Source: Sphingopyxis sp. HIX
GTDB lineage: Bacteria; Pseudomonadota; Alphaproteobacteria; Sphingomonadales; Sphingomonadaceae
Direction of reading: 5' to 3'
Length of the DNA stretch: 64,000 nt
Assembly (NCBI RefSeq): GCF_001468285.1
Contig: NZ_LNSB01000003.1
Span: 62,001-126,000 of the forward strand
Below the pieces are notes generated by a model, which saw nothing but the letters and a program-made list of their open reading frames with translations, searched no databases and was not told the origin of the DNA. How positions within the stretch are numbered: position 1 is the first letter of the stretch; every line of letters starts with the position of its first letter. Both the position numbers and the translations under genes were made by a program. Positions 1 through 64,000 of the stretch are shown here, one piece after another.

Positions 1-17
1 CGAAATCAGCCACCGCC

Positions 18-809
18 CTACTCTTCCTGCTTCTTCTTTTCGCGCCAGATCATCGCGGTGGCGCTGGTCGAGAGGGTCATGTTGAGCGCCTCGGCATCGA
101 GCGCGGCCTCGAAGGCCCAATCCTCGGCATTGTTGAGGTTCGCCTTCATATAGCGATACCCCATGCGCGGCCCGTCGGCGAGACGACGCGCGGCTTTCAT
201 CGTCTCGTCGCGCAGGGCCTCATCGTCGAACAGGCGGGTGTAGAGGCCCTTGGCGAAGGCCTCCTCGGCGCTGAGTTTTTCGCCGAGCAGGAAGAGCTCG
301 CGCGCGACGCCGGTGCCGACGATCTTGGTCCAGAACCAGGTCGATCCGAAATCGCCGCCCGCACCGATGCGGTCGAAGGCGGTGAGGAAGCTCGCGCTTT
401 TCGCGGCGAAGCGCAGGTCGCATGCGCCGGCGATGCCGATGCCCGCGCCGGCGACGGGGCCGTTGACCATCGCGATCGTGGGTTTAGGCATTTCGTGGAG
501 CAGGCGCGAGGTTTCCATGAAGGTGCGGAGGCGCACATGACCCTGTTCGGTACGGCTGCCGACTTGCGGGTTGGCGGGCACGACCGCCTTGTCGGCGCCG
601 CCTTCCTTGAGGTCGCCGCCGGCGCAAAAGCCGCGCCCTGCGCCGGTCACGACGACGCAGCCGACCGACGCATCGCGCGCGGCGTCGGCGCAGGCGTCGG
701 CGAGCGGCGCCATGATCGCGCTGGTCAGCGCGTTGAGCCGGTCGGGCCGGTTGAGGGTGATGGTGCGGACGCCTTCGGCGTCGTCGTCGATCAGGATTTC
801 GTCGCTCAT
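18..809 (-). CDS. enoyl-CoA hydratase/isomerase family protein (PaaG-like crotonase)
   Basis: A 263-residue crotonase-fold protein, the usual length for the family. The open frame extends upstream to 980, but that extension translates the palindromic repeat, so the start is the ATG at 809 (MSDEILIDDD). The oxyanion-hole segments FCAGGDLK and GPVAGAGIG are visible. The two catalytic glutamates of classical hydratases are not conserved: they align with Asp (GACDL) and Phe (TAFDRIG). An Asp in AGGDFGSTW aligns with the catalytic Asp of PaaG-type isomerases, so double-bond isomerisation is at least as likely as hydration. It probably acts in the cytoplasm on CoA thioesters in the adjacent acyl-CoA pathway. 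The substrate is unknown. Confidence 0.85.
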   Translation of the reverse strand: MSDEILIDDDAEGVRTITLNRPDRLNALTSAIMAPLADACADAARDASVGCVVVTGAGRGFCAGGDLKEGGADKAVVPANPQVGSRTEQGHVRLRTFMETSRLLHEMPKPTIAMVNGPVAGAGIGIAGACDLRFAAKSASFLTAFDRIGAGGDFGSTWFWTKIVGTGVARELFLLGEKLSAEEAFAKGLYTRLFDDEALRDETMKAARRLADGPRMGYRYMKANLNNAEDWAFEAALDAEALNMTLSTSATAMIWREKKKQEE

Positions 810-810
810 T

Positions 811-970
811 AATCCTCCCCAAGCTTGCTTGGGGAGGGGGACCGTCCGCAGGACGGTGGAGGGGTTCGCCCTCGCCCACCTCCGCCAATCTTGGCGTATC
901 AAAGCCGCCGTCGCGACCCCTCCACCATGCTTCGCATGGTCCCCCTCCCCGAACAAGTTCGGGGAGGATT
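811..970. repeat. palindromic mosaic repeat, family A, copy 1
   Basis: A composite inverted repeat between two minus-strand genes. It opens with AATCCTCCCC and closes with GGGGAGGATT. Each half contains two small hairpins with different stem sequences, separated by conserved GGGGAGGGGGACC and GGTGGAGGGGT blocks. The second half (916-970) is the inverted form of the first (811-865). The same architecture recurs at 20308-20422 and 38545-38690. Confidence 0.85.
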
Positions 971-976
971 CTATCG

Positions 977-2263
977 TCAATCCCCGCCGAGTTCGCGGTG
1001 GCGCGCCAGCATCGCTACCGCCTTTTCCGCGAGCTCCTCGGGCACCGCCGGATAGAGCGGCAGCGGCCGCGTCTTGCTCGGCAGCGCGATCGTCGCGGTC
1101 GCGCGCACCGTTTCCTCGTCGCGCTGGTTGGTGAATTTCACCGCGACGTCAACCAGGCTCTGCCCGCCCTCCTGCCGCTTCGCGAGCACTTCGCCGGTGA
1201 CGCGCTGGACGTCGCCCATATAGTTGAACTTGCGGATCTCGTCGTGGATATGGGTGATGACGGCATCGTCGCCCGCCCAGTCGCTGAGATATTGCCACAG
1301 GTAATTTTCGCGCATGACGCCATAGTCATAGGCCATCGGATTGCCGATCGCCTGCGCCCACAGCGGATCCCAGTGCAGCCGCTGCGCGACGTCGGGGATG
1401 CCATGCTCGTTCTTCACATAGAAGGCGGGGATGCGCTGGCGATTCTTGTGCGCGAGGCGGTTCGCGGTCGGCGCATAGGGCACGAAGCCATAACCGCCGG
1501 CGTGGAAGCAGATGACGTCGGTGACGGTCAGCGGGCCCTTGGCCTGCAGGCCGACCGAATCGCCCTTCTCGACGCTTTCGAACCAGCGCTTCTCGGCGCC
1601 CTGGACATGCTCCTTGGCGTAGATGTCCTCGATCGCCTGCATTTCCTCGTCGGTATAGCTGGCGGGTTCGATCGCCGAATATTTGCCCTTCTTCACCGCG
1701 GTCTTGCGTTCGGTAAGCACGCGCAGGATGCGGTAGACCGCGACGACCTCGCCGCGCTGGTTCATCTTCACGTCGCGGCGCACGCCGATGACCGAGCGGC
1801 CGGCGAATTCGGACTGCTTGACCTCGCACGATTCGTCGCCGTTGAAGCTGTAGATCGTGTCGCCGGGAAAGATCGGGCGGTAGAAATCCCATTGCGACCC
1901 CGACACGAAGACGTGAACGCCCTTGAATAGGGACTTCTTCAGCGCCTTGATCTCGTCGGGCACGGGGTCGCCCTTCATCGGCTTGTTGATGATGCCCGCC
2001 ATCATGCCGGGCGCGATCACGCTGCCCCAGCGCGTTTTCTTCGCATAGTGGGGGTCGGTGTAGAGCGGCTTGTCATCGCCCATGCCGTGCGCGAAATTGC
2101 GGATATTATCCTCGGTCGCGGTCTGGATATATTCGCGCGTCTTCGCCGCTTGGTCGAATCCCAGCAGCTTGCGCTGCCGCTCGATATCCGCGTCGGTAAT
2201 CTCGTACGCGACGGCCTTTTGCCACTCATCGCTCTCTTTGATGTCGGTTTTCGCCTCGGCCAT
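977..2263 (-). CDS. MaoC-type double-hotdog acyl dehydratase
   Basis: A 428-residue protein with two hotdog regions. The N-terminal one (about residues 25-190, EYIQTATEDNIRNFAHGMGD, then SVIAPGMM) resembles the FAS1/MaoC dehydratase region. The C-terminal one (about 230-420, including HIHDEIRKFNYMGDVQRVTG) resembles a MaoC partner domain. Such proteins hydrate or dehydrate 2-enoyl-CoA/3-hydroxyacyl-CoA. Bulky-substrate dehydratases such as mycobacterial ChsH1-ChsH2 use two separate chains; here both domains lie in one. The start at 2263 (MAEAKTD) is preferred over 2281 because GGGAG lies seven bases upstream. It diverges from the acyl-CoA synthetase across a 74-base promoter region with a palindrome. 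Substrate is not determinable. Confidence 0.82.
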   Translation of the reverse strand: MAEAKTDIKESDEWQKAVAYEITDADIERQRKLLGFDQAAKTREYIQTATEDNIRNFAHGMGDDKPLYTDPHYAKKTRWGSVIAPGMMAGIINKPMKGDPVPDEIKALKKSLFKGVHVFVSGSQWDFYRPIFPGDTIYSFNGDESCEVKQSEFAGRSVIGVRRDVKMNQRGEVVAVYRILRVLTERKTAVKKGKYSAIEPASYTDEEMQAIEDIYAKEHVQGAEKRWFESVEKGDSVGLQAKGPLTVTDVICFHAGGYGFVPYAPTANRLAHKNRQRIPAFYVKNEHGIPDVAQRLHWDPLWAQAIGNPMAYDYGVMRENYLWQYLSDWAGDDAVITHIHDEIRKFNYMGDVQRVTGEVLAKRQEGGQSLVDVAVKFTNQRDEETVRATATIALPSKTRPLPLYPAVPEELAEKAVAMLARHRELGGD

Positions 2264-2282
2264 CTTAATCTCCCTTGTCACG

Positions 2283-2298
2283 AGTTATATAACTAGGT
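2283..2298. promoter_or_regulatory. putative operator, AGTTATATAACTAGGT
   Basis: The first 12 bases (AGTTATATAACT) are a perfect palindrome. The 16-base block lies between the divergent dehydratase and acyl-CoA synthetase genes. It recurs with one change (AGTTGTATAACTAGGT) at 6318-6333, in the other divergent promoter of the same island. A shared repressor or activator site is inferred; the regulator is not encoded nearby. Confidence 0.6.
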
Positions 2299-2337
2299 AA
2301 TACATCCCCAAGAGTGACGCAAGGGGATTAAGCCGCA

Positions 2338-3825
2338 ATGGAAGTTCGCCGCATCAGCGATGCCTTGAAGATACGCGCCGGCCATCAGGCCGACGACATC
2401 GCGCACGACGATATCCGGCGGCAGATCACCTTCGCCGAATGGGATCGCGAGGCCGACGAGGTCGGCGGCGGGCTGGCGGCGGCGGGGCTGGTTCCGGGCG
2501 ACCGGGTGTTCCTGCCGATCAGCAATGCGCATGCGGTCGAAATGGCGATCGCGGTGTTCGCGGTCTTCCGCGCCGGCGGCATCGCCTGCCCGATCAGCCC
2601 GCGGCTCAATCCGCGCGAGGTCGCCGATTATGCCGCGCTGTGCGAGCCGCGCTTCTGCATCACCGACGCGCCCGAACTGGTCGCGGGGCTCGACCTCGCG
2701 GGTTGCTGGCACGTCGGCGAGATGCCGCGCGATATCGCCGCGCTGCCCGACCAGACGAAGCTCGACCCCCATGCCGATGCCGAAATCCTCGGCACCTCGG
2801 GCACGACGGGCAAGATCAAGGGCGTCGTGGTGTCACACCCCGATCTGATGACCGGGGTCACCGGCTATAATATGGACCGCTCGCGCTCGACGCTGAACGC
2901 GCTGCCGCTCACCGGCTCGGGGGGCAATATCGGCATCGTGATGCTCCCCGCGCGCGGCGGCGCGACCGCGATCACCCAGCAGAAATTCGATCCCAAGGGT
3001 TTTCTGGAGCTGGCGCGCGAAAAGCGGCCGAACCTCGTCTACCTCGTGCCCTCGATGCTGCGGCTGGTGCTCGATCACCCCGATGTCGCCGACTACGATA
3101 TGGACGGGGTCAAATATCTGATGACGGGCACCGCGCCGCTGCCGCACGATTCGGTGAAGCGCGCGTCGGACCTCTGGCCGCACCTCCGCATTCGCAACAG
3201 CTACGGTATGTCCGAAGGCGGGGTCGGCATCGGCACGTCGAGCCAGGAACAGGTGCTGAAGCCCGGCTGCGTCGGCAAGATGCCCGCGCATATGCAACTG
3301 CGCGACGAGAATGGCCGCGTCGTGACCGAGACCGGCGTGGTCGGCGAAATCTATGGCTGGCAGAAGCATGCGCGGCGCTACTGGAACGACGCCGAAGCGA
3401 CCGCGACGAGCTTCAAGGGCGGCTGGACCAAGACCGGCGACCTGGGCTTCGTCGACGAGGACGGCGACCTGATCATGGCCGGCCGCTCGAAGGAGTTGAT
3501 CATCCGCGGCGGCTACAACATCACCCCGCTCGAGATCGAGACGGTGCTGCATCTGCATCCCGCGGTGCAGCAGGCGGCGGTGGTCGGCGTCCCGCACGAG
3601 GTGCTTGGCGAGGATATCGCCGCGGCGGTTACCTTGCGCCCGGGCTGCGGCGAGGCGACCGCGGACGACATCATCGCTTTCTGCAAGGCGCATCTGGGCG
3701 ACAACAAGGTGCCACGGACGCTGGTCGTGCTCGACCATATGCCGCTCAATCCGAACGGGAAGATTTTGAAGAAGGATCTGGCGGAACCGCTGGCGAAGGC
3801 GGCCGAAGCGCGGCGGGCGGCTTAA
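2338..3825 (+). CDS. acyl-CoA synthetase (AMP-forming, ANL superfamily)
   Basis: A 495-residue adenylate-forming ligase that would activate a carboxylic acid to its CoA thioester using ATP. The P-loop-like motif GTSGTTGKIKG is near residue 151, the aromatic-tract motif NSYGMSEGG near 286, and the ATP-ribose Asp in TKTGDLGF near 364. The hinge GRSKELIIRGGYNI is near 381, and the catalytic lysine lies in NGKILKKD near 473. The ATG at 2338 has AGGGGA just upstream. It is the only ligase in this island, so it is the obvious entry enzyme. Acid substrate cannot be assigned; medium or branched acids are plausible. Confidence 0.88.
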   Translation: MEVRRISDALKIRAGHQADDIAHDDIRRQITFAEWDREADEVGGGLAAAGLVPGDRVFLPISNAHAVEMAIAVFAVFRAGGIACPISPRLNPREVADYAALCEPRFCITDAPELVAGLDLAGCWHVGEMPRDIAALPDQTKLDPHADAEILGTSGTTGKIKGVVVSHPDLMTGVTGYNMDRSRSTLNALPLTGSGGNIGIVMLPARGGATAITQQKFDPKGFLELAREKRPNLVYLVPSMLRLVLDHPDVADYDMDGVKYLMTGTAPLPHDSVKRASDLWPHLRIRNSYGMSEGGVGIGTSSQEQVLKPGCVGKMPAHMQLRDENGRVVTETGVVGEIYGWQKHARRYWNDAEATATSFKGGWTKTGDLGFVDEDGDLIMAGRSKELIIRGGYNITPLEIETVLHLHPAVQQAAVVGVPHEVLGEDIAAAVTLRPGCGEATADDIIAFCKAHLGDNKVPRTLVVLDHMPLNPNGKILKKDLAEPLAKAAEARRAA

Positions 3826-3835
3826 ACAGTCCAGG

Positions 3836-3957
3836 CCCTACCCTTTAGGGGAGGGCAACGAGACTTGGCGGCTTGCCGCCTAGTCGCAGTGGGTGGGGTC
3901 CCGCAGCCTCGCGCAACTTCGACATGCCCCACCCCAACCCTCCCCTAAAGGGGAGGG
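3836..3957. repeat. palindromic repeat, family B, at a convergent junction
   Basis: Two outer hairpin-forming blocks, CCCTACCCTTTAGGGGAGGG (3836-3855) and CCCTCCCCTAAAGGGGAGGG (3938-3957), flank an inner inverted pair GGGTGGGG / CCCCACCC and a small TGGCGGCTTGCCGCC hairpin. It lies between convergent stop codons and may act as a bidirectional terminator. Confidence 0.75.
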
Positions 3958-3961
3958 GGTT

Positions 3962-5185
3962 TCAGCCCTTCAACGTCTCGAACGGCACGTCCTTGTCCAT
4001 GCGCACCTCGCCCGGCATGCCGAGCACGCGTTCGGCGATCTGGTTGCGCAGCACCTCGTCGGCACCGCCCGCGATGCGCATCACGGTCGAATAGATATAG
4101 TCATACTGGACGTCGCCGGTCGCGGTATCGCCCACTTCGGGCGCGATGCCGGCGAGGCCGCGCAGTTCGAGCGCGAGGCCGTTGGTCTTCTGGTAGCGGC
4201 CGGCATAAGCGAGCTTGACCATGCCCGCGAGCGCGCCAGGGTTCTCGCCCTTCGACACCATCGTGCGCAGCCGCGCCTGGAAGAAGCGCTCGCCCTGTTC
4301 CTCGGCCAGCGCCTCGGCGAGCTGCTGGCGGATCGCGCGATCGTCGAGCATCGTGCCGCCATAGCCGTCGGGGGTGGACGCGGCATAGTCGATCAGCGGC
4401 TCGACCCCGCTACGATGCGCGCCCGAGCCGAGCCGTTCGCCCATCAGGACGGTCATGCAGCACGCCCAGCCCTCGCCCTCGGCGCCGAGGCGATTGGCGT
4501 CGGGGATGCGGACGTCGGTGAGGAAGGTCTCGTTGAACTCGCTCGCGCCCGAGATCTGGCGGATCGGGCGCGTCTCGATCCCCGGGGTCTTCATGTCGAC
4601 GACGAAGAAGGTGAGCCCCTTGTGCTTGGGGACGCTCGGATCGGTGCGCACGACGAGGATGCCCCAGTCGGTGAGATGCGCCCAGCTCGACCAGACTTTC
4701 TGGCCGTTGACGATCCAGTCGCCCGAGCCGTCGCCCGCGCGCACCGCCTTGGTGCGCAGCGCCGCGAGGTCGGAACCCGCCGAGGGTTCGGAGAAGAGCT
4801 GGCACCAGGTGATGTCGCCCTTCAGCGTCGCCTCGATGAAGCGCGCTTTCTGTTCGTCGCTGCCGTGCCTGGCGATGACGGGCAGCGCCATGCCGGTGCC
4901 GATCGAGGTGAAGGGCCCCTTGGGGAGATGATATTTGCCCTCTTCCTCGGCGAAGATCACTGCTTCGGGTCCCGATAGGCCGCGCCCGCCGAGCGCCTTG
5001 GGAAAGGTCAGGCCGGACCAGCCGCCGGCGTAAAGCTCGCGCATCCAGGCGCGGCCACGGTCGGCTTCCTCGGTGTCGGGAATCTTCTCGCCCGGCTTGA
5101 GCACATGCGCGGGGGCGTGGGCGGCGAGCCAGGCGCGGGCTTCGGCGCGGAAGGCGGCTTCTTGCGCATTGTCGTTGAAATCCAT
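3962..5185 (-). CDS. acyl-CoA dehydrogenase, large subunit of a predicted heteromeric pair
   Basis: A 407-residue flavoprotein that would introduce an alpha-beta double bond into an acyl-CoA. The FAD/substrate segment FSEPSAGSDLA is near residue 130 and NGQKVWSSWAH near 163. The C-terminal GGADEVLRNQIAERVLGMP is typical of this subfamily. It lacks the HGGIGxTxE region, which is present in the gene immediately upstream (5187-6278). Only one base separates the two genes, which implies translational coupling. Mycobacterial steroid side-chain enzymes (ChsE1-ChsE2, ChsE4-ChsE5) form alpha2-beta2 tetramers from similarly unequal partners. The heteromer is inferred, not shown. Confidence 0.9.
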   Translation of the reverse strand: MDFNDNAQEAAFRAEARAWLAAHAPAHVLKPGEKIPDTEEADRGRAWMRELYAGGWSGLTFPKALGGRGLSGPEAVIFAEEEGKYHLPKGPFTSIGTGMALPVIARHGSDEQKARFIEATLKGDITWCQLFSEPSAGSDLAALRTKAVRAGDGSGDWIVNGQKVWSSWAHLTDWGILVVRTDPSVPKHKGLTFFVVDMKTPGIETRPIRQISGASEFNETFLTDVRIPDANRLGAEGEGWACCMTVLMGERLGSGAHRSGVEPLIDYAASTPDGYGGTMLDDRAIRQQLAEALAEEQGERFFQARLRTMVSKGENPGALAGMVKLAYAGRYQKTNGLALELRGLAGIAPEVGDTATGDVQYDYIYSTVMRIAGGADEVLRNQIAERVLGMPGEVRMDKDVPFETLKG

Positions 5186-5186
5186 C

Positions 5187-6278
5187 TTACGCCGCCTTTC
5201 CCTGGCTGCCGGGCTGCGCGTTCAGCAGGCGGTCGGCCCAAAAGCCGCGGTTGCCGAGATGCACGGCGAGCATCCGCTCGCGCCGGTAATAGAAATGGCA
5301 GTTCGCCTCGAAGGTGTAGCCGATGCCGCCGTGGACCTGGAGGTTCTCGCGCGCGGCGAGTTCGAGGCATTTGATGCCCGAAAGGCGCGCGGCGGCGGCG
5401 GCGGCGGGGAGATCGTCGGGCGACGATTCCGCCGCCCAGCCGCCGTAATAAGCGTTCGACCGCGCGAGCTCGGTCGCAACCGCGACATCGGCGAGCTTGT
5501 GCTTGATCGCCTGATAGCCCGCGAGCGGACGCCCGAACATCTGGCGCTCCATCGCATAGTCGCGCGCCATATGGAGGCAGGCTTCGGCGGCACCGACAGC
5601 CTCGAACGCGGCCTGCACCGCGGCTTGATCGATCAGCCGGTCGAGCTTGCCGGTGCCGGGCATAGCCTCGGCGGCGGCATCGGCGAAGTCGAGGCGGTAG
5701 TGGGCGCGGAGTTGGTCGAAGCTGTCAAGCTTGGTGCGGGTCACGCCGGGCTGGTCGAGTTCGACGAGCGCGAAGCCGCCGCCCGCGACGAGCACGACCG
5801 CGACATCGGCGATGCCGGCATCGGCTACCGGCGACTTGCTGCCGCTCAGCTTGCCTCCCGCCAGCGTCGCGCCCGTTGCGAACACCGGGCCCGGCCCCTC
5901 GGCATAAGCGAAGGTCGCGATCGACTCGCCGCTCGCGAGCTTCGGGAGCCACGCCGCCTTCTGCGCCTCGCTGCCCGCGAGCCGGATCGCTTCGGCACTG
6001 AGAATGATCGAACTCGTGAAGGGCACCGCGGCATTGGCGGCGCCGAGCGCCTCCATGATGACGCCGAGGTCGAGCGCGCCGAGGCCGAGGCCGCCATGCT
6101 CTTCGGGGATCGCAGCGCCGAGGAAACCCATTTCGGCGAGCGCGCGCCATAGCGGCTCGTCCCATTCGGCGCCCGAGTCGATCAGCGAACGCAGCCGGTC
6201 GAAGGACGACAGATCCGAAAGCAGCGCGCGGGCTTGCTCGCCGAGCATTTTCTGTTCATCGCTAAGGTCGAAATTCAT
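5187..6278 (-). CDS. acyl-CoA dehydrogenase, small subunit of a predicted heteromeric pair
   Basis: A 363-residue acyl-CoA dehydrogenase family protein. It keeps the flavin-binding stretch RQMFGRPLAGYQAIKHKLAD (near residue 230) and the C-terminal QVHGGIGYTFE containing a probable catalytic glutamate. It lacks the FSEPxxGSDLA signature. It is transcribed first, then its partner at 3962-5185. The same small-then-large order is repeated on the plus strand at 7255-9551, so the pair has been duplicated. Its promoter contains the second copy of the shared operator block (6318-6333). Confidence 0.9.
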   Translation of the reverse strand: MNFDLSDEQKMLGEQARALLSDLSSFDRLRSLIDSGAEWDEPLWRALAEMGFLGAAIPEEHGGLGLGALDLGVIMEALGAANAAVPFTSSIILSAEAIRLAGSEAQKAAWLPKLASGESIATFAYAEGPGPVFATGATLAGGKLSGSKSPVADAGIADVAVVLVAGGGFALVELDQPGVTRTKLDSFDQLRAHYRLDFADAAAEAMPGTGKLDRLIDQAAVQAAFEAVGAAEACLHMARDYAMERQMFGRPLAGYQAIKHKLADVAVATELARSNAYYGGWAAESSPDDLPAAAAAARLSGIKCLELAARENLQVHGGIGYTFEANCHFYYRRERMLAVHLGNRGFWADRLLNAQPGSQGKAA

Positions 6279-6317
6279 CGCAGGCCTTGCCCCTCCATAT
6301 CGGTCTGTGTCATAGCG

Positions 6318-6333
6318 AGTTGTATAACTAGGT
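6318..6333. promoter_or_regulatory. putative operator, AGTTGTATAACTAGGT
   Basis: It differs by one base from the block at 2283-2298. The 12-base core AGTTGTATAACT is palindromic at 10 of 12 positions. It lies between the divergent acyl-CoA dehydrogenase operon (minus) and the crotonase gene (plus). Confidence 0.6.
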
Positions 6334-6369
6334 CAACCATGACAAGTGCGCGGAGAGGAAGCACCCATC

Positions 6370-7170
6370 ATGCAATATGAAACCATCCTGGTCGATGTCG
6401 CCGATCATGTCGCGACGATCACGATCAACCGCCCCGAGGCGATGAACAGCTTCACCAAGCGGATGATGGACGAATTCGAGCATCTGTGGAAGTGGATCGG
6501 CAGCAACGACGACGTGCATTGCTGCGTGTTGCGCGCGGCGCCGGGCAAGGCCTGGTGCACCGGGGTCGACGTCAAGGAATCGCAGAAAGAAGGCGGCACC
6601 GTCGTCGACCTCGCCAACATCTGGCACTGCGAGGATCCGGGCAATTATCTCGGCCCCAAGTCGATGAAATGCTGGAAGCCGGTGATCGCCGCGGTGCACG
6701 GCATGGCAGCGGGCGGCGCCTTCTACTGGCTCAACGAGAGCGACATCATCATCTGTTCGGAAGAGGCGACCTTCTTCGATCCGCATGTGACGTACGGGAT
6801 GACGAGCGCACTCGAGCCGATCGGCATGACCTATCATATGCCGCTGCACGACGTGCTGCGCATGGTGCTGCTCGGCAATGACGAGCGGATCGGCGCGGGC
6901 ACCGCGCTGCGCATCGGGCTGGTCAGCGAGATCACGACGCTGGAGGAGCTGTGGCCGCGCGCCGCCGAGCTTGCGGCGACGATCGCGGCCAAGCCGCCGG
7001 CGGCGACCGCGGGATCGGTCAAGGCGATCTGGGAATCGCTCGACCTCCCCCGCTCGGTCGCGCTGCAACAGGGCCTCAAATATTGCCAGATCGGCAATCC
7101 GGTCGGCGTGCCGCAGGTCGACCGCGCCGCGCTGATGGCCGACAAGGCGAAGAAATTCACGGTGCGATAG
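6370..7170 (+). CDS. enoyl-CoA hydratase/isomerase family protein
   Basis: A 266-residue crotonase-fold protein. The ATG at 6370 is chosen over an in-frame GTG at 6346 because AGAGGAAG lies at a good distance upstream. Oxyanion-hole segments WCTGVDVK and HGMAAGGAF are present. Both classical hydratase glutamates are replaced: the first position falls in AFYWL, and the second is His in FFDPHVTYG. Its chemistry (hydratase, isomerase, hydrolase or retro-aldol) therefore cannot be read from sequence. It diverges from the 6278-3962 dehydrogenase pair and shares its operator, so it likely works in the same pathway. Confidence 0.83.
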   Translation: MQYETILVDVADHVATITINRPEAMNSFTKRMMDEFEHLWKWIGSNDDVHCCVLRAAPGKAWCTGVDVKESQKEGGTVVDLANIWHCEDPGNYLGPKSMKCWKPVIAAVHGMAAGGAFYWLNESDIIICSEEATFFDPHVTYGMTSALEPIGMTYHMPLHDVLRMVLLGNDERIGAGTALRIGLVSEITTLEELWPRAAELAATIAAKPPAATAGSVKAIWESLDLPRSVALQQGLKYCQIGNPVGVPQVDRAALMADKAKKFTVR

Positions 7171-7189
7171 CCGTAGCGTCAACTACTGC

Positions 7190-7205
7190 TTGACGTTTAC
7201 GTCAA
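7190..7205. promoter_or_regulatory. palindromic operator TTGACGTTTACGTCAA
   Basis: Perfect 7-base arms (TTGACGT / ACGTCAA) around a TT spacer, 50 bases upstream of the start at 7255. A further CGTCAA half-site lies at 7177-7182. The form resembles operators of acyl-CoA or branched-chain catabolism regulators such as MerR-type LiuR. That likeness is from memory and not a match computed here. Confidence 0.6.
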
Positions 7206-7254
7206 CGTCCGGTTGGATGGTCTCAACATATAGAGGGTGAGGACTCGAACGCGC

Positions 7255-8349
7255 ATGTCGATTCTGTACGACGAGGGCCAGCAAGCGATCGCGACGGAAT
7301 CGCGGCGCGTGCTCGAAGCCCGGGTAAACAAGGACGAGCTGCTGCCGCTGCTCGAAGTCACCGGCCAATATCACGACGGTTTCTGGAACACCGCGAAGGA
7401 ACAGGGCTGGACCGCCCTCGCCCTTCCCGAAGCCTATGGCGGGCTCGACCTCGGGCTCGTCGAGCTCGGGCTGATCGCGCATCAGGCGGGCCGCAGCCTG
7501 AGCGGCGCGCCCTTCCTCACCGGCAGCTTCGGCGCCGCGAAAGCGATCGAGCTTTACGGCAGCGACGAGCAGAAGGCGAAATATCTGCCCGGCCTCGCGA
7601 GCGGCGAGACCATCGGGGCGGTCGCCTTCGCCTCGGGATCGAGCGCGCTGCCCGTGCTGCCGAGCGTGACGGTGACCGACCATCAGTTGAACGGCACCAA
7701 GACCGGCGTCGCGGGCGGGCTCGCGGCCGACGTCGCGGTCGTTTACGCCAATGGCCCCGGTATGCCGGCGCTCGTCGTCGCCGACCTGTCGAAGGTGACG
7801 CGAAACGCGATCGACAGCTTCGACAACAGTCGCCTCTATGCGGACCTTGTGTTCGACGCGACCCCGGTCGAAACGCTGGTCGTCGGCGGCGCGGCGCGCG
7901 ATGCGGCGCTGCATATCCTGGCGCTGCAGGCCGTCATCACCGCGCACGAACAGACGGGCGGCGCCGAGGCGATGATGGAAATCGCGCGCGACTATGCCGT
8001 GACCCGCCGCGCCTTTGGACAGGTGATCGGCGCCTTCCAGTCGATCAAGCATCGCATCGCCGAGCTTTACGGCTTCGTCGAACTCGCGCGTGCCAATTGC
8101 ATCCATGCGGCATCGCGCGAGGGACAGGCCGATTTCATCACCGCCGCAGCGGCCGCGCGCATCTCGGCAACCGAGGCCTATGACAGTGCCTCGCGCGACT
8201 GCGTGCAGATCCACGGCGGCATGGGCGTGACGTGGGAGCTGGGGCTCCACCTCCACACCCGCCGCGCGCGCAGCCTCGCCATCGAACAGGGCAATCTCCT
8301 GTTCTGGGAAGACATCCTCGTCGACCGCCTGACCGGAGAAGCTGCATGA
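7255..8349 (+). CDS. acyl-CoA dehydrogenase, small subunit of second pair
   Basis: A 364-residue paralogue of the 5187-6278 protein. It contains the flavin-binding RRAFGQVIGAFQSIKHRIAE near residue 250 and a C-terminal QIHGGMGVTWE with a probable catalytic glutamate. The ATG at 7255 (MSILYDEG) is preferred over an in-frame GTG at 7237 because GTGAGGA precedes it. Its last four bases (ATGA) overlap the next dehydrogenase start, a strong sign of coupled translation and subunit pairing. It opens a plus-strand operon of four genes: two dehydrogenases, SDR and thiolase. Confidence 0.9.
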   Translation: MSILYDEGQQAIATESRRVLEARVNKDELLPLLEVTGQYHDGFWNTAKEQGWTALALPEAYGGLDLGLVELGLIAHQAGRSLSGAPFLTGSFGAAKAIELYGSDEQKAKYLPGLASGETIGAVAFASGSSALPVLPSVTVTDHQLNGTKTGVAGGLAADVAVVYANGPGMPALVVADLSKVTRNAIDSFDNSRLYADLVFDATPVETLVVGGAARDAALHILALQAVITAHEQTGGAEAMMEIARDYAVTRRAFGQVIGAFQSIKHRIAELYGFVELARANCIHAASREGQADFITAAAAARISATEAYDSASRDCVQIHGGMGVTWELGLHLHTRRARSLAIEQGNLLFWEDILVDRLTGEAA

Positions 8350-9551
8350 GCGATCTCGACGCCTATCGGACCAAGGCCGCGGCCTGGCTGGAATCGATGG
8401 TCCCGACCTATGGCAAGGAGGCCCGCAAGGGCCTCAGCGTCGAGGAGGATCTGGCGGTCGCACGCCAATATCAGCGCGCCAAGTTCGACGCGGGCTATGC
8501 CGGGATCAACTGGCCGACCGAATATGGCGGCCAGGGGCTCGGCCATCTCGAAAAGGTCACCTTCGACACCGAAGAGATGAAGCACGGCTTCCCCAGCTTC
8601 TATTTCGGCATCTCGCTCGGCATGCCGATCCCGGTGCTGATGCAGTTCGGCAGCGACCAAGCGTTCGTCAAGGAACGCGTGCTCAAGGCGCTGAAGGGCG
8701 AGGAAATCTGGTGCCAGCTCTTCTCCGAACCCTCGGGCGGATCGGACCTCGCAGGCCTGCGCACAAAGGCCGAAGTCGACGGCAATGGCTGGAAGATCAA
8801 CGGGCAGAAGATCTGGACGAGCTGGGCGCAATATTGCGACTATGGCGTCATCGTCGTGCGCACCGACCCCAATGTGCCCAAGCACAAGGGACTGACTTAC
8901 TTCTGGGTCGATATGAAGGCGCCGGGCGTCACCGTGGTGCCGATCAAGCTTGTCGGCGGTGACAGCCACGTCAACGAAGTCTTTTTCGATGATGTGAAGA
9001 TTACCGACGATCACCGCATGTCGCCGGTCGGCGGCGGCTTCGCGGTCGCGATCGCGACGCTGATGATCGAACGTTATGTCGCGACTGACAGCGCAGGGTT
9101 CGGCCCGCACCTCGACCTGTTCGTCGATCTTGCGAAAGACACCGAACTCAATGGCAAGCCCGCGATCGAGGACGGGCGCATCCGCCAGCAGATCGCGCGC
9201 AACTATGCGATGCGGAGCGGCCTGCAGTCGATCACCGCGCGCGCGATGGCGATGATGCAGGCGGGCATGGTCCCGGGGCCCGAGGGCTCGCTCAACAAGC
9301 TCGTCGCGGTGCGCTCGCGCCAGAAGCTTTCCGAACTCGCGATCGACCTGCAGGGGTCGGGCGGCTTCCATTATGACGACCATGCCTCGCAAAAGGAAAA
9401 TTGGACGTCGAGCTGGATCAACGCCCCCACCGGCCGCATCGCCGGCGGCTCGGACGAGACCTTGCTCAACACCATCGCCGAAAAGATCCTCGGCCTGCCG
9501 CAGGACCATCGCCCCGACAAGGGCGTGCCGTTCAACCAGATCCCGGCCTGA
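8346..9551 (+). CDS. acyl-CoA dehydrogenase, large subunit of second pair
   Basis: A 401-residue protein clearly paralogous to the 3962-5185 product. It carries FSEPSGGSDLAGLRTKA near residue 130, NGQKIWTSWAQ near 155, RTDPNVPKHKGLTYF near 178, and the tail GGSDETLLNTIAEKILGLP. The ATG at 8346 lies inside the preceding stop (ATGA); frames further upstream are out of phase with real coding. It lacks the HGGxGxTxE region, which the small partner supplies, so the active site is predicted to form at the heterodimer interface. Confidence 0.9.
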   Translation: MSDLDAYRTKAAAWLESMVPTYGKEARKGLSVEEDLAVARQYQRAKFDAGYAGINWPTEYGGQGLGHLEKVTFDTEEMKHGFPSFYFGISLGMPIPVLMQFGSDQAFVKERVLKALKGEEIWCQLFSEPSGGSDLAGLRTKAEVDGNGWKINGQKIWTSWAQYCDYGVIVVRTDPNVPKHKGLTYFWVDMKAPGVTVVPIKLVGGDSHVNEVFFDDVKITDDHRMSPVGGGFAVAIATLMIERYVATDSAGFGPHLDLFVDLAKDTELNGKPAIEDGRIRQQIARNYAMRSGLQSITARAMAMMQAGMVPGPEGSLNKLVAVRSRQKLSELAIDLQGSGGFHYDDHASQKENWTSSWINAPTGRIAGGSDETLLNTIAEKILGLPQDHRPDKGVPFNQIPA

Positions 9552-9563
9552 GGAGGCGCGCGC

Positions 9564-10346
9564 ATGAAGATCGACAATGATATCGCAGCCGTCGTCACCG
9601 GCGGGGCCTCGGGCCTCGGGCGCGCGACCGCCGAGGCGCTCGCCGCGGCGGGGGTAAAGGTCGCGATCTTCGACATCAACGATGCGCTCGGCGAAGAGGT
9701 CGCGGCGGCGATCGGCGGGTTGTTCGTCCATGTCGACATCACCGACGAGCAGTCGGTGCTCGACGGCTATGCCAAGGCGCGCGCCGCGCATGGGCAGGAG
9801 CGCGTCTGCGTCCATTGCGCGATGACCTCGCGCCGCGGCAAGACGCTCGCCTTCGACAAGGCGAGCGGCAGCTTCCGCCGCACCCCGACCGAGGATTATG
9901 CCTACGGCGTCGCGGGCATTTTGACCGCGAGCTACCGCATCGCCTCGATCTCGGCCGAGGGCATGGCGACCTTGCCCGAACTCGAGGACGGCGAGCGCGG
10001 CGCGATCATCCTCACCGCCTCGGTCGCGGCACAGGACGCGCAGATCGGTCAGGTCATCTATGGCTCGGCCAAGGCGGGGGTGAACGGGCTGGTGCTGCCA
10101 ATGGCGCGCGACCTGATGGACCTCGGCATCCGCGTCAATTCGATCATGCCCGGGGTATTCAAGACCCCGCTCGTCGCGAACCTGCCCGAGCCGGTGCTCG
10201 CCAGCCTCGGCGCGTCGGTCCCCTTCCCCAAGCGGCTCGGCAAGGCCGAGGAATATGCCAGCCTCGCGATGGAGATGGTCCGCAACAGCTATTTCAACGG
10301 CCAGGCCGTCCGGTTGGACGGCGCGATCAGAATGGCCCCGCGCTAG
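9564..10346 (+). CDS. SDR-family 3-hydroxyacyl-CoA dehydrogenase
   Basis: A 260-residue short-chain dehydrogenase. The NAD-binding TGGASGLGRA is at residues 13-22, followed by FDIND near 36, which favours NAD over NADP. The catalytic YGSAK gives Tyr166 and Lys170, with Ser in TASVAAQDAQIGQ upstream. The sequence resembles type II (HSD10-like) 3-hydroxyacyl-CoA dehydrogenases. It begins 12 bases after the dehydrogenase stop with GAGGAG upstream. In the operon it would oxidise the 3-hydroxyacyl-CoA ahead of the thiolase. Confidence 0.86.
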   Translation: MKIDNDIAAVVTGGASGLGRATAEALAAAGVKVAIFDINDALGEEVAAAIGGLFVHVDITDEQSVLDGYAKARAAHGQERVCVHCAMTSRRGKTLAFDKASGSFRRTPTEDYAYGVAGILTASYRIASISAEGMATLPELEDGERGAIILTASVAAQDAQIGQVIYGSAKAGVNGLVLPMARDLMDLGIRVNSIMPGVFKTPLVANLPEPVLASLGASVPFPKRLGKAEEYASLAMEMVRNSYFNGQAVRLDGAIRMAPR

Positions 10347-10380
10347 TCCCCAAAGCTCCCCTCGAAGAAGGAAACCTGTG

Positions 10381-11631
10381 ATGACCGAAGCCTATATCAT
10401 CGACGCCGTCCGTACCCCGCGCGGGATCGGCAAGCCCGGCAAGGGCGCGCTCTCGCACCTCCACCCGCAGCATCTCGCCGCGACGGTGCTGAAGGCGATC
10501 AAGGACCGCAACAATCTCGACACCGCGACCGTCGACGACATCGTCTGGTCGACCTCGACGCAAAAGGGCAAGCAGGGCGGCGACCTCGGTCGCATGGCCG
10601 CGCTCGCTGCGGGCTATGACACCAAGGCCTCGGGCACCACGCTCGACCGTTTCTGCGGCGGCGGCATCAGCAGCGTCAACTTCGCCGCCGCGTCGGTGAT
10701 GTCGGGTATGGAAGATTGCGTCATCGCCGGCGGCACCGAAATGATGAGCTACACCGCGCAGATCGGCGCCGAGGAAGCCAATGCGGGCCTCAAGCCGCTG
10801 GGCATGGGTTCGGGCAACGCCGCGCTCGACGCAATCCACCCGCAGTCGCACCAAGGCGTGTGCGGCGACGCAATCGCCGCGAAGGAAGGCATCAGCCGCG
10901 AAGCCGTCGACGCGCTCGCGCTCGTCAGCCAGCAGCGCGCCGACCGCGCGATCAAGGAGAACCGCTTCGCCAAGTCGGTGGTCCCCGTCTATAACGAGGA
11001 CGGCAGCGTCGCACTCGACCGCGAGGAATTCCCGCGTCCCGAAACCACCGCCGAGGGGCTGGCCGGGCTGAAGGCGAGCTTCGGCGCGCTCGCCGATTTC
11101 GACCTCGGCGGCGGGGTGACCTTTAAGAAGCAGATCCAGCGCCGCTATCCCGACCTCGAATGGGAAGGCGTCCACCACGCCGGCAACTCGTCGGGCGTCG
11201 TCGACGGCGCTGCCGCGCTGCTGCTGACCTCGAAGGATTATGCCGACAAGCATGGGCTGAAGCCGCGCGCGCGCATCGTCGCTTACGCCAACCAGGGCGA
11301 TGATCCGACGCTGATGCTCAACGCCCCGGTGCCCGCAGCGAAGAAGGTGCTCGAAAAGGCGGGCCTCAACACCGACGACATCGACGTCTGGGAAATCAAC
11401 GAGGCCTTTGCCGTGGTCGCCGAAAAGTTCATCCGCGACCTCGACCTCGACCGCGAAAAGGTGAACATCAACGGCGGTGCGATGGCGCTCGGCCACCCGA
11501 TCGGCGCCACCGGCTCGATCCTGATCGGCACCGCGCTCGACGAACTCGAACGCTCGGGCGGGCGCTATGGCCTCGTCACCATGTGCGCCGCGGGCGGCAT
11601 GGCGCCGGCGATCATCATCGAACGGATCTGA
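10381..11631 (+). CDS. acetyl-CoA C-acyltransferase (thiolase)
   Basis: A 416-residue degradative-type thiolase that cleaves a 3-ketoacyl-CoA with CoA. The nucleophile is Cys92 in DRFCGGGISS, His372 lies in ALGHPIGATG, and the second Cys402 lies in TMCAAGGMAPA. HHAGNSSGVVDGAAA and NEAFA are also present. The start is the ATG at 10381 after AAGAAGGAAAC; the frame upstream overlaps the SDR gene and is not coding. It is the last gene of the operon and is followed by a palindromic repeat. Confidence 0.93.
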   Translation: MTEAYIIDAVRTPRGIGKPGKGALSHLHPQHLAATVLKAIKDRNNLDTATVDDIVWSTSTQKGKQGGDLGRMAALAAGYDTKASGTTLDRFCGGGISSVNFAAASVMSGMEDCVIAGGTEMMSYTAQIGAEEANAGLKPLGMGSGNAALDAIHPQSHQGVCGDAIAAKEGISREAVDALALVSQQRADRAIKENRFAKSVVPVYNEDGSVALDREEFPRPETTAEGLAGLKASFGALADFDLGGGVTFKKQIQRRYPDLEWEGVHHAGNSSGVVDGAAALLLTSKDYADKHGLKPRARIVAYANQGDDPTLMLNAPVPAAKKVLEKAGLNTDDIDVWEINEAFAVVAEKFIRDLDLDREKVNINGGAMALGHPIGATGSILIGTALDELERSGGRYGLVTMCAAGGMAPAIIIERI

Positions 11632-11646
11632 GGATCAGAGCGGGCC

Positions 11647-11754
11647 TTTCCTCCCCCTTCCCGCTTGCGGGAGGGGTCGGGGAAGGTCTGTTTATGGCGC
11701 TTAGCCCGTCGGACATGCCCTCCCCTAGCCCCTCCCGCAAGCGGGAGGGGAACT
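11647..11754. repeat. palindromic repeat, family C, copy 1, at a convergent junction
   Basis: A left hairpin (CCCGCTTGCGGG core) and a right hairpin (CCTCCCGCAAGCGGGAGG) lie between the convergent thiolase and PhoX-like genes. The right 42 bases (11713-11754) are identical to 53841-53882; the left parts have diverged. Confidence 0.85.
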
Positions 11755-11757
11755 GGC

Positions 11758-13128
11758 TCAGAACGGCCCGCGCACCGCGATCGTCCGCGCGGGGTTGTAG
11801 AGATTCAGGAACAGCGTCTGGCCATCGGGCGCGAAGCAGACGCCCGATACTTTGGTCGCCGCGCTCACCCGCGCGAAGGGATAGACCTTCCCCTCGGGCG
11901 TCACGCCGCGCAGCCAATTGTCGGGGCGGCTGCCGCGCCGGTCCTCGCACACCATCAGGTCGCCGTTGGGCGCGACGCTGAGATTGTCGCCGAAGCTGAA
12001 ATGCCGAGGGTCGGTCGTTTCGACGAACAATTGCAATTGCCCCGGTCGCGCCGCCTCGGCCGCGGTGCCTTCGGCGCGCGACGGGCGATAGCGCATGATC
12101 TGCCCGCGGCGCGCCGGACCGCCCGAGGTGCAGGTGAAATAGATTTCGCCATCGCCGCTGTGCACGCCCTCGCCGCGCGCGAAGATCGTGGCACCGGCCC
12201 GCGCACCGCGTTTGCACAGATCGTCCCTGGGGCTTTCGACGTCGTCGAGGTCGATCCAGCGGACATCGTGCCAGCCGCCGGTCGCCAGTACCGGCCGCGT
12301 CCAGTTGCGTGTATCCGATAGCGCCGGGTCGACCAGCGCCAGCGCCTGCAGCCGCCCGCCCCTGTGGAGCTCGCCCGGCACCGCGGGCAGGAAGCGGTAG
12401 AAGAGGCTGTCCTGCCGGTCCTCGGTCATATAGACCGCGCCGCTCGCGGGATCGACGACCGCCGCCTCGTGATTGAAGCGGCCCATCGCCTTGATCGGCG
12501 CGGCGCTGACCAACCCGCCCGGTGCGACGGGGATTTCGAAGACCCAGCCATGGTCTTCCTTGTGTTTCCCGCCGGCGCGCGAGACGTCCTCTTCGCAGCT
12601 CAGCCAGGTGCCCCACGGGGTGATGCCGCCCGAGCAATTGTAGATGGTGCCGACGAGCGAGAGATATTGCTCCTCGACGTCGAGGCTTACGGGATCGAGG
12701 ATGATCGTCGAGACGCCGCCCGGCAGCGCCTCGCCGCTGCCGCCGCGGTAGCAGTCGAACGCCGCGGCGTCGCCGCTGGTCCCGACCGGGCATGCGCCAT
12801 GCTCGAGCTCGTCGGTGCCGAGTTCGTGGTTGCGCATCAGGCAGAGGCGCCCGTCGGGCAAGGTCGTGCAGCCCATGCCGTCGGCGCTGTTCGGTACCTG
12901 CCGCCCGTCGCTCATCGTCTGGCCGAATTGCGAGACGATCTTGTACGAAAAGCCCTTCGGCAGATCGAGGACGCCCGCGGGGTCGGGGATAGGCGCACCG
13001 AAGCGGTTGGCGTCGGCGAGCATCGCGGCGGAGACATGGCGGCCGTGGAGCGCAAGGCCGGCGAATGCGGTGGCGATCAGCCCCCTGGCGAAGCCGCGGC
13101 GATCGAGAGCGATGGATGCCCGTTCCAT
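11758..13128 (-). CDS. PhoX-like (DUF839) secreted protein, predicted Tat substrate
   Basis: A 456-residue protein of the PhoX/DUF839 beta-propeller family. Known PhoX enzymes are calcium/iron-dependent alkaline phosphatases exported by the Tat system. The N-terminus has an RRGFARGLIATAFAGLALHG stretch, a plausible twin-arginine signal. Family-like segments include PKGFSYKIVSQFG, DGMGCTTLPDGRLCLMRNHE, TPWGTWLSCEED, HEAAVVDPASGAVYMTEDR and FAPDGQTLFLNLYNP. The gene is convergent with the thiolase and has no phosphate-regulon neighbours, so phosphatase activity is only a family-based guess. Confidence 0.8.
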   Translation of the reverse strand: MERASIALDRRGFARGLIATAFAGLALHGRHVSAAMLADANRFGAPIPDPAGVLDLPKGFSYKIVSQFGQTMSDGRQVPNSADGMGCTTLPDGRLCLMRNHELGTDELEHGACPVGTSGDAAAFDCYRGGSGEALPGGVSTIILDPVSLDVEEQYLSLVGTIYNCSGGITPWGTWLSCEEDVSRAGGKHKEDHGWVFEIPVAPGGLVSAAPIKAMGRFNHEAAVVDPASGAVYMTEDRQDSLFYRFLPAVPGELHRGGRLQALALVDPALSDTRNWTRPVLATGGWHDVRWIDLDDVESPRDDLCKRGARAGATIFARGEGVHSGDGEIYFTCTSGGPARRGQIMRYRPSRAEGTAAEAARPGQLQLFVETTDPRHFSFGDNLSVAPNGDLMVCEDRRGSRPDNWLRGVTPEGKVYPFARVSAATKVSGVCFAPDGQTLFLNLYNPARTIAVRGPF

Positions 13129-13356
13129 GGCCGCGCGATACGCTCATGACGTGACAGGCAGATTGCGGAAGTCTGACATTTTGACAACAATTTGAAGTTC
13201 GCCGGCACATTAGTGCAACATTCGGTATCGCGAAATTTGCGGGTCCGGAGGCACAATTCGGACGGCAAAGAAATCCTTTCCATCCTAAGGGTCCTTGGCC
13301 CTTGCGCTGCCCTTTTCGCACCGGCATGGCCGAGGGGACATATTGGGAGAAAAGAC

Positions 13357-14487
13357 ATGGCAGGTCCGCTTCAGGGTATCCGCATCATCGAATTCGCCGG
13401 CATCGGCCCCGGCCCCTTCTGCGGCATGATGCTCGCCGATCATGGCGCCGAGGTCATCCGCATCGATCGCCCCGGCGGCTTCATGGACCCGCGCGATCCC
13501 TTGTCGCGCAATCGCACCTCGATCGCGCTCGACATGAAGAATCCCGACGCGGTGCAGATCGCCCGCGACCTGTGCAAGAGCGCCGACGGCATCATCGAGG
13601 GCTATCGCCCCGGCGTGATGGAGCGGCTGGGGCTCGGGCCCGACGTGCTGCTCGGCGACAATCCGAAACTCGTCTATGGTCGCATGACCGGCTGGGGCCA
13701 GTTCGGTCCCTATGCGCAGGCAGCCGGCCACGACATCAATTATATCTCGCTGTCGGGCGTGCTCCACACGATCGGCCTTGCCGGGCAGAAGCCCGTGCCG
13801 CCGGTCAACTATGTCGGCGATTTCGGCGGCGGCGGCATGATGCTGGCGTTTGGCATGTCGAGCGCGCTGCTCCACGCGGCGAAGACCGGCGAAGGCCAGG
13901 TCATCGACTGCGCGATGACCGACGGGTCGGCCTTGCTCGCGGGCATGAGCTGGTGGTTCCACGGCGCGGGCATGATCAAGGACGAAGCGGGCGTGAATCG
14001 CCTCGACGGCGGCGCCCCCTATTACGACACCTATACTTGCAGCGACGGCAAGTTCATCTCGATCGGGTCGATCGAGCCGCAATTTTACGCGCTGCTCCGT
14101 GCGAAGACCGGGCTCGACGCCGACCCCGCCTTCGACGTGCAGGACGACCAGGAGAATTGGCCTGCCAAGAAGGTCAAGGTCGCCGCGCTGTTCGCGACCA
14201 AGACGCGCGACGAGTGGTGCGAATTGATGGAAATGACCGACGTCTGCTTCGCGCCCGTACTGTCGCTGACCGAAGCGCCGCATCACCCGCACAATGTCGA
14301 GCGCGAGACCTTCGTCACCGTCGCGGGCGTGCCGCATCCGGCTCCCGCGCCGCGCTATTCGGCGACGGTCAACGACACCCCGCGCGCGGCGCCCGTCCCG
14401 GGCAGCGATGGCGACGCGGTTCTCGCGGGGCTCGGCTACGACGCGGGCAAGATCGCGGCATTGCGTAGTGGCGGCGCGGTGCGCTGA
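13357..14487 (+). CDS. CaiB/BaiF family protein, probable alpha-methylacyl-CoA racemase
   Basis: A 376-residue type III CoA-transferase fold protein. Its catalytic layout matches mycobacterial alpha-methylacyl-CoA racemase, numbered one lower: His125 (AGHDINY), Asp155 (YVGDFGGGG) and Glu240 (GSIEPQF), against His126, Asp156 and Glu241 in MCR. Racemisation of 2-methylacyl-CoA is therefore more likely than CoA transfer. It would supply the (2S)-epimer that acyl-CoA dehydrogenases require for branched side chains. The start at 13357 (MAGPLQGIRI) follows GGGAGAAAAG. It heads a three-gene plus-strand operon with a crotonase and a phosphatase-like gene. Confidence 0.87.
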   Translation: MAGPLQGIRIIEFAGIGPGPFCGMMLADHGAEVIRIDRPGGFMDPRDPLSRNRTSIALDMKNPDAVQIARDLCKSADGIIEGYRPGVMERLGLGPDVLLGDNPKLVYGRMTGWGQFGPYAQAAGHDINYISLSGVLHTIGLAGQKPVPPVNYVGDFGGGGMMLAFGMSSALLHAAKTGEGQVIDCAMTDGSALLAGMSWWFHGAGMIKDEAGVNRLDGGAPYYDTYTCSDGKFISIGSIEPQFYALLRAKTGLDADPAFDVQDDQENWPAKKVKVAALFATKTRDEWCELMEMTDVCFAPVLSLTEAPHHPHNVERETFVTVAGVPHPAPAPRYSATVNDTPRAAPVPGSDGDAVLAGLGYDAGKIAALRSGGAVR

Positions 14488-14542
14488 CCTTGCAAGGAGG
14501 GGCCGCGAGGCGTAGCCTGCTGCGGCCGATAAGGAGAGAATA

Positions 14543-15346
14543 ATGGGCGAATTTCTGAGCGTCGAGCGGCGCGGCAAGATCGCGATCCTGACGATGATCA
14601 AGCCCGAGAGCATGAATGCGATCGGCACCCACGAAGATTGCGACGACATCATCGACACGATGCGCGACCTGGGGGCCGACCGCAGCGTCAGCGCGATCAT
14701 CCTGACCGGCAGCGGCAAGGCGTTCAGCGCCGGCGGCAACCTCAAGGGCATGCAGGACCGGCAGGGCATCGGGGTGCTCGACCAGCCCGATTCGACCCGC
14801 GCCAATTACCGCCGCGGCGTGCAGGCGGTGATCCGCGCGCTAATGGACTGCGAAGTCCCGATGATCGCGGCGGTCAACGGCCATGCCATCGGGCTCGGCG
14901 CCGACCTCGCCTGCACCTGCGACATCCGCATCGCGGCCGCGAGCGCCAAATTCGCATGCAGCTTCATCAAGGTCGGCATCGTTCCCGGCGACGGCGGAGC
15001 CTGGCTGCTGCAGAAGATCCTCGGCTATCCGCGCGCCGCCGAGCTGTTCCTGACCGGCGATCGCTTCGACGCAGCGCAGGCGAAGGAATATGGGCTGGTC
15101 ACCGAGGTGGTGCCCGGCGAGGAACTGCTGGACCGCGCCATCGCGATCGCCGAGCGCATCGTGTGCAATCCGCCGCGTGCCCTCAGGCTCACCAAGCGGC
15201 TGCTCCGCGAAGCGCAGCACAGCCGGATGAGCGACATCCTCGAGCTGAGCGCCGCCTATCAGGCGATCGTCCACGAAACCGCCGACAACCGCGAGGCGAT
15301 CAACGCCTTCGTCGAGAAGCGCCCCCCCGTTTTCACAGGAGACTGA
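14543..15346 (+). CDS. enoyl-CoA hydratase/isomerase family protein (PaaG-like)
   Basis: A 267-residue crotonase-fold protein with AAGGAGAG before the ATG. Oxyanion-hole segments FSAGGNLKG and NGHAIGLGADLA are present. As in the first gene of the window, the classical glutamates are not conserved (Asp in GADL, no QPE motif), while PGDGGAWLLQ carries an Asp aligning with the PaaG catalytic Asp. An isomerase role is plausible. It sits 55 bases after the racemase-like gene and two bases before the phosphatase-like gene. Confidence 0.85.
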   Translation: MGEFLSVERRGKIAILTMIKPESMNAIGTHEDCDDIIDTMRDLGADRSVSAIILTGSGKAFSAGGNLKGMQDRQGIGVLDQPDSTRANYRRGVQAVIRALMDCEVPMIAAVNGHAIGLGADLACTCDIRIAAASAKFACSFIKVGIVPGDGGAWLLQKILGYPRAAELFLTGDRFDAAQAKEYGLVTEVVPGEELLDRAIAIAERIVCNPPRALRLTKRLLREAQHSRMSDILELSAAYQAIVHETADNREAINAFVEKRPPVFTGD

Positions 15347-15348
15347 TC

Positions 15349-16128
15349 ATGCTCGCCGAGCGCGTCCTGCCGCTGTCCGGCATCCACAATTTCCGCGATT
15401 ACGGCGGCTATGACGTCGAGGGCGGCGGCAAGCTGCGGAGCGGGACGCTGTGGCGCTCGGCGCATCATGTCGAGGCGAGCGACGACGATCTGGCGGTGGT
15501 CGACGGGCTGGGGATCGAGACGGTGATCGACCTGCGCGGCGACGACGAGCGCGAGGTGCATCCGTGCCGCCGCAGCGATAATTTCAGCGCGCGCGTGCTG
15601 TTCGCAGGCGGGGTGACCGCGGGGCTGGCGCCGCACCTGCAGGCGGCGGGCGGCGCGATCGACGTCGCGACGGCGCGCGAGCGGATGATCGATACCTATG
15701 CCGGCATGCCGTACCGCCCCGCGCTGGTCGCGACGCTGCGGCTCTACCTGTCGGCGCTCGCCGAATATGATGCGCCGAGCCTGGTCCACTGCGTCGCGGG
15801 CAAGGACCGCACGGGGTTCGCGGTGGCGGTCGTCCACCGGCTGCTCGGCGTCCATGAGGACGATCTGATGCAGGACTATCTGCTGACCAACAGCGCGGGC
15901 AAGATCGACGAGCGCATCGCGCAGGGCGCGGCGCACATCCGCGCACGCTACGGCGCCGAGATCCAGGAAGATGCGATCCGCGCGCTGATGTCGGTCAACC
16001 CCGCCTTCCTCGACGCCGCGCTGGCGACGGTGCGCCGCGACCATGGCGATGTCGCGACCTATGCCGAAGCGGTGCTGAACCTGACGCCCGAGATGCACGA
16101 GGCGATGGTGGACCGGCTGGTCGTGTAA
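15349..16128 (+). CDS. tyrosine phosphatase family protein (PtpB-like)
   Basis: A 259-residue protein with the CX5R phosphatase signature HCVAGKDRTGFAV (Cys148, Arg154). The N-terminal GIHNFRDYGGYDVEGGGKLR-type segment is seen in the MptpB/Y_phosphatase3 family. In that family the Lys-Asp inside the loop (GKDR) is linked with activity on both phosphotyrosine and phosphoinositides. It begins two bases after the crotonase stop, so it is co-transcribed with acyl-CoA genes for no obvious reason. No signal peptide is visible. The substrate is unknown. Confidence 0.82.
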   Translation: MLAERVLPLSGIHNFRDYGGYDVEGGGKLRSGTLWRSAHHVEASDDDLAVVDGLGIETVIDLRGDDEREVHPCRRSDNFSARVLFAGGVTAGLAPHLQAAGGAIDVATARERMIDTYAGMPYRPALVATLRLYLSALAEYDAPSLVHCVAGKDRTGFAVAVVHRLLGVHEDDLMQDYLLTNSAGKIDERIAQGAAHIRARYGAEIQEDAIRALMSVNPAFLDAALATVRRDHGDVATYAEAVLNLTPEMHEAMVDRLVV

Positions 16129-16137
16129 AAGGGCTGT

Positions 16138-16155
16138 CCCCCGCCTTCGCGGGGG
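16138..16155. repeat. small GC-rich hairpin, family D, copy 1
   Basis: CCCCCGC / GCGGGGG arms with a CTTC loop, between the convergent phosphatase-like and amidohydrolase genes. It matches the core of the elements at 34852-34877 and 63384-63459. No T-run follows. Confidence 0.6.
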
Positions 16156-16165
16156 CGAGGACTCC

Positions 16166-17488
16166 TCAGCTGCCCTTCACCAGCACCCCTCCCTTGACCA
16201 CGGCGTCGACGTTCTCCAGCTGGCGTACATCGGCGAGCGGGTCACCATCCACCGCGATGATGTCGGCGTAGCGGCCGACCGCGATCGCCCCGACGTCCTT
16301 TTCGCGCACCAGCGCCTGCGCCGCGTTGCGCGTCGCGGCTTGAATGGCCTCGAGCGGGGTCATGCCGTACTGGACCATGACCTTGAACTGGCCGCCGACC
16401 AGCGCGTGCGGCATCACGCCGGCGTCGCTGCCGAACACCATGCGCACGCCAGCCTTGTGTGCTTTCCGGAAATTGTCGCGCTGGATCTGCGCGATCTCGC
16501 GATCCTTGCGGAGGTTATCCTCGAGCACGCCATTCTTCGCGCCCTCGGCCTGGGTGTAGTCGGTGTTGAAGATATCCATCGAGAACCACACGGGACGCTT
16601 GCGCGCCACCGCCATGCGGATGCCCTCGTCGTCGACCAAGCTCGCATGCTCGATCGTGTCGATCCCCGCGGCGATCGCGGCCCGAATGCCCTCGGCGCCG
16701 TGCGCATGCGCCGCGACCTGCAGCCCCCATTGATGCGCCTCGTCGGCGACCGCCTTCAGTTCATTTTCGGGCACCTGCAGCTGGCCGGGTTCGGTGTTGC
16801 GCGAAAAGACGCCGCCGGTCGCGCAGATCTTGATCACTTCGGCGCCATATTTGCGCTGGCGGCGGACCTGGTAGCGCAGCTCGTCGGGGGTATCGCCGAT
16901 GCCCTCCTTCTTGGCGTCCTCCTTCTCGAAGCTCGGCGGGAAGAAGGTCGAATCGCAGTGGCCGCCGGTCGCGCCGAGCGCGTAACCCGCACCGATGATC
17001 CGCGGGCCGACGGCGTAACCCGCGTCGATCGCCTGCTTGAGCCCGATGTCGTTGCGTTCGGACGAGCCGACGTTGCGGATCGTCGTAAAGCCCGCGTCGA
17101 GCATATCGCGCGCGTTCTTGACCGCGGTCATGCCCCAGAAACTGTCGGTGAATTCGAGGCCGTTATAGCCGCCGATGTCGGCGGGGCCGTCGATATGGAC
17201 GTGCATGTCGATGAGGCCCGGCAGCAGGGTCTTGTCGCCGAGGTCGATATGCTTGACATCCGATCCCCAGCGCACGGTGCGTGCGTCGGCGATGCTCGTG
17301 ATGCGCCCGTCGGGACCGACGAAGATCGCGGGATAGTCGACCGTCTTGCCGGTCAGCACGTCGATGTAGCGCGCGGCGGTGATGACGCTGTTGCCGCCAT
17401 CCTGTGCCTGTACCGACGTCGCCAGAAGCGCCGCCGAGCCGAGCGCGATTCCCCGCAGAAAACTGCCGAACTTCATTCGCGATTGCAT
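16166..17488 (-). CDS. secreted metal-dependent amidohydrolase
   Basis: A 440-residue amidohydrolase. A signal peptide (FLRGIALGSAALLATSVQAQ, cleavage near residue 29) places it in the periplasm. Metal-ligand motifs are visible: LIDMHVHID (His96, His98), a KICATGG lysine, a VAAHAHG histidine, IEHASLVDD, and the FGSDAGV aspartate. The family includes imidazolonepropionase-like and Xaa-Pro dipeptidase-like enzymes that hydrolyse amides or peptides; the substrate cannot be set. The start at 17488 has GGAGAG five bases upstream; an in-frame Met at 17476 is less well placed. Confidence 0.87.
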   Translation of the reverse strand: MQSRMKFGSFLRGIALGSAALLATSVQAQDGGNSVITAARYIDVLTGKTVDYPAIFVGPDGRITSIADARTVRWGSDVKHIDLGDKTLLPGLIDMHVHIDGPADIGGYNGLEFTDSFWGMTAVKNARDMLDAGFTTIRNVGSSERNDIGLKQAIDAGYAVGPRIIGAGYALGATGGHCDSTFFPPSFEKEDAKKEGIGDTPDELRYQVRRQRKYGAEVIKICATGGVFSRNTEPGQLQVPENELKAVADEAHQWGLQVAAHAHGAEGIRAAIAAGIDTIEHASLVDDEGIRMAVARKRPVWFSMDIFNTDYTQAEGAKNGVLEDNLRKDREIAQIQRDNFRKAHKAGVRMVFGSDAGVMPHALVGGQFKVMVQYGMTPLEAIQAATRNAAQALVREKDVGAIAVGRYADIIAVDGDPLADVRQLENVDAVVKGGVLVKGS

Positions 17489-17542
17489 GATCTCTCCGCC
17501 CTGTTGCTGGTGCCCGGTAACTGGATGGCAAATCAGGACTTA

Positions 17543-18280
17543 TTAGGACAGCGGAATCTTGTACCGCGCCAGATAGTCGTAATCGGGACGGCACGCGTCG
17601 GCCACCGCCTGCCCCTGCGCATCGAGGTCGGGCACGGGCTTGTCGGGCGCCCCGAAGCCGGTGCTGGTCATCACCGCGTCGTACCAGTGCGACGCCCAGA
17701 TGCCGTCGGTGGCGCGCAGCCCCGCCTCCCAGTGCAGCATCGCAGGATCCCAGGCGATGCCGAGCGCGGCGCACAGCTTCGCCAGCATCGCGGGCGGGTC
17801 GCGAAGGATGTCGGCGCTGTCGATCACCGGCGGCGCACGGCCGAGCCGGTCCGCCTCGCGGTCGAAGAACTCGACCTGCTTGTCGGTGCCGAGATGATCG
17901 GGGCGCACCATCACGCGCTTCGCGGCATAGCTCGCCACGACGCGCGCGGGGTCGCGGATGAGGAAGGCGTGGCGGAGGCCCGGCAGGTCGTGGTGCGCGA
18001 TCGGCCCGACCATGTGATGCGCCATATGCTTCTGGTACCAGATCGGCGTGCCGGCGGGGTTGGGGCCGGTCATGGCGCGCGCGACGCCGGACCAGTCGCA
18101 GTCCATCGAGGCCATCACCTGATCCATCATCGGCTGCGGATCGCCGGTTTCCTTGAGATAGGCGCCGTAGAAGGGTTCGTCGCTGACGTGGCTGTCGGCA
18201 CGCGCGTCGAAGCTGCGCATCATCGCGGTCGACAGGTTGCGCGGACCCGACCACATGGCGATGCGGATGCAGTCGGGCAT
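17543..18280 (-). CDS. sulfotransferase family protein
   Basis: A 245-residue protein. The N-terminal IAMWSGPRNLSTAMMRSF resembles the 5'-phosphosulfate-binding loop of PAPS-dependent sulfotransferases, and FLIRDPARVVASY resembles their 3'-phosphate-binding segment. It starts three bases after the aminotransferase gene stop, so the two are an operon. Related bacterial sulfotransferase-like genes are often found beside class IV aminotransferases. The acceptor is unknown, and some family members may not be sulfotransferases at all. Confidence 0.72.
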   Translation of the reverse strand: MPDCIRIAMWSGPRNLSTAMMRSFDARADSHVSDEPFYGAYLKETGDPQPMMDQVMASMDCDWSGVARAMTGPNPAGTPIWYQKHMAHHMVGPIAHHDLPGLRHAFLIRDPARVVASYAAKRVMVRPDHLGTDKQVEFFDREADRLGRAPPVIDSADILRDPPAMLAKLCAALGIAWDPAMLHWEAGLRATDGIWASHWYDAVMTSTGFGAPDKPVPDLDAQGQAVADACRPDYDYLARYKIPLS

Positions 18281-18283
18281 GCG

Positions 18284-19198
18284 TCAGGCCTGACCCGAAA
18301 TATCGCGCTCGATCAGCGCCTTGTAGAGGGTCTGCAGCCGCTCGACCATCGGCCCCCTGCCCTCGGTCAGCTTGCGCCCGTCGATCGTGTGCGCGGGAAC
18401 GACGCCCGCGAAAGTGCCGGTCACGAATGCCTCCTCGGCGCCATAGACGTCGGTGAGCGAGAAATTCTTTTCGAACACCGAGATGCCATTCTCGCGGCAG
18501 AGGCGGATGACGTTGGCGCGGGTGATGCCGCCGAGGCAATAGTCGCCGCTCGACGTCCACACCTCGCCCTTGCGGACGATGAAGAAATGCGTCGAGTTGC
18601 AGGTGGCGACGAAGCCGTGCGGGTCGAGCATCAGCCCTTCGTCGGCACCTGCCTGCGCCGCCTGGATGCAGGCGGTGATGCAGTTCAATTTGCTGTGCGA
18701 ATTGAGTTTCTGGTCCTGCACCGCGGGGTCGCCGCGGCGGACGTGGACGGTGAAGAGCGTCAGCCCCTTTTCGACCGTCGCGGGCAGCGGGTCCTTATGC
18801 TCGGCGATGATGACGATCGTCGCGGGCGAGACCACGACGCGCGGGTCCTGGTACGGCGTCGAGCGGATACCGCGCGTCACCATCAGGCGGATGTGGCAGC
18901 CGGTCATCCGGTTCGCCGCGATGGTGTCGTCGAGCCGCTGGATCAGCGCCTCGCGCGAAATCCCGATATCCATCGCGATCGCCTTCGCGCCCTCGAAGAG
19001 GCGGTCGAGATGCTGCTCGAGGAAGGCCATGCGGCCCTTGTGGACGCGAATGCCCTCCCACACCCCGTCGCCGAGCATGAAGCCGCTGTCGAACACCGAC
19101 ACCGTCGCCTCGGCGCGCGGCACGAGCGTGCCGTTGACGTTGATCAGGATCGCGTCGTTGCGCGGGTCGGGGACGAAATCGTGGGTGCCTTGAGCCAT
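18284..19198 (-). CDS. class IV aminotransferase (branched-chain or D-amino-acid type)
   Basis: A 304-residue fold-type IV PLP enzyme. Visible landmarks are the N-terminal VSVFDSGFMLGDGVWEGIRV and the likely PLP lysine in LNSHSKLNCI near residue 170. A GGITRANVIRLCRENGI segment, typical of phosphate binding, is also present. It could act on branched-chain amino acids, D-amino acids or aminodeoxychorismate; sequence alone does not decide. It is the first gene of an operon with the sulfotransferase-like gene and is not close to any ilv or leu genes. Confidence 0.82.
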   Translation of the reverse strand: MAQGTHDFVPDPRNDAILINVNGTLVPRAEATVSVFDSGFMLGDGVWEGIRVHKGRMAFLEQHLDRLFEGAKAIAMDIGISREALIQRLDDTIAANRMTGCHIRLMVTRGIRSTPYQDPRVVVSPATIVIIAEHKDPLPATVEKGLTLFTVHVRRGDPAVQDQKLNSHSKLNCITACIQAAQAGADEGLMLDPHGFVATCNSTHFFIVRKGEVWTSSGDYCLGGITRANVIRLCRENGISVFEKNFSLTDVYGAEEAFVTGTFAGVVPAHTIDGRKLTEGRGPMVERLQTLYKALIERDISGQA

Positions 19199-19236
19199 GC
19201 GGCGACACTAGCCGCCGCGGCGGGCCTGTCGAGGGG

Positions 19237-19617
19237 TCAGACGCCCTTGCGCCCGAAACCGCCGGGGCGCGGCGCCGGGCGCTCGAGGTCGCTTCCGGCC
19301 GGCGGTGGGGTTTCGCGGCGGCTCATGTAGCTGGCGAAGGCGGCGTCGGCGTCGAACCCTTCGGTCGGCAGGTCGTCGCCGATGTCGAGATTGGCGCCCG
19401 GCACGCGGTTGCTGCCCGATGCGACGCGGATCATCCTGACCAGCGGGCCGATGAGGAAGAGCAGCCCGACGATCGCGAGCCCGAGCACGGTCGGACCGAG
19501 CCCGATGCCGACGATACCCTCCATCGACCCGCCGCCAACGCCCATGAAATGCCAGAGGAAGAAGCCGATATAGGCGACGGGAATCAACGCCAGGAGCCAG
19601 CCGATGAAAGCGCGCAT
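19237..19617 (-). CDS. hypothetical two-helix membrane protein
   Basis: A 126-residue protein. Two hydrophobic segments (about residues 5-25 and 38-62, ending FLIGPLVRMIR) are followed by a hydrophilic, proline-rich cytoplasmic tail. GGAAGAGGA precedes the ATG. I do not recognise a family. It lies between the aminotransferase and the PAP2 phosphatase on the same strand, but 38-56 base gaps make co-transcription uncertain. Confidence 0.65.
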   Translation of the reverse strand: MRAFIGWLLALIPVAYIGFFLWHFMGVGGGSMEGIVGIGLGPTVLGLAIVGLLFLIGPLVRMIRVASGSNRVPGANLDIGDDLPTEGFDADAAFASYMSRRETPPPAGSDLERPAPRPGGFGRKGV

Positions 19618-19673
19618 GCGAAATCCTCTTCCTTGTGCGGAAAAGGCCCTAGCACCCGCCGGTTAGGATTTCC

Positions 19674-20303
19674 TTATGCCGCCGCCCCGTCGCGCCGCGC
19701 GTAGACCGCACCGAGCAAGGCGAAGGCGGCGCCGAGCATCGTCCCGCCGATGATGTCGCTCGCCCAATGCACGCCGAGCATCATGCGCGACACGCCGTTG
19801 AGCACGATCATCACCCCCGCGAGGCTCCATGCCGCGCGGCGCCAGCGCGGCGGCACGAGCCAGGCGAGCATGAGGTAGACGACCGCGGCGCTGGTCGCAT
19901 GGCCGCTGGGGTAGGAGAAGCTCGTCTGGTGATCGAGATGCGGGATGAGGTCGGGGCGCGAGACGCCGAAGCCGAGCTTGAGAACGCTGGAGGCGAGGTT
20001 CGACAGAAGCGACGCGCCCGCGAGCGCGACGGCGCAGCGCGGCCCGCACCAACGCCAGACGAGCGCCGCCAGCATGATGACGATGACCCAGCGCGCGATG
20101 CCGCCGCCGATCCAGCTCACCCCCTGCATGAAGGCGATGAACAGCGGGTCGCTCTTGCCGACCTGGAGCACGAGATCGGTCGAGATGCGCAAGTCCATCG
20201 CCTGCGTCCAGCCCGCAACGACGGCGAAGCCGAGCAGAACGACGGCAACGAGCAGTGCGGCGGCGGCGATGAGGAAGCGGGTGTGGCGGCTCGCGAAATT
20301 CAA
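19674..20303 (-). CDS. PAP2-family membrane phosphatase
   Basis: A 209-residue membrane protein with about six hydrophobic segments. It carries the complete acid-phosphatase signature: KLGFGVSRP near residues 109-117, SYPSGH near 130, and SRMMLGVHWASDIIGG near 170-184. The conserved histidines, the second acting as nucleophile, lie on the periplasmic side in this family. Likely substrates are lipid phosphates such as undecaprenyl pyrophosphate or phosphatidic acid. Which one is not evident. Confidence 0.88.
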   Translation of the reverse strand: MNFASRHTRFLIAAAALLVAVVLLGFAVVAGWTQAMDLRISTDLVLQVGKSDPLFIAFMQGVSWIGGGIARWVIVIMLAALVWRWCGPRCAVALAGASLLSNLASSVLKLGFGVSRPDLIPHLDHQTSFSYPSGHATSAAVVYLMLAWLVPPRWRRAAWSLAGVMIVLNGVSRMMLGVHWASDIIGGTMLGAAFALLGAVYARRDGAAA

Positions 20304-20307
20304 AATG

Positions 20308-20422
20308 ATCCTCCCTGTGGCGAAGCCATGGGGAGGTGGCGGCCCCGCAGGGGCCGACGGAGGGGCCCCTCCACCACCCTGCGGGTGGTCCCCCTCCCCA
20401 TCGCTACGCGACGGGGAGGATC
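20308..20422. repeat. palindromic mosaic repeat, family A, copy 2
   Basis: It opens with ATCCTCCC and closes with GGGGAGGATC. It has four internal hairpins with stems unlike those of copy 1 yet still self-complementary (for example GGCCCCGCAGGGGCC). It lies between two minus-strand genes, upstream of the PAP2 gene and downstream of lpdA. Confidence 0.85.
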
Positions 20423-20428
20423 GGAATG

Positions 20429-21826
20429 TCAGATATGCAAGGGCCGTCCGAACGCCGCGAGCACGCCCTCGTGCATCGTCTCGCTCAGCGTCGGGTGCGG
20501 GAAGACGGTGCCGATGAAGTCATCCTCGACCAGCTCGGCGGTCTTGCCGATCGTATAGCCCTGGATCAGCTCGGTGACCTCGGCGCCGATCATATGCGCG
20601 CCGAGCAGCTCGCCGGTCTTCGCGTCGAACACGGTCTTGGTGAAGCCTTCGGCCTCGCCGAGCGCGATCGCCTTGCCGTTGCCGATGAAGGGGAAGGTGC
20701 CCGCCTTGACCTCGTAGCCGAGTTCCTTGGCCTTGGCCTCGGTCAGCCCGACGCTGGCGATCTGCGGGCGGCAATAGGTGCAACCCGGAATGTTGCGCGG
20801 GTCCATCGCGTGCGGGTGATTGCCCGCGATCGCTTCGACCGAAATCACCGATTCGTGCATCGCCTTGTGCGCGAGCCACGGCGGCGCGGTGACGTCGCCG
20901 ATCGCCCAAAGGCCCGGGACATTGGTGCGGCACATCGCGTCGGTGTCGATATGGCCCTTGGTGGTCTTCACGCCGAGCGCTTCGAGCCCGATATTCTCGG
21001 TGTTCGGGACGATGCCGATCGCGACGATCGCGTGGCTGAACTCGGCGCTTTCGACCTTGCCGTCCTTGCCCTTGATCTTGGCGGATAAGCCGGTCGCGGT
21101 CGCCTTCAGTTCCTCGACCCCGGCGCCGGTGTGGATCGTCATGCCCTGCTTCTTGAGCTGCTTTTCGAGGAAGGCCGACACATCGGCATCCTCGACGGGA
21201 ACGAGCCGGTCGAGCATCTCGACCACGGTCACGTCGCACCCCATATCCTTGTAGAAGCTCGCGAATTCGATTCCGATCGCGCCGGATCCGATGACGAGCA
21301 ATTTCTTGGGCATTTCGGGCGGCACGAGCGCGTGGCGATAGGTCCAGATGCGCTTGCCGTCGGCGGGCGCGAACGGCAGGTCGCGCGCGCGCGCGCCGGT
21401 CGCGACGATGATGTTCTTCGCGGTGAGGGTCTCGCTGCCCTTCTCGCCCTTCACTTCCAGCTTGCCCGGCGCGGTCAGCTTGCCCTCGCCCATATGGACG
21501 GTGATCTTGTGCTTCTTCATCAGGAAGGCGACGCCCTGGCTCAGCTGTTTGGCGACGCCGCGCGACCGCTTCACCACCGCGTCGATATCGGCGCCGATCT
21601 GCTGTGCGATCAGGCCATAATCGCCCGCATGCTGCATATAATGATAGATCTCGGCCGAGCGCAGCAGCGCCTTGGTCGGGATGCAGCCCCAGTTGAGGCA
21701 GATGCCGCCGAGATTCTCGCGCTCGACGATCGCGGTCTTGAGCCCGAGCTGCGCCGCACGGATCGCCGCGACATAGCCGCCGGGGCCCGAGCCGAGGACG
21801 ATGAGGTCGTAATTGGTGTCGGCCAT
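20429..21826 (-). CDS. lpdA: dihydrolipoyl dehydrogenase (E3)
   Basis: A 465-residue flavoprotein disulfide reductase that reoxidises dihydrolipoamide on E2 with NAD. FAD-binding GSGPGGYVAA is at residues 12-21, the redox disulfide is Cys43/Cys48 in GGICLNWGCIPTK, and NAD-binding GSGAIGIEFASF follows. The catalytic His-Glu pair is in HPTLSETMHE near the C-terminus. The ATG at 21826 (MADTNYD) lies one base after the E2 stop. It is therefore the E3 of the pyruvate dehydrogenase complex by context. Confidence 0.95.
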   Translation of the reverse strand: MADTNYDLIVLGSGPGGYVAAIRAAQLGLKTAIVERENLGGICLNWGCIPTKALLRSAEIYHYMQHAGDYGLIAQQIGADIDAVVKRSRGVAKQLSQGVAFLMKKHKITVHMGEGKLTAPGKLEVKGEKGSETLTAKNIIVATGARARDLPFAPADGKRIWTYRHALVPPEMPKKLLVIGSGAIGIEFASFYKDMGCDVTVVEMLDRLVPVEDADVSAFLEKQLKKQGMTIHTGAGVEELKATATGLSAKIKGKDGKVESAEFSHAIVAIGIVPNTENIGLEALGVKTTKGHIDTDAMCRTNVPGLWAIGDVTAPPWLAHKAMHESVISVEAIAGNHPHAMDPRNIPGCTYCRPQIASVGLTEAKAKELGYEVKAGTFPFIGNGKAIALGEAEGFTKTVFDAKTGELLGAHMIGAEVTELIQGYTIGKTAELVEDDFIGTVFPHPTLSETMHEGVLAAFGRPLHI

Positions 21827-21827
21827 G

Positions 21828-23144
21828 TTACGCCACCAGTCCCAGCGGGCTTTCGACAAGCTCCTTGAAGGTCTTCATCAAGAGCGCGCCATCGGCGCCG
21901 TCGATCGCGCGGTGGTCGAAGCTGCCGGTGGCCGACATGACGGTCGCGATCGCGAGCGCGTCGTCGACCACATAGGGCCGCTTCTCGCCCGCGCCGATCG
22001 CCATGATCATCGCCTGCGGCGGGTTGATCACCGCGGTGAACTGCTTGATCCCCATCATGCCCATGTTCGAGATCGAGGCGGTGCCGCCCTGATATTCAGC
22101 GGGCTGGAGCTTGCCTTCCTTGGCCTTTGCCGCGAGTTCGGCCATTTCGGTCGAGATTTTCGACATCGACTTGCCGCCCGCATCGACGATGATCGGGGTG
22201 ATCAACCCGCCGGGGATGCTGACCGCGACCGAGATGTCGGCGCGCTTGTAGAAGCGCATCACATCGCCGCCGAAGCTGACGTTGCACGACGGCACGCGTT
22301 CGAGCGCGACCGCGAGCGCCTTGATCAGCATGTCGTTGACGCTGAGCTTGACCCCGCGACCTTCGAGGCTGGCGTTGAGCTCGCCGCGGAGTTTGAGCAA
22401 CGCGTCGAGGCGGATGTCGACGGTGAGGTAGATATGCGGCGATTCCTGCATCGACTGGCTGAGACGGCGCGCGATCGTCTTGCGCATGCCGCTGAGCTTC
22501 TCGTCCTCGTGCGGGATGCCGAAATCGGGGATCGGACCGGCCGTCGTCGGAGCTGGCGCCGCGGCGGGCGCGGCCGCAGGAGCCGCAGCGGCAGGCGTTG
22601 CAGCCGCGGCGGGTGCCGCCGCACCGGCCGGTGCGCCGTCGAGGTCGTCCTTGACGATGCGGCCGCCGGGGCCGCTGCCCTTGATCGTCGAGAGGTCGAT
22701 GCCGCGCTCGGCGGCGAGACGCTTGGCGAGCGGGCTGGCCTTGATGCGCTCGCCCGATGCTGCGGGCGCGGCGGCGGGGGCCGGAGCCGGGGCAGCTGCG
22801 GGAGCGGGAGCCGGCGCGGGTTCCGCTGCCTTGGCATCTTCCTTCACCGCCGGAGCCGGCGCAGCCGCGGCGGGCGCGGCCTTCGCGGCGCTGGCATCTT
22901 CGCCCTCGCCGGCGATCGTCGCGATCACCGTGCCGACCTTCACATTGTCGGTGCCCTCGGCAACGAGGATCGACGCGATCACGCCTTCGTCGATCGCTTC
23001 GAACTCCATCGTCGCCTTGTCGGTCTCGATCTCGGCGAGCAGGTCGCCCGACTTCACCGTGTCGCCCTCCTTGACCAGCCATTTGGCGAGCGTCCCTTCC
23101 TCCATCGTCGGCGAAAGGGCGGGCATTTTGAGTTCGATCGGCAT
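21828..23144 (-). CDS. pdhC: pyruvate dehydrogenase E2, dihydrolipoyllysine acetyltransferase
   Basis: A 438-residue E2 with a single lipoyl domain (residues 1-80, lipoyl Lys43 in [12 protein letters not shown]). Next come a long Ala/Pro-rich linker, a peripheral-subunit-binding domain ([17 protein letters not shown]), a second Ala/Pro linker, and the catalytic domain. The catalytic domain ends with His411 in [13 protein letters not shown]. The usual motif is DHRVVDG, so AI is a mild variant. It is co-transcribed with lpdA. Genes for E1 alpha and beta are not adjacent, unlike the common pdhA-pdhB-pdhC order. Confidence 0.95.
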
Positions 23145-23303
23145 CGTTGGACTTGTCCCTGTCAGTCTTGCAGGCGGGGCCTGCCGCTACGGATTACCCC
23201 CTCGTCATAAGACCATCGTTCGTCAACGTCCATCGGGGCAAACTTGCGTTTCATACGAATGTGACGCACTCTCTCCTCGCAAAAAGCATAGCGGGGTCGG
23301 GGC

Positions 23304-23759
23304 ATGCGTACTTATCTGGTCGTGATCGACGACAGCCCGGAAGCGAGCCTGGCGCTGCGCTTCGCGGCGCGGCGCGCGGCGCGCACCGGCGGCGGGGTCG
23401 CGGTGCTGGCGATCATTCCGCCGCAGGATTTCGTGGCGTTCGGGGGCGTGCAGGCGACGATCGAGGCCGAGGCGCGCGAACATGCCGAGGAACTGGTTGC
23501 CGCGGCGGCCGATACGATCGCGCAGGAATGCAACGTGACGCCGCAAATCCTGGTCAAGTCGGGCAAGCCCGCCGAGGTCGTGTGCCAGGTGATCGCCGAG
23601 AATGAGGAAATCGCCGCGCTGGTACTGGCGACGGCGGCGAGCGGCGCGCCGGGGCCGCTGGTCGCGCATTTCACCGGACAGGATGCGGGCACGCTCCCCT
23701 GTCCGGTGATGCTGGTGCCGGGCGGGATCGATATCGCCCGGCTCGATGCGCTGAGTTAG
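23304..23759 (+). CDS. universal stress protein (UspA family)
   Basis: A 151-residue single-domain Usp. The N-terminus YLVVIDDSPEASLALRFA matches the family first strand and acidic nucleotide-contact residue. A C-terminal LVLATAASGAPGPLVAHFTG stands where ATP-binding members carry GxxGxxxxxxxxxG(S/T). The family modulates stress survival; the role of this copy is unknown. It diverges from pdhC and ends one base before the convergent membrane-protein gene. Confidence 0.85.
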   Translation: MRTYLVVIDDSPEASLALRFAARRAARTGGGVAVLAIIPPQDFVAFGGVQATIEAEAREHAEELVAAAADTIAQECNVTPQILVKSGKPAEVVCQVIAENEEIAALVLATAASGAPGPLVAHFTGQDAGTLPCPVMLVPGGIDIARLDALS

Positions 23760-23760
23760 A

Positions 23761-24153
23761 TCAGACGAGCACGGTACGGGCGCCCGCGCCCGCAGCTTTC
23801 CATTCCAGCACTGCGAAGGCGAAGACGCCCACCGCCTGCGCGATCACGACCGCGAGACCGAGGCCGGTCATCGCGCCCGAGAAAGTCCCGACGACGCCGA
23901 GGCTGGCGGCGACCCAGCCGAGGTTGCCGATCGCGATCAGCTTGACCAGCGCGGGGCTAGGAACCGCCTGCCGGGCGGCGATCACCATCAGCAGCGCCGC
24001 GGCAAGGCAGATCCAGCCGCCGATCGCGACGATATTAGCGGGAAGTCCGAGCAGTTCGCCGACGGGGGCGGCGGCGAGCAGGCCGACGGCGAAAACGCCG
24101 GCGCAGGTGATGGCATCGAGGACGAGGACGGTCTTGAGATTGCGGATCGACAT
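23761..24153 (-). CDS. hypothetical four-helix membrane protein
   Basis: A 130-residue protein with four hydrophobic segments (about residues 8-30, 40-60, 70-92 and 97-118) and short loops. I do not recognise a family with certainty. It diverges from the XRE regulator at 24273 over 119 bases, an arrangement in which regulators of that type often control their neighbour. Confidence 0.65.
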   Translation of the reverse strand: MSIRNLKTVLVLDAITCAGVFAVGLLAAAPVGELLGLPANIVAIGGWICLAAALLMVIAARQAVPSPALVKLIAIGNLGWVAASLGVVGTFSGAMTGLGLAVVIAQAVGVFAFAVLEWKAAGAGARTVLV

Positions 24154-24272
24154 GTGGGTTCTCCTTTCGAACCCGGTCCAGATATGCCGCGAATCGACGC
24201 GGGTCGATTACGCGAGAGGTAATGGAAATATCGAAGGCCGAGGTATAGCTCCCGGGGCGAAGGAGAATTGCA

Positions 24273-25055
24273 ATGCAGGTAGCACCCTTGGGCGAGCAGC
24301 TCCGCGAATGGCGCACGCGCCGGCGGATGAGCCAGATGGACCTCGCGCTCGACATCGAGATTTCGACGCGGCACCTGAGCTTCATCGAAACCGGCCGCTC
24401 GAAACCCAGCGCGGCGATGCTGCAGCGGATCGCCGACTGCCTCGAGGTGCCGCACCGCGCGCGCAACGCGCTGCTGCTCGCCGCGGGTTACGCGCCCAAT
24501 TACCAGGAGCGTCCGCTCGACAGTGCCGAGATGGCGGGGATGAAGACGATCGTCGAACATGTGCTGAAGGGGCACGAGCCCTATCCCGCGCTAGCGGTCG
24601 ACCGGCACTGGAACATGATCGCGGCGAATGACGCGATCGCGATCCTGGTCGAACAGGTGTCGCCCGAATTGCTCGCGCCGCCGGTCAATGTCCTGCGCCT
24701 CGCGCTGCATCCCGACGGGCTGGCCCCGCAGATCGTCAATTATGCGATGTGGCGTGCCCATATCCTGCACCGGCTCGACCTGCAGATCGAGGCCAGCGCC
24801 GACGCGGGGCTGATGGCGCTGCGCGAGGAGATCGCGGGTTATCCGGGGCCGGCGAACGATATCGGTCATGGCGCGGTGAGCAGCATCGCGGTGCCGCTGC
24901 TGCTCGATACGATCGCGGGGCGGATCAGCTTCGTGTCGACGGTGACGATCTTCGGGACGCCCGTGGACATCACGCTGTCGGAGCTGGCGATCGAGGCGTT
25001 TTTTCCGGCGGATGCCGAGAGCGCGGCGCTGCTCGCGCGGCTGGCGGCGAAGTGA
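24273..25055 (+). CDS. XRE-family regulator with MmyB-like ligand domain
   Basis: A 260-residue protein. The helix-turn-helix (residues 6-62, LREWRTRRRMSQMDLALDIE, then STRHLSFIETGRSKPS) is followed by a PAS-like MmyB domain (about 90-255, with ALAVDRHWNMIAAND). In the MmyB family this domain binds a fatty-acid-like ligand. It diverges from the four-helix membrane protein, its most likely target. GAAGGAG precedes the ATG. Its stop is followed by an AT-rich region leading to the secreted-protein gene. Confidence 0.85.
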   Translation: MQVAPLGEQLREWRTRRRMSQMDLALDIEISTRHLSFIETGRSKPSAAMLQRIADCLEVPHRARNALLLAAGYAPNYQERPLDSAEMAGMKTIVEHVLKGHEPYPALAVDRHWNMIAANDAIAILVEQVSPELLAPPVNVLRLALHPDGLAPQIVNYAMWRAHILHRLDLQIEASADAGLMALREEIAGYPGPANDIGHGAVSSIAVPLLLDTIAGRISFVSTVTIFGTPVDITLSELAIEAFFPADAESAALLARLAAK

Positions 25056-25216
25056 CCGGCGAAAAAAGGCCGATGGTAAAAGAATGATTTAAAGATTCCG
25101 CCAAATAGTGGTCGACCAATAACCACCCTATTGACGATAGAGAATATTTGGTGAAGTTTCGAAATATTAGAGAATCAACTCAAGCCGTCGCTGTCCAAAC
25201 TATGCATGTCAAGAAT

Positions 25217-25263
25217 TCCGGGACGGATTCCCGGATCGAAGGAATATTGCCCGGGATTTTTTT
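25217..25263 (+). promoter_or_regulatory. alternative hairpins with T-run, attenuator-like leader
   Basis: Three segments can pair in two exclusive ways. TCCGGGA (25217-25223) pairs with TCCCGGA (25229-25235). Alternatively TCCCGG (25229-25234) pairs with CCGGGA (25251-25256), which is followed at once by seven T (25257-25263). The second fold is a plausible intrinsic terminator, the first an antiterminator. It ends just before the AAGGAG site of the 25285 gene. A simple terminator for the upstream regulator is the alternative reading. Confidence 0.45.
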
Positions 25264-25284
25264 GCAGAGACAAGGAGATTTTTC

Positions 25285-25638
25285 ATGAAAGCGATGAGAC
25301 TCGTCAAATTTCCGATCATGTTCCTTTCCCTGCTCGCCATGCCTTCGACGGCCTTCGCCGCGCCGACCTATTCGGGGCTGAACACGATCAAGGACGTCGT
25401 CGCATTCCAGACGGGCATCGTCCTTTTCACGATCAACTCGGCGCCCGCCTCGCCCTGGTCGACGTGCAACGTCAACCACCAGTTCACGATCAACACCTCC
25501 AGTCTCAGCGGACAGGCGCTCTACAACAATGTCATCACCGCGCAGCAGAACGGCAAAAGCGTCTATGTCGTCGGCCGCGGGACCTGTTCGCTGTACACCG
25601 GCGCCGAAGACGTCGACTTCGTCCAGATCAATCCCTGA
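25285..25638 (+). CDS. small secreted protein of unknown function
   Basis: A 117-residue protein with a clear signal peptide (FPIMFLSLLAMPSTAFA, cleavage near residue 25). The mature part is about 90 residues with two cysteines (WSTCNVNH and GRGTCSLY) likely forming a disulfide. The pattern of SLSGQALYNNVITAQQNGKS and VYVVGRGTC loosely recalls small OB-fold B-subunit-like proteins (SubB/ArtB type). That is a weak impression, not a call. CAAGGAG precedes the ATG. The upstream 230 bases are AT-rich compared with the rest of the window, and a possible attenuator lies in the leader. Confidence 0.7.
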   Translation: MKAMRLVKFPIMFLSLLAMPSTAFAAPTYSGLNTIKDVVAFQTGIVLFTINSAPASPWSTCNVNHQFTINTSSLSGQALYNNVITAQQNGKSVYVVGRGTCSLYTGAEDVDFVQINP

Positions 25639-25683
25639 TCGGCGCCATCGAGGCGTGGCGGCGCGCAAGGCCCCGACGGGGCG

Positions 25684-27987
25684 CTAGCGCTTTCGCCCCT
25701 TGTGCTTGATATTCGCGGGCCGGCCGCGCTTGCCGACCATATGTTTGCCGGCCTTGTCCTTGCGCGTCCCGTCGCGCCGCACCGGGCGGTCGCGGAAGCC
25801 GCGCTCGGGCGCGTCGGGCAGCTCGAAGCGCAGCGCGCCGCTCACCGGGTTCGCCTCCATTAGCCGGAGGTCGAGCCGCTGGCCGACGGTGTAGCTCACC
25901 CGGCCATGCTCGCTGTCGAGCGTGCGCGCCGCCTCGTCGTAGAAGAAACGTTCGCTGCCGAGGCTCGACACCGGCACCAGCCCGTCGCCGCCGAGCCCGT
26001 CGACCGTCGCGAAAAAGCCGAAGGGCTGCACCCCGGTGATCCGCGCCGCGACGATCTCGCCCGCCTTGTTCGCGAGATAGGCCGCGACATAGCGGTCGAT
26101 CGTCTCGCGCTCGGCCTCCATCGCGCGGCGTTCGAGCGCGCTGATCGCCTCGCCGATGCGCGACAGCCCTTTGGCGTCGGCTTCGCCGAGCCCGGTCCGC
26201 GCGGGCAGGTCCTTGGACTTGCCGGGGACTTCCAGTTTGTAGCTGTCGACCAAAGCGCGGTGGACGATCAGGTCGGCGTAGCGGCGGATCGGCGAGGTGA
26301 AATGCGCGTAAGAGCCGAGCGCGAGGCCGAAATGCCCCGAATTGGCGGGGCCGTAATAGGCTTGCGTCTGGCTGCGGAGGATCGCCTGCATGATCTCGGG
26401 CAGCCGGTCGTCTTCCGAAAAACCGTCGATCAGGCGGTTGAACACCGCCGGGGTGATCACCTGCCCCAGCGCGAAGCTCTGGTCGAAGGTTTCGAGATAT
26501 TCCTTGAGGCTGACGAGCTTCTCGCGGCTCGGCGGTTCGTGGATGCGGTACATCACCGGCGATTTCTTCGCCTCGAGCGCCTTCGCCGCCGCGACATTGG
26601 CCGCGATCATATAATCCTCGATCAGCCGCATCGAATCGAGCCGGTCGCGCACGCGGATCTCGGCGATGCCGCCTTGCTCGTCGAGGATCACCTGCCGCTC
26701 GGGCAGGTCGAGGTCGAGCGGGCTGCGCGCGGCGCGCGCCTTGGCGAGCAACGCCCAGCACGCCCAGAGATTCTGGAGCGCGGGCAGCACATCGGCATCC
26801 CACTCGGCGCGCGCTTGATCGGCGTCATAGGCCGCCTGCGCCTGTTCATAGGCGATGTTCGCGCGTAGCCGCACCAGCGCGCGCGTGAAACGCCACGACG
26901 TCACCTTGCCCTGCTTGTCGACGGTGAGATGGCACGCCATCGCGGCGCGATCCTCGCCGGCTTTCAGCGAACAGACGCCCGCCGACAAAGTCTCGGGCAA
27001 CATCGGTACGACGCGATCGGGGAAATAGACGCTGTTGCCGCGCCGCCGCGCCTCGCGGTCGAGTTCGCCGTCGGGGCGGACATAGTAGCTGACGTCGGCG
27101 ATCGCCACGATCGCCTTATAGCCGCCCTTGTTGCCCGCATCCTCGTCGGGGATCGCCCAGACGGCGTCGTCATGATCGCGCGCGTCGATCGGGTCGATCG
27201 CGACGATCGGCAGGTCGCGCAGATCCTCGCGCCCCTCGGGGGTGAGCGGCAGTTTCGCGGCGCGCTCGGCCTCGGCGATCGTCTCGGCGCCAAAAACGTG
27301 CGGGATTTCGTGGCGCGCGATCGCGATCATGCTGAGCGCCTTGGGGGCGAAGGGGTCGCCGATGCGCTCGACCACCTTGGCCTTGGTCGCGGGGCCGCGA
27401 CCGGTCAGTTCGGCGCGGACGAGGTCGCCGATGCCGGCGTCGCCCATGTCGGCGACTGCGAAGTCGAAGCGCGCGCGCTTGTCAGCAGGGCGCAGCCAGA
27501 CCATCGCCTTGCCGCCGGGGCCGACATCGTGGACGAGCACGCCGACGATGAGTTCGGCGCTCGCCTGCAACCTTTTCATCGGAAACGCGACATGGCCGCT
27601 GCCGCGTTCCTCGGTGCGCGCGAGAATGCGGTCGCCGACGCCGAGCGCGCTTTTTCGGCCCTGTTCCATCACGCGCAGCCGCGGCGGCGGGCCGGCGCCT
27701 TCCCAGCGGTCGGGCACCGCCCAGAGGTTGCTGCCCTCGATCGCGGCGATACGCAGCACGGTAACTTTGGGCAATCCGCCATGTTTGTGGAAGGCGCGGC
27801 CGGGCGCCATGTCGACGAGCCCCTCGTCGGTCATGTCCTTGAGCAGCGCCTTCAGCGCGACCTTGTCGGCGCCGTGGAGGCCGAAATGCTTGGCGATCTC
27901 GCGCTTGCCGACCGCGCCCGGGCTGTCGGCGATGAAGCGCATGATCTGGTCGCGTGTCGGGAGTCCGGCCTGGATTTTTCGTGGCAT
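25684..27987 (-). CDS. rnr: ribonuclease R
   Basis: A 767-residue RNase II/R family 3'-5' exoribonuclease. It has an N-terminal winged-helix-like segment (PTRDQIMRFIADSPGAVGKR), cold-shock domains, and the RNB catalytic domain with acidic cluster DPIDARDHDDAVWA near residue 264. A C-terminal S1 domain (GEIVAARITGVQPFGFFATV, near 640) and a basic Lys/Arg-rich tail follow. Length and the tail favour RNase R over RNase II. It degrades structured RNA in the cytoplasm. No clear ribosome-binding site was seen. Confidence 0.93.
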   Translation of the reverse strand: MPRKIQAGLPTRDQIMRFIADSPGAVGKREIAKHFGLHGADKVALKALLKDMTDEGLVDMAPGRAFHKHGGLPKVTVLRIAAIEGSNLWAVPDRWEGAGPPPRLRVMEQGRKSALGVGDRILARTEERGSGHVAFPMKRLQASAELIVGVLVHDVGPGGKAMVWLRPADKRARFDFAVADMGDAGIGDLVRAELTGRGPATKAKVVERIGDPFAPKALSMIAIARHEIPHVFGAETIAEAERAAKLPLTPEGREDLRDLPIVAIDPIDARDHDDAVWAIPDEDAGNKGGYKAIVAIADVSYYVRPDGELDREARRRGNSVYFPDRVVPMLPETLSAGVCSLKAGEDRAAMACHLTVDKQGKVTSWRFTRALVRLRANIAYEQAQAAYDADQARAEWDADVLPALQNLWACWALLAKARAARSPLDLDLPERQVILDEQGGIAEIRVRDRLDSMRLIEDYMIAANVAAAKALEAKKSPVMYRIHEPPSREKLVSLKEYLETFDQSFALGQVITPAVFNRLIDGFSEDDRLPEIMQAILRSQTQAYYGPANSGHFGLALGSYAHFTSPIRRYADLIVHRALVDSYKLEVPGKSKDLPARTGLGEADAKGLSRIGEAISALERRAMEAERETIDRYVAAYLANKAGEIVAARITGVQPFGFFATVDGLGGDGLVPVSSLGSERFFYDEAARTLDSEHGRVSYTVGQRLDLRLMEANPVSGALRFELPDAPERGFRDRPVRRDGTRKDKAGKHMVGKRGRPANIKHKGRKR

Positions 27988-28036
27988 GATCCGCTGATAG
28001 GGGGCAACGCACGGCGCGTCACCCCCATCTGGCGGA

Positions 28037-28771
28037 TCAATAATAGGGCTGGATGTCGATCACGCGGCCAGAGGCATCGGCGGTGCAGACCGAGCGATAG
28101 CTGCCGGTCGCAACGGTATAGACATGGGTGCCGCGACCGTCGCGCTGGCTAACCACGACGCTGCTGCCCCAAGGTGCGTTCTGATATTCGTCGGCGCGGC
28201 GTTCGCACGCGGCGCGCCCGCCATCGGTCCCGCCCCGCGCATAGGGGCGGTTGGCGGCGCGGCGGTTCGACGCCTCGGCCTCGCCGGCCATGTAGCCGTC
28301 GTGATAGCCTTCACTGTCGTTGCGGTCGTAGGAGCCGCCGTAGAGGCCGTCGTTGTAACCGCGCGAATATTCGCTGTCGTGGTTGGCGCCGCCATGGTCG
28401 TCGCCATGCTTTTTCTTGTGGCTGGCGAGCGCCGCGATCAGCCCGATCGCCGCCACCGCACCGACCGCCGCCGCGGCATTGCCGCCGCCGCCCTTGCCGC
28501 AGTCGCTTGCGTCCGCCTTGTCGACGCTGGCGTAGCGGCCCTGGCTGACGACGACGCGCACGCAGGTGTCGCTGTCGCCGTTCCACCAATATTGGCCACC
28601 ATTCTTGAAGGTCTCCATCTTGTAACCGCGGTCCTGCATCTCGCTCTCGGCGCCGGGCGCGCGCGCGCCGACGAGGTCGGAGAGGCTGCCCGGTGTCTTG
28701 GCATAGGCCGGCGCCATACCGGCCCCGATCATCGAGGCGGCCGCCAAGGCCGCGATCGTCCGTCGCATCAT
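28037..28771 (-). CDS. hypothetical exported protein, Gly/Asp/Tyr-rich
   Basis: A 244-residue protein starting at 28771 (GGGGAAAG upstream), with a signal peptide ending near PAYA (residue 24). A hydrophobic Ala/Gly-rich segment (about residues 98-113, ending LASHKKKHGDDH) suggests a membrane or glycine-zipper stretch. After it comes a low-complexity region with repeated YxxGYxDG-like units (YSRGYNDGLYGG, EGYHDGYMAGEAE). The C-terminus has four further residues of cysteine-containing pattern (AACERR, SVCTAD). I do not recognise the function; envelope localisation is inferred. Confidence 0.7.
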   Translation of the reverse strand: MMRRTIAALAAASMIGAGMAPAYAKTPGSLSDLVGARAPGAESEMQDRGYKMETFKNGGQYWWNGDSDTCVRVVVSQGRYASVDKADASDCGKGGGGNAAAAVGAVAAIGLIAALASHKKKHGDDHGGANHDSEYSRGYNDGLYGGSYDRNDSEGYHDGYMAGEAEASNRRAANRPYARGGTDGGRAACERRADEYQNAPWGSSVVVSQRDGRGTHVYTVATGSYRSVCTADASGRVIDIQPYY

Positions 28772-28932
28772 GATCTTTCCCCTGTCAGCGCGCGCGGCGC
28801 ACGACCCCACCGCTACGCAGTGCGCGGAACTTCTGTCGAGCGAGTCCCTGAGCGCGCGGTATAGCGGAAAAGCCGTTCGCAAAGAACGACATTCGGGGTT
28901 TAAGCGCGGCTAACCACGCTATGTGCGGTGCC

Positions 28933-30459
28933 TCAATAGGTGCGTCCGACGAGCACGCGTTCGACCGCGGGTTCGCCGGTGAAGAGGCACGTGCCGTTGG
29001 CGGGAGCGGCGTCGAGCGGGGTGTTGCGCATCGTCAGCTTGAGCGCCTTCAATTGCTCGACGATCTTGTCGAGCGCGGCGCCGCTCGGGCGCGACCATTG
29101 CACCTCGGCCCAGCCCGCGAACTTGTCGTCACCGGCAAAATGCGCTTTCAGATCCGTGACATCGCGGGCGATGTTCGAATCGAGCCGCGCCTTGGCCTCG
29201 GCATAGAGGTTCGCCTGTATCTCCTCGATCATCGCCACCGCGCTCGCGACGAAATCGCCCTTGGCGACGAACGCCGTGTCGAGCTTGCCGCTCTCCTGAT
29301 ACAGCCGGTCGCGGCGGATCACCGCGACATTGCCGCCCGCGACGTCGCGCGGGCCGACCTCGACGATCACCGGCGCACCCTTCTTGACCCAGCCCCAGCG
29401 CTTGGTCTGCGCCTTCGCACCGCTGGTGTCGAGCAGCACGCGCACGGGTTCGCGGAAGGCGTCGAGCGCCTTCAGCTGCGTTTCGAGGTCGCGGCAATAG
29501 TCGAGGATCGTGGCATCTTCTTCGTTGTCGCGCAGCATCGGCACGATGACGATCTGGTGCGGCGCGATGCGCGGCGGGCAGCGCAGGCCATCGTCGTCGC
29601 CGTGCGTCATGATCACGCCGCCGATCATCCGCGTCGAGGTGCCCCAGCTCGTCGTGTGGCAGAGGCTGTGACCGCCGTCCCTGTCCTGATAGCGGATATT
29701 CGCCGCCTCGGCGAAGCCGGTACCGAGATAATGCGAGGTGCCCGCCTGCAGCGCCTTGCCGTCCTGCATCATCGCCTCGATCGAATAGGTCGCGACCGCA
29801 CCGGGGAAACGCTCATTCTCGGGCTTCTCGCCCGCGACGACGGGCATCGCGAGCACATCTTCGGCAAAGGCGCGGTACATTTCGAGCGCGCGCAGCGTCT
29901 CCGCCATCGCGTCGTCCTTGTCGGCGTGCGCGGTATGGCCTTCCTGCCACAGGAATTCGCTGGTGCGCAGGAACATGCGCGTGCGCATTTCCCAGCGCAC
30001 GACATTGGCCCATTGGTTGACCTTGAGCGGCAGGTCGCGCCAGCTCTGCACCCAGCGGCTCATCGCGCTGCCGATCACCGTCTCCGAGGTCGGGCGGACG
30101 ATCAGCGGCTCCTCGAGCTTCGCCTCGGGGTCGGGGATGAGCTTGCCCTTGCCGTCCTGGATCAGCCGGTGATGCGTGACCACCGCCATTTCCTTGGCGA
30201 AGCCGTCGACATGATCGGCTTCCTTCTCGAAGAAGCTCAAGGGGATGAAGAGCGGGAAATAGGCGTTCTGCACGCCCGCATCCTTGATCGCGGCGTCCAT
30301 GACCTTCTGGATGCGTTCCCAGATGCCGTAGCCCCACGGCTTGATCACCATGCAGCCGCGCACGCCCGATTCCTCGGCGAGGTCGGCCTCGGCAATGACG
30401 TCCTGATACCAGGCCGCGAAGTCGGCCTGACGGGTTACGCTGAGCGCATGCTTGATCAT
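28933..30459 (-). CDS. proS: prolyl-tRNA synthetase, archaeal/eukaryotic type
   Basis: A 508-residue class II synthetase that charges tRNA-Pro. RPTSETVIGSAMSRW and the motif 2 region EMRTRMFLRTSEFLWQEGHT match the archaeal/eukaryotic-type (ProS type 3) architecture. There is no inserted editing domain as in E. coli-type enzymes. The C-terminus carries the extra zinc-domain-like extension and ends in tyrosine (RVLVGRTY), as in that class. Most alphaproteobacteria use a short bacterial-type ProRS, so this copy is likely an old replacement by transfer. It is downstream of phaR on the same strand. Confidence 0.93.
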   Translation of the reverse strand: MIKHALSVTRQADFAAWYQDVIAEADLAEESGVRGCMVIKPWGYGIWERIQKVMDAAIKDAGVQNAYFPLFIPLSFFEKEADHVDGFAKEMAVVTHHRLIQDGKGKLIPDPEAKLEEPLIVRPTSETVIGSAMSRWVQSWRDLPLKVNQWANVVRWEMRTRMFLRTSEFLWQEGHTAHADKDDAMAETLRALEMYRAFAEDVLAMPVVAGEKPENERFPGAVATYSIEAMMQDGKALQAGTSHYLGTGFAEAANIRYQDRDGGHSLCHTTSWGTSTRMIGGVIMTHGDDDGLRCPPRIAPHQIVIVPMLRDNEEDATILDYCRDLETQLKALDAFREPVRVLLDTSGAKAQTKRWGWVKKGAPVIVEVGPRDVAGGNVAVIRRDRLYQESGKLDTAFVAKGDFVASAVAMIEEIQANLYAEAKARLDSNIARDVTDLKAHFAGDDKFAGWAEVQWSRPSGAALDKIVEQLKALKLTMRNTPLDAAPANGTCLFTGEPAVERVLVGRTY

Positions 30460-30502
30460 CTGTCCTGATTTCTAAACTGGGGGGCGGGAGAGCGGCCCCG
30501 GA

Positions 30503-31042
30503 TCATTTCTTTTTGGCGAGCTCGGCCTTGAGGTCGGCGATTTCGGCCTTGAGCGCGGCGATCTCGGCATCCTTGGCCTTGGCATTCCCGCCGCCTGGGA
30601 TGAAGGCGCTCGTCGCCTGCTGGAACATCTCGAGATTGCGGCGCGTCAGTTCGGCGAGCGGGTTCGAGCCGAGCGCGCCCTCGAGCGCGGCGCGCACGTC
30701 TTGCTGGTTCTTGCGGAAGGTCGCCATCGAGGCTTCGAGATATTGCGGCACCATCGACTGCATCTTGTCGCCGTACATGCCGATCAGCTGGCGCAGGAAA
30801 TTGACCGGCAGCAGCGTTTCGCCGCGCGTCTCCTCGTCCATGATGATCTGCGTGAGCACATTATGCGTGATGTCCTCGCCGCTCTTGGCGTCGACGACGC
30901 GGAAGTCGCGACCGTCGCGGACCATCGTGCCCAGATCCTCGAGCGTGATGTAGCAGCTGCGCTCGGTATCGTAGAGGCGCCGGTTCGCATATTTCTTGAT
31001 CGTAACCGTGTCGCCGTCGGCCGGCGCCTTGGACTTCGCCAT
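30503..31042 (-). CDS. phaR: polyhydroxyalkanoate synthesis regulator PhaR
   Basis: A 179-residue protein with the PHB accumulation regulator N-terminal DNA-binding domain (TVTIKKYANRRLYDTERSCY, residues 12-31). It is followed by the PHB_acc region (LLPVNFLRQLIGMYGDKMQS) and a C-terminal coiled-coil rich in Ala/Lys/Glu (about 155-179). PhaR represses phasin and its own gene and senses PHA granules. No phaA, phaB or phaC gene is adjacent. It diverges from the TonB receptor across a 495-base region. Confidence 0.93.
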   Translation of the reverse strand: MAKSKAPADGDTVTIKKYANRRLYDTERSCYITLEDLGTMVRDGRDFRVVDAKSGEDITHNVLTQIIMDEETRGETLLPVNFLRQLIGMYGDKMQSMVPQYLEASMATFRKNQQDVRAALEGALGSNPLAELTRRNLEMFQQATSAFIPGGGNAKAKDAEIAALKAEIADLKAELAKKK

Positions 31043-31115
31043 GATGCTGCTGCTCCCTGACCCGTGACAAAGGCGACCCCGCCGCGCCGGGCTTGAACGT
31101 TGAAAAGCGGCAATA

Positions 31116-31132
31116 GCATCAATCTATGATGC
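31116..31132. promoter_or_regulatory. palindrome GCATCA-N5-TGATGC
   Basis: Perfect 6-base arms around ATCTA, 74 bases upstream of the phaR start. The position suits an operator for phaR, possibly autoregulatory. It does not look like the TGC-rich PhaR sites known in Paracoccus, so the binder is unknown. Confidence 0.4.
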
Positions 31133-31401
31133 GTCGCAACATGAAGGCGGGCCTGACGACGATTCGCCGACGCTGCCAAGGTGGAAGCGATTGTTTGGCG
31201 ATGCGGAAAGCGCCGCCAAGCGAAGTTCCGTGCGCCGGGATCGCGGTGCGACAAGTCGAGCGACGTAATTTAGTTTCACCTGAAACGGCCTCCTTGACAT
31301 AATTGCGGCCCCATTCGCCATCCTGAGCAGCCTTCGTTTCGCCTGCCAACAACCTTGTTATTTTGCGCTATTCCGACGCCCGCCCAGGAACTGTTGCGAA
31401 A

Positions 31402-31416
31402 ATGACACAATGTCAT
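31402..31416. promoter_or_regulatory. palindrome ATGACA-CAA-TGTCAT
   Basis: Perfect 6-base arms with a 3-base spacer, 122 bases upstream of the TonB receptor start. It is operator-like; no regulator can be assigned. Confidence 0.4.
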
Positions 31417-31493
31417 GCCGATGGCGCGAAGCCGTCAGAAAATTGCCACAGGGGGCTTGTGCCACTTTCGTTTTCGGTCTTTTTAGGGCGCAA

Positions 31494-31519
31494 TCCGTTC
31501 ATCTCTATTTTTGAACGGA
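31494..31519 (+). promoter_or_regulatory. 5'-leader hairpin before TonB receptor
   Basis: A perfect 8-base stem (TCCGTTCA / TGAACGGA) with a 10-base pyrimidine-rich loop. It ends seven bases before the GGGGAG ribosome-binding site of the receptor. It could stabilise the mRNA or gate translation. Confidence 0.55.
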
Positions 31520-31537
31520 CAACCGGGGAGTTACCAC

Positions 31538-34500
31538 ATGAATAAGTCGCACCTGCTTATGGGTGCTGCTGCCTTTGCAGTAGCTATGTCCGTAAGCCAG
31601 CCTGTTCTTGCACAGGACGCCGCGGATTGCGTCGACGCCAATGAAAACGGCGTCTGCGATTCGGACGAGAATACCGATCGTGCCATCGTCGTCACCGGCT
31701 CGCGCATCGCGCGCCCGACGCTCGAATCGTCGGTTCCGCTGACTTCGGTCGACGTCGGCGAGCTGACCGACACCGGCGACGTCTCGCTGGGCGACGCGCT
31801 CAACGACCTGCCGTCGCTGCGCTCGACCTTCAGCCAGGGCAACTCGACCCGCTTCATCGGCACCGCCGGCCTCAACATCCTCGACCTTCGCGGCCTGGGC
31901 ATCGCCCGCACGCTGGTGCTGGTCAACGGCAAGCGCCACATCACCGCGCTGCCGGGCGACTATCTGGTCGACGTCAACACCATCCCGGTCGACCTGCTCG
32001 AGCGCGTCGACATCGTCACGGGCGGCAACTCGGCGATCTACGGCTCGGACGCCGTCGCCGGCGTCGTGAACTTCATCACCAAGCGCAACTTCGACGGCAT
32101 CAACCTGCGCGCGCAGGGCGGCGTTTCGTCGCGCGGCGATCGCGGCAACATGTTCATCAGCGGCACCTGGGGCAAGAATTTCGCCGACGGCCGCGGCAAC
32201 ATCGCGATCTCGGGCGAATATGCCGAAGCCAACCCGCTGTACTTCAGCGACCGCGACAAGCTGACCGGCGCCTATTCGGGCCGCTGTCAGTTCCAGACGG
32301 TCGACCCGCAGGGCGCAGCCGGCGGCGAAACCGGCCCGAGCGCGAGCGACGGCATTCCCGACACCCAGTTCGTCTGCGGCGTGAAGAACGGCTCGATCTC
32401 GGACGGCGGCACCATCGGCCGCGTCGGCGTCGGCCAGTATCTGCGCTTCGGTCCCAACGGCGACCTGTTCGTCGACGTTCCGGCCGGCAACTTCGAAGCC
32501 GGTGGTTCGGCCAATATCCAGGGCGGCCAGGGCTCGACGCTGCGCAACACCGGCCAGCTTGCGGCCGGCCTGAAGCGCTACGCCGTGAACCTGCTGTCGC
32601 ACTATGACATCAGCGACGCTTTCCGCCCGTTCGTCGAAGCCAAATATGTGCGCGTCGATGCGGTCCAGGAAGGTCAGCCGTCCTTCTTCAGCGGCGGTCC
32701 GAACGTCCAGTTCGGCGGCCCGGCGATGCGCTGTAACAACCCGTTCCTGACGACCCAGGCGCTCCAGACGCTTCAGGGCTTCGGCCTTTGCGCCAACCCC
32801 GCAACCGGCACCTTCGCGCTGTCGCGCTTCAACACCGACTTCGGTGGCCGTGGCGAGCTCCACAAGCGCGAGACCTATCGCATCGTCGGTGGTGTCGAGG
32901 GTACGTTCAACGACGACTGGAATTACGAACTGTCGTTCAACTACGGCCGTCTCGAAACCAAGATGAAGTCGCTGAACAACCTGCTGCTCTACACGCAGGA
33001 CGGCAACGACTTCGACGGCTTCAACCTGGCGATCGACGCCGTGCGCAATGGCGCCGGCCAGATCGTCTGCCGCGTCAACGCCGATGCGATCACGACCAAC
33101 GACCGTCCGGATTGCGTTCCGATCAACGTCTTCGGCGTCGGCGCGCCCACCCAGGCTGCGCTCGATTTCGTCAACCGGACGGCGACCCGCGAGGAACGGG
33201 CCGAGCAGTTCGTCGCGCTGGCGAGCGTTTCGGGTGACCTGTCGCAGCTGTTCGAACTGCCCGGCGGTCCGATCGGCTTCGCTCTCGGTGCCGAATATCG
33301 CGAAGAAAAGGCGTACAGCGATTTCGACGACCTGACCCAGTCGGGCGCGACCTTCCTGAACGCCATCGCGACCTTCGCGCCGCCGAAGCTCAACGTGAAG
33401 GAAGCCTTCGGCGAAATCAGCATCCCGCTGCTCGCCAACATGCCCTTCGCCGAGGAACTGACGCTGGGTGCGGCGGCGCGTGTCTCCGACTACAACACGT
33501 CGGCCGGCACCGTCTGGGCCTATAACTTCCAGGCCCTCTATGCGCCGATCCCCGACGTCCGCTTCCGCGCCGCCTATGCGCGCTCGGTGCGTGCGCCGAC
33601 CCAGAGCGACCTGTTCTCGCCCTTCTCGCAGAACTTCGCCCAGGTCGGCGATCCCTGCGACAGCGTGAACATCACCGGCAACCCGAACCGCGCCGCGAAC
33701 TGCGCCGCGGCCGGCGTTCCGACGGTGTTCAACCAGGCGATGGTCGATGCCTGCGTCGGCTCGAGCGTTCCGGCAGCCCAGCGCGAGCTCGGCGACCCCT
33801 GGGTCAACTGCCTTGCGCGCACCTCGTCGACGACCTTCGCATCGGGCGGCAACTCGGCGCTGCAAGTCGAAAAGGGCAAGAGCCTCACGCTGGGCGCGGT
33901 TTTCGAACCGAGCTTCCTGCCGGGCTTCAACTTCACCGTCGACTATTACAACATCAAGGTCGAAAGCCTGATCGCGGCGCCGACGCTCGCGAACATGCTG
34001 TCGCTTTGCTTCGACGATGCGTCGCCCTTTGCGTCGAACCCCTTCTGCTCGGTGACCCCCGACGATCCCACGGGTCTGTTCCCGCGCGACCCGGTGACCG
34101 GTCTGTTCCAGCCCTTCGGTGATACCATCAAGGGTGCGGCACAGGTCGGCGGCGTGAACTTCGCGGCGCAGAAGACCGAGGGCATCGACGTCGACGTCCA
34201 GTATCGCCGGACGTTCGACAATGGTCATCGCGTCAACTTCCGCGCCATCGCGACGCACCTGCTGCGCCTCGACAACTACACCAACCCGCTGGCCCCGACG
34301 ATTCCGAACCGTCAGATGAGCGAGCTTGGCGACCCGCGCTGGTCGGCCAATGCGAGCATCAACTACGACTTCGGTGCGTTCGATATCAGCTGGAACGTGC
34401 GTTACATCGGCAAGCAGACGATCGCGGCCTACGAAACGCAGAACAGCTACCTCGGCGCGTGCCCCGCAAGCGGCAACAACCCTGGCGGCGGCACCTGCAC

Positions 34501-34744
34501 CCCGGGCACGGTCGTGCGCTTGCCCCCCCAGAACGCGGACGCCAACCCGCGCGTCTACTACCCGGATGCCTTCTACCACGGCTTCCGCGCCAACGTCGAA
34601 GTCGACAAGAAGTTCAACTTCTACGTCGGCATCGACAACGCGTTCGACAAGCAGCCGCCGTTCGGCCTGCTCGGCACCGCGGCGGGCGATCCGTACGACA
34701 CCTTCGGTCGTTACTTCTACGCCGGCATCCGCGCCAACTGGTAA
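31538..34744 (+). CDS. TonB-dependent outer-membrane receptor
   Basis: A 1068-residue receptor. The start at 31538 (MNKSHLLMG) follows GGGGAG. A signal peptide ends near QPVLAQ. A short Cys/Asp-rich stretch (DCVDANENGVCDSDENTD, calcium-site-like) precedes a TonB-box-like IVVTGSRI. The plug domain follows (LNILDLRGLGIARTLVLVNG, GNSAIYGSDAVAGVVNFIT), then a long beta-barrel ending in aromatic W (AGIRANW). At least seven pairs of nearby cysteines occur in predicted loops. Unlike neighbours, its codons favour the C-ending class strongly, suggesting high expression. Substrate is unknown; peptide, sugar or siderophore uptake are all possible. A strong terminator follows. Confidence 0.92.
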   Translation: MNKSHLLMGAAAFAVAMSVSQPVLAQDAADCVDANENGVCDSDENTDRAIVVTGSRIARPTLESSVPLTSVDVGELTDTGDVSLGDALNDLPSLRSTFSQGNSTRFIGTAGLNILDLRGLGIARTLVLVNGKRHITALPGDYLVDVNTIPVDLLERVDIVTGGNSAIYGSDAVAGVVNFITKRNFDGINLRAQGGVSSRGDRGNMFISGTWGKNFADGRGNIAISGEYAEANPLYFSDRDKLTGAYSGRCQFQTVDPQGAAGGETGPSASDGIPDTQFVCGVKNGSISDGGTIGRVGVGQYLRFGPNGDLFVDVPAGNFEAGGSANIQGGQGSTLRNTGQLAAGLKRYAVNLLSHYDISDAFRPFVEAKYVRVDAVQEGQPSFFSGGPNVQFGGPAMRCNNPFLTTQALQTLQGFGLCANPATGTFALSRFNTDFGGRGELHKRETYRIVGGVEGTFNDDWNYELSFNYGRLETKMKSLNNLLLYTQDGNDFDGFNLAIDAVRNGAGQIVCRVNADAITTNDRPDCVPINVFGVGAPTQAALDFVNRTATREERAEQFVALASVSGDLSQLFELPGGPIGFALGAEYREEKAYSDFDDLTQSGATFLNAIATFAPPKLNVKEAFGEISIPLLANMPFAEELTLGAAARVSDYNTSAGTVWAYNFQALYAPIPDVRFRAAYARSVRAPTQSDLFSPFSQNFAQVGDPCDSVNITGNPNRAANCAAAGVPTVFNQAMVDACVGSSVPAAQRELGDPWVNCLARTSSTTFASGGNSALQVEKGKSLTLGAVFEPSFLPGFNFTVDYYNIKVESLIAAPTLANMLSLCFDDASPFASNPFCSVTPDDPTGLFPRDPVTGLFQPFGDTIKGAAQVGGVNFAAQKTEGIDVDVQYRRTFDNGHRVNFRAIATHLLRLDNYTNPLAPTIPNRQMSELGDPRWSANASINYDFGAFDISWNVRYIGKQTIAAYETQNSYLGACPASGNNPGGGTCTPGTVVRLPPQNADANPRVYYPDAFYHGFRANVEVDKKFNFYVGIDNAFDKQPPFGLLGTAAGDPYDTFGRYFYAGIRANW

Positions 34745-34770
34745 GCCAGTCGGCATGGGCCACGGAAACG

Positions 34771-34801
34771 GGCCGCCTTCCCTTGGGAAGGCGGCCTTTT
34801 T
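34771..34801 (+). terminator. Rho-independent terminator of the TonB receptor gene
   Basis: A perfect 12-base GC-rich stem (GGCCGCCTTCCC / GGGAAGGCGGCC) with a TT loop, followed by a run of T (34797-34801). It starts 26 bases after the receptor stop. Confidence 0.93.
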
Positions 34802-34851
34802 CTTTGGAGGAACTGGACGGTTTTGGGGTGGTGAGCAGACGTTCCTTAACC

Positions 34852-34877
34852 GTCGCCCCCGCAAAGGCGGGGGCGAC
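34852..34877. repeat. GC-rich hairpin, family D, copy 2
   Basis: An 11-base perfect stem GTCGCCCCCGC / GCGGGGGCGAC with an AAAG loop, between the convergent TonB receptor and alanine racemase genes. The stem is shared with 63384-63459. Confidence 0.75.
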
Positions 34878-34907
34878 GTCTTGTTTCGCCCGTAAAGCAG
34901 CTGCCCG

Positions 34908-35954
34908 TCAGTCCCAGACGCGCTCGAAGCGTGCGCCCAGGCCGGTGAGCAGTTCATATTGCGACAGGCCCGAGCGCGCCGCGACCTCGGGCAGGTCGTA
35001 GCCGAGCGTCAGCCAGTCGCCTTCGCCTATCGCAAGGTCGCCCGCGTCGAAGGCAGTCAGGTCCATCGAAACGCGCCCGGCGACGGGCAGGTGACGCCCC
35101 CGCCAGCTCGCGAAACCGACCCCGCCCGACTGGCAACGGAGGTAACCGTCGGCATAGCCGATATTGGCAACCGCGATCCATGAGCGGTCCTGCGCCGTCC
35201 ATGTCGCGCCATAACCGACGCTATCGCCCGCCTCGACCGTGCGGACCTGCAGCACGCGCGCTTCGGGGAAGACGACCTGGCGCAGTTGTCCCGCCGCCTC
35301 GCCGCGCGGCACGCCGCCATAAAGCGCGAGCCCGGGGCGCGTGAGGTCGAAGGCATAGTCGGCACCGAGGCAGATGCCCGCGCTGTTGGCGAGGCTGAAG
35401 CGCCGCGCCGGAATCGCTCCGCGCAGCGCCCGGAAAGCCGCCAGCTGCTGCGCATTTTGCGGACTGTCCTCGTCCGCGGAGGCGAGATGGCTGAGCAGGG
35501 TCTCGATCGCGAGCCCGTCGAGCGCGCCGCCCAGCGCCTCCGCGACGGTCAGCCCCAGCCGGTTCATGCCGGTGTCGACCATCACGTCGCACGGCCGCCC
35601 TTCCCCGGCTTCGCGCCAGCGCGCGGCCTGTTCGATGCTGTTGAGCACCGGCCGCGCGGGCAGCATGCGCGCCGCGACCATGTCGCTGGCGCCGACGCCG
35701 TGGAGCACCGACAGCGACACGCCGGCGGGGAGCGGCATCAGCGCCGCGGCCTCGGCCCAGGTCGCGACGAAGAAGTCGCGGCAGCCCGCTCCCGCCAGAT
35801 GCCGCATCACCGCGCGCGCGCCGAGGCTGTAACCGTCGGCCTTGAGCGCCGCGCCGGTCGCCGCACCGCTGCTCGCCTTCGCGAGCCAGCGCCAGTTGGC
35901 GACGAGCGCCCGGCTGTCGAGGCGGAGGCGGAGCGGAGCGGCGATGTCGATCAT
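34908..35954 (-). CDS. alr: alanine racemase
   Basis: A 348-residue fold-type III PLP enzyme interconverting L- and D-alanine for peptidoglycan. The PLP lysine is Lys38 in ALKADGYSLGA, and the opposing catalytic tyrosine lies in SVGYGATW near residue 247. GRVSMDLTAFD, near the C-terminal domain, matches the family. It is slightly shorter than the typical 360-370 residues. It is the only cell-wall gene nearby. The spacing to its minus-strand upstream neighbour (the MHS transporter stop at 35998) is 43 bases. Confidence 0.92.
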   Translation of the reverse strand: MIDIAAPLRLRLDSRALVANWRWLAKASSGAATGAALKADGYSLGARAVMRHLAGAGCRDFFVATWAEAAALMPLPAGVSLSVLHGVGASDMVAARMLPARPVLNSIEQAARWREAGEGRPCDVMVDTGMNRLGLTVAEALGGALDGLAIETLLSHLASADEDSPQNAQQLAAFRALRGAIPARRFSLANSAGICLGADYAFDLTRPGLALYGGVPRGEAAGQLRQVVFPEARVLQVRTVEAGDSVGYGATWTAQDRSWIAVANIGYADGYLRCQSGGVGFASWRGRHLPVAGRVSMDLTAFDAGDLAIGEGDWLTLGYDLPEVAARSGLSQYELLTGLGARFERVWD

Positions 35955-35997
35955 CCCCCGCCCCTAGCCGCGAAAAACGGTAGCGCCAATGGGGCGC

Positions 35998-37635
35998 TCA
36001 GGCCGACGGCGCCGCGGCGTCCTTCTTCCACTGCCCCGGCACCGGATCCTTGAGCATGAAGGCACTAACGAGGAAGGCGACGAGCACCACCACCCAGGTG
36101 TACCAGAGACCGGCATAGGCATCGCCGGTCTTGGCGATGATGAAGCTCGCGATCAGCGGCAGGAAGCCGCCGAAATAGCCGGTGCCGAGGTGATAGGGGA
36201 TCGACAGCGACGAATAGCGCACGTGCGGGGGGAACATCTCAGAGAGCAGCGCCGCGACAGGACCGTAGGTGAAGCCCGACAGCGCGCTCAAACCGAGCAG
36301 CGCGGCGACGATCACCGCGATGCCGAGCGGACCCGGGATCTGCTTTTCGAAATCATAGCCCATCGCCTCGAGCGCCGGTTTGAGCACCGCGGGATCCTCG
36401 CCCGCGACCTCGCGCCCGCCGATCGTCACCTTGACGCTGTCGAAGCCGCTGCCGCTGCCGACGATGCTGTAGGGCACACCGAGCTTGGTAAGCTCGCCGA
36501 GCGTCTTGCCGCACGCGGTTTCCTGCACCTGCGCGAAGGGATCATAGTCGCACTGCGAGCCCGTGACGACGACCGGCGCCTTTTCGGCCGCCGCGGTGAG
36601 CGCGGGGTTGCCGACACTCCCCATCAGCCAGAAGAGCGGGAAGAGCAGCACCAAGGTTACGGCATAGCCCCAGACGATCGGCTTCTTGCGCCCGATCTTG
36701 TCGGAGATATGTCCGGCCCACAGGAAAAAGCCCATGCCGAGCGCGGCCGAGAAGCCGACGATGATCTCGGCGGCGGTATCCTCGACCTTCATCGGGCCTT
36801 TGAGGAAGGACAGGCCCGAGAACATCGCGGTGTACCAGATCACGGTGAGGCCCGCGGCGATTCCGAAGAGCGCAACGAAGATGCGCTTCGGATTGCCGGG
36901 ATAGGTGAAGCTTTCCTTGAGCGGATTCTTGGCGAGCTCGCCCTCGGCCTTCATCGCCTGGAACACCGGGCTTTCGGAGAGCTTGAGGCGCATCCACAGC
37001 GAAATGGCGAGCAGGATCAGCGAGAGGAGGAAGGGCACGCGCCAGCCCCAGCTTTCCCATACCGCGTCGGACATCAGCGCCTTGCAGCCGAGCACGACGA
37101 TGAGGCTGAGCACGAAACCGCCGACGACGCTCGCCTGGATGAAGCTGGTATAGAAACCGCGCTTTTCGGGGGGCGAATGTTCGGCGACATAGACCGCGGC
37201 GCCGCCATATTCGCCCCCGAGCGCGAGCCCTTGGAGCACGCGGAGCAGGATCACGATGATCGGCGCGACGATGCCGATCGTCGCCGCCGAGGGGATCATG
37301 CCCACTCCGGCGGTCGCGATCCCCATCAAGGTCACGGTGACTAGGAAAGTATATTTGCGTCCCAGCCGGTCGCCGAGGAAACCGAAGAGCACCGCGCCGA
37401 GCGGGCGGAAACCGAAGCCGACGGCAAATCCTGCCCAGACGAGCAGGATTTCGAGCGTCGCATTGTCGCTGGGGAAAAAGGCCTTGCCGATGATCGCCGC
37501 GAGCGTGCCGTAGATGAAGAAATCATACCATTCGAAGATCGTCCCCGCCGACGAGGCGGCGATGACCATACGAATGTCCTTCGCGGTCGGCTGATAGGCG
37601 GCGCCATGGTCGGCGGCCGCGGCTTTATCGGTCAT
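35998..37635 (-). CDS. MFS transporter, metabolite:H+ symporter (MHS) family, with large insert
   Basis: A 545-residue major-facilitator protein. The MHS hallmarks are visible: SSAGTIFEWYDFFIYGTLA at the first helix, GDRLGRKYTFLVT (motif A), and RVLQGLALGGEYGGAA. A hydrophilic insert of about 90 residues (342-430), bearing two cysteines (SQCDYDP, TACGKT), separates two late helices. It lengthens the protein beyond the usual 430-450 residues. By topology it would face the periplasm. MHS proteins import dicarboxylates, osmolytes or aromatic acids; the substrate is unknown. GGGGAGAG precedes the ATG. Confidence 0.88.
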   Translation of the reverse strand: MTDKAAAADHGAAYQPTAKDIRMVIAASSAGTIFEWYDFFIYGTLAAIIGKAFFPSDNATLEILLVWAGFAVGFGFRPLGAVLFGFLGDRLGRKYTFLVTVTLMGIATAGVGMIPSAATIGIVAPIIVILLRVLQGLALGGEYGGAAVYVAEHSPPEKRGFYTSFIQASVVGGFVLSLIVVLGCKALMSDAVWESWGWRVPFLLSLILLAISLWMRLKLSESPVFQAMKAEGELAKNPLKESFTYPGNPKRIFVALFGIAAGLTVIWYTAMFSGLSFLKGPMKVEDTAAEIIVGFSAALGMGFFLWAGHISDKIGRKKPIVWGYAVTLVLLFPLFWLMGSVGNPALTAAAEKAPVVVTGSQCDYDPFAQVQETACGKTLGELTKLGVPYSIVGSGSGFDSVKVTIGGREVAGEDPAVLKPALEAMGYDFEKQIPGPLGIAVIVAALLGLSALSGFTYGPVAALLSEMFPPHVRYSSLSIPYHLGTGYFGGFLPLIASFIIAKTGDAYAGLWYTWVVVLVAFLVSAFMLKDPVPGQWKKDAAAPSA

Positions 37636-37739
37636 AAACTCTCCCCTGCCCCATTCGGGCTTTTGAGCATCTCTAGCCGCCGCATATCGCCGCGCAAGCC
37701 TTCTTGGCGTAGCGCCATTCCGGTGGCAGACTGGGGTCC

Positions 37740-38507
37740 ATGCAGTTCATCGACCTCTCGATCCCGATCACCAACGACGTCGTCTCCGACCCGCCGGTGA
37801 TGCGCCCGCAGATCACCTACATGACCCACGAAAATACGTGGCAGCAGATCGCGATGTTCTTTCCCGGCCTCACGCAGGACGACCTGCCCGACGGCGAAGG
37901 CTGGGCGGTCGAGAGCCTGACATTGAGCACGCACAACGGCACGCATATGGACGCGCCCTGGCATTTCCATTCGACCACCGATAGCGGCGCGACCGCCGCG
38001 CCGAGCATCGACGAGGCGCCGCTCGACCTCTTCTTCCGGCCGGGGGTGAAGCTCGATTTCTCGGATCGGCCCGCGGGGCATGTCGTGAGCGCCGCGGAGG
38101 TCGAAGCCGAACTCGCGCGGATCGGGCATGAATTGCAGCCCTATGACATCGTGCTCGTCCAGTCGGGCGCACTCTATGGCACCGACAATTTCACCGACCA
38201 GGGCTGCGGCATGGGCGAGGAAGCGACGCTCTACCTGACCGAGCGCGGCGTGCAGGTCGTCGGCACCGACGCGTGGAGCTGGGACGCGCCGTTCAGCCAC
38301 ACCGCGAAGCGCTGGGCCGAGACGCGCGACCCGAAGATCATCTGGGAAGGCCATAAGGCGGGGCGCATCCGGCCCTATTACCAGATCGAAAAGCTGACCA
38401 ATCTGGAAGCGCTACCCCCGACGGGATGGACGCTGAGCTGCTTCCCGGTGAAGATCGAACGCGCGAGCGCGGGGTGGATCCGGGCGGTGGCTTTGGTGGA
38501 GGATTGA
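37740..38507 (+). CDS. cyclase family protein (kynurenine formamidase-like)
   Basis: A 255-residue metal-dependent hydrolase of the cyclase/KynB family. The signature HNGTHMDAPWHFHS (near residue 65) supplies the metal-binding histidines and aspartate. Family members hydrolyse N-formylkynurenine or related amides and lactones. No tryptophan-degradation genes are adjacent, so the substrate cannot be assigned. It diverges from the MHS transporter over 104 bases, and coupling to its cargo is possible. Confidence 0.85.
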   Translation: MQFIDLSIPITNDVVSDPPVMRPQITYMTHENTWQQIAMFFPGLTQDDLPDGEGWAVESLTLSTHNGTHMDAPWHFHSTTDSGATAAPSIDEAPLDLFFRPGVKLDFSDRPAGHVVSAAEVEAELARIGHELQPYDIVLVQSGALYGTDNFTDQGCGMGEEATLYLTERGVQVVGTDAWSWDAPFSHTAKRWAETRDPKIIWEGHKAGRIRPYYQIEKLTNLEALPPTGWTLSCFPVKIERASAGWIRAVALVED

Positions 38508-38544
38508 AGGCGAGCGGCGGGTATCGGGCGGAAGGGGACATCCT

Positions 38545-38690
38545 AATCCTCCCTGTCGCGAAGCGATGGGGAGGGGGATCATGCGAAGCATGGTGGAGGG
38601 GTGACGGCCTTAGACCAAAGCTTGAGGCCTCGGCCCCTCCACCACCCTGCGGGTGGTCCCCCTCCCCACGGCTTCGCCGCAGGGAGGATT
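38545..38690. repeat. palindromic mosaic repeat, family A, copy 3, at a convergent junction
   Basis: Opens AATCCTCCC and closes AGGGAGGATT, with the same four-hairpin arrangement as copies 1 and 2. The third hairpin block (CCACCCTGCGGGTGG) is shared with copy 2. The others (CATGCGAAGCATG; GGCTTCGCC) differ while remaining self-complementary. Confidence 0.85.
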
Positions 38691-38720
38691 AGAAAGGTCC
38701 GCTCCTACCGCGCCGCGCCG

Positions 38721-39128
38721 CTACAAATTCACCGTCGCCAGCATCCACAGCGTCCACCCCGCCAGCGCCAGCAAGGTGATCCATGTCGCCGCGACGCCGA
38801 TCTGGCGCGTCACCGGCGGTTTGCCCGGTTCGACCGGGGCGTGCAGCCCCGCGATATGCGCGATGCGGCCGATCAGGAACAGCGCGCCGAGCGCCATCAG
38901 CGCCATATGGTTCGCACGCGCGCTTTCGAGCAGGCCGAGCAGGATCACGACGATCGGCGCATGTTCGGCGAGGTTCCCGTGGCTGCGGCTCGCGGCGATC
39001 AGCTTGGCATCGCCATGATCGCCGAAGGCGGCGCTCAACCGCAGGCGTTGACGCACCGTCAGCATCGCGGTGAACAGCAACAGCAGCGCACAGACGGCGC
39101 CGACAAACGCGGTAACCGGTAAAGTCAT
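38721..39128 (-). CDS. MAPEG family membrane protein
   Basis: A 135-residue protein with four hydrophobic segments. It carries the MAPEG-like stretch ASRSHGNLAEHAPIVVILLG near residue 50 and ALFLIGRIAHIAG near 85. Eukaryotic members are glutathione-dependent transferases; bacterial roles are mostly unknown. The start at 39128 (MTLPVTAF, after AGCAAGGAT) is chosen over an in-frame start at 39188. It diverges from the peptide transporter. Confidence 0.85.
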   Translation of the reverse strand: MTLPVTAFVGAVCALLLLFTAMLTVRQRLRLSAAFGDHGDAKLIAASRSHGNLAEHAPIVVILLGLLESARANHMALMALGALFLIGRIAHIAGLHAPVEPGKPPVTRQIGVAATWITLLALAGWTLWMLATVNL

Positions 39129-39245
39129 ATCCTTGCTCCCCCAATCTCCGCGCAGCCTAACCCGTCGTTCGTCGATTGCCACTGGCAAGTTGCACCCGGG
39201 CGATTATCGTCGCGGTAAAAGAAAATGTCCGGGGAGCGACATCGA

Positions 39246-40619
39246 ATGACCATCGCCGAAGCGACGCCCGATTTCGAAGCCGAGCGCAACGACCGCGCCT
39301 TTCTGGGGCATCCCAAGGGGCTCGGCTATCTCGCCTTCGTCGAGGGATGCGAGCGCTTTTCCTATTATTCGATGCAGACGCTGCTCGTGCTCTACATGGT
39401 CAAATATCTGCTGCTGCCCGAAAATGCCGCGGGGGTGGTCGGGCTCGCGGCGCTGCGCGACTGGTATGGCGGGATCGACGGCCAGCCGCTCGCGTCGAAG
39501 ATTTTCGGCGACTATACCTCGCTCGTCTACCTCACCCCGATCGCCGGCGGCTTGATCGCCGACCGCTGGCTCGGGCGGCGCACGACCCTGATCCTCGGCG
39601 GCATCTTCATGGCGGTCGGGCATTTCCTGATGGCGTTCGAGGGCGCCTTCCTCTTCGCACTGCTCGCGCTGATCGTCGGGGTCGGGCTGTTCAAGGGCAA
39701 TATCGCGAGCCAGGTCGGCGAGCTTTACGGCCCCAACGACCTGCGCCGCGCGATGGCGTTCCAGATCTTCTACATCGCGATCAACGTCAGCGTGATCGTC
39801 GCGCCGCTGATTTCGGGAACGCTGGGCGAGAAGGTCGGCTGGCACTGGGGCTTCGGCACCGCGGGCGTGGTGATGGTCGCGGGGCTGATCCTCTACCTCT
39901 ATGCCAAGCCCTGGCTGCCCGCCGAAAGTCGCGCGGAGCGCGCCGAAAAGGCCGCGGCGCCCAAGGAGCCGCTGACGCGCGACGACTGGACGCGCATCGT
40001 CGCCTTGCTCATCCTCGTCCCCGTGCTCGCGGTCGCGCTGCTCACCAACCAGGAGATCTTCAACGCCTATCTGGTCTGGGCCGATCAGCATTTCCAGCTG
40101 ACCTTCTTCGGCACGACCCTGCCGACCAGCTATATGATCACGATCGACGCCGCGGCGAGTTTCGGCATGCTCGTCGCGGTCGCGGCCTTCTATGTCTGGT
40201 ACGGCAAGCGCTTCAAGGAGCCCGATGAGCTCGGCAAGATGATCATCGGCAGCTTCTTCACCATCGCCGGCGGCCTCTGCCTCGTCATGGCCGCGGCAAC
40301 GCAGGGCGACGGCAAGATCGGGCTGTTCTGGCCGCTGATGTTCCACCTATTCAACAGCATCGGCTTTGCGCACATCCTGCCGGTCAGCCTAGCGCTGTTC
40401 ACCAAGGTCGCGCCGCGCGCGCTCAACGCGACGGTGGTCGGCATCTATTATCTCGCCTTCTTCGGCGCGAACAAGATCGTCGGTGAGGTCGGCGGCTGGT
40501 ATTCGTCGATGCCGACGACCAGCTTCTGGCTCTTCCACGTCGCGACCGCCGTCGTCGGGCTGATCGCCTTCGTCCTGTTCAAGCTGCTGCTGGGCAAGCG
40601 GCTGGTCGCGGCCGCCTAG
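39246..40619 (+). CDS. POT family proton-dependent oligopeptide transporter
   Basis: A 457-residue inner-membrane transporter. The POT hallmark ExxERFxYY appears as EGCERFSYYSMQ near residue 31. Further family stretches include GGLIADRWLGRRTTLILGG near 98 and GLFKGNIASQVGELY near 150. It imports di- and tripeptides with protons in known members. The ATG at 39246 is preferred (GGGGAGCGA upstream); an in-frame ATG at 39225 lacks a ribosome-binding site. Its 3' end overlaps the convergent csaA gene by four bases. Confidence 0.9.
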   Translation: MTIAEATPDFEAERNDRAFLGHPKGLGYLAFVEGCERFSYYSMQTLLVLYMVKYLLLPENAAGVVGLAALRDWYGGIDGQPLASKIFGDYTSLVYLTPIAGGLIADRWLGRRTTLILGGIFMAVGHFLMAFEGAFLFALLALIVGVGLFKGNIASQVGELYGPNDLRRAMAFQIFYIAINVSVIVAPLISGTLGEKVGWHWGFGTAGVVMVAGLILYLYAKPWLPAESRAERAEKAAAPKEPLTRDDWTRIVALLILVPVLAVALLTNQEIFNAYLVWADQHFQLTFFGTTLPTSYMITIDAAASFGMLVAVAAFYVWYGKRFKEPDELGKMIIGSFFTIAGGLCLVMAAATQGDGKIGLFWPLMFHLFNSIGFAHILPVSLALFTKVAPRALNATVVGIYYLAFFGANKIVGEVGGWYSSMPTTSFWLFHVATAVVGLIAFVLFKLLLGKRLVAAA

Positions 40620-40987
40620 AACAAGCGCGACCCATTGGGCACCGCATGGTCGGGCGCGAAGAGGATCACCGCGCCCGCCTCGTCGGCGAAGCCCAGGGTC
40701 AGCACCTCGGACATGAACTTGCCGATCTGGCGCGGCGGGAAGTTCACCACCGCGGCGATCTGGCGCCCCGGCAGATCCTCGATCGCGTAGCGGTCGACGA
40801 TCTGCGCGCTGCTCTTCTTCACCCCGATCGCGGGGCCGAAGTCGATCCGGAGCTTGAAGGCCGGCTTGCGCGCTTCGGGGAAGGGTTCGGCCTCGACGAT
40901 CGTGCCGATGCGGATGTCGACCTTCAGGAAATCGTCGAAGGCGATTTCGGGTGCCGCGCCCGCGCCGGTGTCGTGATTGACGTGCAT
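40616..40987 (-). CDS. csaA: CsaA-like tRNA-binding-domain protein
   Basis: A 123-residue single OB-fold protein of the EMAP-II/Arc1p tRNA-binding type. It includes FLKVDIRIGTIVEAEPFPEA, KPAFKLRIDFG, and a C-terminal ILFAPDHAVPNGSRLF, all typical of CsaA. CsaA dimers act as export-related chaperones in Bacillus and can bind tRNA-like ligands. Its 3' end overlaps the convergent transporter stop by four bases. It sits downstream of pccA, separated by a repeat. Confidence 0.93.
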   Translation of the reverse strand: MHVNHDTGAGAAPEIAFDDFLKVDIRIGTIVEAEPFPEARKPAFKLRIDFGPAIGVKKSSAQIVDRYAIEDLPGRQIAAVVNFPPRQIGKFMSEVLTLGFADEAGAVILFAPDHAVPNGSRLF

Positions 40988-41000
40988 TCCAACACACTCC

Positions 41001-41085
41001 GTTCGCCCTGAGCCTGTCGAAGGGCCGTTCTTCTCTTCGACTGCCGTAGAAGGAAGGACGGTGCTTCGACAAGCTCAGCACGAAC
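41001..41085. repeat. inverted repeat pair, family E
   Basis: GTTCGCCCTGAGCCTGTCGA and following bases (41001-41022) face an inverted partner (41064-41085, ending AAGCTCAGCACGAAC). They match at 19 of 22 positions around a 41-base spacer. GAGCTTGTCGAAG-type elements are common in sphingomonad and other proteobacterial genomes. It lies between csaA and pccA. Confidence 0.8.
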
Positions 41086-41094
41086 GGGTGCGGA

Positions 41095-43100
<2,006 letters not shown>

Positions 43101-43101
<1 letters not shown>

Positions 43102-43493
43102 CAATATTCCTCGACAAGTGCCTTGAGTTGTTCGGTGCGTTCCTTGGCCAGCCGCGCCATGCAGCCGCTGTGCAGCATCGGCGCCATGCTCCCGCCGCGC
43201 GCGGCGAAGCTTTCGGAGAGGCACTGCTGGTCGCGAAACGTGATCCACGCGCGCTGCGCCGCGAGCAATGTCTCATAATGCGTCGGCTGGGTGTCGTAGC
43301 TGCGGTCGATATCCTTGTCGCGCGCCCTAAGCGCCGCGACGGTGAGCTTGTATTGCGCGTTGAGTTCGGCATCGGCGGCGTCATAATCCTTGCCGGCGCA
43401 GAAGTTCATCTCGACCTGGTACTGCGGGTTGTCGCAATCGACCTCGGGCTCCTGCGCCGCGGCGGCCAGCAGCATCAACGACATCAGCATCAT
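43101..43493 (-). CDS. LprI-like (DUF1311) exported protein
   Basis: A 130-residue protein with a short signal peptide (MLMSLMLLAAAAQ). It carries a DUF1311/LprI-like domain with the characteristic DAADAELNAQYKLTVAALRA and a C-terminal LLAAQRAWITFRDQQC helix. Conserved cysteines occur in DCDNP, NFCAGK, QQCLSE and SGCMARL. The LprI family includes lysozyme inhibitors. AAGGAGA precedes the ATG at 43493. It overlaps the upstream 80-residue gene (ATGA) and the pccA start. Why it is inside a carboxylase operon is unclear. Confidence 0.82.
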
Positions 43494-43732
43494 TCGCCCG
43501 TCTCCTTCGGTCCCGCCTCGGCGCGATAGATTTTGGCGATCTGCCGCGCCCACAGGATGATCAGCGTCAGCGCGCCCAGCCACAGCAGGTTCTCGATCCA
43601 CAAGGGCGAGCTTCCGCCGGCCTCGGTGCCCAGCCGCACCCCCTGCATCCGGTTCGCCGAATAGCCGCACGCGCAGGACGCGGGCAGCAGCAGCAGCGAC
43701 GTCAACAGGGCAAGGAGCGGCTTGCGGGCCAC
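43490..43732 (-). CDS. hypothetical small membrane protein, GTG start
   Basis: An 80-residue protein. A signal-like N-terminus (LLALLTSLLLLPASCACG) has a lipobox-like LPASC, and one transmembrane segment lies around residues 46-64. A GTG start at 43732 overlaps the bioB stop by one base (TAGTG), and its own stop overlaps the next gene (ATGA). The overlaps argue that it is real and translated. I do not recognise a family. Confidence 0.65.
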   Translation of the reverse strand: MARKPLLALLTSLLLLPASCACGYSANRMQGVRLGTEAGGSSPLWIENLLWLGALTLIILWARQIAKIYRAEAGPKETGE

Positions 43733-44736
43733 TATTCCGCCGCTTCCGTCAGCATATCCTGGCGCATCGGCTCCTCGCTCACCATCGGCACGATGCCCAG
43801 CTTCGCGAACAGCGCCGCGTCGGCGCTGTCGCCGCGGTTGCCCGTGGTGAGCAATTTGTCGCCGGTGAAGATGCTGTTCGCGCCCGCCATGAAGCAGAGG
43901 GCCTGCGTCGCCTCCGACATGCTCTCGCGCCCCGCCGACAGGCGGACCATCGATAGCGGCATGGCGATGCGCGCGACCGCGACGGTGCGGACGAACTCGA
44001 TCTCGTCGATCTGCGCCAGCGGCGTGTCGGCGAGCATGTCGCCGAGCACCGTGCCCTTCACCGGCACCAGCGCGTTGACCGGCACGCTTTCGGGATGGCG
44101 CGGCAAGGTCGCGAGCGCATGGATGAAACCGACGCGGTCGGCGCGCGTCTCGCCCATGCCGACGATGCCGCCCGAACAGACGTTGATGCCGGCGCTGCGC
44201 ACTTCCTCGAGCGTATCGAGCCGGTCCTGGAAGGTCCGCGTGGAGATGATATTCTCGTAATTCTCGGGGCTCGTATCGATATTATGGTTGTAATAGTCGA
44301 GCCCCGCGACCGCGAGCGTCTGCGCCTGGTCCTTGCTCAGCATGCCGAGCGTCATGCAGGTTTCCATGCCCATCTGGCGCACGCCCTCGATCATCTCGAC
44401 GATCGCGGGCATGTCGCGGTCCTTCGGATTGCGCCACGCGGCGCCCATGCAGAAACGCTGCGATCCCGCATCCTTCGCCTGCGCCGCCGCCTGCAACACC
44501 GCGCGCACGTCCATCAGCTTGGTGGCCTTCAATCCGCTGTCGGCGTGCTTCGACTGCGAGCAATAGCCGCAATCCTCGACGCAGCCGCCGGTCTTGATGC
44601 TGAGCAGCGTGCACAGCTGCACCTCGCCGCGGGCATGATGGCGGCGATGGACGCCCTGTGCCTCCCACATCAGCTCGTCGAACGGCAGGTCGAACAGCTC
44701 GGCGATTTCCTCGCGGGTCCAGTCGGTACGGGTCAT
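43732..44736 (-). CDS. bioB: biotin synthase
   Basis: A 334-residue radical-SAM enzyme that inserts sulfur into dethiobiotin. The cluster motif is Cys52, Cys56 and Cys59 in [16 protein letters not shown]. Further family stretches include [38 protein letters not shown] and [12 protein letters not shown]-like sequence. A second [2Fe-2S] cluster is expected from the family. Here it lies inside the propionyl-CoA carboxylase operon and not with bioA, bioD or bioF, which fits local supply of cofactor for PccA. Confidence 0.95.
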
Positions 44737-44821
44737 CGATATTCTTTCAGCGGAGGGAGAGACAGGCGTGCCGACAGAAGGGCCGCCGAAGCGGCGCCTT
44801 CGTCCGGCGGTTTTTCTTTCG

Positions 44822-45325
44822 TCAGGCGCCGACGCGATAGGTCAGCGCGAGTTGGCGGGCCGGAACGGTCGGCCCGAAATAATAGGAGACGCTGTGCTTC
44901 TTGCCGTCCATCGACCATTCCCAGCGCATGCCGCCTTCATAGACGACGCGCACGGGGCGCAGGCCCAATTCCTTGCGCAGCCCCTTTTCGACGGCGTCGG
45001 CGACGGTCTCGCGGCCGCTTTCTTCCGCGCTCAGCGCGGCGTCGAAATCGCACTGGCCGGGGTCGGTGCGGGTGATGACGGTGCGCGCCGAGCGCCAGCG
45101 ATCGTCGTCGGCCTTTTCATAACCGAAGCTGCTTTTCGACACATTATAGTCGAAGCGCTTGGGGTTCGGGAAAATCGACAGGCACAGGTCGTCGAATTCG
45201 GCGACCGCCGCTTCGAGGCCGGTCACGCCCAGCCCGCCCGGCTGATCGAGCGCCGCATTCGCGGGGCCGGCGGCCGCGAGCGGCACGGCTGCCACGGCCA
45301 TTGCGACGAGAAATTGCCTTTTCAT
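44822..45325 (-). CDS. hypothetical secreted protein
   Basis: A 167-residue protein with a signal peptide ([20 protein letters not shown], cleavage near residue 24). The mature part contains two cysteines (DDLCLSIFP and GQCDFD) that may form a disulfide, and a [20 protein letters not shown] segment. No family is recognised. It lies between mcm (113 bases upstream) and bioB (85 bases downstream), on the same strand; operon membership is likely but not proven. Confidence 0.7.
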
Positions 45326-45438
45326 ATCAAGCCTCCTCCATCACCGTCTGCCGGAAACCAGGTGGCGCGCCGGCATCGCGCCGAGGGTCATATCTTGCGG
45401 CGGAATCGCCCCGCCCGCAACGCCGTTGATCGCGGGGC

Positions 45439-47586
45439 TCACGCGGCATCCTCCAGCGGCGGCATATTGTGGCCGAGCAGGCGCAGCACATCGGCCGCGC
45501 ACTCGACGACATTGGAGCCGGGGCCATAGATGCCCTGCACCCCGGCGTCGCGCAGATAGTCGTAATCCTGCGGCGGGATGACGCCGCCGGCGATGACCTT
45601 GATGTCGGTGCGGCCCGCTTCCTTGAGCTTGCCGATCAGCTCGGGAATCAGCGTCTTGTGCCCCGCCGCCAGGCTCGACGCGCCGACGACGTCGACTTGC
45701 GCTTCGAGCGCGAGCACCACCGTCTCCTCGGGGGTCTGGAACAGCGGGCCCGACACGACGTCGAAGCCCATGTCGCCGAAGGCCGAGGCGATGACGTTCG
45801 CGCCGCGATCATGGCCGTCCTGCCCCATCTTGGCGACGAGCAATTTCGGCTTGCGCCCCATGCGGCGCTCGACCGCCGCGACGCCGTCGAGCACCTGCTG
45901 CCAGCGTGCATCGCCCTCATAGGGCGCGGCATAGACGCCCTTCACCGGGGTCGGCTGGGTGCCATAGCGGTCGAAGCTTTCCTCCATCGCCGACGAGATT
46001 TCGCCGAGCGTCGCGCGCGCACGTGCCGCTTCCACCGCATGGGCGAGGAGGTTGTTCTCGATCGACTGTTCGCCCGCCGCGGCATCACGCAGCGCCTTCA
46101 GCGCCGCCTGGCACGCGGCCTCGTCGCGGCCCGCCTTGGTCTTGTTGATCCGCGCGATCTGCGCCTCTCGGACCTTCGTGTTATCGACCTCGAGCGTTTC
46201 GAGCAAATCCTCGTTGGCGAGGCGATATTTGTTCACACCGACGATCACATCGTCGCCGCGGTCGACGCGTGCCTGCCGCGCGGCGGCGGCGGTTTCGATC
46301 ATCGCCTTGGGCCAGCCGGCGGCGACGGCCTTCGCCATGCCGCCTTCCTTCTCAACGCGGGCGATGATCTCCCACGCCTTGTCGACCAGTTCCTGCGTCA
46401 GCGCCTCGACATAGTATGAGCCGCCGAGCGGGTCGACGACCTTGGTCATCCCGGTTTCTTCCTGGATGACGATCTGGGTGTTGCGCGCGATGCGCGCCGA
46501 GAAATCGGTCGGCAGCGCGATCGCCTCGTCGAGCGCGTTGGTGTGGAGGCTCTGCGTGCCGCCGAGCATCGCCGCCATTGCCTCGATCGTCGTGCGCATG
46601 ACGTTGTTGTACGGGTCCTGCTCGGTGAGCGAGACACCCGACGTCTGGCAGTGGGTGCGCAGCATCTTCGACCGCTCGTCCTTCGCGCCGAGATTGGTCA
46701 TCACGCGGTGCCACAGGACGCGCGCGGCGCGCAGCTTGGCGATCTCCATGAAGAAGTTCATGCCGATCGCGAAGAAGAAGCTCAGGCGCCCCGCGAACTT
46801 GTCGATGTCGAGCCCGCTGGCGACGCCGTAGCGCACATATTCGGCGCCATCGGCGATCGTGAAGGCCAGCTCCTGCACCTGCGTCGCGCCGGCTTCCTGC
46901 ATATGATAGCCGGAGATCGAGATGCTGTTGAACTTGGGCATCTCGCGGCTGGTGTAGCCGAAGATGTCCGAGATGATCCGCATGCTCGGCTCGGGCGGGT
47001 AGATATAGGTGTTGCGGACCATGAACTCCTTCAGGATGTCGTTCTGGATGGTCCCGTCGAGCAATTTGCGCTCGACCCCCTGCTCCTCGCCCGCGACGAT
47101 GAAAAAGGCGAGGATGGGGATCACCGCACCGTTCATCGTCATGCTGACCGACATCTGGTCGAGCGGGATGCCGTCGAACAATATCTTCATATCCTCGACG
47201 CTGTCGATCGCGACCCCCGCCTTGCCGACGTCGCCGACGACGCGCACATGGTCGCTATCATAGCCGCGGTGCGTCGCGAGGTCGAAAGCGACCGACAGCC
47301 CCTTCTGCCCCGCGGCAAGGTTGCGGCGATAGAAGGCGTTCGATTCCTCGGCGGTCGAGAAACCCGCATATTGCCGGATCGTCCACGGCCGCCCCGCATA
47401 CATCGACGCCCGCACCCCGCGCGTGAAGGGCGCAAAGCCGGGCAGGCCGGGGTCCTCGCGCACGTCGTCGGCCGTATAGAGCGGCTTGACGTCGATCCCC
47501 TCGGGCGTCGCCCAGGTGAGGTCTTTGCCCTTCACTTCCTTGTCGGCGGCGGTCGCCCATTGGTCGAGGGTGGGTTTGTCGGTCAT
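45439..47586 (-). CDS. mcm: methylmalonyl-CoA mutase
   Basis: A 715-residue single-chain large-subunit mutase converting (R)-methylmalonyl-CoA to succinyl-CoA with adenosylcobalamin. The N-terminal TIM-barrel domain includes [20 protein letters not shown] and [18 protein letters not shown]-like sequence ([11 protein letters not shown]). The C-terminal cobalamin domain has DxHxxG as DGHDRGA with the cobalt-ligating His592, then [12 protein letters not shown]. No partner MeaB/ArgK G-protein chaperone gene is in the window. It is the central gene of the operon. Confidence 0.95.
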
Positions 47587-47597
47587 GGTCTTTGCTT

Positions 47598-48212
47598 TCA
47601 GGCCTGCGCGCTGGGCCGGGCCGACATGCGGTCGTGCCAGGCGCGCAGATGGATTAGGTCTTCGGGGAGCGGGATGCCGATGAAGGCGGCAAAATCGACA
47701 GTGGTGAGAAGCAGGATATCGGCCATGCTATACGCCTCGCCCGCAAGCCAGGGCGACTGGCCGAGCGCGGCATCGCACATTGCAAAGGCGTCGAGCGCGC
47801 GCGGGCGATTGGTCTCGCCATAATCGGGAAAGCGCTGGATCGGCAGGCGCGCGGTAAAGGGATGGGTGTGCACCCACACCTTGCCGATCGGCTCCATCAG
47901 CACCAGTTCGATGCGGCGAATCCACATTTCGATCGCGCCGATCTCGGCCGGGGTCATCCCGAACAGCGGCGCATCCGGATGCAGCGCCTCGAGATAGCGG
48001 CAGATCGCGACGCTCTCGGTCAGCACCGATCCGTCGTCGAGCTTCAGCGCCGGCGTCTGGCCGCGCGGATTGATCGCGAGAAAGGCGGGCGCCTTATGCT
48101 CGCCAGCGACGATCGAGATCGTCTCGCTCGGCAGGTCGATGCCCTTCTCCGCCGCGAAGATGCGGACGCGGCGCGGATTGGGCGCGGGATTGGGGCTGTC
48201 GTAGAAGATCAT
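47598..48212 (-). CDS. glutathione S-transferase family protein
   Basis: A 204-residue GST. The N-terminal thioredoxin-like domain begins [20 protein letters not shown], followed by [20 protein letters not shown] near residue 48 (the cis-Pro and gamma-Glu-binding region). The C-terminal helical domain contains [20 protein letters not shown]. The ATG at 48212 overlaps the mce stop by one base, and mcm starts 11 bases after its own stop. It is thus firmly embedded in the methylmalonyl operon. Substrate is unknown; detoxification of a reactive acrylyl intermediate is a guess. Confidence 0.87.
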
Positions 48213-48652
48213 CAATGATCGCCCTTCGGCGTCTCCATGATCTCGGTCAGCACCCCGCCCATATCCTTGGGGTGCAGGAAGAAGATCAACGTCCCATGCG
48301 CCCCGATGCGAGGCTCGCCGAGCACGCGCTTGCCCAGCGCTTCGAACTCCGCCTTGGCGGCGTGGATGTCGGGCACTTCGTAGCACATGTGATGCTGGCC
48401 TCCTGCGGGGTTCTTCTGCAGGAAACCCGCGATCGATTCATTGCCCGGCAGTGGCTCGATCAGCTCGATCTGTGTGCCGTTCAGCGCGCCGTCGGCGCCG
48501 GGCGTATCGACGAAGCACACTTTGACGCCCTGCTCGGGCAGGTCGAAGGGGTCGTGGATCTTCGTCGCGCCCATCACGTCGCGGTAGAAGACGATGCTGT
48601 CGGCGATCGACGGCGTCGCGACGCCGATGTGGTTCAAACGTCCCAGTTTCAT
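48212..48652 (-). CDS. mce: methylmalonyl-CoA epimerase
   Basis: A 146-residue VOC-fold metalloenzyme that converts (S)- to (R)-methylmalonyl-CoA. The metal-site pattern is visible: His in LNHIGVATPS, Glu in TQIELIEPL, His in GGQHHMCYEVPD, and Glu in GGVLTEIME. The start at 48652 (MKLGRLNH) overlaps the upstream 86-residue gene by four bases, and its stop overlaps GST by one. It bridges PccAB and Mcm chemically. Confidence 0.94.
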   Translation of the reverse strand: MKLGRLNHIGVATPSIADSIVFYRDVMGATKIHDPFDLPEQGVKVCFVDTPGADGALNGTQIELIEPLPGNESIAGFLQKNPAGGQHHMCYEVPDIHAAKAEFEALGKRVLGEPRIGAHGTLIFFLHPKDMGGVLTEIMETPKGDH

Positions 48653-48909
48653 AAGGCCCTCGATATCCATCCAAAGGTGATCGCGATCCCGATCGCGACA
48701 AAAACCAGCGCCAGCACCGCAACGAACTGCGTACCGTGCACCGCGAACGCGAAACCCACCGGATTGGCCTCGCGCGTCAGCCCGCGGCCCATGCCGCGAT
48801 CGATCACCCCCGCCTGCCCCCAATGGCGCGCCATCATCCACGCGCTGCGCGCGACGACCCAGGCGCCGAGCGTCCAGCACATAGAAATCGCGGCCCAGAG
48901 AAATTCCAT
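48649..48909 (-). CDS. hypothetical small membrane protein
   Basis: An 86-residue protein starting at 48909 (MEFLWAAIS). One hydrophobic segment is at the N-terminus (residues 3-22) and another near the C-terminus (FVAVLALVFVAIGIAITFGW). It lies between pccB (30 bases) and mce (overlap ATGA). I do not recognise a family. Its conservation in this operon in other species would be the best evidence of function. Confidence 0.65.
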   Translation of the reverse strand: MEFLWAAISMCWTLGAWVVARSAWMMARHWGQAGVIDRGMGRGLTREANPVGFAFAVHGTQFVAVLALVFVAIGIAITFGWISRAL

Positions 48910-48939
48910 CGCCTTCGCCTCAGCAGCCCGAACCCTCAC

Positions 48940-50472
48940 TCACAACGGAATATTATCGTGCTTCTTCCAGGGGTTCTCCAGGCTCTTGTTCCGCAGCTTC
49001 CGCAAGCCCACCGCGATCCGCTTGCGGGTCGAGTGCGGGTAGATCACCTCATCGATGTAGCCGCGCGACGCCGCCACGAACGGATTGGCGAAGCGGTCCT
49101 CATATTCCTTGGTGCGCTCGGCGATCTTTTCGGGATCGCCGATGTCCTTGCGGAAGATGATCTCGACCGCGCCCTTCGCACCCATCACCGCGATCTCGGC
49201 GGTCGGCCAGGCATAGTTCAGATCGCCGCGCAGATGCTTCGACGCCATCACGTCATAGGCGCCGCCATAGGCCTTGCGCGTGATCACCGTGATCTTGGGC
49301 ACCGTCGCCTCGGCATAAGCGAAGAGCAGTTTCGCGCCATGCTTGATGATGCCGTTATATTCCTGCGCGGTGCCGGGCAGGAAGCCGGGGACGTCGACGA
49401 AGGTGACGATCGGGATTTCGAACGCATCGCAGAAGCGCACGAAACGCGCGGCCTTCTTCGACGAATTGATGTCGAGCACCCCCGCGAGCACCAGCGGCTG
49501 GTTCGCGACGATACCGATCGAGCGCCCTTCGATGCGCCCGAAGCCGCAGATGATATTGCCCGCATGCGCCGGCTGCACCTCGAAGAAATCGCCCTCGTCG
49601 ACGGTCTTCCGGATCAGCTCGTGCATGTCGTAGGGCTGATTAGCATTGGGCGGGATCAGCGTATCGAGGCTGTCCTCGGCGCGGTCGTATGGATCGCTCG
49701 TCGGGCGCACCGGCACCCCGCTGCGGTTGTTTTCGGGCAGATAATCGAAGAAATCGCGTGCCGCGAGCAAAGTCTCGATGTCATTCTCGAACGCCAGGTC
49801 GGCGACCGAACTCTTGGTCGTGTGCGTGATCGCGCCGCCGAGTTGCTCCTGCGTCACCACCTCGTTGGTGACCGTCTTGACCACATCGGGGCCGGTCACG
49901 AACATGTACGAGCTGTCCTTCACCATGAAGATGAAGTCGGTCATCGCGGGCGAGTAGACCGCGCCGCCCGCGCAGGGGCCCATGATCAGGCTGATCTGCG
50001 GCACGACGCCCGAGGCGAGCACGTTGCGCTGGAACACCTCAGCATAGCCGCCCAAGGACGCCACACCCTCCTGGATGCGCGCGCCGCCGCTGTCGTTCAG
50101 GCCGATGACGGGGGCGCCGACCTGCATCGCCTTGTCCATGATCTTGCAGATCTTCTCCGCGTGGCGCTTCGACAGCGCGCCGCCGAAGACGGTGAAATCC
50201 TGGCTGAAGACATAGACGAGGCGGCCGTTGATCGTGCCCGATCCGGTGACGACGCCGTCGCCCGGAATCTTCTGGTCCTGCATGCCGAAATCGACGCAGT
50301 CATGCTCGACATAGGCGTCGAGTTCCTCGAACGACCCCTCGTCGAGCAACACGTCGAGCCGCTCGCGCGCGGTCAGCTTGCCCTTGCTGTGCTGCGCCTC
50401 GATGCGCTTTTCCCCACCGCCCAGGCGGGCGGCGGCGCGGCGGGCTTCCATTTCGGCGATATTGGCGGACAT
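48940..50472 (-). CDS. pccB: propionyl-CoA carboxylase beta subunit (carboxyltransferase)
   Basis: A 510-residue carboxyltransferase with the duplicated crotonase-like fold. Landmarks are [57 protein letters not shown] and [14 protein letters not shown] in the N half. In the C half they are [35 protein letters not shown] and [18 protein letters not shown]. The start at 50472 (MSANIAEM) is preferred because upstream frame runs into the operator region. It is the first gene of the 50472-41095 operon. Confidence 0.95.
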
Positions 50473-50535
50473 GCGGCTCTCCGGTTTTCTGGAGACTGCC
50501 GTCTGCGCCGCGGCGCGTCCGGATGCAAATGCGAA

Positions 50536-50566
50536 TTTGCAAAGTTGCAAAGTCATGGTTTGCAAA
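50536..50566. promoter_or_regulatory. PccR/ScfR-type operator cluster, TTTGCAAA repeats
   Basis: TTTGCAAA occurs at 50536-50543 and 50559-50566, with TTGCAAA at 50545-50551 between. A related ATGCAAAT lies at 50523-50530. It lies between pccB and the regulator gene. PccR of Rhodobacter sphaeroides and RamB of Corynebacterium recognise TTTGCAAA-type sites (established knowledge), so this is a strong operator candidate controlling both directions. Confidence 0.8.
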
Positions 50567-50579
50567 GTAGCATTGCACC

Positions 50580-51989
50580 ATGCAGCCAACCCGACTCTAC
50601 GCTGGGCGGCAACTTCGCAAAGTTCGTGAAAGCCGCGCGATCCGCCAGGCCGACTTTGCCGCGCAGCTCGGCATCTCGGCATCGTACCTCAGCCAGATCG
50701 AACACGACGACCGTCCGCTGACCCCCGCCCTCCTTGACCGGCTGCAAAAGCTCTTCCCGCTCGAATGGGAGGAAGTCGCCGCCGAAACCGGCGACCGCCG
50801 CGCCGGCGCGCTGCGCGAGGCGGCCGCCGATCCGCTCTTCGCGGCCGCCCCTCTGCCCCCCGAACAGCTCGAACGCGCGGCGCTCCAGCAGCCGCAGCTC
50901 GCCGACCAGTTCGTCGCGCTCCACGCCGCCTATCGCCGCGCGGGCCAGCGGCTGCAGATCATCGACGAGGCGCTGACCGGCGGCACCGCCGAGGGCAGCC
51001 GCCTGCCGTGGGAGGAGGTGCGCGACTGGTTCCACGACGCGGGCAATTATGTCGACAGCATCGACCGCGCCGCCGAGACGCTCGCGGGCCAGCTGCGCGG
51101 CAAGGATCCGTCGCCCGCGATCGAGACGATCGAGCGGCGGCTGCGCGACGCGCTCGGCATTTCGATCGTCTACAACCAGACGCAGGCGCTGCGCGACTAT
51201 GACGCGACGATGCGCCATCTGGTGATCGACCCGTCGCAGCCCGCCGAAAGCCGCCGCTTCCAGCTCGCGCACCAGCTCGCCGCGCTCGCGCTGGCGAACG
51301 AGATCGCCGCGGTGGTCGAGGCGTCGCCGCTGCGCACCGCGGCGGCGCGGCAATTGCTCCACGTCGGGCTCGCCAATTACGCCGCGGGCGCGGTGCTGAT
51401 GCCCTATGCCCCGTTCCGCGCCAGCGCGCGCGCGGTGCGCCACGACATCGACCGGCTGCGCCTGAACTATGGCGTGAGCTTCGAACAGGCGTGCCATCGG
51501 CTCTCGACGCTCCAGCGCCCCGGCGCGCGCGGCATCCCGATGTTCTTCTGCCGCGTCGACATGGCGGGCAACATCACCAAGCGGCACTCGGCGACGCGGC
51601 TGCAATTCGCGCGCTTCGGCGGCGCCTGCCCCTTGTGGATCGTCCACGAAGCGGCGGCGATCCCCGACCGCATCCTGTTCCAGCTCGCCGAGACCCCCGA
51701 TGGCCTGCGTTATGTGTCGATGGCGAAGGGGTTGGTGAAACCCTCGGGCAGCTACGCCCGCTCGCCCCGCCGCTATGCCGTCGCGCTGGGGTGCGAGGCG
51801 CAATATGCCGCCGATTTCGTCTATGCCGACGGGGTCGATGTCGGTGCGCCGCAGGCGGCGACGCGCATCGGATCGTCGTGCCGCATCTGCCCGCGCGACG
51901 ATTGCGACCAGCGCGCCTTCCCGCCGAGCGACCGGCCGATCCTGGTCGATCCGGACCGCCGCGACGTGGTGCCCTACCGGATCGGCTAG
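50580..51989 (+). CDS. pccR: short-chain fatty acyl-CoA regulator, PccR/ScfR family
   Basis: A 469-residue regulator. The N-terminal XRE helix-turn-helix (residues 8-62, with [20 protein letters not shown]) is followed by an IrrE/ImmA-like domain. The C-terminal ScfR domain has the Cys cluster [18 protein letters not shown] near residue 430. PccR in Rhodobacter sphaeroides senses propionyl-CoA and activates pcc genes. Divergent placement against pccB and TTTGCAAA sites in the shared promoter support the same role here. It ends overlapping the convergent LysR gene by four bases. Confidence 0.9.
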
Positions 51990-52879
51990 CCGGCGATCAC
52001 CAGTTCTTCGTCGAGGAAATCGAGAAACGCCCGGATACGCGCAGCCGCACGATCCTCGGCCGCATAGAGCGCGTGGATATCCTCGCCGTCGCCGGGGTGG
52101 TAATCGGCGAGCAGTTCGACGAGCCGGCCCGCCGCAAGGTCGGCGGCGACGTGGAACTGCCCATGGCGCGAAATCCCGCCGCCCGCGACCGCCATCTGGC
52201 GCACGAGGTCGCCCGAATTGCCGAAGAAGCTGCCGGGCACCGGCCGGTGCGCGACGCGGCCGCCGATCAGGAAGGGCCAGCTGTCGATCGAGCGGCGGAA
52301 GCTGAAGCGCAGGCAGTCGTGGGTGTCGAGGTCGTCGGGCGTCCGCGGCGTCCCGCGCCGCGCGAGATAGGCGGGGCTGGCGACGAGCACCATGCGGCTG
52401 TGCCCGAGCTTCTTGGCGCGCAGGCTGGTGTCGCGCAGCGGGCCGATGCGGATCGCGATATCGGCGCGCTCCTCGACCAGATCAACGACCGTATCGGACA
52501 GCGCGAGGTCGAGAGTGATCTCCGGATAGCGCGCGGTGAACTTCGGCAGGATCGGCAGCAAGGGCACGCCGATCGACGGCGAGGCGTTGACGCGCAGCAG
52601 CCCGCGGGGCCCCTGTTTCTCGCGCCCGAGGCCTTCTTCGACCGTCTCGATCTCGGCGAGCAGCACGCTCATCCGGTCGCGATAGGCGGTCCCCTCGATG
52701 GTCAGCGCGAGCGAGCGCGTCGTGCGGCGGAACAGGATCGTACCGAGCCTCTGCTCGAGCCGCGCCACGCTGCGGCTGACCGCCGAGGGGGTTAGGCGCA
52801 GCGCCTTGGCTGCCGCCGCGAAGCTGCCGCCGCTCGCCACCGCGAGGAAGGTCTCGATATCGCCGAACCGATTGTCCAT
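51986..52879 (-). CDS. LysR-family transcriptional regulator
   Basis: A 297-residue LTTR. The N-terminal winged helix (residues 1-60, FGDIETFLAVASGGSFAAAA, then LTPSAVSRSVARLEQRLG) is followed by a LysR substrate-binding domain. The ATG at 52879 is chosen because AGGA lies six bases upstream; an in-frame ATG at 52885 abuts the AGGA. It diverges from the SDR gene at 52992, its likely target, with a dyad between them. The inducer is unknown. Confidence 0.88.
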   Translation of the reverse strand: MDNRFGDIETFLAVASGGSFAAAAKALRLTPSAVSRSVARLEQRLGTILFRRTTRSLALTIEGTAYRDRMSVLLAEIETVEEGLGREKQGPRGLLRVNASPSIGVPLLPILPKFTARYPEITLDLALSDTVVDLVEERADIAIRIGPLRDTSLRAKKLGHSRMVLVASPAYLARRGTPRTPDDLDTHDCLRFSFRRSIDSWPFLIGGRVAHRPVPGSFFGNSGDLVRQMAVAGGGISRHGQFHVAADLAAGRLVELLADYHPGDGEDIHALYAAEDRAAARIRAFLDFLDEELVIAG

Positions 52880-52897
52880 CGCCATTCCTGATTTTGA

Positions 52898-52914
52898 ATC
52901 ACCACTGAAGTGAT
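52898..52914. promoter_or_regulatory. LysR-type dyad ATCAC-N7-GTGAT
   Basis: Perfect 5-base arms with a 7-base spacer in the LysR/SDR intergenic region, compatible with T-N11-A sites of LTTRs. A second overlapping dyad CACT-GA-AGTG lies within it. Confidence 0.6.
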
Positions 52915-52991
52915 GAATGACATTCTAATCAACAATGGACCGCGGCGCTATCTTGCATTCATCAAATGGCTTCCATCCAAGGAGACGCATC

Positions 52992-53777
52992 ATGGACCTG
53001 AAACTCAACGGCAAGACCGCCCTCGTCACCGGATCGACCGCCGGCATCGGCTTCGCGATCGCCAAGCGCCTCGCCGAGGCGGGCGTCGCGGTCGTCATCA
53101 CGGGTCGCAACCAGGCGAAGCTCGACGAAGCCGCCGCCGAGCTGGCGCAGGCGGGCACGATCCGCGCGGTGCTCGCCGATCCCGCGACCGCCGAGGGCGC
53201 CGCGGCGCTGATCGCCGCGGTCCCCGAAGTCGATATCCTCATCAACAACCTCGGCATCTACGAAGCCAAGCCCTTCGCCGAGATCAGCGACGCCGACTGG
53301 CACCATATCTTCGAGGTCAATGTGGTGAGCGGCGCCCGGCTGTCGCGGCATTATTTCCCCAAGATGCTCGAGAAGAACTGGGGCCGCGTGATCTTCATCG
53401 CGAGCGAGAGCGGGCTGCTGCCGCCGGCCGAGATGATCCATTACGGCATGACCAAGACTGCGCAGCTGACCATCGCGCGCGGACTCGCCGAGCAGACCAA
53501 GGGCACGGGCGTGACGGTCAATTCGGTGCTGCCGGGGCCGACGCGCTCGGAGGGCATCGTCGACTTCATCCAGTCGGTGGTGTCGAACCCCGATGCGCCC
53601 GAGGCCGAACGCGAAGCGACCTTCTTCGAGGAACTGCGCCCGCTGTCGCTGATCCGCCGCCTGATCGACGCCGACGAGATCGGCGCGACGGTAGCGTTCC
53701 TCGCGAGCCCGCTGGCCGCGGCGACCAACGGCGCCGCGATCCGCGCCGAGGGCGGGATCGTGCCGACGATTGCGTAA
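52992..53777 (+). CDS. short-chain dehydrogenase/reductase
   Basis: A 261-residue SDR. The cofactor motif TGSTAGIGFAIA is near residue 12, NNLGIYE near 84, and the catalytic YGMTK gives Tyr151 and Lys155. The segment VVITGRNQAK, with Arg after the second strand, favours NADPH. The start at 52992 (MDLKLN) follows AAGGAGACG. Its divergent LysR neighbour probably controls it. The substrate is unknown. Confidence 0.88.
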   Translation: MDLKLNGKTALVTGSTAGIGFAIAKRLAEAGVAVVITGRNQAKLDEAAAELAQAGTIRAVLADPATAEGAAALIAAVPEVDILINNLGIYEAKPFAEISDADWHHIFEVNVVSGARLSRHYFPKMLEKNWGRVIFIASESGLLPPAEMIHYGMTKTAQLTIARGLAEQTKGTGVTVNSVLPGPTRSEGIVDFIQSVVSNPDAPEAEREATFFEELRPLSLIRRLIDADEIGATVAFLASPLAAATNGAAIRAEGGIVPTIA

Positions 53778-53779
53778 AA

Positions 53780-53882
53780 CTCTCCCCTCCCATTCATGGG
53801 AGGGGTCGGGGGAGGGCCTGTTAGGAAAGAGAGCAACGAAACATGCCCTCCCCTAGCCCCTCCCGCAAGCGGGAGGGGAACT
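53780..53882. repeat. palindromic repeat, family C, copy 2, at a convergent junction
   Basis: Same layout as 11647-11754. A left hairpin with a CCCATTCATGGG core is unlike that of copy 1, whereas the right 42 bases (53841-53882) are identical. It lies between convergent genes and touches the stop codon of the following minus-strand gene. Confidence 0.87.
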
Positions 53883-54897
53883 AGACCTTCACGATCCCCC
53901 GCCCGATCAGATCCTGCGCCGTCGCGAGGATCGCTTCCTCGGGCGGGCGCATCGTCCAGCCGAGACGCTCCATCGCATGGCTGCTGTCGCCGCCGCGGAC
54001 ATTGCCGAGCTCGGCGACGACCTGCTTGAGTTCGGGGCGGACGAGCGCCATCAATTTCAGCAGCCAGTCGGGCATCTTCTTCGTCGGCACCTTGCGCGCC
54101 TGTTCGCCCAGATTGGCTTTCAGGATATTCGCGACGTCGATGAATTTCAGGAACGGCCCCGAGCAGACGAAGCGCTCGTCCCTGATCCCCTCGGCAGTCA
54201 GCGCGCGATAATGCATGTCGGCGACGTCGCGCACGTCGATGATGCCGAAGCCGACGTCGGGGCACATCGGCACCTTGCCCTCAAGCAGCTGTTTCACCAC
54301 TTCGATCGAGGTCGAGAGGTCGTCCGACAGCAACGGCCCGAACACCGCCGCCGGATTGACCGACGCGAATTCCATCTCGCCGCCCTCGGCCGCGACCCAG
54401 TCGCGCGCGGCGCGCTCGGCGACGGTCTTCGAGCGCGGATAGGGCATGACCTCAGGGTTGGCGAGATTGCTCCAGTCGGCCTCGTTGTAGAGATCGCGGC
54501 CCTTGCCATGGCCATAAGCGATGGCGGCCATCGACGAGGTGAGCACGAAGCGTTTCACCCCGGCGGCGCGGGCAAATCGCAGCGCGCGTAAGGCGCCTTC
54601 GCGCGCCGGAATCACCAGATCGTCGGCGTGCTTGGGCACATCGAGCGGAAAGGGCGACGCGACATGCGCGACATGGCTGCAGCCCGCGATCGCCTCGGCC
54701 CAGCCGGCGTCATGTTCGAGGTCGGCGGCAAAGAAGCGCAGTTGGCTGTCATCGACTGCGAGCCAGCCGCGCACCTCCGCCTCGCGCTTCAGGCTGCGCA
54801 CCGTGGTGTGGACGCGCCAGCCGTTTTCGATCAGCTGCCGGATCAGGAAGCCCGCGATATAGCCGCTGCCTCCGGTGACCAATACCGTGCCCGCCAT
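53881..54897 (-). CDS. NAD(P)-dependent epimerase/reductase (dihydroflavonol reductase-like)
   Basis: A 338-residue extended SDR. The N-terminal VLVTGGSGYIAGFLIRQL binds NAD(P), and VLTSSMAAIAYGHG and the catalytic YPRSK (near residue 158) follow. The family reduces carbonyls or epimerises sugar nucleotides; the substrate here is not evident. Arg in TTVRSLKRE after the second strand favours NADP. It is convergent with the SDR and its stop is next to the family C repeat. Confidence 0.83.
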   Translation of the reverse strand: MAGTVLVTGGSGYIAGFLIRQLIENGWRVHTTVRSLKREAEVRGWLAVDDSQLRFFAADLEHDAGWAEAIAGCSHVAHVASPFPLDVPKHADDLVIPAREGALRALRFARAAGVKRFVLTSSMAAIAYGHGKGRDLYNEADWSNLANPEVMPYPRSKTVAERAARDWVAAEGGEMEFASVNPAAVFGPLLSDDLSTSIEVVKQLLEGKVPMCPDVGFGIIDVRDVADMHYRALTAEGIRDERFVCSGPFLKFIDVANILKANLGEQARKVPTKKMPDWLLKLMALVRPELKQVVAELGNVRGGDSSHAMERLGWTMRPPEEAILATAQDLIGRGIVKV

Positions 54898-54958
54898 GCG
54901 CCCCTCCCTTGCCTGTTATGGCGGCGAAAGTAGCGCATTTGCGTTGCAGCTCGAAACG

Positions 54959-56305
54959 CTATTTCAGCAGCACCAGTTCCTCGGCCATGCTGGGGTGCAG
55001 CGCGACGGTGTTGTCGAAATCGGCCTTGGTCAGCCCCGCCTTCACCGCGATCGCCGCGGCCTGCAAAATCTCGGGCGCGTCGGGGCCGATCATGTGCAGC
55101 CCGACGACCTGGTCGGTCGCGGCGTTGACGATCATCTTGTAGAGCGCGCGCTCGTTGCGGCCCGCGAGGACATTCTTCATCGCGCGGAAATCGCTGGTGT
55201 AGACGCGGATGCTGCCCAGTTGCCCACGCGCCTGGGCCTCGGTCATGCCGACCGCGCCGATCGGCGGGTGACTGAACACCGCGCTCGGGACATTCTGATA
55301 GTCGACCACGGTCGGCTTGCCGCCGAACACCGAGTCCGCGAAGGCCTGCCCCTCGCGGATCGCCACCGGCGTGAGCTGGATCCGGTTGGTGACGTCGCCG
55401 ACGGCATAGATGCTCGGCACCGACGACTGGTTGGTCTCGTCGACCTTGATCGCGCCATGCTCGTCGAGTTCGACCCCGACCTCCGCAAGCCCGATGCCCT
55501 TGGTGTTCGGCGTGCGCCCAGCGGCAACGAGCACCGCGTCGGCTATGATCGGGTCGCAGCCTTCGAGCATCACGGTCAGCGTGCCGTCGTCGTTCTTCGT
55601 GATCGACTGGAAGGGCGCGTTGAACTTGAAATCGATGCCCTTGGTCATCGAAATCTGCAGCAGGCGGTCGCGGATCTGTTCGTCGTAACCGCGCAGGATG
55701 GTGTCGCCGCGATTGACGATCGTCACCTTGCTGCCGAACTCGTTGAAGATGCCGGCGAATTCGTTGGCGATATAGCCGCCGCCCGCGATCACGACGCGCT
55801 TGGGCAGCGTTTCGAGGTGGAAAACCTCGTTCGAGGTGATCGCATGCTCGCTGCCCGGAAACTCGGGGACGTGCGGCCAGCCGCCGGTCGCGACCAGAAT
55901 GCGCTCGGCGGTCAGCTCGGTGCCGTCGGCGAGCCGCACCTTCTGCGGTCCGACGATCGTCGCGCGCGTCTTGAACACCTCGACCTTGTGGTTGCCCAGC
56001 GTCTGGCCATAGAGGCCCTCCAGCCGGTCGACTTCTGCCAGAACATTGTCGCGCAGCACGTCCCAGTTGAAGCGGCACTCGGGCACGTCCCAGCCGAACT
56101 GGCGCGCGTCGTGGAGATCCTCGGCGAAATGCGCGCCGTAGACGAGCAGCTTCTTGGGTACGCAGCCGCGGATCACGCAGGTGCCGCCGACCCGATACTC
56201 CTCCGCCACCGCGACGCGCGCGCCGTGCGAGGCCGCGATGCGCGACGCGCGCACGCCGCCCGACCCGGCGCCGATGACGAAGAGATCATAGTCGAAATCG
56301 CTCAT
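54959..56305 (-). CDS. gor: glutathione reductase
   Basis: A 448-residue flavoprotein that reduces glutathione disulfide with NADPH. FAD-binding GAGSGGVRASRIA is near residue 12. The redox disulfide is Cys43/Cys48 in GGTCVIRGCVPKK, distinctive of glutathione and not lipoamide enzymes. NADPH-binding GGGYIANEFAGIF follows with VNRG, and the catalytic His is in LHPSMAEELVLLK at the C-terminus. It is downstream of pgi on the same strand (105-base gap). Confidence 0.94.
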   Translation of the reverse strand: MSDFDYDLFVIGAGSGGVRASRIAASHGARVAVAEEYRVGGTCVIRGCVPKKLLVYGAHFAEDLHDARQFGWDVPECRFNWDVLRDNVLAEVDRLEGLYGQTLGNHKVEVFKTRATIVGPQKVRLADGTELTAERILVATGGWPHVPEFPGSEHAITSNEVFHLETLPKRVVIAGGGYIANEFAGIFNEFGSKVTIVNRGDTILRGYDEQIRDRLLQISMTKGIDFKFNAPFQSITKNDDGTLTVMLEGCDPIIADAVLVAAGRTPNTKGIGLAEVGVELDEHGAIKVDETNQSSVPSIYAVGDVTNRIQLTPVAIREGQAFADSVFGGKPTVVDYQNVPSAVFSHPPIGAVGMTEAQARGQLGSIRVYTSDFRAMKNVLAGRNERALYKMIVNAATDQVVGLHMIGPDAPEILQAAAIAVKAGLTKADFDNTVALHPSMAEELVLLK

Positions 56306-56410
56306 GAGGAACCCCTGAATGGATCGGCTGCTGTTCGCAGCGGCCGCCTATGTGGTTACGCCGCGGCGGCTTGCCAATCGAATTTTGCACTCAGGGACAG
56401 CGAGCGGGTC

Positions 56411-57916
56411 TCACTCGCCGAGCGCCGCCGCCATCAGTGCCTGCGTCGCGGCGTCGAACTCGACCGTGCCTTCGGCGAGGCCCTTGGCCATTTCCTTGCC
56501 CAGCTCGACCCCGAACTGGTCGAAGGGGTTGATGCCGAGCAGCACCGCATTGGCGAAGACGCGGTGTTCGTAGAAGGCGATCAGCGCGCCCAGGCTGCGC
56601 GGGGTTACCTGATCGAGCAGGATCGTCGTCGACGGCCGGTCGCCGGGATAATGGCGCGCGCCGTCCTCGCTCGCCCGCCCCGCCATCAGCGCCGCGCCCT
56701 GCGCGATGCAGTTCGCGACCAGCGTTTCGTGATGCGCCTCGTCGAGCAGATGGTCGGGCTCGCGCGCGACGACGAATTCGACCGGGGTCAGATGCGTGCC
56801 CTGGTGGAGCAACTGGAACACCGCATGCTGCGCATCGGTGCCGACCCCGCCCCAAGTGATCGCCGCGCTCGCCCGGCCGAGCGGCGCGCCGCCCAGCGTC
56901 ACCGACTTGCCGTTCGATTCCATCTCGAGCTGCTGGAGATAGGCGGGCAGCAGCCGCAGCCGTTCGTCATAGGCGAAGACCGCGCGCGTCTGGCAGCCGA
57001 GGCGGTTGGTGTAGAGCTGGTCGGCGAAGGCCGCGAGCAGCGCGATATTGTCGGCACCGTCGGCGAGGCGGAAATGGCGGTCCATCTCGGCCGCGCCCTC
57101 GAGCATGTCGGCGAAGGCGTCCCAGCCGAGCGCGAGCGCCGCGGGAAAGCCGATCGACGACCAGAGCGAATAGCGCCCGCCCACACTCTCGGCGAAAGGC
57201 AGGATGCGCGTCTCGTCGACGCCCCACTCCATCGCGCGCTCGGGCATCGCGGTCAGCGCGATGACGCGGCCATAGGGATCGGGCACGCCGGCCTCTTCGA
57301 GCCATTGCAGCGCCGAGGCGGCGTTGAGCAGGGTCTCGGTCGTGGTGAAGGTCTTCGACGCGACCGCGACCAACGTGCAGGCGGGGTCGAACTTGGCGAA
57401 AGCTTCTGCCAGCGCCGCGCCGTCGACGTTCGACACCACGGCGACGTCATAGCGCGACCCGTGACGGCCGAGCGCGTCGACGAGCAGGTCGGGGCCGAGC
57501 GCCGAGCCGCCGATGCCGATGTGGAGCAGATGGCGGATCTCGCCGAAAGCCCCCGCCTCGATCGCGTCGATCATCATCCGCATGCGCTGGTGAAAGGCCT
57601 GCGCGCGGTGGACCGATTCGGGCGCACCGTCGCCGCGTTCGGCGCTATGTTCGGCCGCGCGCCCCTCGGTCGGATTGGCGATACCGCCCGCGAACAAGGT
57701 CTTGCGGCGGCCCGCAAAATCCTGTGCCTTGGCGAGGTCCGTCAGGATGCCGACCGCCGCGGTATCGAGATGCGTCTTGGCGAAGTCGAAGCGGATGTCG
57801 GCGACATTACGCACCAGCGCCTGCAGCCGCGCCTCGGGATCGGCGGCGACGAGGCCGGTCAGCGTCTGCGGCTGCCAGCCGGCGAGCGCCTGCCAGGCTT
57901 GGTCGGCGGTGGTCAT
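56411..57916 (-). CDS. pgi: glucose-6-phosphate isomerase
   Basis: A 501-residue SIS-fold isomerase. Landmarks are HIGIGGSALGPDLLVDALG (near residue 130), VASKTFTTTETL (phosphate binding), GGRYSLWSSIGFPAALALG (signature), and LHQGTHLTPVEFVVAREPDH near the active site. It interconverts glucose 6-phosphate and fructose 6-phosphate; in sphingomonads this feeds the Entner-Doudoroff side. The tail residues and the N-terminal third are more divergent than usual. Confidence 0.94.
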   Translation of the reverse strand: MTTADQAWQALAGWQPQTLTGLVAADPEARLQALVRNVADIRFDFAKTHLDTAAVGILTDLAKAQDFAGRRKTLFAGGIANPTEGRAAEHSAERGDGAPESVHRAQAFHQRMRMMIDAIEAGAFGEIRHLLHIGIGGSALGPDLLVDALGRHGSRYDVAVVSNVDGAALAEAFAKFDPACTLVAVASKTFTTTETLLNAASALQWLEEAGVPDPYGRVIALTAMPERAMEWGVDETRILPFAESVGGRYSLWSSIGFPAALALGWDAFADMLEGAAEMDRHFRLADGADNIALLAAFADQLYTNRLGCQTRAVFAYDERLRLLPAYLQQLEMESNGKSVTLGGAPLGRASAAITWGGVGTDAQHAVFQLLHQGTHLTPVEFVVAREPDHLLDEAHHETLVANCIAQGAALMAGRASEDGARHYPGDRPSTTILLDQVTPRSLGALIAFYEHRVFANAVLLGINPFDQFGVELGKEMAKGLAEGTVEFDAATQALMAAALGE

Positions 57917-58035
57917 GTCGGAGCTCCCTTGCGGACGGATCAGGCGGCTTTCTCTAGGCGCGCCGCCGCCCGCGCGCCAGTGCGATCCGCCGATATTTGC
58001 TTGCGCGCAGACCTATTCACCGCCAAATGCCGCGG

Positions 58036-58965
58036 ATGACCGATGCCAGCCTGACCGCCGATACGCCGCCCGCCGCGGGCCCGGCGACGCCCACCCCCGC
58101 GCCCGCTCCGATGAGTGCCAAGGAAGAGGCGATCGACACCGTCCGCTTTCTCGCCTGGCTGGCGATCGCGGTGATCGTCTTCCGCAGCTTTTTCCTGTCG
58201 CCCTTCAACATTCCTTCGGAATCGATGCAGCCGCGGCTGCTGATCGGCGACTATCTGCTCGTCAACAAAATGGCCTATGGCTATTCGAAATACAGCCTGC
58301 CGTTCAGCGTGCCGCTGATCCCCGGGCGGATTTTCGCCAAGACCCCCGAGCGCGGCGACGTCGTCGTGTTCAAGGCGCCCCCGGTCAACGACAATGACTA
58401 TATCAAGCGCGTCATCGGCCTGCCCGGCGACACGGTGCAGGTGATCGACGGCATCGTGTGGCTCAACGGCAAGCCGCTGCCGCGCGAGGCGATGCCCGAT
58501 CTGGTGATCCCGGTGACCCCGAACATGCTCGAGGCCGCCCGCGACGAATATCGCCGCCAGGGCTTGCCCGTGCCCGCCGATGCGGACCTCCGCCCCTGTT
58601 ACCAGAGCGTGTTCGAGGAGGTCGCTGCCGACGGCCAGCGCCAGTGCCGCTACAAGCGCTTCAAGGAAACGCTGCCGAACGGCAAAAGCTATGCGATCCT
58701 CGACATCACCACCATCGCCGAGGACAATACGACGCTGAAGACCGTGCCCGAGGGCCATCTGTTCCTGATGGGCGACAACCGCGACCGCAGCGCCGACAGC
58801 CGTTTCCCCGCGATGGAAAACCAGGGCATCGGCCTCGTCCCCGAAGAAAATCTGGTCGGCAAGGCGCTGGTCGGCATGTTCTCGACCGACGGTTCTGCGA
58901 GCTGGATCAACCCGATCAGCTGGTTCACCGCGGCGCGCTGGAGCCGCATCGGGGATGGCTTTTGA
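58036..58965 (+). CDS. lepB: signal peptidase I
   Basis: A 309-residue membrane protease that removes signal peptides. An N-terminal transmembrane segment (about 36-53, [18 protein letters not shown]) precedes the nucleophile Ser63 in IPSESMQP and the general base Lys124 in [24 protein letters not shown] is the conserved box E. Start at 58036 (MTDASL) is chosen; in-frame ATG 58027 is possible since no clear ribosome-binding site decides. The stop overlaps the rnc start. Confidence 0.94.
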
Positions 58966-59645
58966 CCGAACGGCCGTCCGCCGACACGATCGCAGCCCTC
59001 ACTGGTGCCGCCCCGCACGACCTCGCCCTCTATCATGAGGCGCTGACCCACGGCAGCAGCGGTGCGGGTGACTATCAGCGACTCGAATTCCTCGGCGACC
59101 GTGTGCTCGGCCTCGTGATCGCGTCCGAACTTTTCCGGCGCTTCCCGAAGGCGGCCGAAGGCGAGCTTTCGTCGCGGCTGCACGCGCTCGCCTCGGGCGA
59201 GACCTGCGCCAAGATCGCCCAGGGGCTCGATCTCAACGCGCACGTCCGCTTCGGCACGCAGGCGATCGGCGACGGCGGGCGTTACAGCGACAATATCGCC
59301 GCCGACGTGCTCGAAGCGCTGATCGGCGCCTTGTGGCTCGACCGCGGCGAAGACGCCGCGCGCGCCTTCATCGTCGCCAAATGGGGCGCGATGATCGACG
59401 GCCAGGTCGCGGCGCCCAAGCATCCCAAGGCGGCGCTCCAGGAATGGGCCGCGGCGAAAGGCCGCAAGCCTCCCGAATATCGCCTGATCCGCCGCGACGG
59501 CCCCGACCACGCCCCGCGCTTCCGCGTCGGCGTGACCGTCGGCAAGCTCGCCGAGGCCGAGGGCGAAGGCGCGTCGAAGCAGGCCGCCGAAAAGGCGGCG
59601 GCGACCGCCATGCTCGAAATATTGACACAGGAAGACAAGATATGA
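58962..59645 (+). CDS. rnc: ribonuclease III, TTG start
   Basis: A 227-residue double-strand-specific endonuclease. The signature [15 protein letters not shown] is near residue 40, a [18 protein letters not shown] catalytic-acid segment near 105, and a C-terminal dsRNA-binding domain ([13 protein letters not shown] onward). No ATG lies at the start; a TTG at 58962 overlaps the lepB stop (TTGA) and gives the conserved N-terminus. Clustering lepB-rnc-era is classic. Confidence 0.93.
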
Positions 59646-60535
59646 CCCAGCGCTGCGGTTTCGTGGCGGTCGTCGGCGCGCCGAACGCCGGCAAATCGAC
59701 CCTCGTCAACGCGCTCGTCGGCCAGAAGGTCGCGATCGTCAGCCCCAAGGCGCAGACGACGCGCACCCGCCTGATGGGCGTCGCGATGGCGGACGAGGCA
59801 CAGATCGTGCTGATCGACACGCCCGGCATCTTCGCCCCCACCCGCCGCCTCGACCGCGCGATGGTCGCCGCTGCCTGGGGCAGCCTCGAGGAAGCCGAGG
59901 CGATCCTCGTGATGGTCGACGCCGCCGCGAAGCTCAGCGGGCGCGTCGAGCGCGTGCTTGAAGGCATCGCGAACCGCCCCGAGAAGAAATATCTGATCCT
60001 CAACAAGGTCGACCTGACCAAGAAGGACAAGCTCCTGACCATCGCGACCGAGCTCAATGCCAAGGTCGCGTTCGACGAGACCTTCTTCATCGCGGCGAGC
60101 AGCGGCGACGGCGTGCCCGATCTCAAGGCGCATCTCGCCAAGCTGATGCCTGAGGGGCCGTGGCATTTCCCCGAGGACGAGGTCAGCGACGCCCCCGAGC
60201 GCATGCTCGCGGCCGAGATTACCCGCGAACAGCTCTATCGTCAGCTCCACGAGGAGCTGCCGTACCAGTCGACCGTCGAGACCGAGCTGTTCAAGACGCG
60301 CCCCGACGGCAGCGCCGAAATCCACCAGCAGATTTTCGTTGCGCGCGACAACCAGCGCGCGATCGTGCTCGGCAAGGGCGGTAGCCGGATCAAGGAAATC
60401 GGCGCCCGCGCGCGCGCCGAGCTGACCGAGTTGATGGGGCGCAAGGTCCACTTGTTCCTGCACGTCAAGGTCAAGGAAAATTGGGACGAGGACCGCGGCG
60501 TCTATCGCGACATGGGGCTCGACTGGGTCGACTGA
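59642..60535 (+). CDS. era: GTPase Era
   Basis: A 297-residue GTPase needed for 30S subunit maturation. The G1 loop GAPNAGKST is near residue 12, G3 is DTPG near 60, and G4 is NKVD near 121. A C-terminal KH domain carries [14 protein letters not shown] near 244. Its ATG overlaps the rnc stop (ATGA). It binds the 3' end of 16S rRNA in known members. Confidence 0.96.
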
Positions 60536-60547
60536 GGGGAGATGTTC

Positions 60548-60982
60548 ATGCACCGGCCGCCATCGATCATCTGGTTCGAGCGCTTTTTCTGGGGGTCGAT
60601 CCTGATCGGATTTCTCTCCGCAGGTTTTGCCTGGAACGACATCGCGCGCGAAATCGAGAGCGACGCGGTGAGTTCGACGACAGGGATCGTTTTTCTGGCG
60701 TTCATTTTCGCCATAACTATCGGGATTTCGATCGCCTTCTGGTATTTCATCGCGCGGCGCGGAAGCAATATCGCGAAATGGATCTACACCGTGTGGATGG
60801 GCCTCGGCAGCCTGTGGACGCTCGTCACCCTCTTCGAACCCACCGCCGTTCGCGGCGCCGCGCTCGCTGCATCGCTGATTTCCACCCTGTTGACCCTCGC
60901 ATCGATCGCATGCCTGTTTCGCGCCGATGCAGTCGCTTGGCTGACGGGCAAGGCCCCGGTCGATCCGGGAATCTTCGAATAG
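60548..60982 (+). CDS. hypothetical four-helix membrane protein
   Basis: A 144-residue protein with four hydrophobic segments (roughly 10-26, 43-66, 75-95 and 100-122). It starts at the ATG 60548, six bases after GGGGAG; an ATG at 60542 abuts the ribosome-binding site. It follows era by 12 bases and may be co-transcribed. No family recognised. Confidence 0.65.
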   Translation: MHRPPSIIWFERFFWGSILIGFLSAGFAWNDIAREIESDAVSSTTGIVFLAFIFAITIGISIAFWYFIARRGSNIAKWIYTVWMGLGSLWTLVTLFEPTAVRGAALAASLISTLLTLASIACLFRADAVAWLTGKAPVDPGIFE

Positions 60983-60994
60983 CTGCCAGGCGGG

Positions 60995-62119
60995 TCAGAT
61001 CCGCCGGCAATCGTCGGGCGGGGACTGCCCATCGAAGCGCGCGCCGATCCAGCTCAGCGTCTCGCCGACGCTGTCCTTCGCGCTTGCGCCATGTTCGGTG
61101 CCGCGCATCTCGATCCAGCGGACTTTGGTGCGGTTGCGGCACACCGATTTGGCGAATTTGCGCGTCACCGCGGGCGCGACGATCGTGTCCCTGTCGCCCT
61201 GCGCGATCAGCAGCGGCCCCGGCACGCGCGCGGGGTCGACGCTGTTGGCGCGCGCGAGCGACTTCCACGGCTCGATCTGGCCGATATCCTTGGTCCGCGT
61301 CGCGCGCGCGACCGTCAGGATTCCCAGGATCGTGCCGAGTTTCGGCTTCTTTTCCAGGCTGACGCAATTATTCTCGGCCAGCCGGTGGATGATACCCGCA
61401 TTGGTCTTGTTGGCGATCCCGTCCATCGAATAGCCGTAGAGCGTCGACCAGCTGTGGAGCGCGAAGGAGAGCAAGAGCGCGCGCGCATTCTTGTCGCTGC
61501 CCTCGCGGAGGTTCGCGGCGAGATCGGTCGGCGGCGCGGCGGCGGCGGCGCCCACCAAGGTCAGGTCGGGCGCATAGCGCCGCGCGTTGGTCGCGGTCCA
61601 TAATGCGGCGTGGCCGCCCTGCGACTCGCCCCAGACTGCAAAGCTGCTCCCCGCCGCCGCGCCGACGATGCCGCGCGCCGCGCGCACGCCGTCGAGCACC
61701 GCGTGCGAGGTGTCGTCGCCGATCAGGAAGGGGTGCATCGTCGGATTGCCGAGCCCGATATAGTCGGGCGCAACGACGACATAGCCCTGCCGCACCGCCG
61801 GCTCGACCCCCGCCGAGGCCGGGAAGAAGTTGGCGCTGAGCGATGGCGCGCATTTCTCGGCGACGCCCCACGCGCCGTGCGTCCAGGCGATCACGCGGCG
61901 CGGGCGCGGCGGCACCGCCTCCATCGGCGCGGCGACGAGCCCGGTGACGCGCAGCGGCGCGCCGCTGCCGTTCGTCGTCCAATATTGGATGCGCCACGCC
62001 TGCACCCCCGGCGGCGCATCGGGCAGCGGATCCGCGGCGATCAGGCTGCCCGCCTGTTGCGCCTGGGCCGCGGTGGGCGCGGCGATGGCAAGGGCCAGCA
62101 GAAGCAGCAAATGGCGCAT
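60995..62119 (-). CDS. secreted alpha/beta hydrolase, secretory-lipase family
   Basis: A 374-residue hydrolase with a signal peptide (LLLLLALAIAAPTAAQA). The nucleophile elbow is WGESQGGHAALW near residue 169, and QGDRDTIVAPA (acid) and EHGASAK (histidine) follow near the C-terminus. This order fits a Ser-Asp-His triad. Related secretory lipases cleave ester bonds; the natural substrate is unknown. It is convergent with the small membrane protein. Confidence 0.83.
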   Translation of the reverse strand: MRHLLLLLALAIAAPTAAQAQQAGSLIAADPLPDAPPGVQAWRIQYWTTNGSGAPLRVTGLVAAPMEAVPPRPRRVIAWTHGAWGVAEKCAPSLSANFFPASAGVEPAVRQGYVVVAPDYIGLGNPTMHPFLIGDDTSHAVLDGVRAARGIVGAAAGSSFAVWGESQGGHAALWTATNARRYAPDLTLVGAAAAAPPTDLAANLREGSDKNARALLLSFALHSWSTLYGYSMDGIANKTNAGIIHRLAENNCVSLEKKPKLGTILGILTVARATRTKDIGQIEPWKSLARANSVDPARVPGPLLIAQGDRDTIVAPAVTRKFAKSVCRNRTKVRWIEMRGTEHGASAKDSVGETLSWIGARFDGQSPPDDCRRI

Positions 62120-62227
62120 CGGACACCTCCCTGTCGGCGCATCCTAACATGAGTCGTGCGCAGCGCATATGGCAGGCTGCGCCGCCTTCTCGTCAGTATA
62201 GTGCGCCTAAAACCGCGATTGTATCCG

Positions 62228-62253
62228 CATTATTATGCACGACATGAATAATG
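62228..62253. promoter_or_regulatory. palindrome CATTATT-N12-AATAATG
   Basis: Perfect 7-base arms with a 12-base spacer in an AT-rich stretch upstream of the CrtC/AttH-like gene. Operator-like; the binder is unknown. The AT-rich stretch runs to about 62310 and may contain the promoter. Confidence 0.4.
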
Positions 62254-62343
62254 GACAAAATATCTTTGAAAAATCTCGAAATATCCACCTGACTTTTTGG
62301 CAAGCCATGATAGTCTCCGCGCCATTCAAGGGGGAGACAAGCC

Positions 62344-63375
62344 ATGACGCCGAAAGATTCCGGACCCGTTCCCGTGCCGCCGTCCGAAGTGCTGATCAAG
62401 CTGCCGCAGGACCAATATTGCCACGCCGAGGCGCCGACCGAATGGTGGTGGCACACCGGCACGCTCGTCGCCGGCGACCGCGCCTTCGGCTTCGAGATCA
62501 ACGCCGCGAGCTTCGCGCCCGCCGCCTTCTCCGAGGTGATGCTGACCGACGTTGCCAACCAGCGCCACTACCAGAAGACCGCGCCGCAGACGCCGGGCGC
62601 CTGGGCCGAGACCGACCCGAGCAAGGACTGGTACGTCAAGCTCGGCAATCCCGAGCTCGAGCACGACTGGATCTGGATGACCGCGCCGCAGGCCGATCCC
62701 AGCAACATGACGGTGAAGGCGCAGCTTCAGGACGAAGCCACGGGCACGATCATCCTCTTCGACCTCGTCATGGCGCAGCAGGGCCCGCCGCTGATCGTCT
62801 GGGGCACCGGCTGCAACCCGACCCCGCCCAACGACGGCGGGTCGGTGACCGCGAACAATTATTACTACAGCTTCACCCGGCTGCAGGCGTCGGGCACGAT
62901 CGCGATCGGCGACGAGGTGTTCGAGGTCACCGGCCAGACTTGGATGGACCATGAATATGGGCTGTTCGGGTCGTCGACAGAGCCGGTGCTGTGGTATCTG
63001 CAGGATATGCAACTCGATAACGGCGTGCACATCTCGCACTATATGACGCTGACCGGGGACAATCCGCCGCAGGCCGGGCAGTCCTATCCGTCGAACGCAA
63101 CGATCCAGTTCCCCGACGGCACGACCTATTTTGTCCGCGACTGCACGATGACGCCGGGGACGCGGACGTGGACCGCACCGAACGGGCAGCTCTTCTTCCT
63201 CGACTTCCAGGTCGAGATTCCCGATTTCGGCGCGTCGATCGCGGTGACGACCCCGGTCGATGATCAGGCGTTCCTCGCCTACGGCGCCTATGTCTACGAG
63301 GGGCTCGCAACCGCGAGCGGGACGTTCGACGGCCAGCAGGTCAGCGGGACGGCGTGGAACGAGCAGCGGCCGTAG
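62344..63375 (+). CDS. CrtC/AttH-like lipocalin-fold protein
   Basis: A 343-residue protein of the CrtC-N/AttH-like family. The hallmark PTEWWWHTGTLVAGDRAFGF is near residue 36. The second half contains FEVTGQTWMDHEYG and WYLQDMQLDNG, a two-lobed pattern seen in hydroxyneurosporene hydratase (CrtC) and AttH. No other carotenoid gene is nearby, so carotenoid hydration is only one option. No signal peptide is visible. GGGGGAGA precedes the ATG. Confidence 0.75.
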   Translation: MTPKDSGPVPVPPSEVLIKLPQDQYCHAEAPTEWWWHTGTLVAGDRAFGFEINAASFAPAAFSEVMLTDVANQRHYQKTAPQTPGAWAETDPSKDWYVKLGNPELEHDWIWMTAPQADPSNMTVKAQLQDEATGTIILFDLVMAQQGPPLIVWGTGCNPTPPNDGGSVTANNYYYSFTRLQASGTIAIGDEVFEVTGQTWMDHEYGLFGSSTEPVLWYLQDMQLDNGVHISHYMTLTGDNPPQAGQSYPSNATIQFPDGTTYFVRDCTMTPGTRTWTAPNGQLFFLDFQVEIPDFGASIAVTTPVDDQAFLAYGAYVYEGLATASGTFDGQQVSGTAWNEQRP

Positions 63376-63383
63376 GCATAGCC

Positions 63384-63459
63384 GTCGCCCCCGCGGAGGC
63401 GGGGGCCGCTGCTAGCCTCGCACTAGGCCTATAGCGGCCCCCGCCTTCGCGGGGGCGAC
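63384..63459. repeat. inverted repeat, family D, copy 3, at a convergent junction
   Basis: Two 27-base arms (63384-63410 and 63433-63459), each itself a hairpin with the GTCGCCCCCGC / GCGGGGGC core, are inverted copies differing at one position around 22 bases. They lie between the convergent CrtC-like and topA genes. Confidence 0.85.
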
Positions 63460-63464
63460 GATTC

Positions 63465-64000
63465 CTATGCGCCCTTCGCCGCGGCCTTCTTCTTCGCAGG
63501 CGCCTTCTTCGTCGCCGGCTTCTTCGCCGCGGCCTTTTTCGGCGCCGCCTTCTTCTTGCCCTTCGGCGGCCCCTTCGCGGCGCGCGCGTCGATCAGCGCG
63601 ATCGCTTCCTCTTCGGTCAGCGCGTCGGGCTCCATCGACTTGGGCAAGGTCGCGTTGGTCGTGCCGTCGGTCACATAGGGACCGAAGCGCCCCGCCATCA
63701 GCTTCATGTCGCCGCCGCTGGTCGGATGCGCGCCGAAGGTCTTGAGCGGCTCGGCCTTCGCCCGCGCGCCGCGCCCGCCGCCGTTCGCGGCCTCGGCGAT
63801 GCGCACCACCGCGGCGTTCATGCCGATGTCGAAGATCTCGGCGGTGCCCGTCAGCTTGGCATATTTGCCGTCGTGGAGCAGATAGGGGCCATAGCGCCCC
63901 AGCCCCGCCATGATGACCTTGCCGCTCTCCGGATGCGTCCCGACCTCGCGCGGCAGATTCAAGAGCCGGATCGCGTAATCGAGGTCGAAATCCTCGCCCG
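63465..64000 (-). CDS. topA: DNA topoisomerase I, C-terminal part (cut by window end)
   Basis: The reading frame stays open to the window edge, so this is the 3' end of a longer gene. It shows topoisomerase C-terminal repeats: GKVIMAGLGRYGPYLLHDGKYAKL and GGDMKLMAGRFGPYVTDGTTNATL, here split by a disordered stretch. EALTEEEAIALIDAR-like sequence follows, then a Lys/Ala-rich tail (KKAAPKKAAAKKPATKK) that resembles histone H1 tails. It relaxes negative supercoils in the cytoplasm. Confidence 0.9.
   Translation of the reverse strand, partial: GEDFDLDYAIRLLNLPREVGTHPESGKVIMAGLGRYGPYLLHDGKYAKLTGTAEIFDIGMNAAVVRIAEAANGGGRGARAKAEPLKTFGAHPTSGGDMKLMAGRFGPYVTDGTTNATLPKSMEPDALTEEEAIALIDARAAKGPPKGKKKAAPKKAAAKKPATKKAPAKKKAAAKGA

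Follow-up and report, generated by a model that had tools for sequence, protein, structure and literature searches.

Paired small and large acyl-CoA dehydrogenases in a Sphingopyxis genome: likely heteromeric enzymes with a possible role in the breakdown of a branched terpenoid acid

Introduction

Acyl-CoA dehydrogenases that combine a small and a large chain are represented by ChsE4-ChsE5 (FadE26-FadE27) and ChsE1-ChsE2 of Mycobacterium tuberculosis and by Tcur3481-Tcur3483 of Thermomonospora curvata, a steroid enzyme according to its PDB titles. Such heteromeric enzymes are easily taken as a mark of steroid catabolism. The complex Fic32-33 of Streptomyces ficellus (8hk0) is also heteromeric by its title, and its context is biosynthetic, not catabolic. 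Within the Sphingomonadaceae, PMC12882949 describes Scd4AB of Sphingobium Chol11 and Caenibius tardaugens, a two-subunit enzyme encoded near a ligase and a MaoC-like hydratase.

Here we describe two gene pairs of Sphingopyxis sp. HIX, A and B, that show the same combination of small and large chains as the mycobacterial enzymes. They can be likened to Scd4AB by description; the Scd4AB cluster serves cholate in steroid-nucleus degraders (PMC12882949).

Results

The window, i.e., the whole stretch of 64,000 nucleotides that was analysed, contains both pairs proposed in the earlier note. In pair A, the large (alpha-type) chain of 407 aa is encoded at 3962..5185 and the small (beta-type) chain of 363 aa at 5187..6278, both on the minus strand. 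In pair B, the small chain (7255..8349; 364 aa from ATG) precedes the large one (8346..9551; 401 aa from ATG) on the plus strand. Pfam agrees, assigning all four chains to the acyl-CoA dehydrogenases and reporting the middle domain PF02770 in the two large chains only. The suspected translational coupling was borne out by a TAA-g-ATG junction in pair A and an ATGA overlap in pair B. The operons had been called unlinked, but they are adjacent and divergent, about 1 kb apart, with one gene between them. They had also been called duplicated, which holds for old paralogues only: a recent duplication was ruled out by the identity of the large (41%) and small (38%) chains. Moreover, A and B are not the only pairs; pairs C and D lie on the same contig, and 10 large-type matches were found in the genome at E 1e-50 with large A as the query.

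The gene between the pairs (6370..7170, plus strand, divergent from pair A) encodes an enoyl-CoA hydratase-family protein. Pair B is followed on the plus strand by an SDR (9564..10346) resembling the type-2 3-hydroxyacyl-CoA dehydrogenase (HSD10), its top PDB matches being 3-hydroxyacyl-CoA dehydrogenases with the human type 2 enzyme (HADH2) among the first, and by a thiolase (acetyl-CoA C-acyltransferase; 10381..11631) that exceeds the NF004682 cut-off. The core pair B locus also includes, on the same strand, a CoA-transferase family III/racemase-type protein (13357..14487), previously called a racemase, and an enoyl-CoA hydratase (14543..15346). At lower coordinates we found an acyl-CoA ligase (2338..3825, plus), a FAS1-dehydratase/MaoC-type dehydratase of 428 aa (977..2263, minus; the double-hotdog protein of the earlier note) and an enoyl-CoA hydratase-family protein (18..809, minus). 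Copies at least 50% identical to the hydratase between the pairs occur in 34 of the 40 related loci whose large A is at least 50% identical, and such copies of the dehydratase in 30 of 31 loci of this kind with a length of at least 16 kb. Gene calls beyond the list of open reading frames were made by a custom codon-usage script and not by a standard gene finder; the window gave no matches to Rfam at the gathering threshold or in a search for tRNAs.

The motifs of the two chains are complementary, as had been proposed. SEPSAGSD (large A) and SEPSGGSD (large B) occur in the large chains only, while C-terminal HGGIG and RQMFG (small A) or HGGMG and RRAFG (small B) occur in the small chains only; the spacing of the flavin segment, previously given as R-x-FG, is R-x-x-F-G. 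In 80 related loci, EPxxGSD was present in 80/80 large versus 0/63 small chains, small A likewise being devoid of it, and C-terminal HGGxG in 0/80 versus 61/63. A glutamate aligned with ChsE4 residue 247 (the LCAD/IVD position), which is Glu250 in large A and is also present in large B, was found in all 84 large chains examined, from the 80 loci and pairs A-D. A mixed alignment of every third pair and A-D contained 25 small chains, none of which has it. In all 40 loci whose large chain is at least 50% identical, the small gene lies directly upstream, as it does in 63 of the 80 loci as a whole. All 17 loci in which no small gene immediately precedes the best large match are below 50% identity, and 14 of them have a small and another large gene further upstream; as to the others, a small gene lies about 2 kb upstream in one (L066), one is cut by the contig end (L069), and none was seen in the third (L061).

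The heteromeric split is well supported, as far as sequence can tell, by the complementary motifs, the constant pairing in close relatives and the nearest solved relatives. Each pair most likely forms one alpha2-beta2 enzyme, in which the large chain would contribute the isoalloxazine-side motif and the catalytic glutamate and the small chain the FAD-nucleotide side, so that each tetramer would have two active sites. If instead each chain were a separate homotetrameric enzyme and the pairing merely operonic, one could point to the two chains modelled, both predicted to adopt the acyl-CoA dehydrogenase fold almost from end to end. However, neither chain of a pair contains the full set of FAD-site motifs, and the small chains examined have no glutamate at the catalytic position, and we regard this explanation as very improbable.

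Large A and small A have Tcur3483 and Tcur3481, respectively, as their best PDB sequence matches, and ChsE4 is likewise among the closest solved relatives of large A. By sequence, pair A stands nearest to ChsE4-ChsE5 and Tcur3481-Tcur3483, which makes an alpha2-beta2 enzyme likely. Structures were predicted as single chains, for large A and small B only. The best fold match of large A was Tcur3483 (6wy9, Z 34.3), with ChsE4 (4x28) at Z 33.0 and 27% identity in the fold alignment; relatives of the Tcur/ChsE type took ranks 1, 2 and 5 and Fic32-33 rank 3, all nearly tied. For small B, the Z scores of 44.3 (6wy8) and 42.8 (4x28) versus 46.9 for human SCAD do not discriminate, known beta subunits being no closer than homotetrameric enzymes; by sequence, its best PDB matches were to human LCAD.

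ChsE4 prolines 89 and 91 are matched in large A (prolines 88 and 91). The first of these E-helix prolines is kept in large A, B, C and D and the second in A only; among the 80 locus sequences the first occurs in 55 and the second in 60. According to PMC11153573, the E-helix proline opens the pocket for bulky acyl groups in ChsE4 and LCAD, and these prolines are common to LCAD and ACAD11 as well; they are therefore not steroid-specific. The earlier suggestion of a bulky or branched substrate is plausible in view of the proline kept in all four large chains; a steroid substrate found no support in this genome.

A conserved Sphingopyxis island, 50 kb or more in length, includes pair A; it has an operator of its own and encodes P450s closest to CYP101J2/P450cam. 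Genes for P450s are located at C3:3115-4395 and C3:38278-39468. Synteny of the island was observed in four other genomes (G030, G060, G014 and G018). Of the 80 genomes of the genus, 22 contain both pair A (at least 70% identity) and the CYP101-like P450, 56 contain neither, one has only pair A and one only the P450; in two genomes (G001 and G025) both are present more than 800 kb apart, each stretch with operators. At strict thresholds, pair A was found in only one of 199 genomes of the family (this one), the P450 in two (this one and G230, at 53%) and KshA in 29, and family-wide co-occurrence was uninformative. Thiolase-like proteins adjoin ChsH2-type OB-fold proteins, and the one compared was closest to a lipid-transfer protein. 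It should be mentioned that similarity to CYP101 does not fix a substrate and that steroid side-chain breakdown, too, is characterised by Ltp2-like proteins and ChsH2-type domains. On a Massilia plasmid, a homologue of pair A is encoded close to genes of the methylcitrate cycle. No paper describing such an island was recognised in our literature searches, which is no proof of absence, most subscription papers being outside their scope.

Pair B is a genus-core unit (at E 1e-120, large B has a match in 73 of the 80 genomes of the genus), which the island adjoins or duplicates. Though adjacent, the two pairs stand under different operators. Operator-like sites of the island (no strand assigned) are located between the small A and hydratase genes (AGTTGTATAACTAGGT, 6318..6333) and between the dehydratase and ligase genes (AGTTATATAACTAGGT, 2283..2298). 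The motif ASTTRTMTAACTWNGT occurs nine times in the genome, eight times in C3:19-69 kb, always with a gene start within 250 bp, and once on C44. It was found 7-8 times per genome in six other island genomes, once in G012 and in none of four genomes without the island; the backward control gave one site each in G000 and G012 and none in the other ten. Island operator sites were detected in 35 of the 80 related loci, all of them belonging to the 40 whose large A reaches 50% identity; such sites accompany pair A in Sphingopyxis, Novosphingobium, Hyphomonas and Henriciella. The operator is common to pair A and a TonB-receptor gene, and the genes that carry it form a putative regulon.

The palindrome upstream of pair B is a different one (TTGACGTTTACGTCAA, 7190..7205, likewise unstranded); it precedes pair B with one and three mismatches in two genomes without the island. 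Its exact 16-mer was not found in the literature searched, and for a LiuR-type identity the available text of PMC5343134 prints no motif. Because pair B has its own operator, it is linkage that suggests a role for it in the island pathway of this genome.

The scores of all four window subunits stay below the NCBIfam curated equivalog cut-offs. The nearest curated model was PimC (pimeloyl-CoA dehydrogenase) for both large chains and PimD for small A. This affinity, together with the HSD10-like SDR beside the genus-core pair B, which fits methyl-branched acids, would suit pairs acting on ordinary branched or medium-chain acids (dicarboxylates, methyl-branched fatty acids), their association with the island being incidental. 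However, the scores are far below the cut-offs of PimC (623.85 bits; large A 194, large B 171) and PimD (652.7 bits; small A 152, small B 73), and pair A shares its operator with the TonB-receptor gene and tracks the island P450 over the 80 genomes. We find this alternative rather unlikely.

Steroid-nucleus genes had been reported absent from the window, and genome-wide the markers KshA, IpdAB and KstD gave no support for steroid catabolism. The genome, a draft of 90 contigs with completeness given as 100%, contains no KshA_C match, only two adjacent CoA_trans matches (on C4) with no extra one of IpdAB type, and no full-length KstD-type match, the best being partial at 249 bits. We take IpdAB to be members of CoA_trans and NF009479 (printed PRK12845.1) to be a 3-ketosteroid dehydrogenase model. 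The use of both as markers is supported by further matches close to KshA in KshA-positive genomes: a further CoA_trans match lies 18-31 kb from the KshA match in G012, G013, G027, G028 and G062, and KstD-type matches reach 420-444 bits in the last four of these. After these searches a steroid substrate was set aside for this genome.

Strong KshA matches were present in none of 21 genomes with pair A at 85% identity or more versus 19 of 59 others (Fisher p 0.002), and at 70% or more in 2 of 23, where the deficit is not significant (p 0.08); these values are only a guide, as the genomes are related. Weak matches in G018 (22.6 bits alone, 23.5 with neighbours) and G071 (21.6 bits) were not counted as strong. 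Single steroid-like pieces do occur in island genomes: a third CoA-transferase match in G026, a KstD-type match of 391 bits in G060 and the weak, partial KshA_C match of G018.

An island devoted to a steroid or sterol side chain, with ChsE4-ChsE5-like use of the pairs and ring breakdown absent or performed by unknown enzymes, would agree with several observations. Among solved structures, steroid enzymes come closest to pair A, Ltp2-like proteins stand beside ChsH2-type OB-fold proteins, and in G012 both systems lie within 120 kb (KshA at 393-402 kb, CoA-transferase at 424 kb, P450 at 485 kb and pair A at 511 kb). Besides, a P450, aldehyde dehydrogenase, ligase, dehydrogenase, hydratase, SDR and thiolase follow the logic of C8 side-chain breakdown. 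Against this stand the marker results in this genome and the genus, and the steroid-model cut-offs, which were reached by 0/4 window subunits, 0/3 ligases and 0/3 further subunits tested (for IpdE2, 121.9 and 110.2 bits for the small chains against 450). We consider a steroid side chain unlikely.

Discussion

The lack of steroid-ring markers and the position of pair A in a gene set with CYP101-like P450s point to another bulky branched compound, perhaps a terpenoid. This candidate, already raised in the earlier note, fits better than a steroid with respect to the P450s. Our preferred reading, which we hold to be modestly probable, is beta-oxidation of a methyl-branched, probably ring-bearing isoprenoid (terpenoid) acid, not a 9,10-seco steroid, by heteromeric pairs, with pair A in the island pathway.

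In the proposed order, pair A would catalyse one step of a pathway encoded by the island. A hydrophobic compound may be taken up by the TonB receptor, hydroxylated by the P450 and oxidised further by SDRs and aldehyde dehydrogenases. After activation of the product with CoA, pairs A, C and D would dehydrogenate it and MaoC/crotonase-type enzymes would hydrate it; cleavage would then be thiolytic or, at a quaternary beta carbon, an Ltp2-like retro-aldol reaction. The genus-core unit of pair B, the HSD10-like dehydrogenase and the thiolase may act on 2-methyl-branched acyl-CoA and be either used or duplicated by the island.

A broader proposal, which we put forward tentatively as a possibility, is an alphaproteobacterial regulon that dismantles a polycyclic or otherwise bulky terpenoid with steroid-style tools but no enzymes for the steroid ring, and that is governed by a single FCD-type regulator and a single conserved operator. 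The FCD-domain gene at C3:20386-21090 is the candidate for this regulator. The tools would be three heteromeric dehydrogenases, Ltp2-like aldolases with ChsH2-type partners, CYP101-type P450s and an ACAD11-like 4-hydroxyacyl step.

The division into small and large chains is not specific to steroids, because its operator and its co-occurrence connect pair A with a P450 island in a genome without steroid-nucleus markers. Nor does this division alone imply a steroid, since PimC is the nearest curated model and Fic32-33 the third-nearest fold. The operator and the island together offer a direct route to the substrate.

Pairs A and B divide the active-site motifs between two chains

The host genome is a 4.87-Mb draft of 90 contigs, the window covering bases 62001–126000 of contig C3, and its closest named relatives in a search with large A belong to Sphingopyxis and to a member of the Sphingomonadaceae. 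The two acyl-CoA dehydrogenase gene pairs of the window are arranged back to back: large A (3962–5185) and small A (5187–6278) on the minus strand, small B (7255–8349) and large B (8346–9551) on the plus strand, with a hydratase gene (6370–7170, plus strand) as the sole gene between the pairs. The small and large genes are joined at TAAgATG in pair A and at ATGA in pair B. An inverted-repeat-like element (ccctttaggggaggg ... cctcccctaaaggg) was seen by eye at 3835–3960, in the gap separating the ligase gene from pair A.

The earlier note proposed that the small and large chains split the motifs between them, and this was confirmed in 80 loci kept from the large A search, 63 of which have a small chain upstream. 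EPxxGSD was present in all 80 large chains and in none of the 63 upstream small chains, whereas C-terminal HGGxG was found in 61/63 small and 0/80 large chains. RxxF[GD] was also revealed in 61/63 small chains, and its stricter form RxxF[GD]xP, scanned for at residues 181–300, in one of the 80 large chains. Glu250 of large A falls in one alignment column with residue 247 of ChsE4; Glu occupies this column in 84/84 large chains and in 0/25 small chains (a mixed alignment of every third pair plus pairs A–D). The small gene lies directly ahead of the large one in 63/80 loci overall and in 40/40 loci with at least 50% identity (gap of –7 to 44 bases).

In ChsE4-ChsE5 and ChsE1-ChsE2, the alpha subunit holds the catalytic Glu and binds the isoalloxazine, and the ADP-ribose part is contacted by the beta subunit (PMC11153573); a second source places Glu in just one subunit and states that activity requires the heterotetramer (PMC8399759). 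Pairs A and B show the sequence side of this ChsE-type two-subunit description, and the tetramer is predicted. The heteromeric reading of the earlier note is strongly supported at the sequence level.

Among sequences of known structure, large A was closest to Tcur3483 (E 4e-44) and ChsE4 (5e-40), the next being far behind (4e-27), and the same two proteins were on top for large B. For small A, Tcur3481 came first, a Thermus enzyme second and ChsE5 third; for small B, human LCAD came first and Tcur3481 eighth, with near-equal scores. In AlphaFold models (mean pLDDT 79.7 for large A and 91.3 for small B), the best folds for large A were nearly tied (6wy9, 6wy8, Fic32-33 [8hk0], PigA [5zw2] and ChsE4; Z 34.3 to 33.0), and those for small B were homotetrameric enzymes (Z 46.9), ahead of Tcur3481 (Z 44.3).

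Pair A belongs to a conserved island with a putative operator

Outside the window, the same contig (C3) carries pair C (C3:58133–60329), pair D (C3:35565–37647), two P450s (C3:3115–4395 and 38278–39468), two aldehyde dehydrogenases, many SDRs, further ligases, and TonB-receptor and MFS genes. A ChsH2-type OB-fold protein adjoins each of three thiolase-like proteins (C3:97–1661, 8385–9946 and 17444–19092; stretch L009); the closest known structure of the third is a lipid-transfer protein, and the usual thiolase cysteine motif was not apparent by eye. The gene at C3:15235–17439 (L009) encodes a protein of 734 aa in which two stretches belong to CoA-transferase family III. An APH-family kinase gene adjoins an acyl-CoA dehydrogenase gene at C3:48540–50910 (L011:8540–10910), an arrangement that resembles the ACAD11 / LvaA-LvaC 4-hydroxyacyl-CoA step. 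The title of PDB entry 8v3u is ACAD11 with 4-hydroxyvaleryl-CoA. An SMP-30/lactonase gene is located upstream of these two genes and an Abhydrolase_3 gene downstream.

Between about C3:11 kb and 69 kb, gene order is mostly preserved in G030, G060, G014 and G018, with identities of 75–98% for the majority of genes. Identity is lower for the TonB receptor of G030 (40%) and for small D (60–73%), and the genes at C3 positions 34810, 50924 and 52735 are each absent from one or two of these genomes. Six genes at C44:94–6840 have 68–88% matches in all three relatives compared there, and so the island probably continues on this contig in the host assembly. A single in-frame stop was noted in large-type homologues of relatives (G041:C11:168254–169408; G026:C1:548925–550100).

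The island has a putative operator of its own. The motif ASTTRTMTAACTWNGT occurs at nine sites in the host genome, one at C44:5268 and eight within C3:19–69 kb, every one of the latter no more than 250 bp from a gene start. At up to three mismatches, four window matches fall at its two places (2283–2298 and 6318–6333), as compared with a mean of 0.01 in shuffles, none of 100 reaching four. Since the motif was built from the C3 sites themselves, the fair tests are other genomes. Eight sites each were found in G030, G060, G014 and G001, seven each in G018 and G025, one in G012, and none by genome scan in G008, G029, G003 and G027; a backward-motif control in 12 genomes gave one in the host, one in G012 and none in the other ten. 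Among the 80 named loci, 35 have a site, all within the 40 whose large A identity is at least 50% and including Novosphingobium, Hyphomonas and Henriciella (backward control 0). The FCD-domain gene at C3:20386–21090, which a site precedes by 56 bp, is a candidate island regulator; a second FCD gene lies at C3:43351–44121.

In the genus set of 80 genomes, pair A (at least 70% identity) and the CYP101-like P450 (E 1e-100) were each detected in 23, jointly in 22; pair A alone was found in G013, the P450 alone in G068, and neither in 56. G001 and G025 carry both although more than 800 kb separates pair A from the P450, and the operator occurs on both stretches. This co-occurrence, together with the operator in G001 and G025, is stronger evidence for the tie of pair A to the island than map position.

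Pair B is a separate core unit

Large B was matched in 73/80 genus genomes. Its core locus, found in the island-free genomes G029 and G008 and at a second position in G001, contains a nitronate-monooxygenase-type gene, an HSD10-like SDR, thiolase, CoA-transferase and hydratase; two of these three loci also have a PhoX gene. The pair B promoter palindrome TTGACGTTTACGTCAA (7190–7205) is distinct from the island motif. It is present upstream of pair B, and also ahead of the nitronate-monooxygenase-type gene, with one mismatch in G029 and three in G008. Pair B of the host remains separately controlled. The palindrome was not found (up to three mismatches, plus-strand scan) in the stretches examined with island pair B copies of G030, G018 and G001 but precedes the core copy of G001, which suggests that these island copies came under island control. 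Read by eye, the two pairs are no more than about 5 kb apart in 20 of the 21 genomes whose pair A is at least 85% identical; in the remaining one, G036, pair B had no match. Eight of these genomes carry another copy of pair B at a different place, which is incomplete in G043; hence the island appears to draw on pair B or on its copy.

Steroid markers and the probable substrate

That the island breaks down a steroid could be argued from G012, where steroid markers and the island system lie within 120 kb of each other, and from Ltp2-like proteins with ChsH2-type neighbours in the island. However, this is not supported in the host genome, which has no match to the KshA_C profile, only two adjacent CoA_trans matches (C4) and a partial KstD-type match of 249 bits. 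Within the genus, KshA_C exceeded the cut-off in 20/80 genomes (19 strongly). Strong KshA was found in 0/21 genomes with pair A at 85% or more versus 19/59 others (p 0.002), and in 2/23 with pair A at 70% or more (p 0.08). All five KshA-positive genomes tested (G012, G013, G027, G028, G062) have an extra, weaker CoA_trans match 18–31 kb from a KshA match. Eight island genomes lacking strong KshA were tested, the host included: seven have just two CoA_trans matches and G026 has a third. The KstD-type model gave nearly full-length matches of 420–444 bits in G013, G027, G028 and G062, partial matches similar to that of the host in G027, G030 and G060, a further 391-bit match in G060, and none at E 1e-60 in G014, G001 and G033.

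The SDR downstream of pair B resembles type-2 3-hydroxyacyl-CoA dehydrogenase, an enzyme that fits 2-methyl-branched chains. On a Massilia plasmid, a 53% large A homologue lies near methylcitrate-cycle genes, which would fit a release of propionyl-CoA. The solved P450s closest to those of the island are CYP101J2 and P450cam; CYP101J2 transforms 1,8-cineole (PMC5598857), and ionones, damascone or camphor are listed as substrates of CYP101B1, C1, D1 and D2 (PMC8197338). In LCAD and ChsE4, E-helix prolines have been tied to bulky substrates (PMC11153573). They are kept in part: the first in large A–D and the second in large A only (in 55 and 60 of the 80 locus sequences, respectively). Taken together, P450 kinship, the SDR, the Massilia context and the prolines point to a methyl-branched, probably cyclic isoprenoid acid as the putative substrate, and the terpenoid alternative of the earlier note is plausible. 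The novelty sits in the island and its operator, not in the enzyme type.
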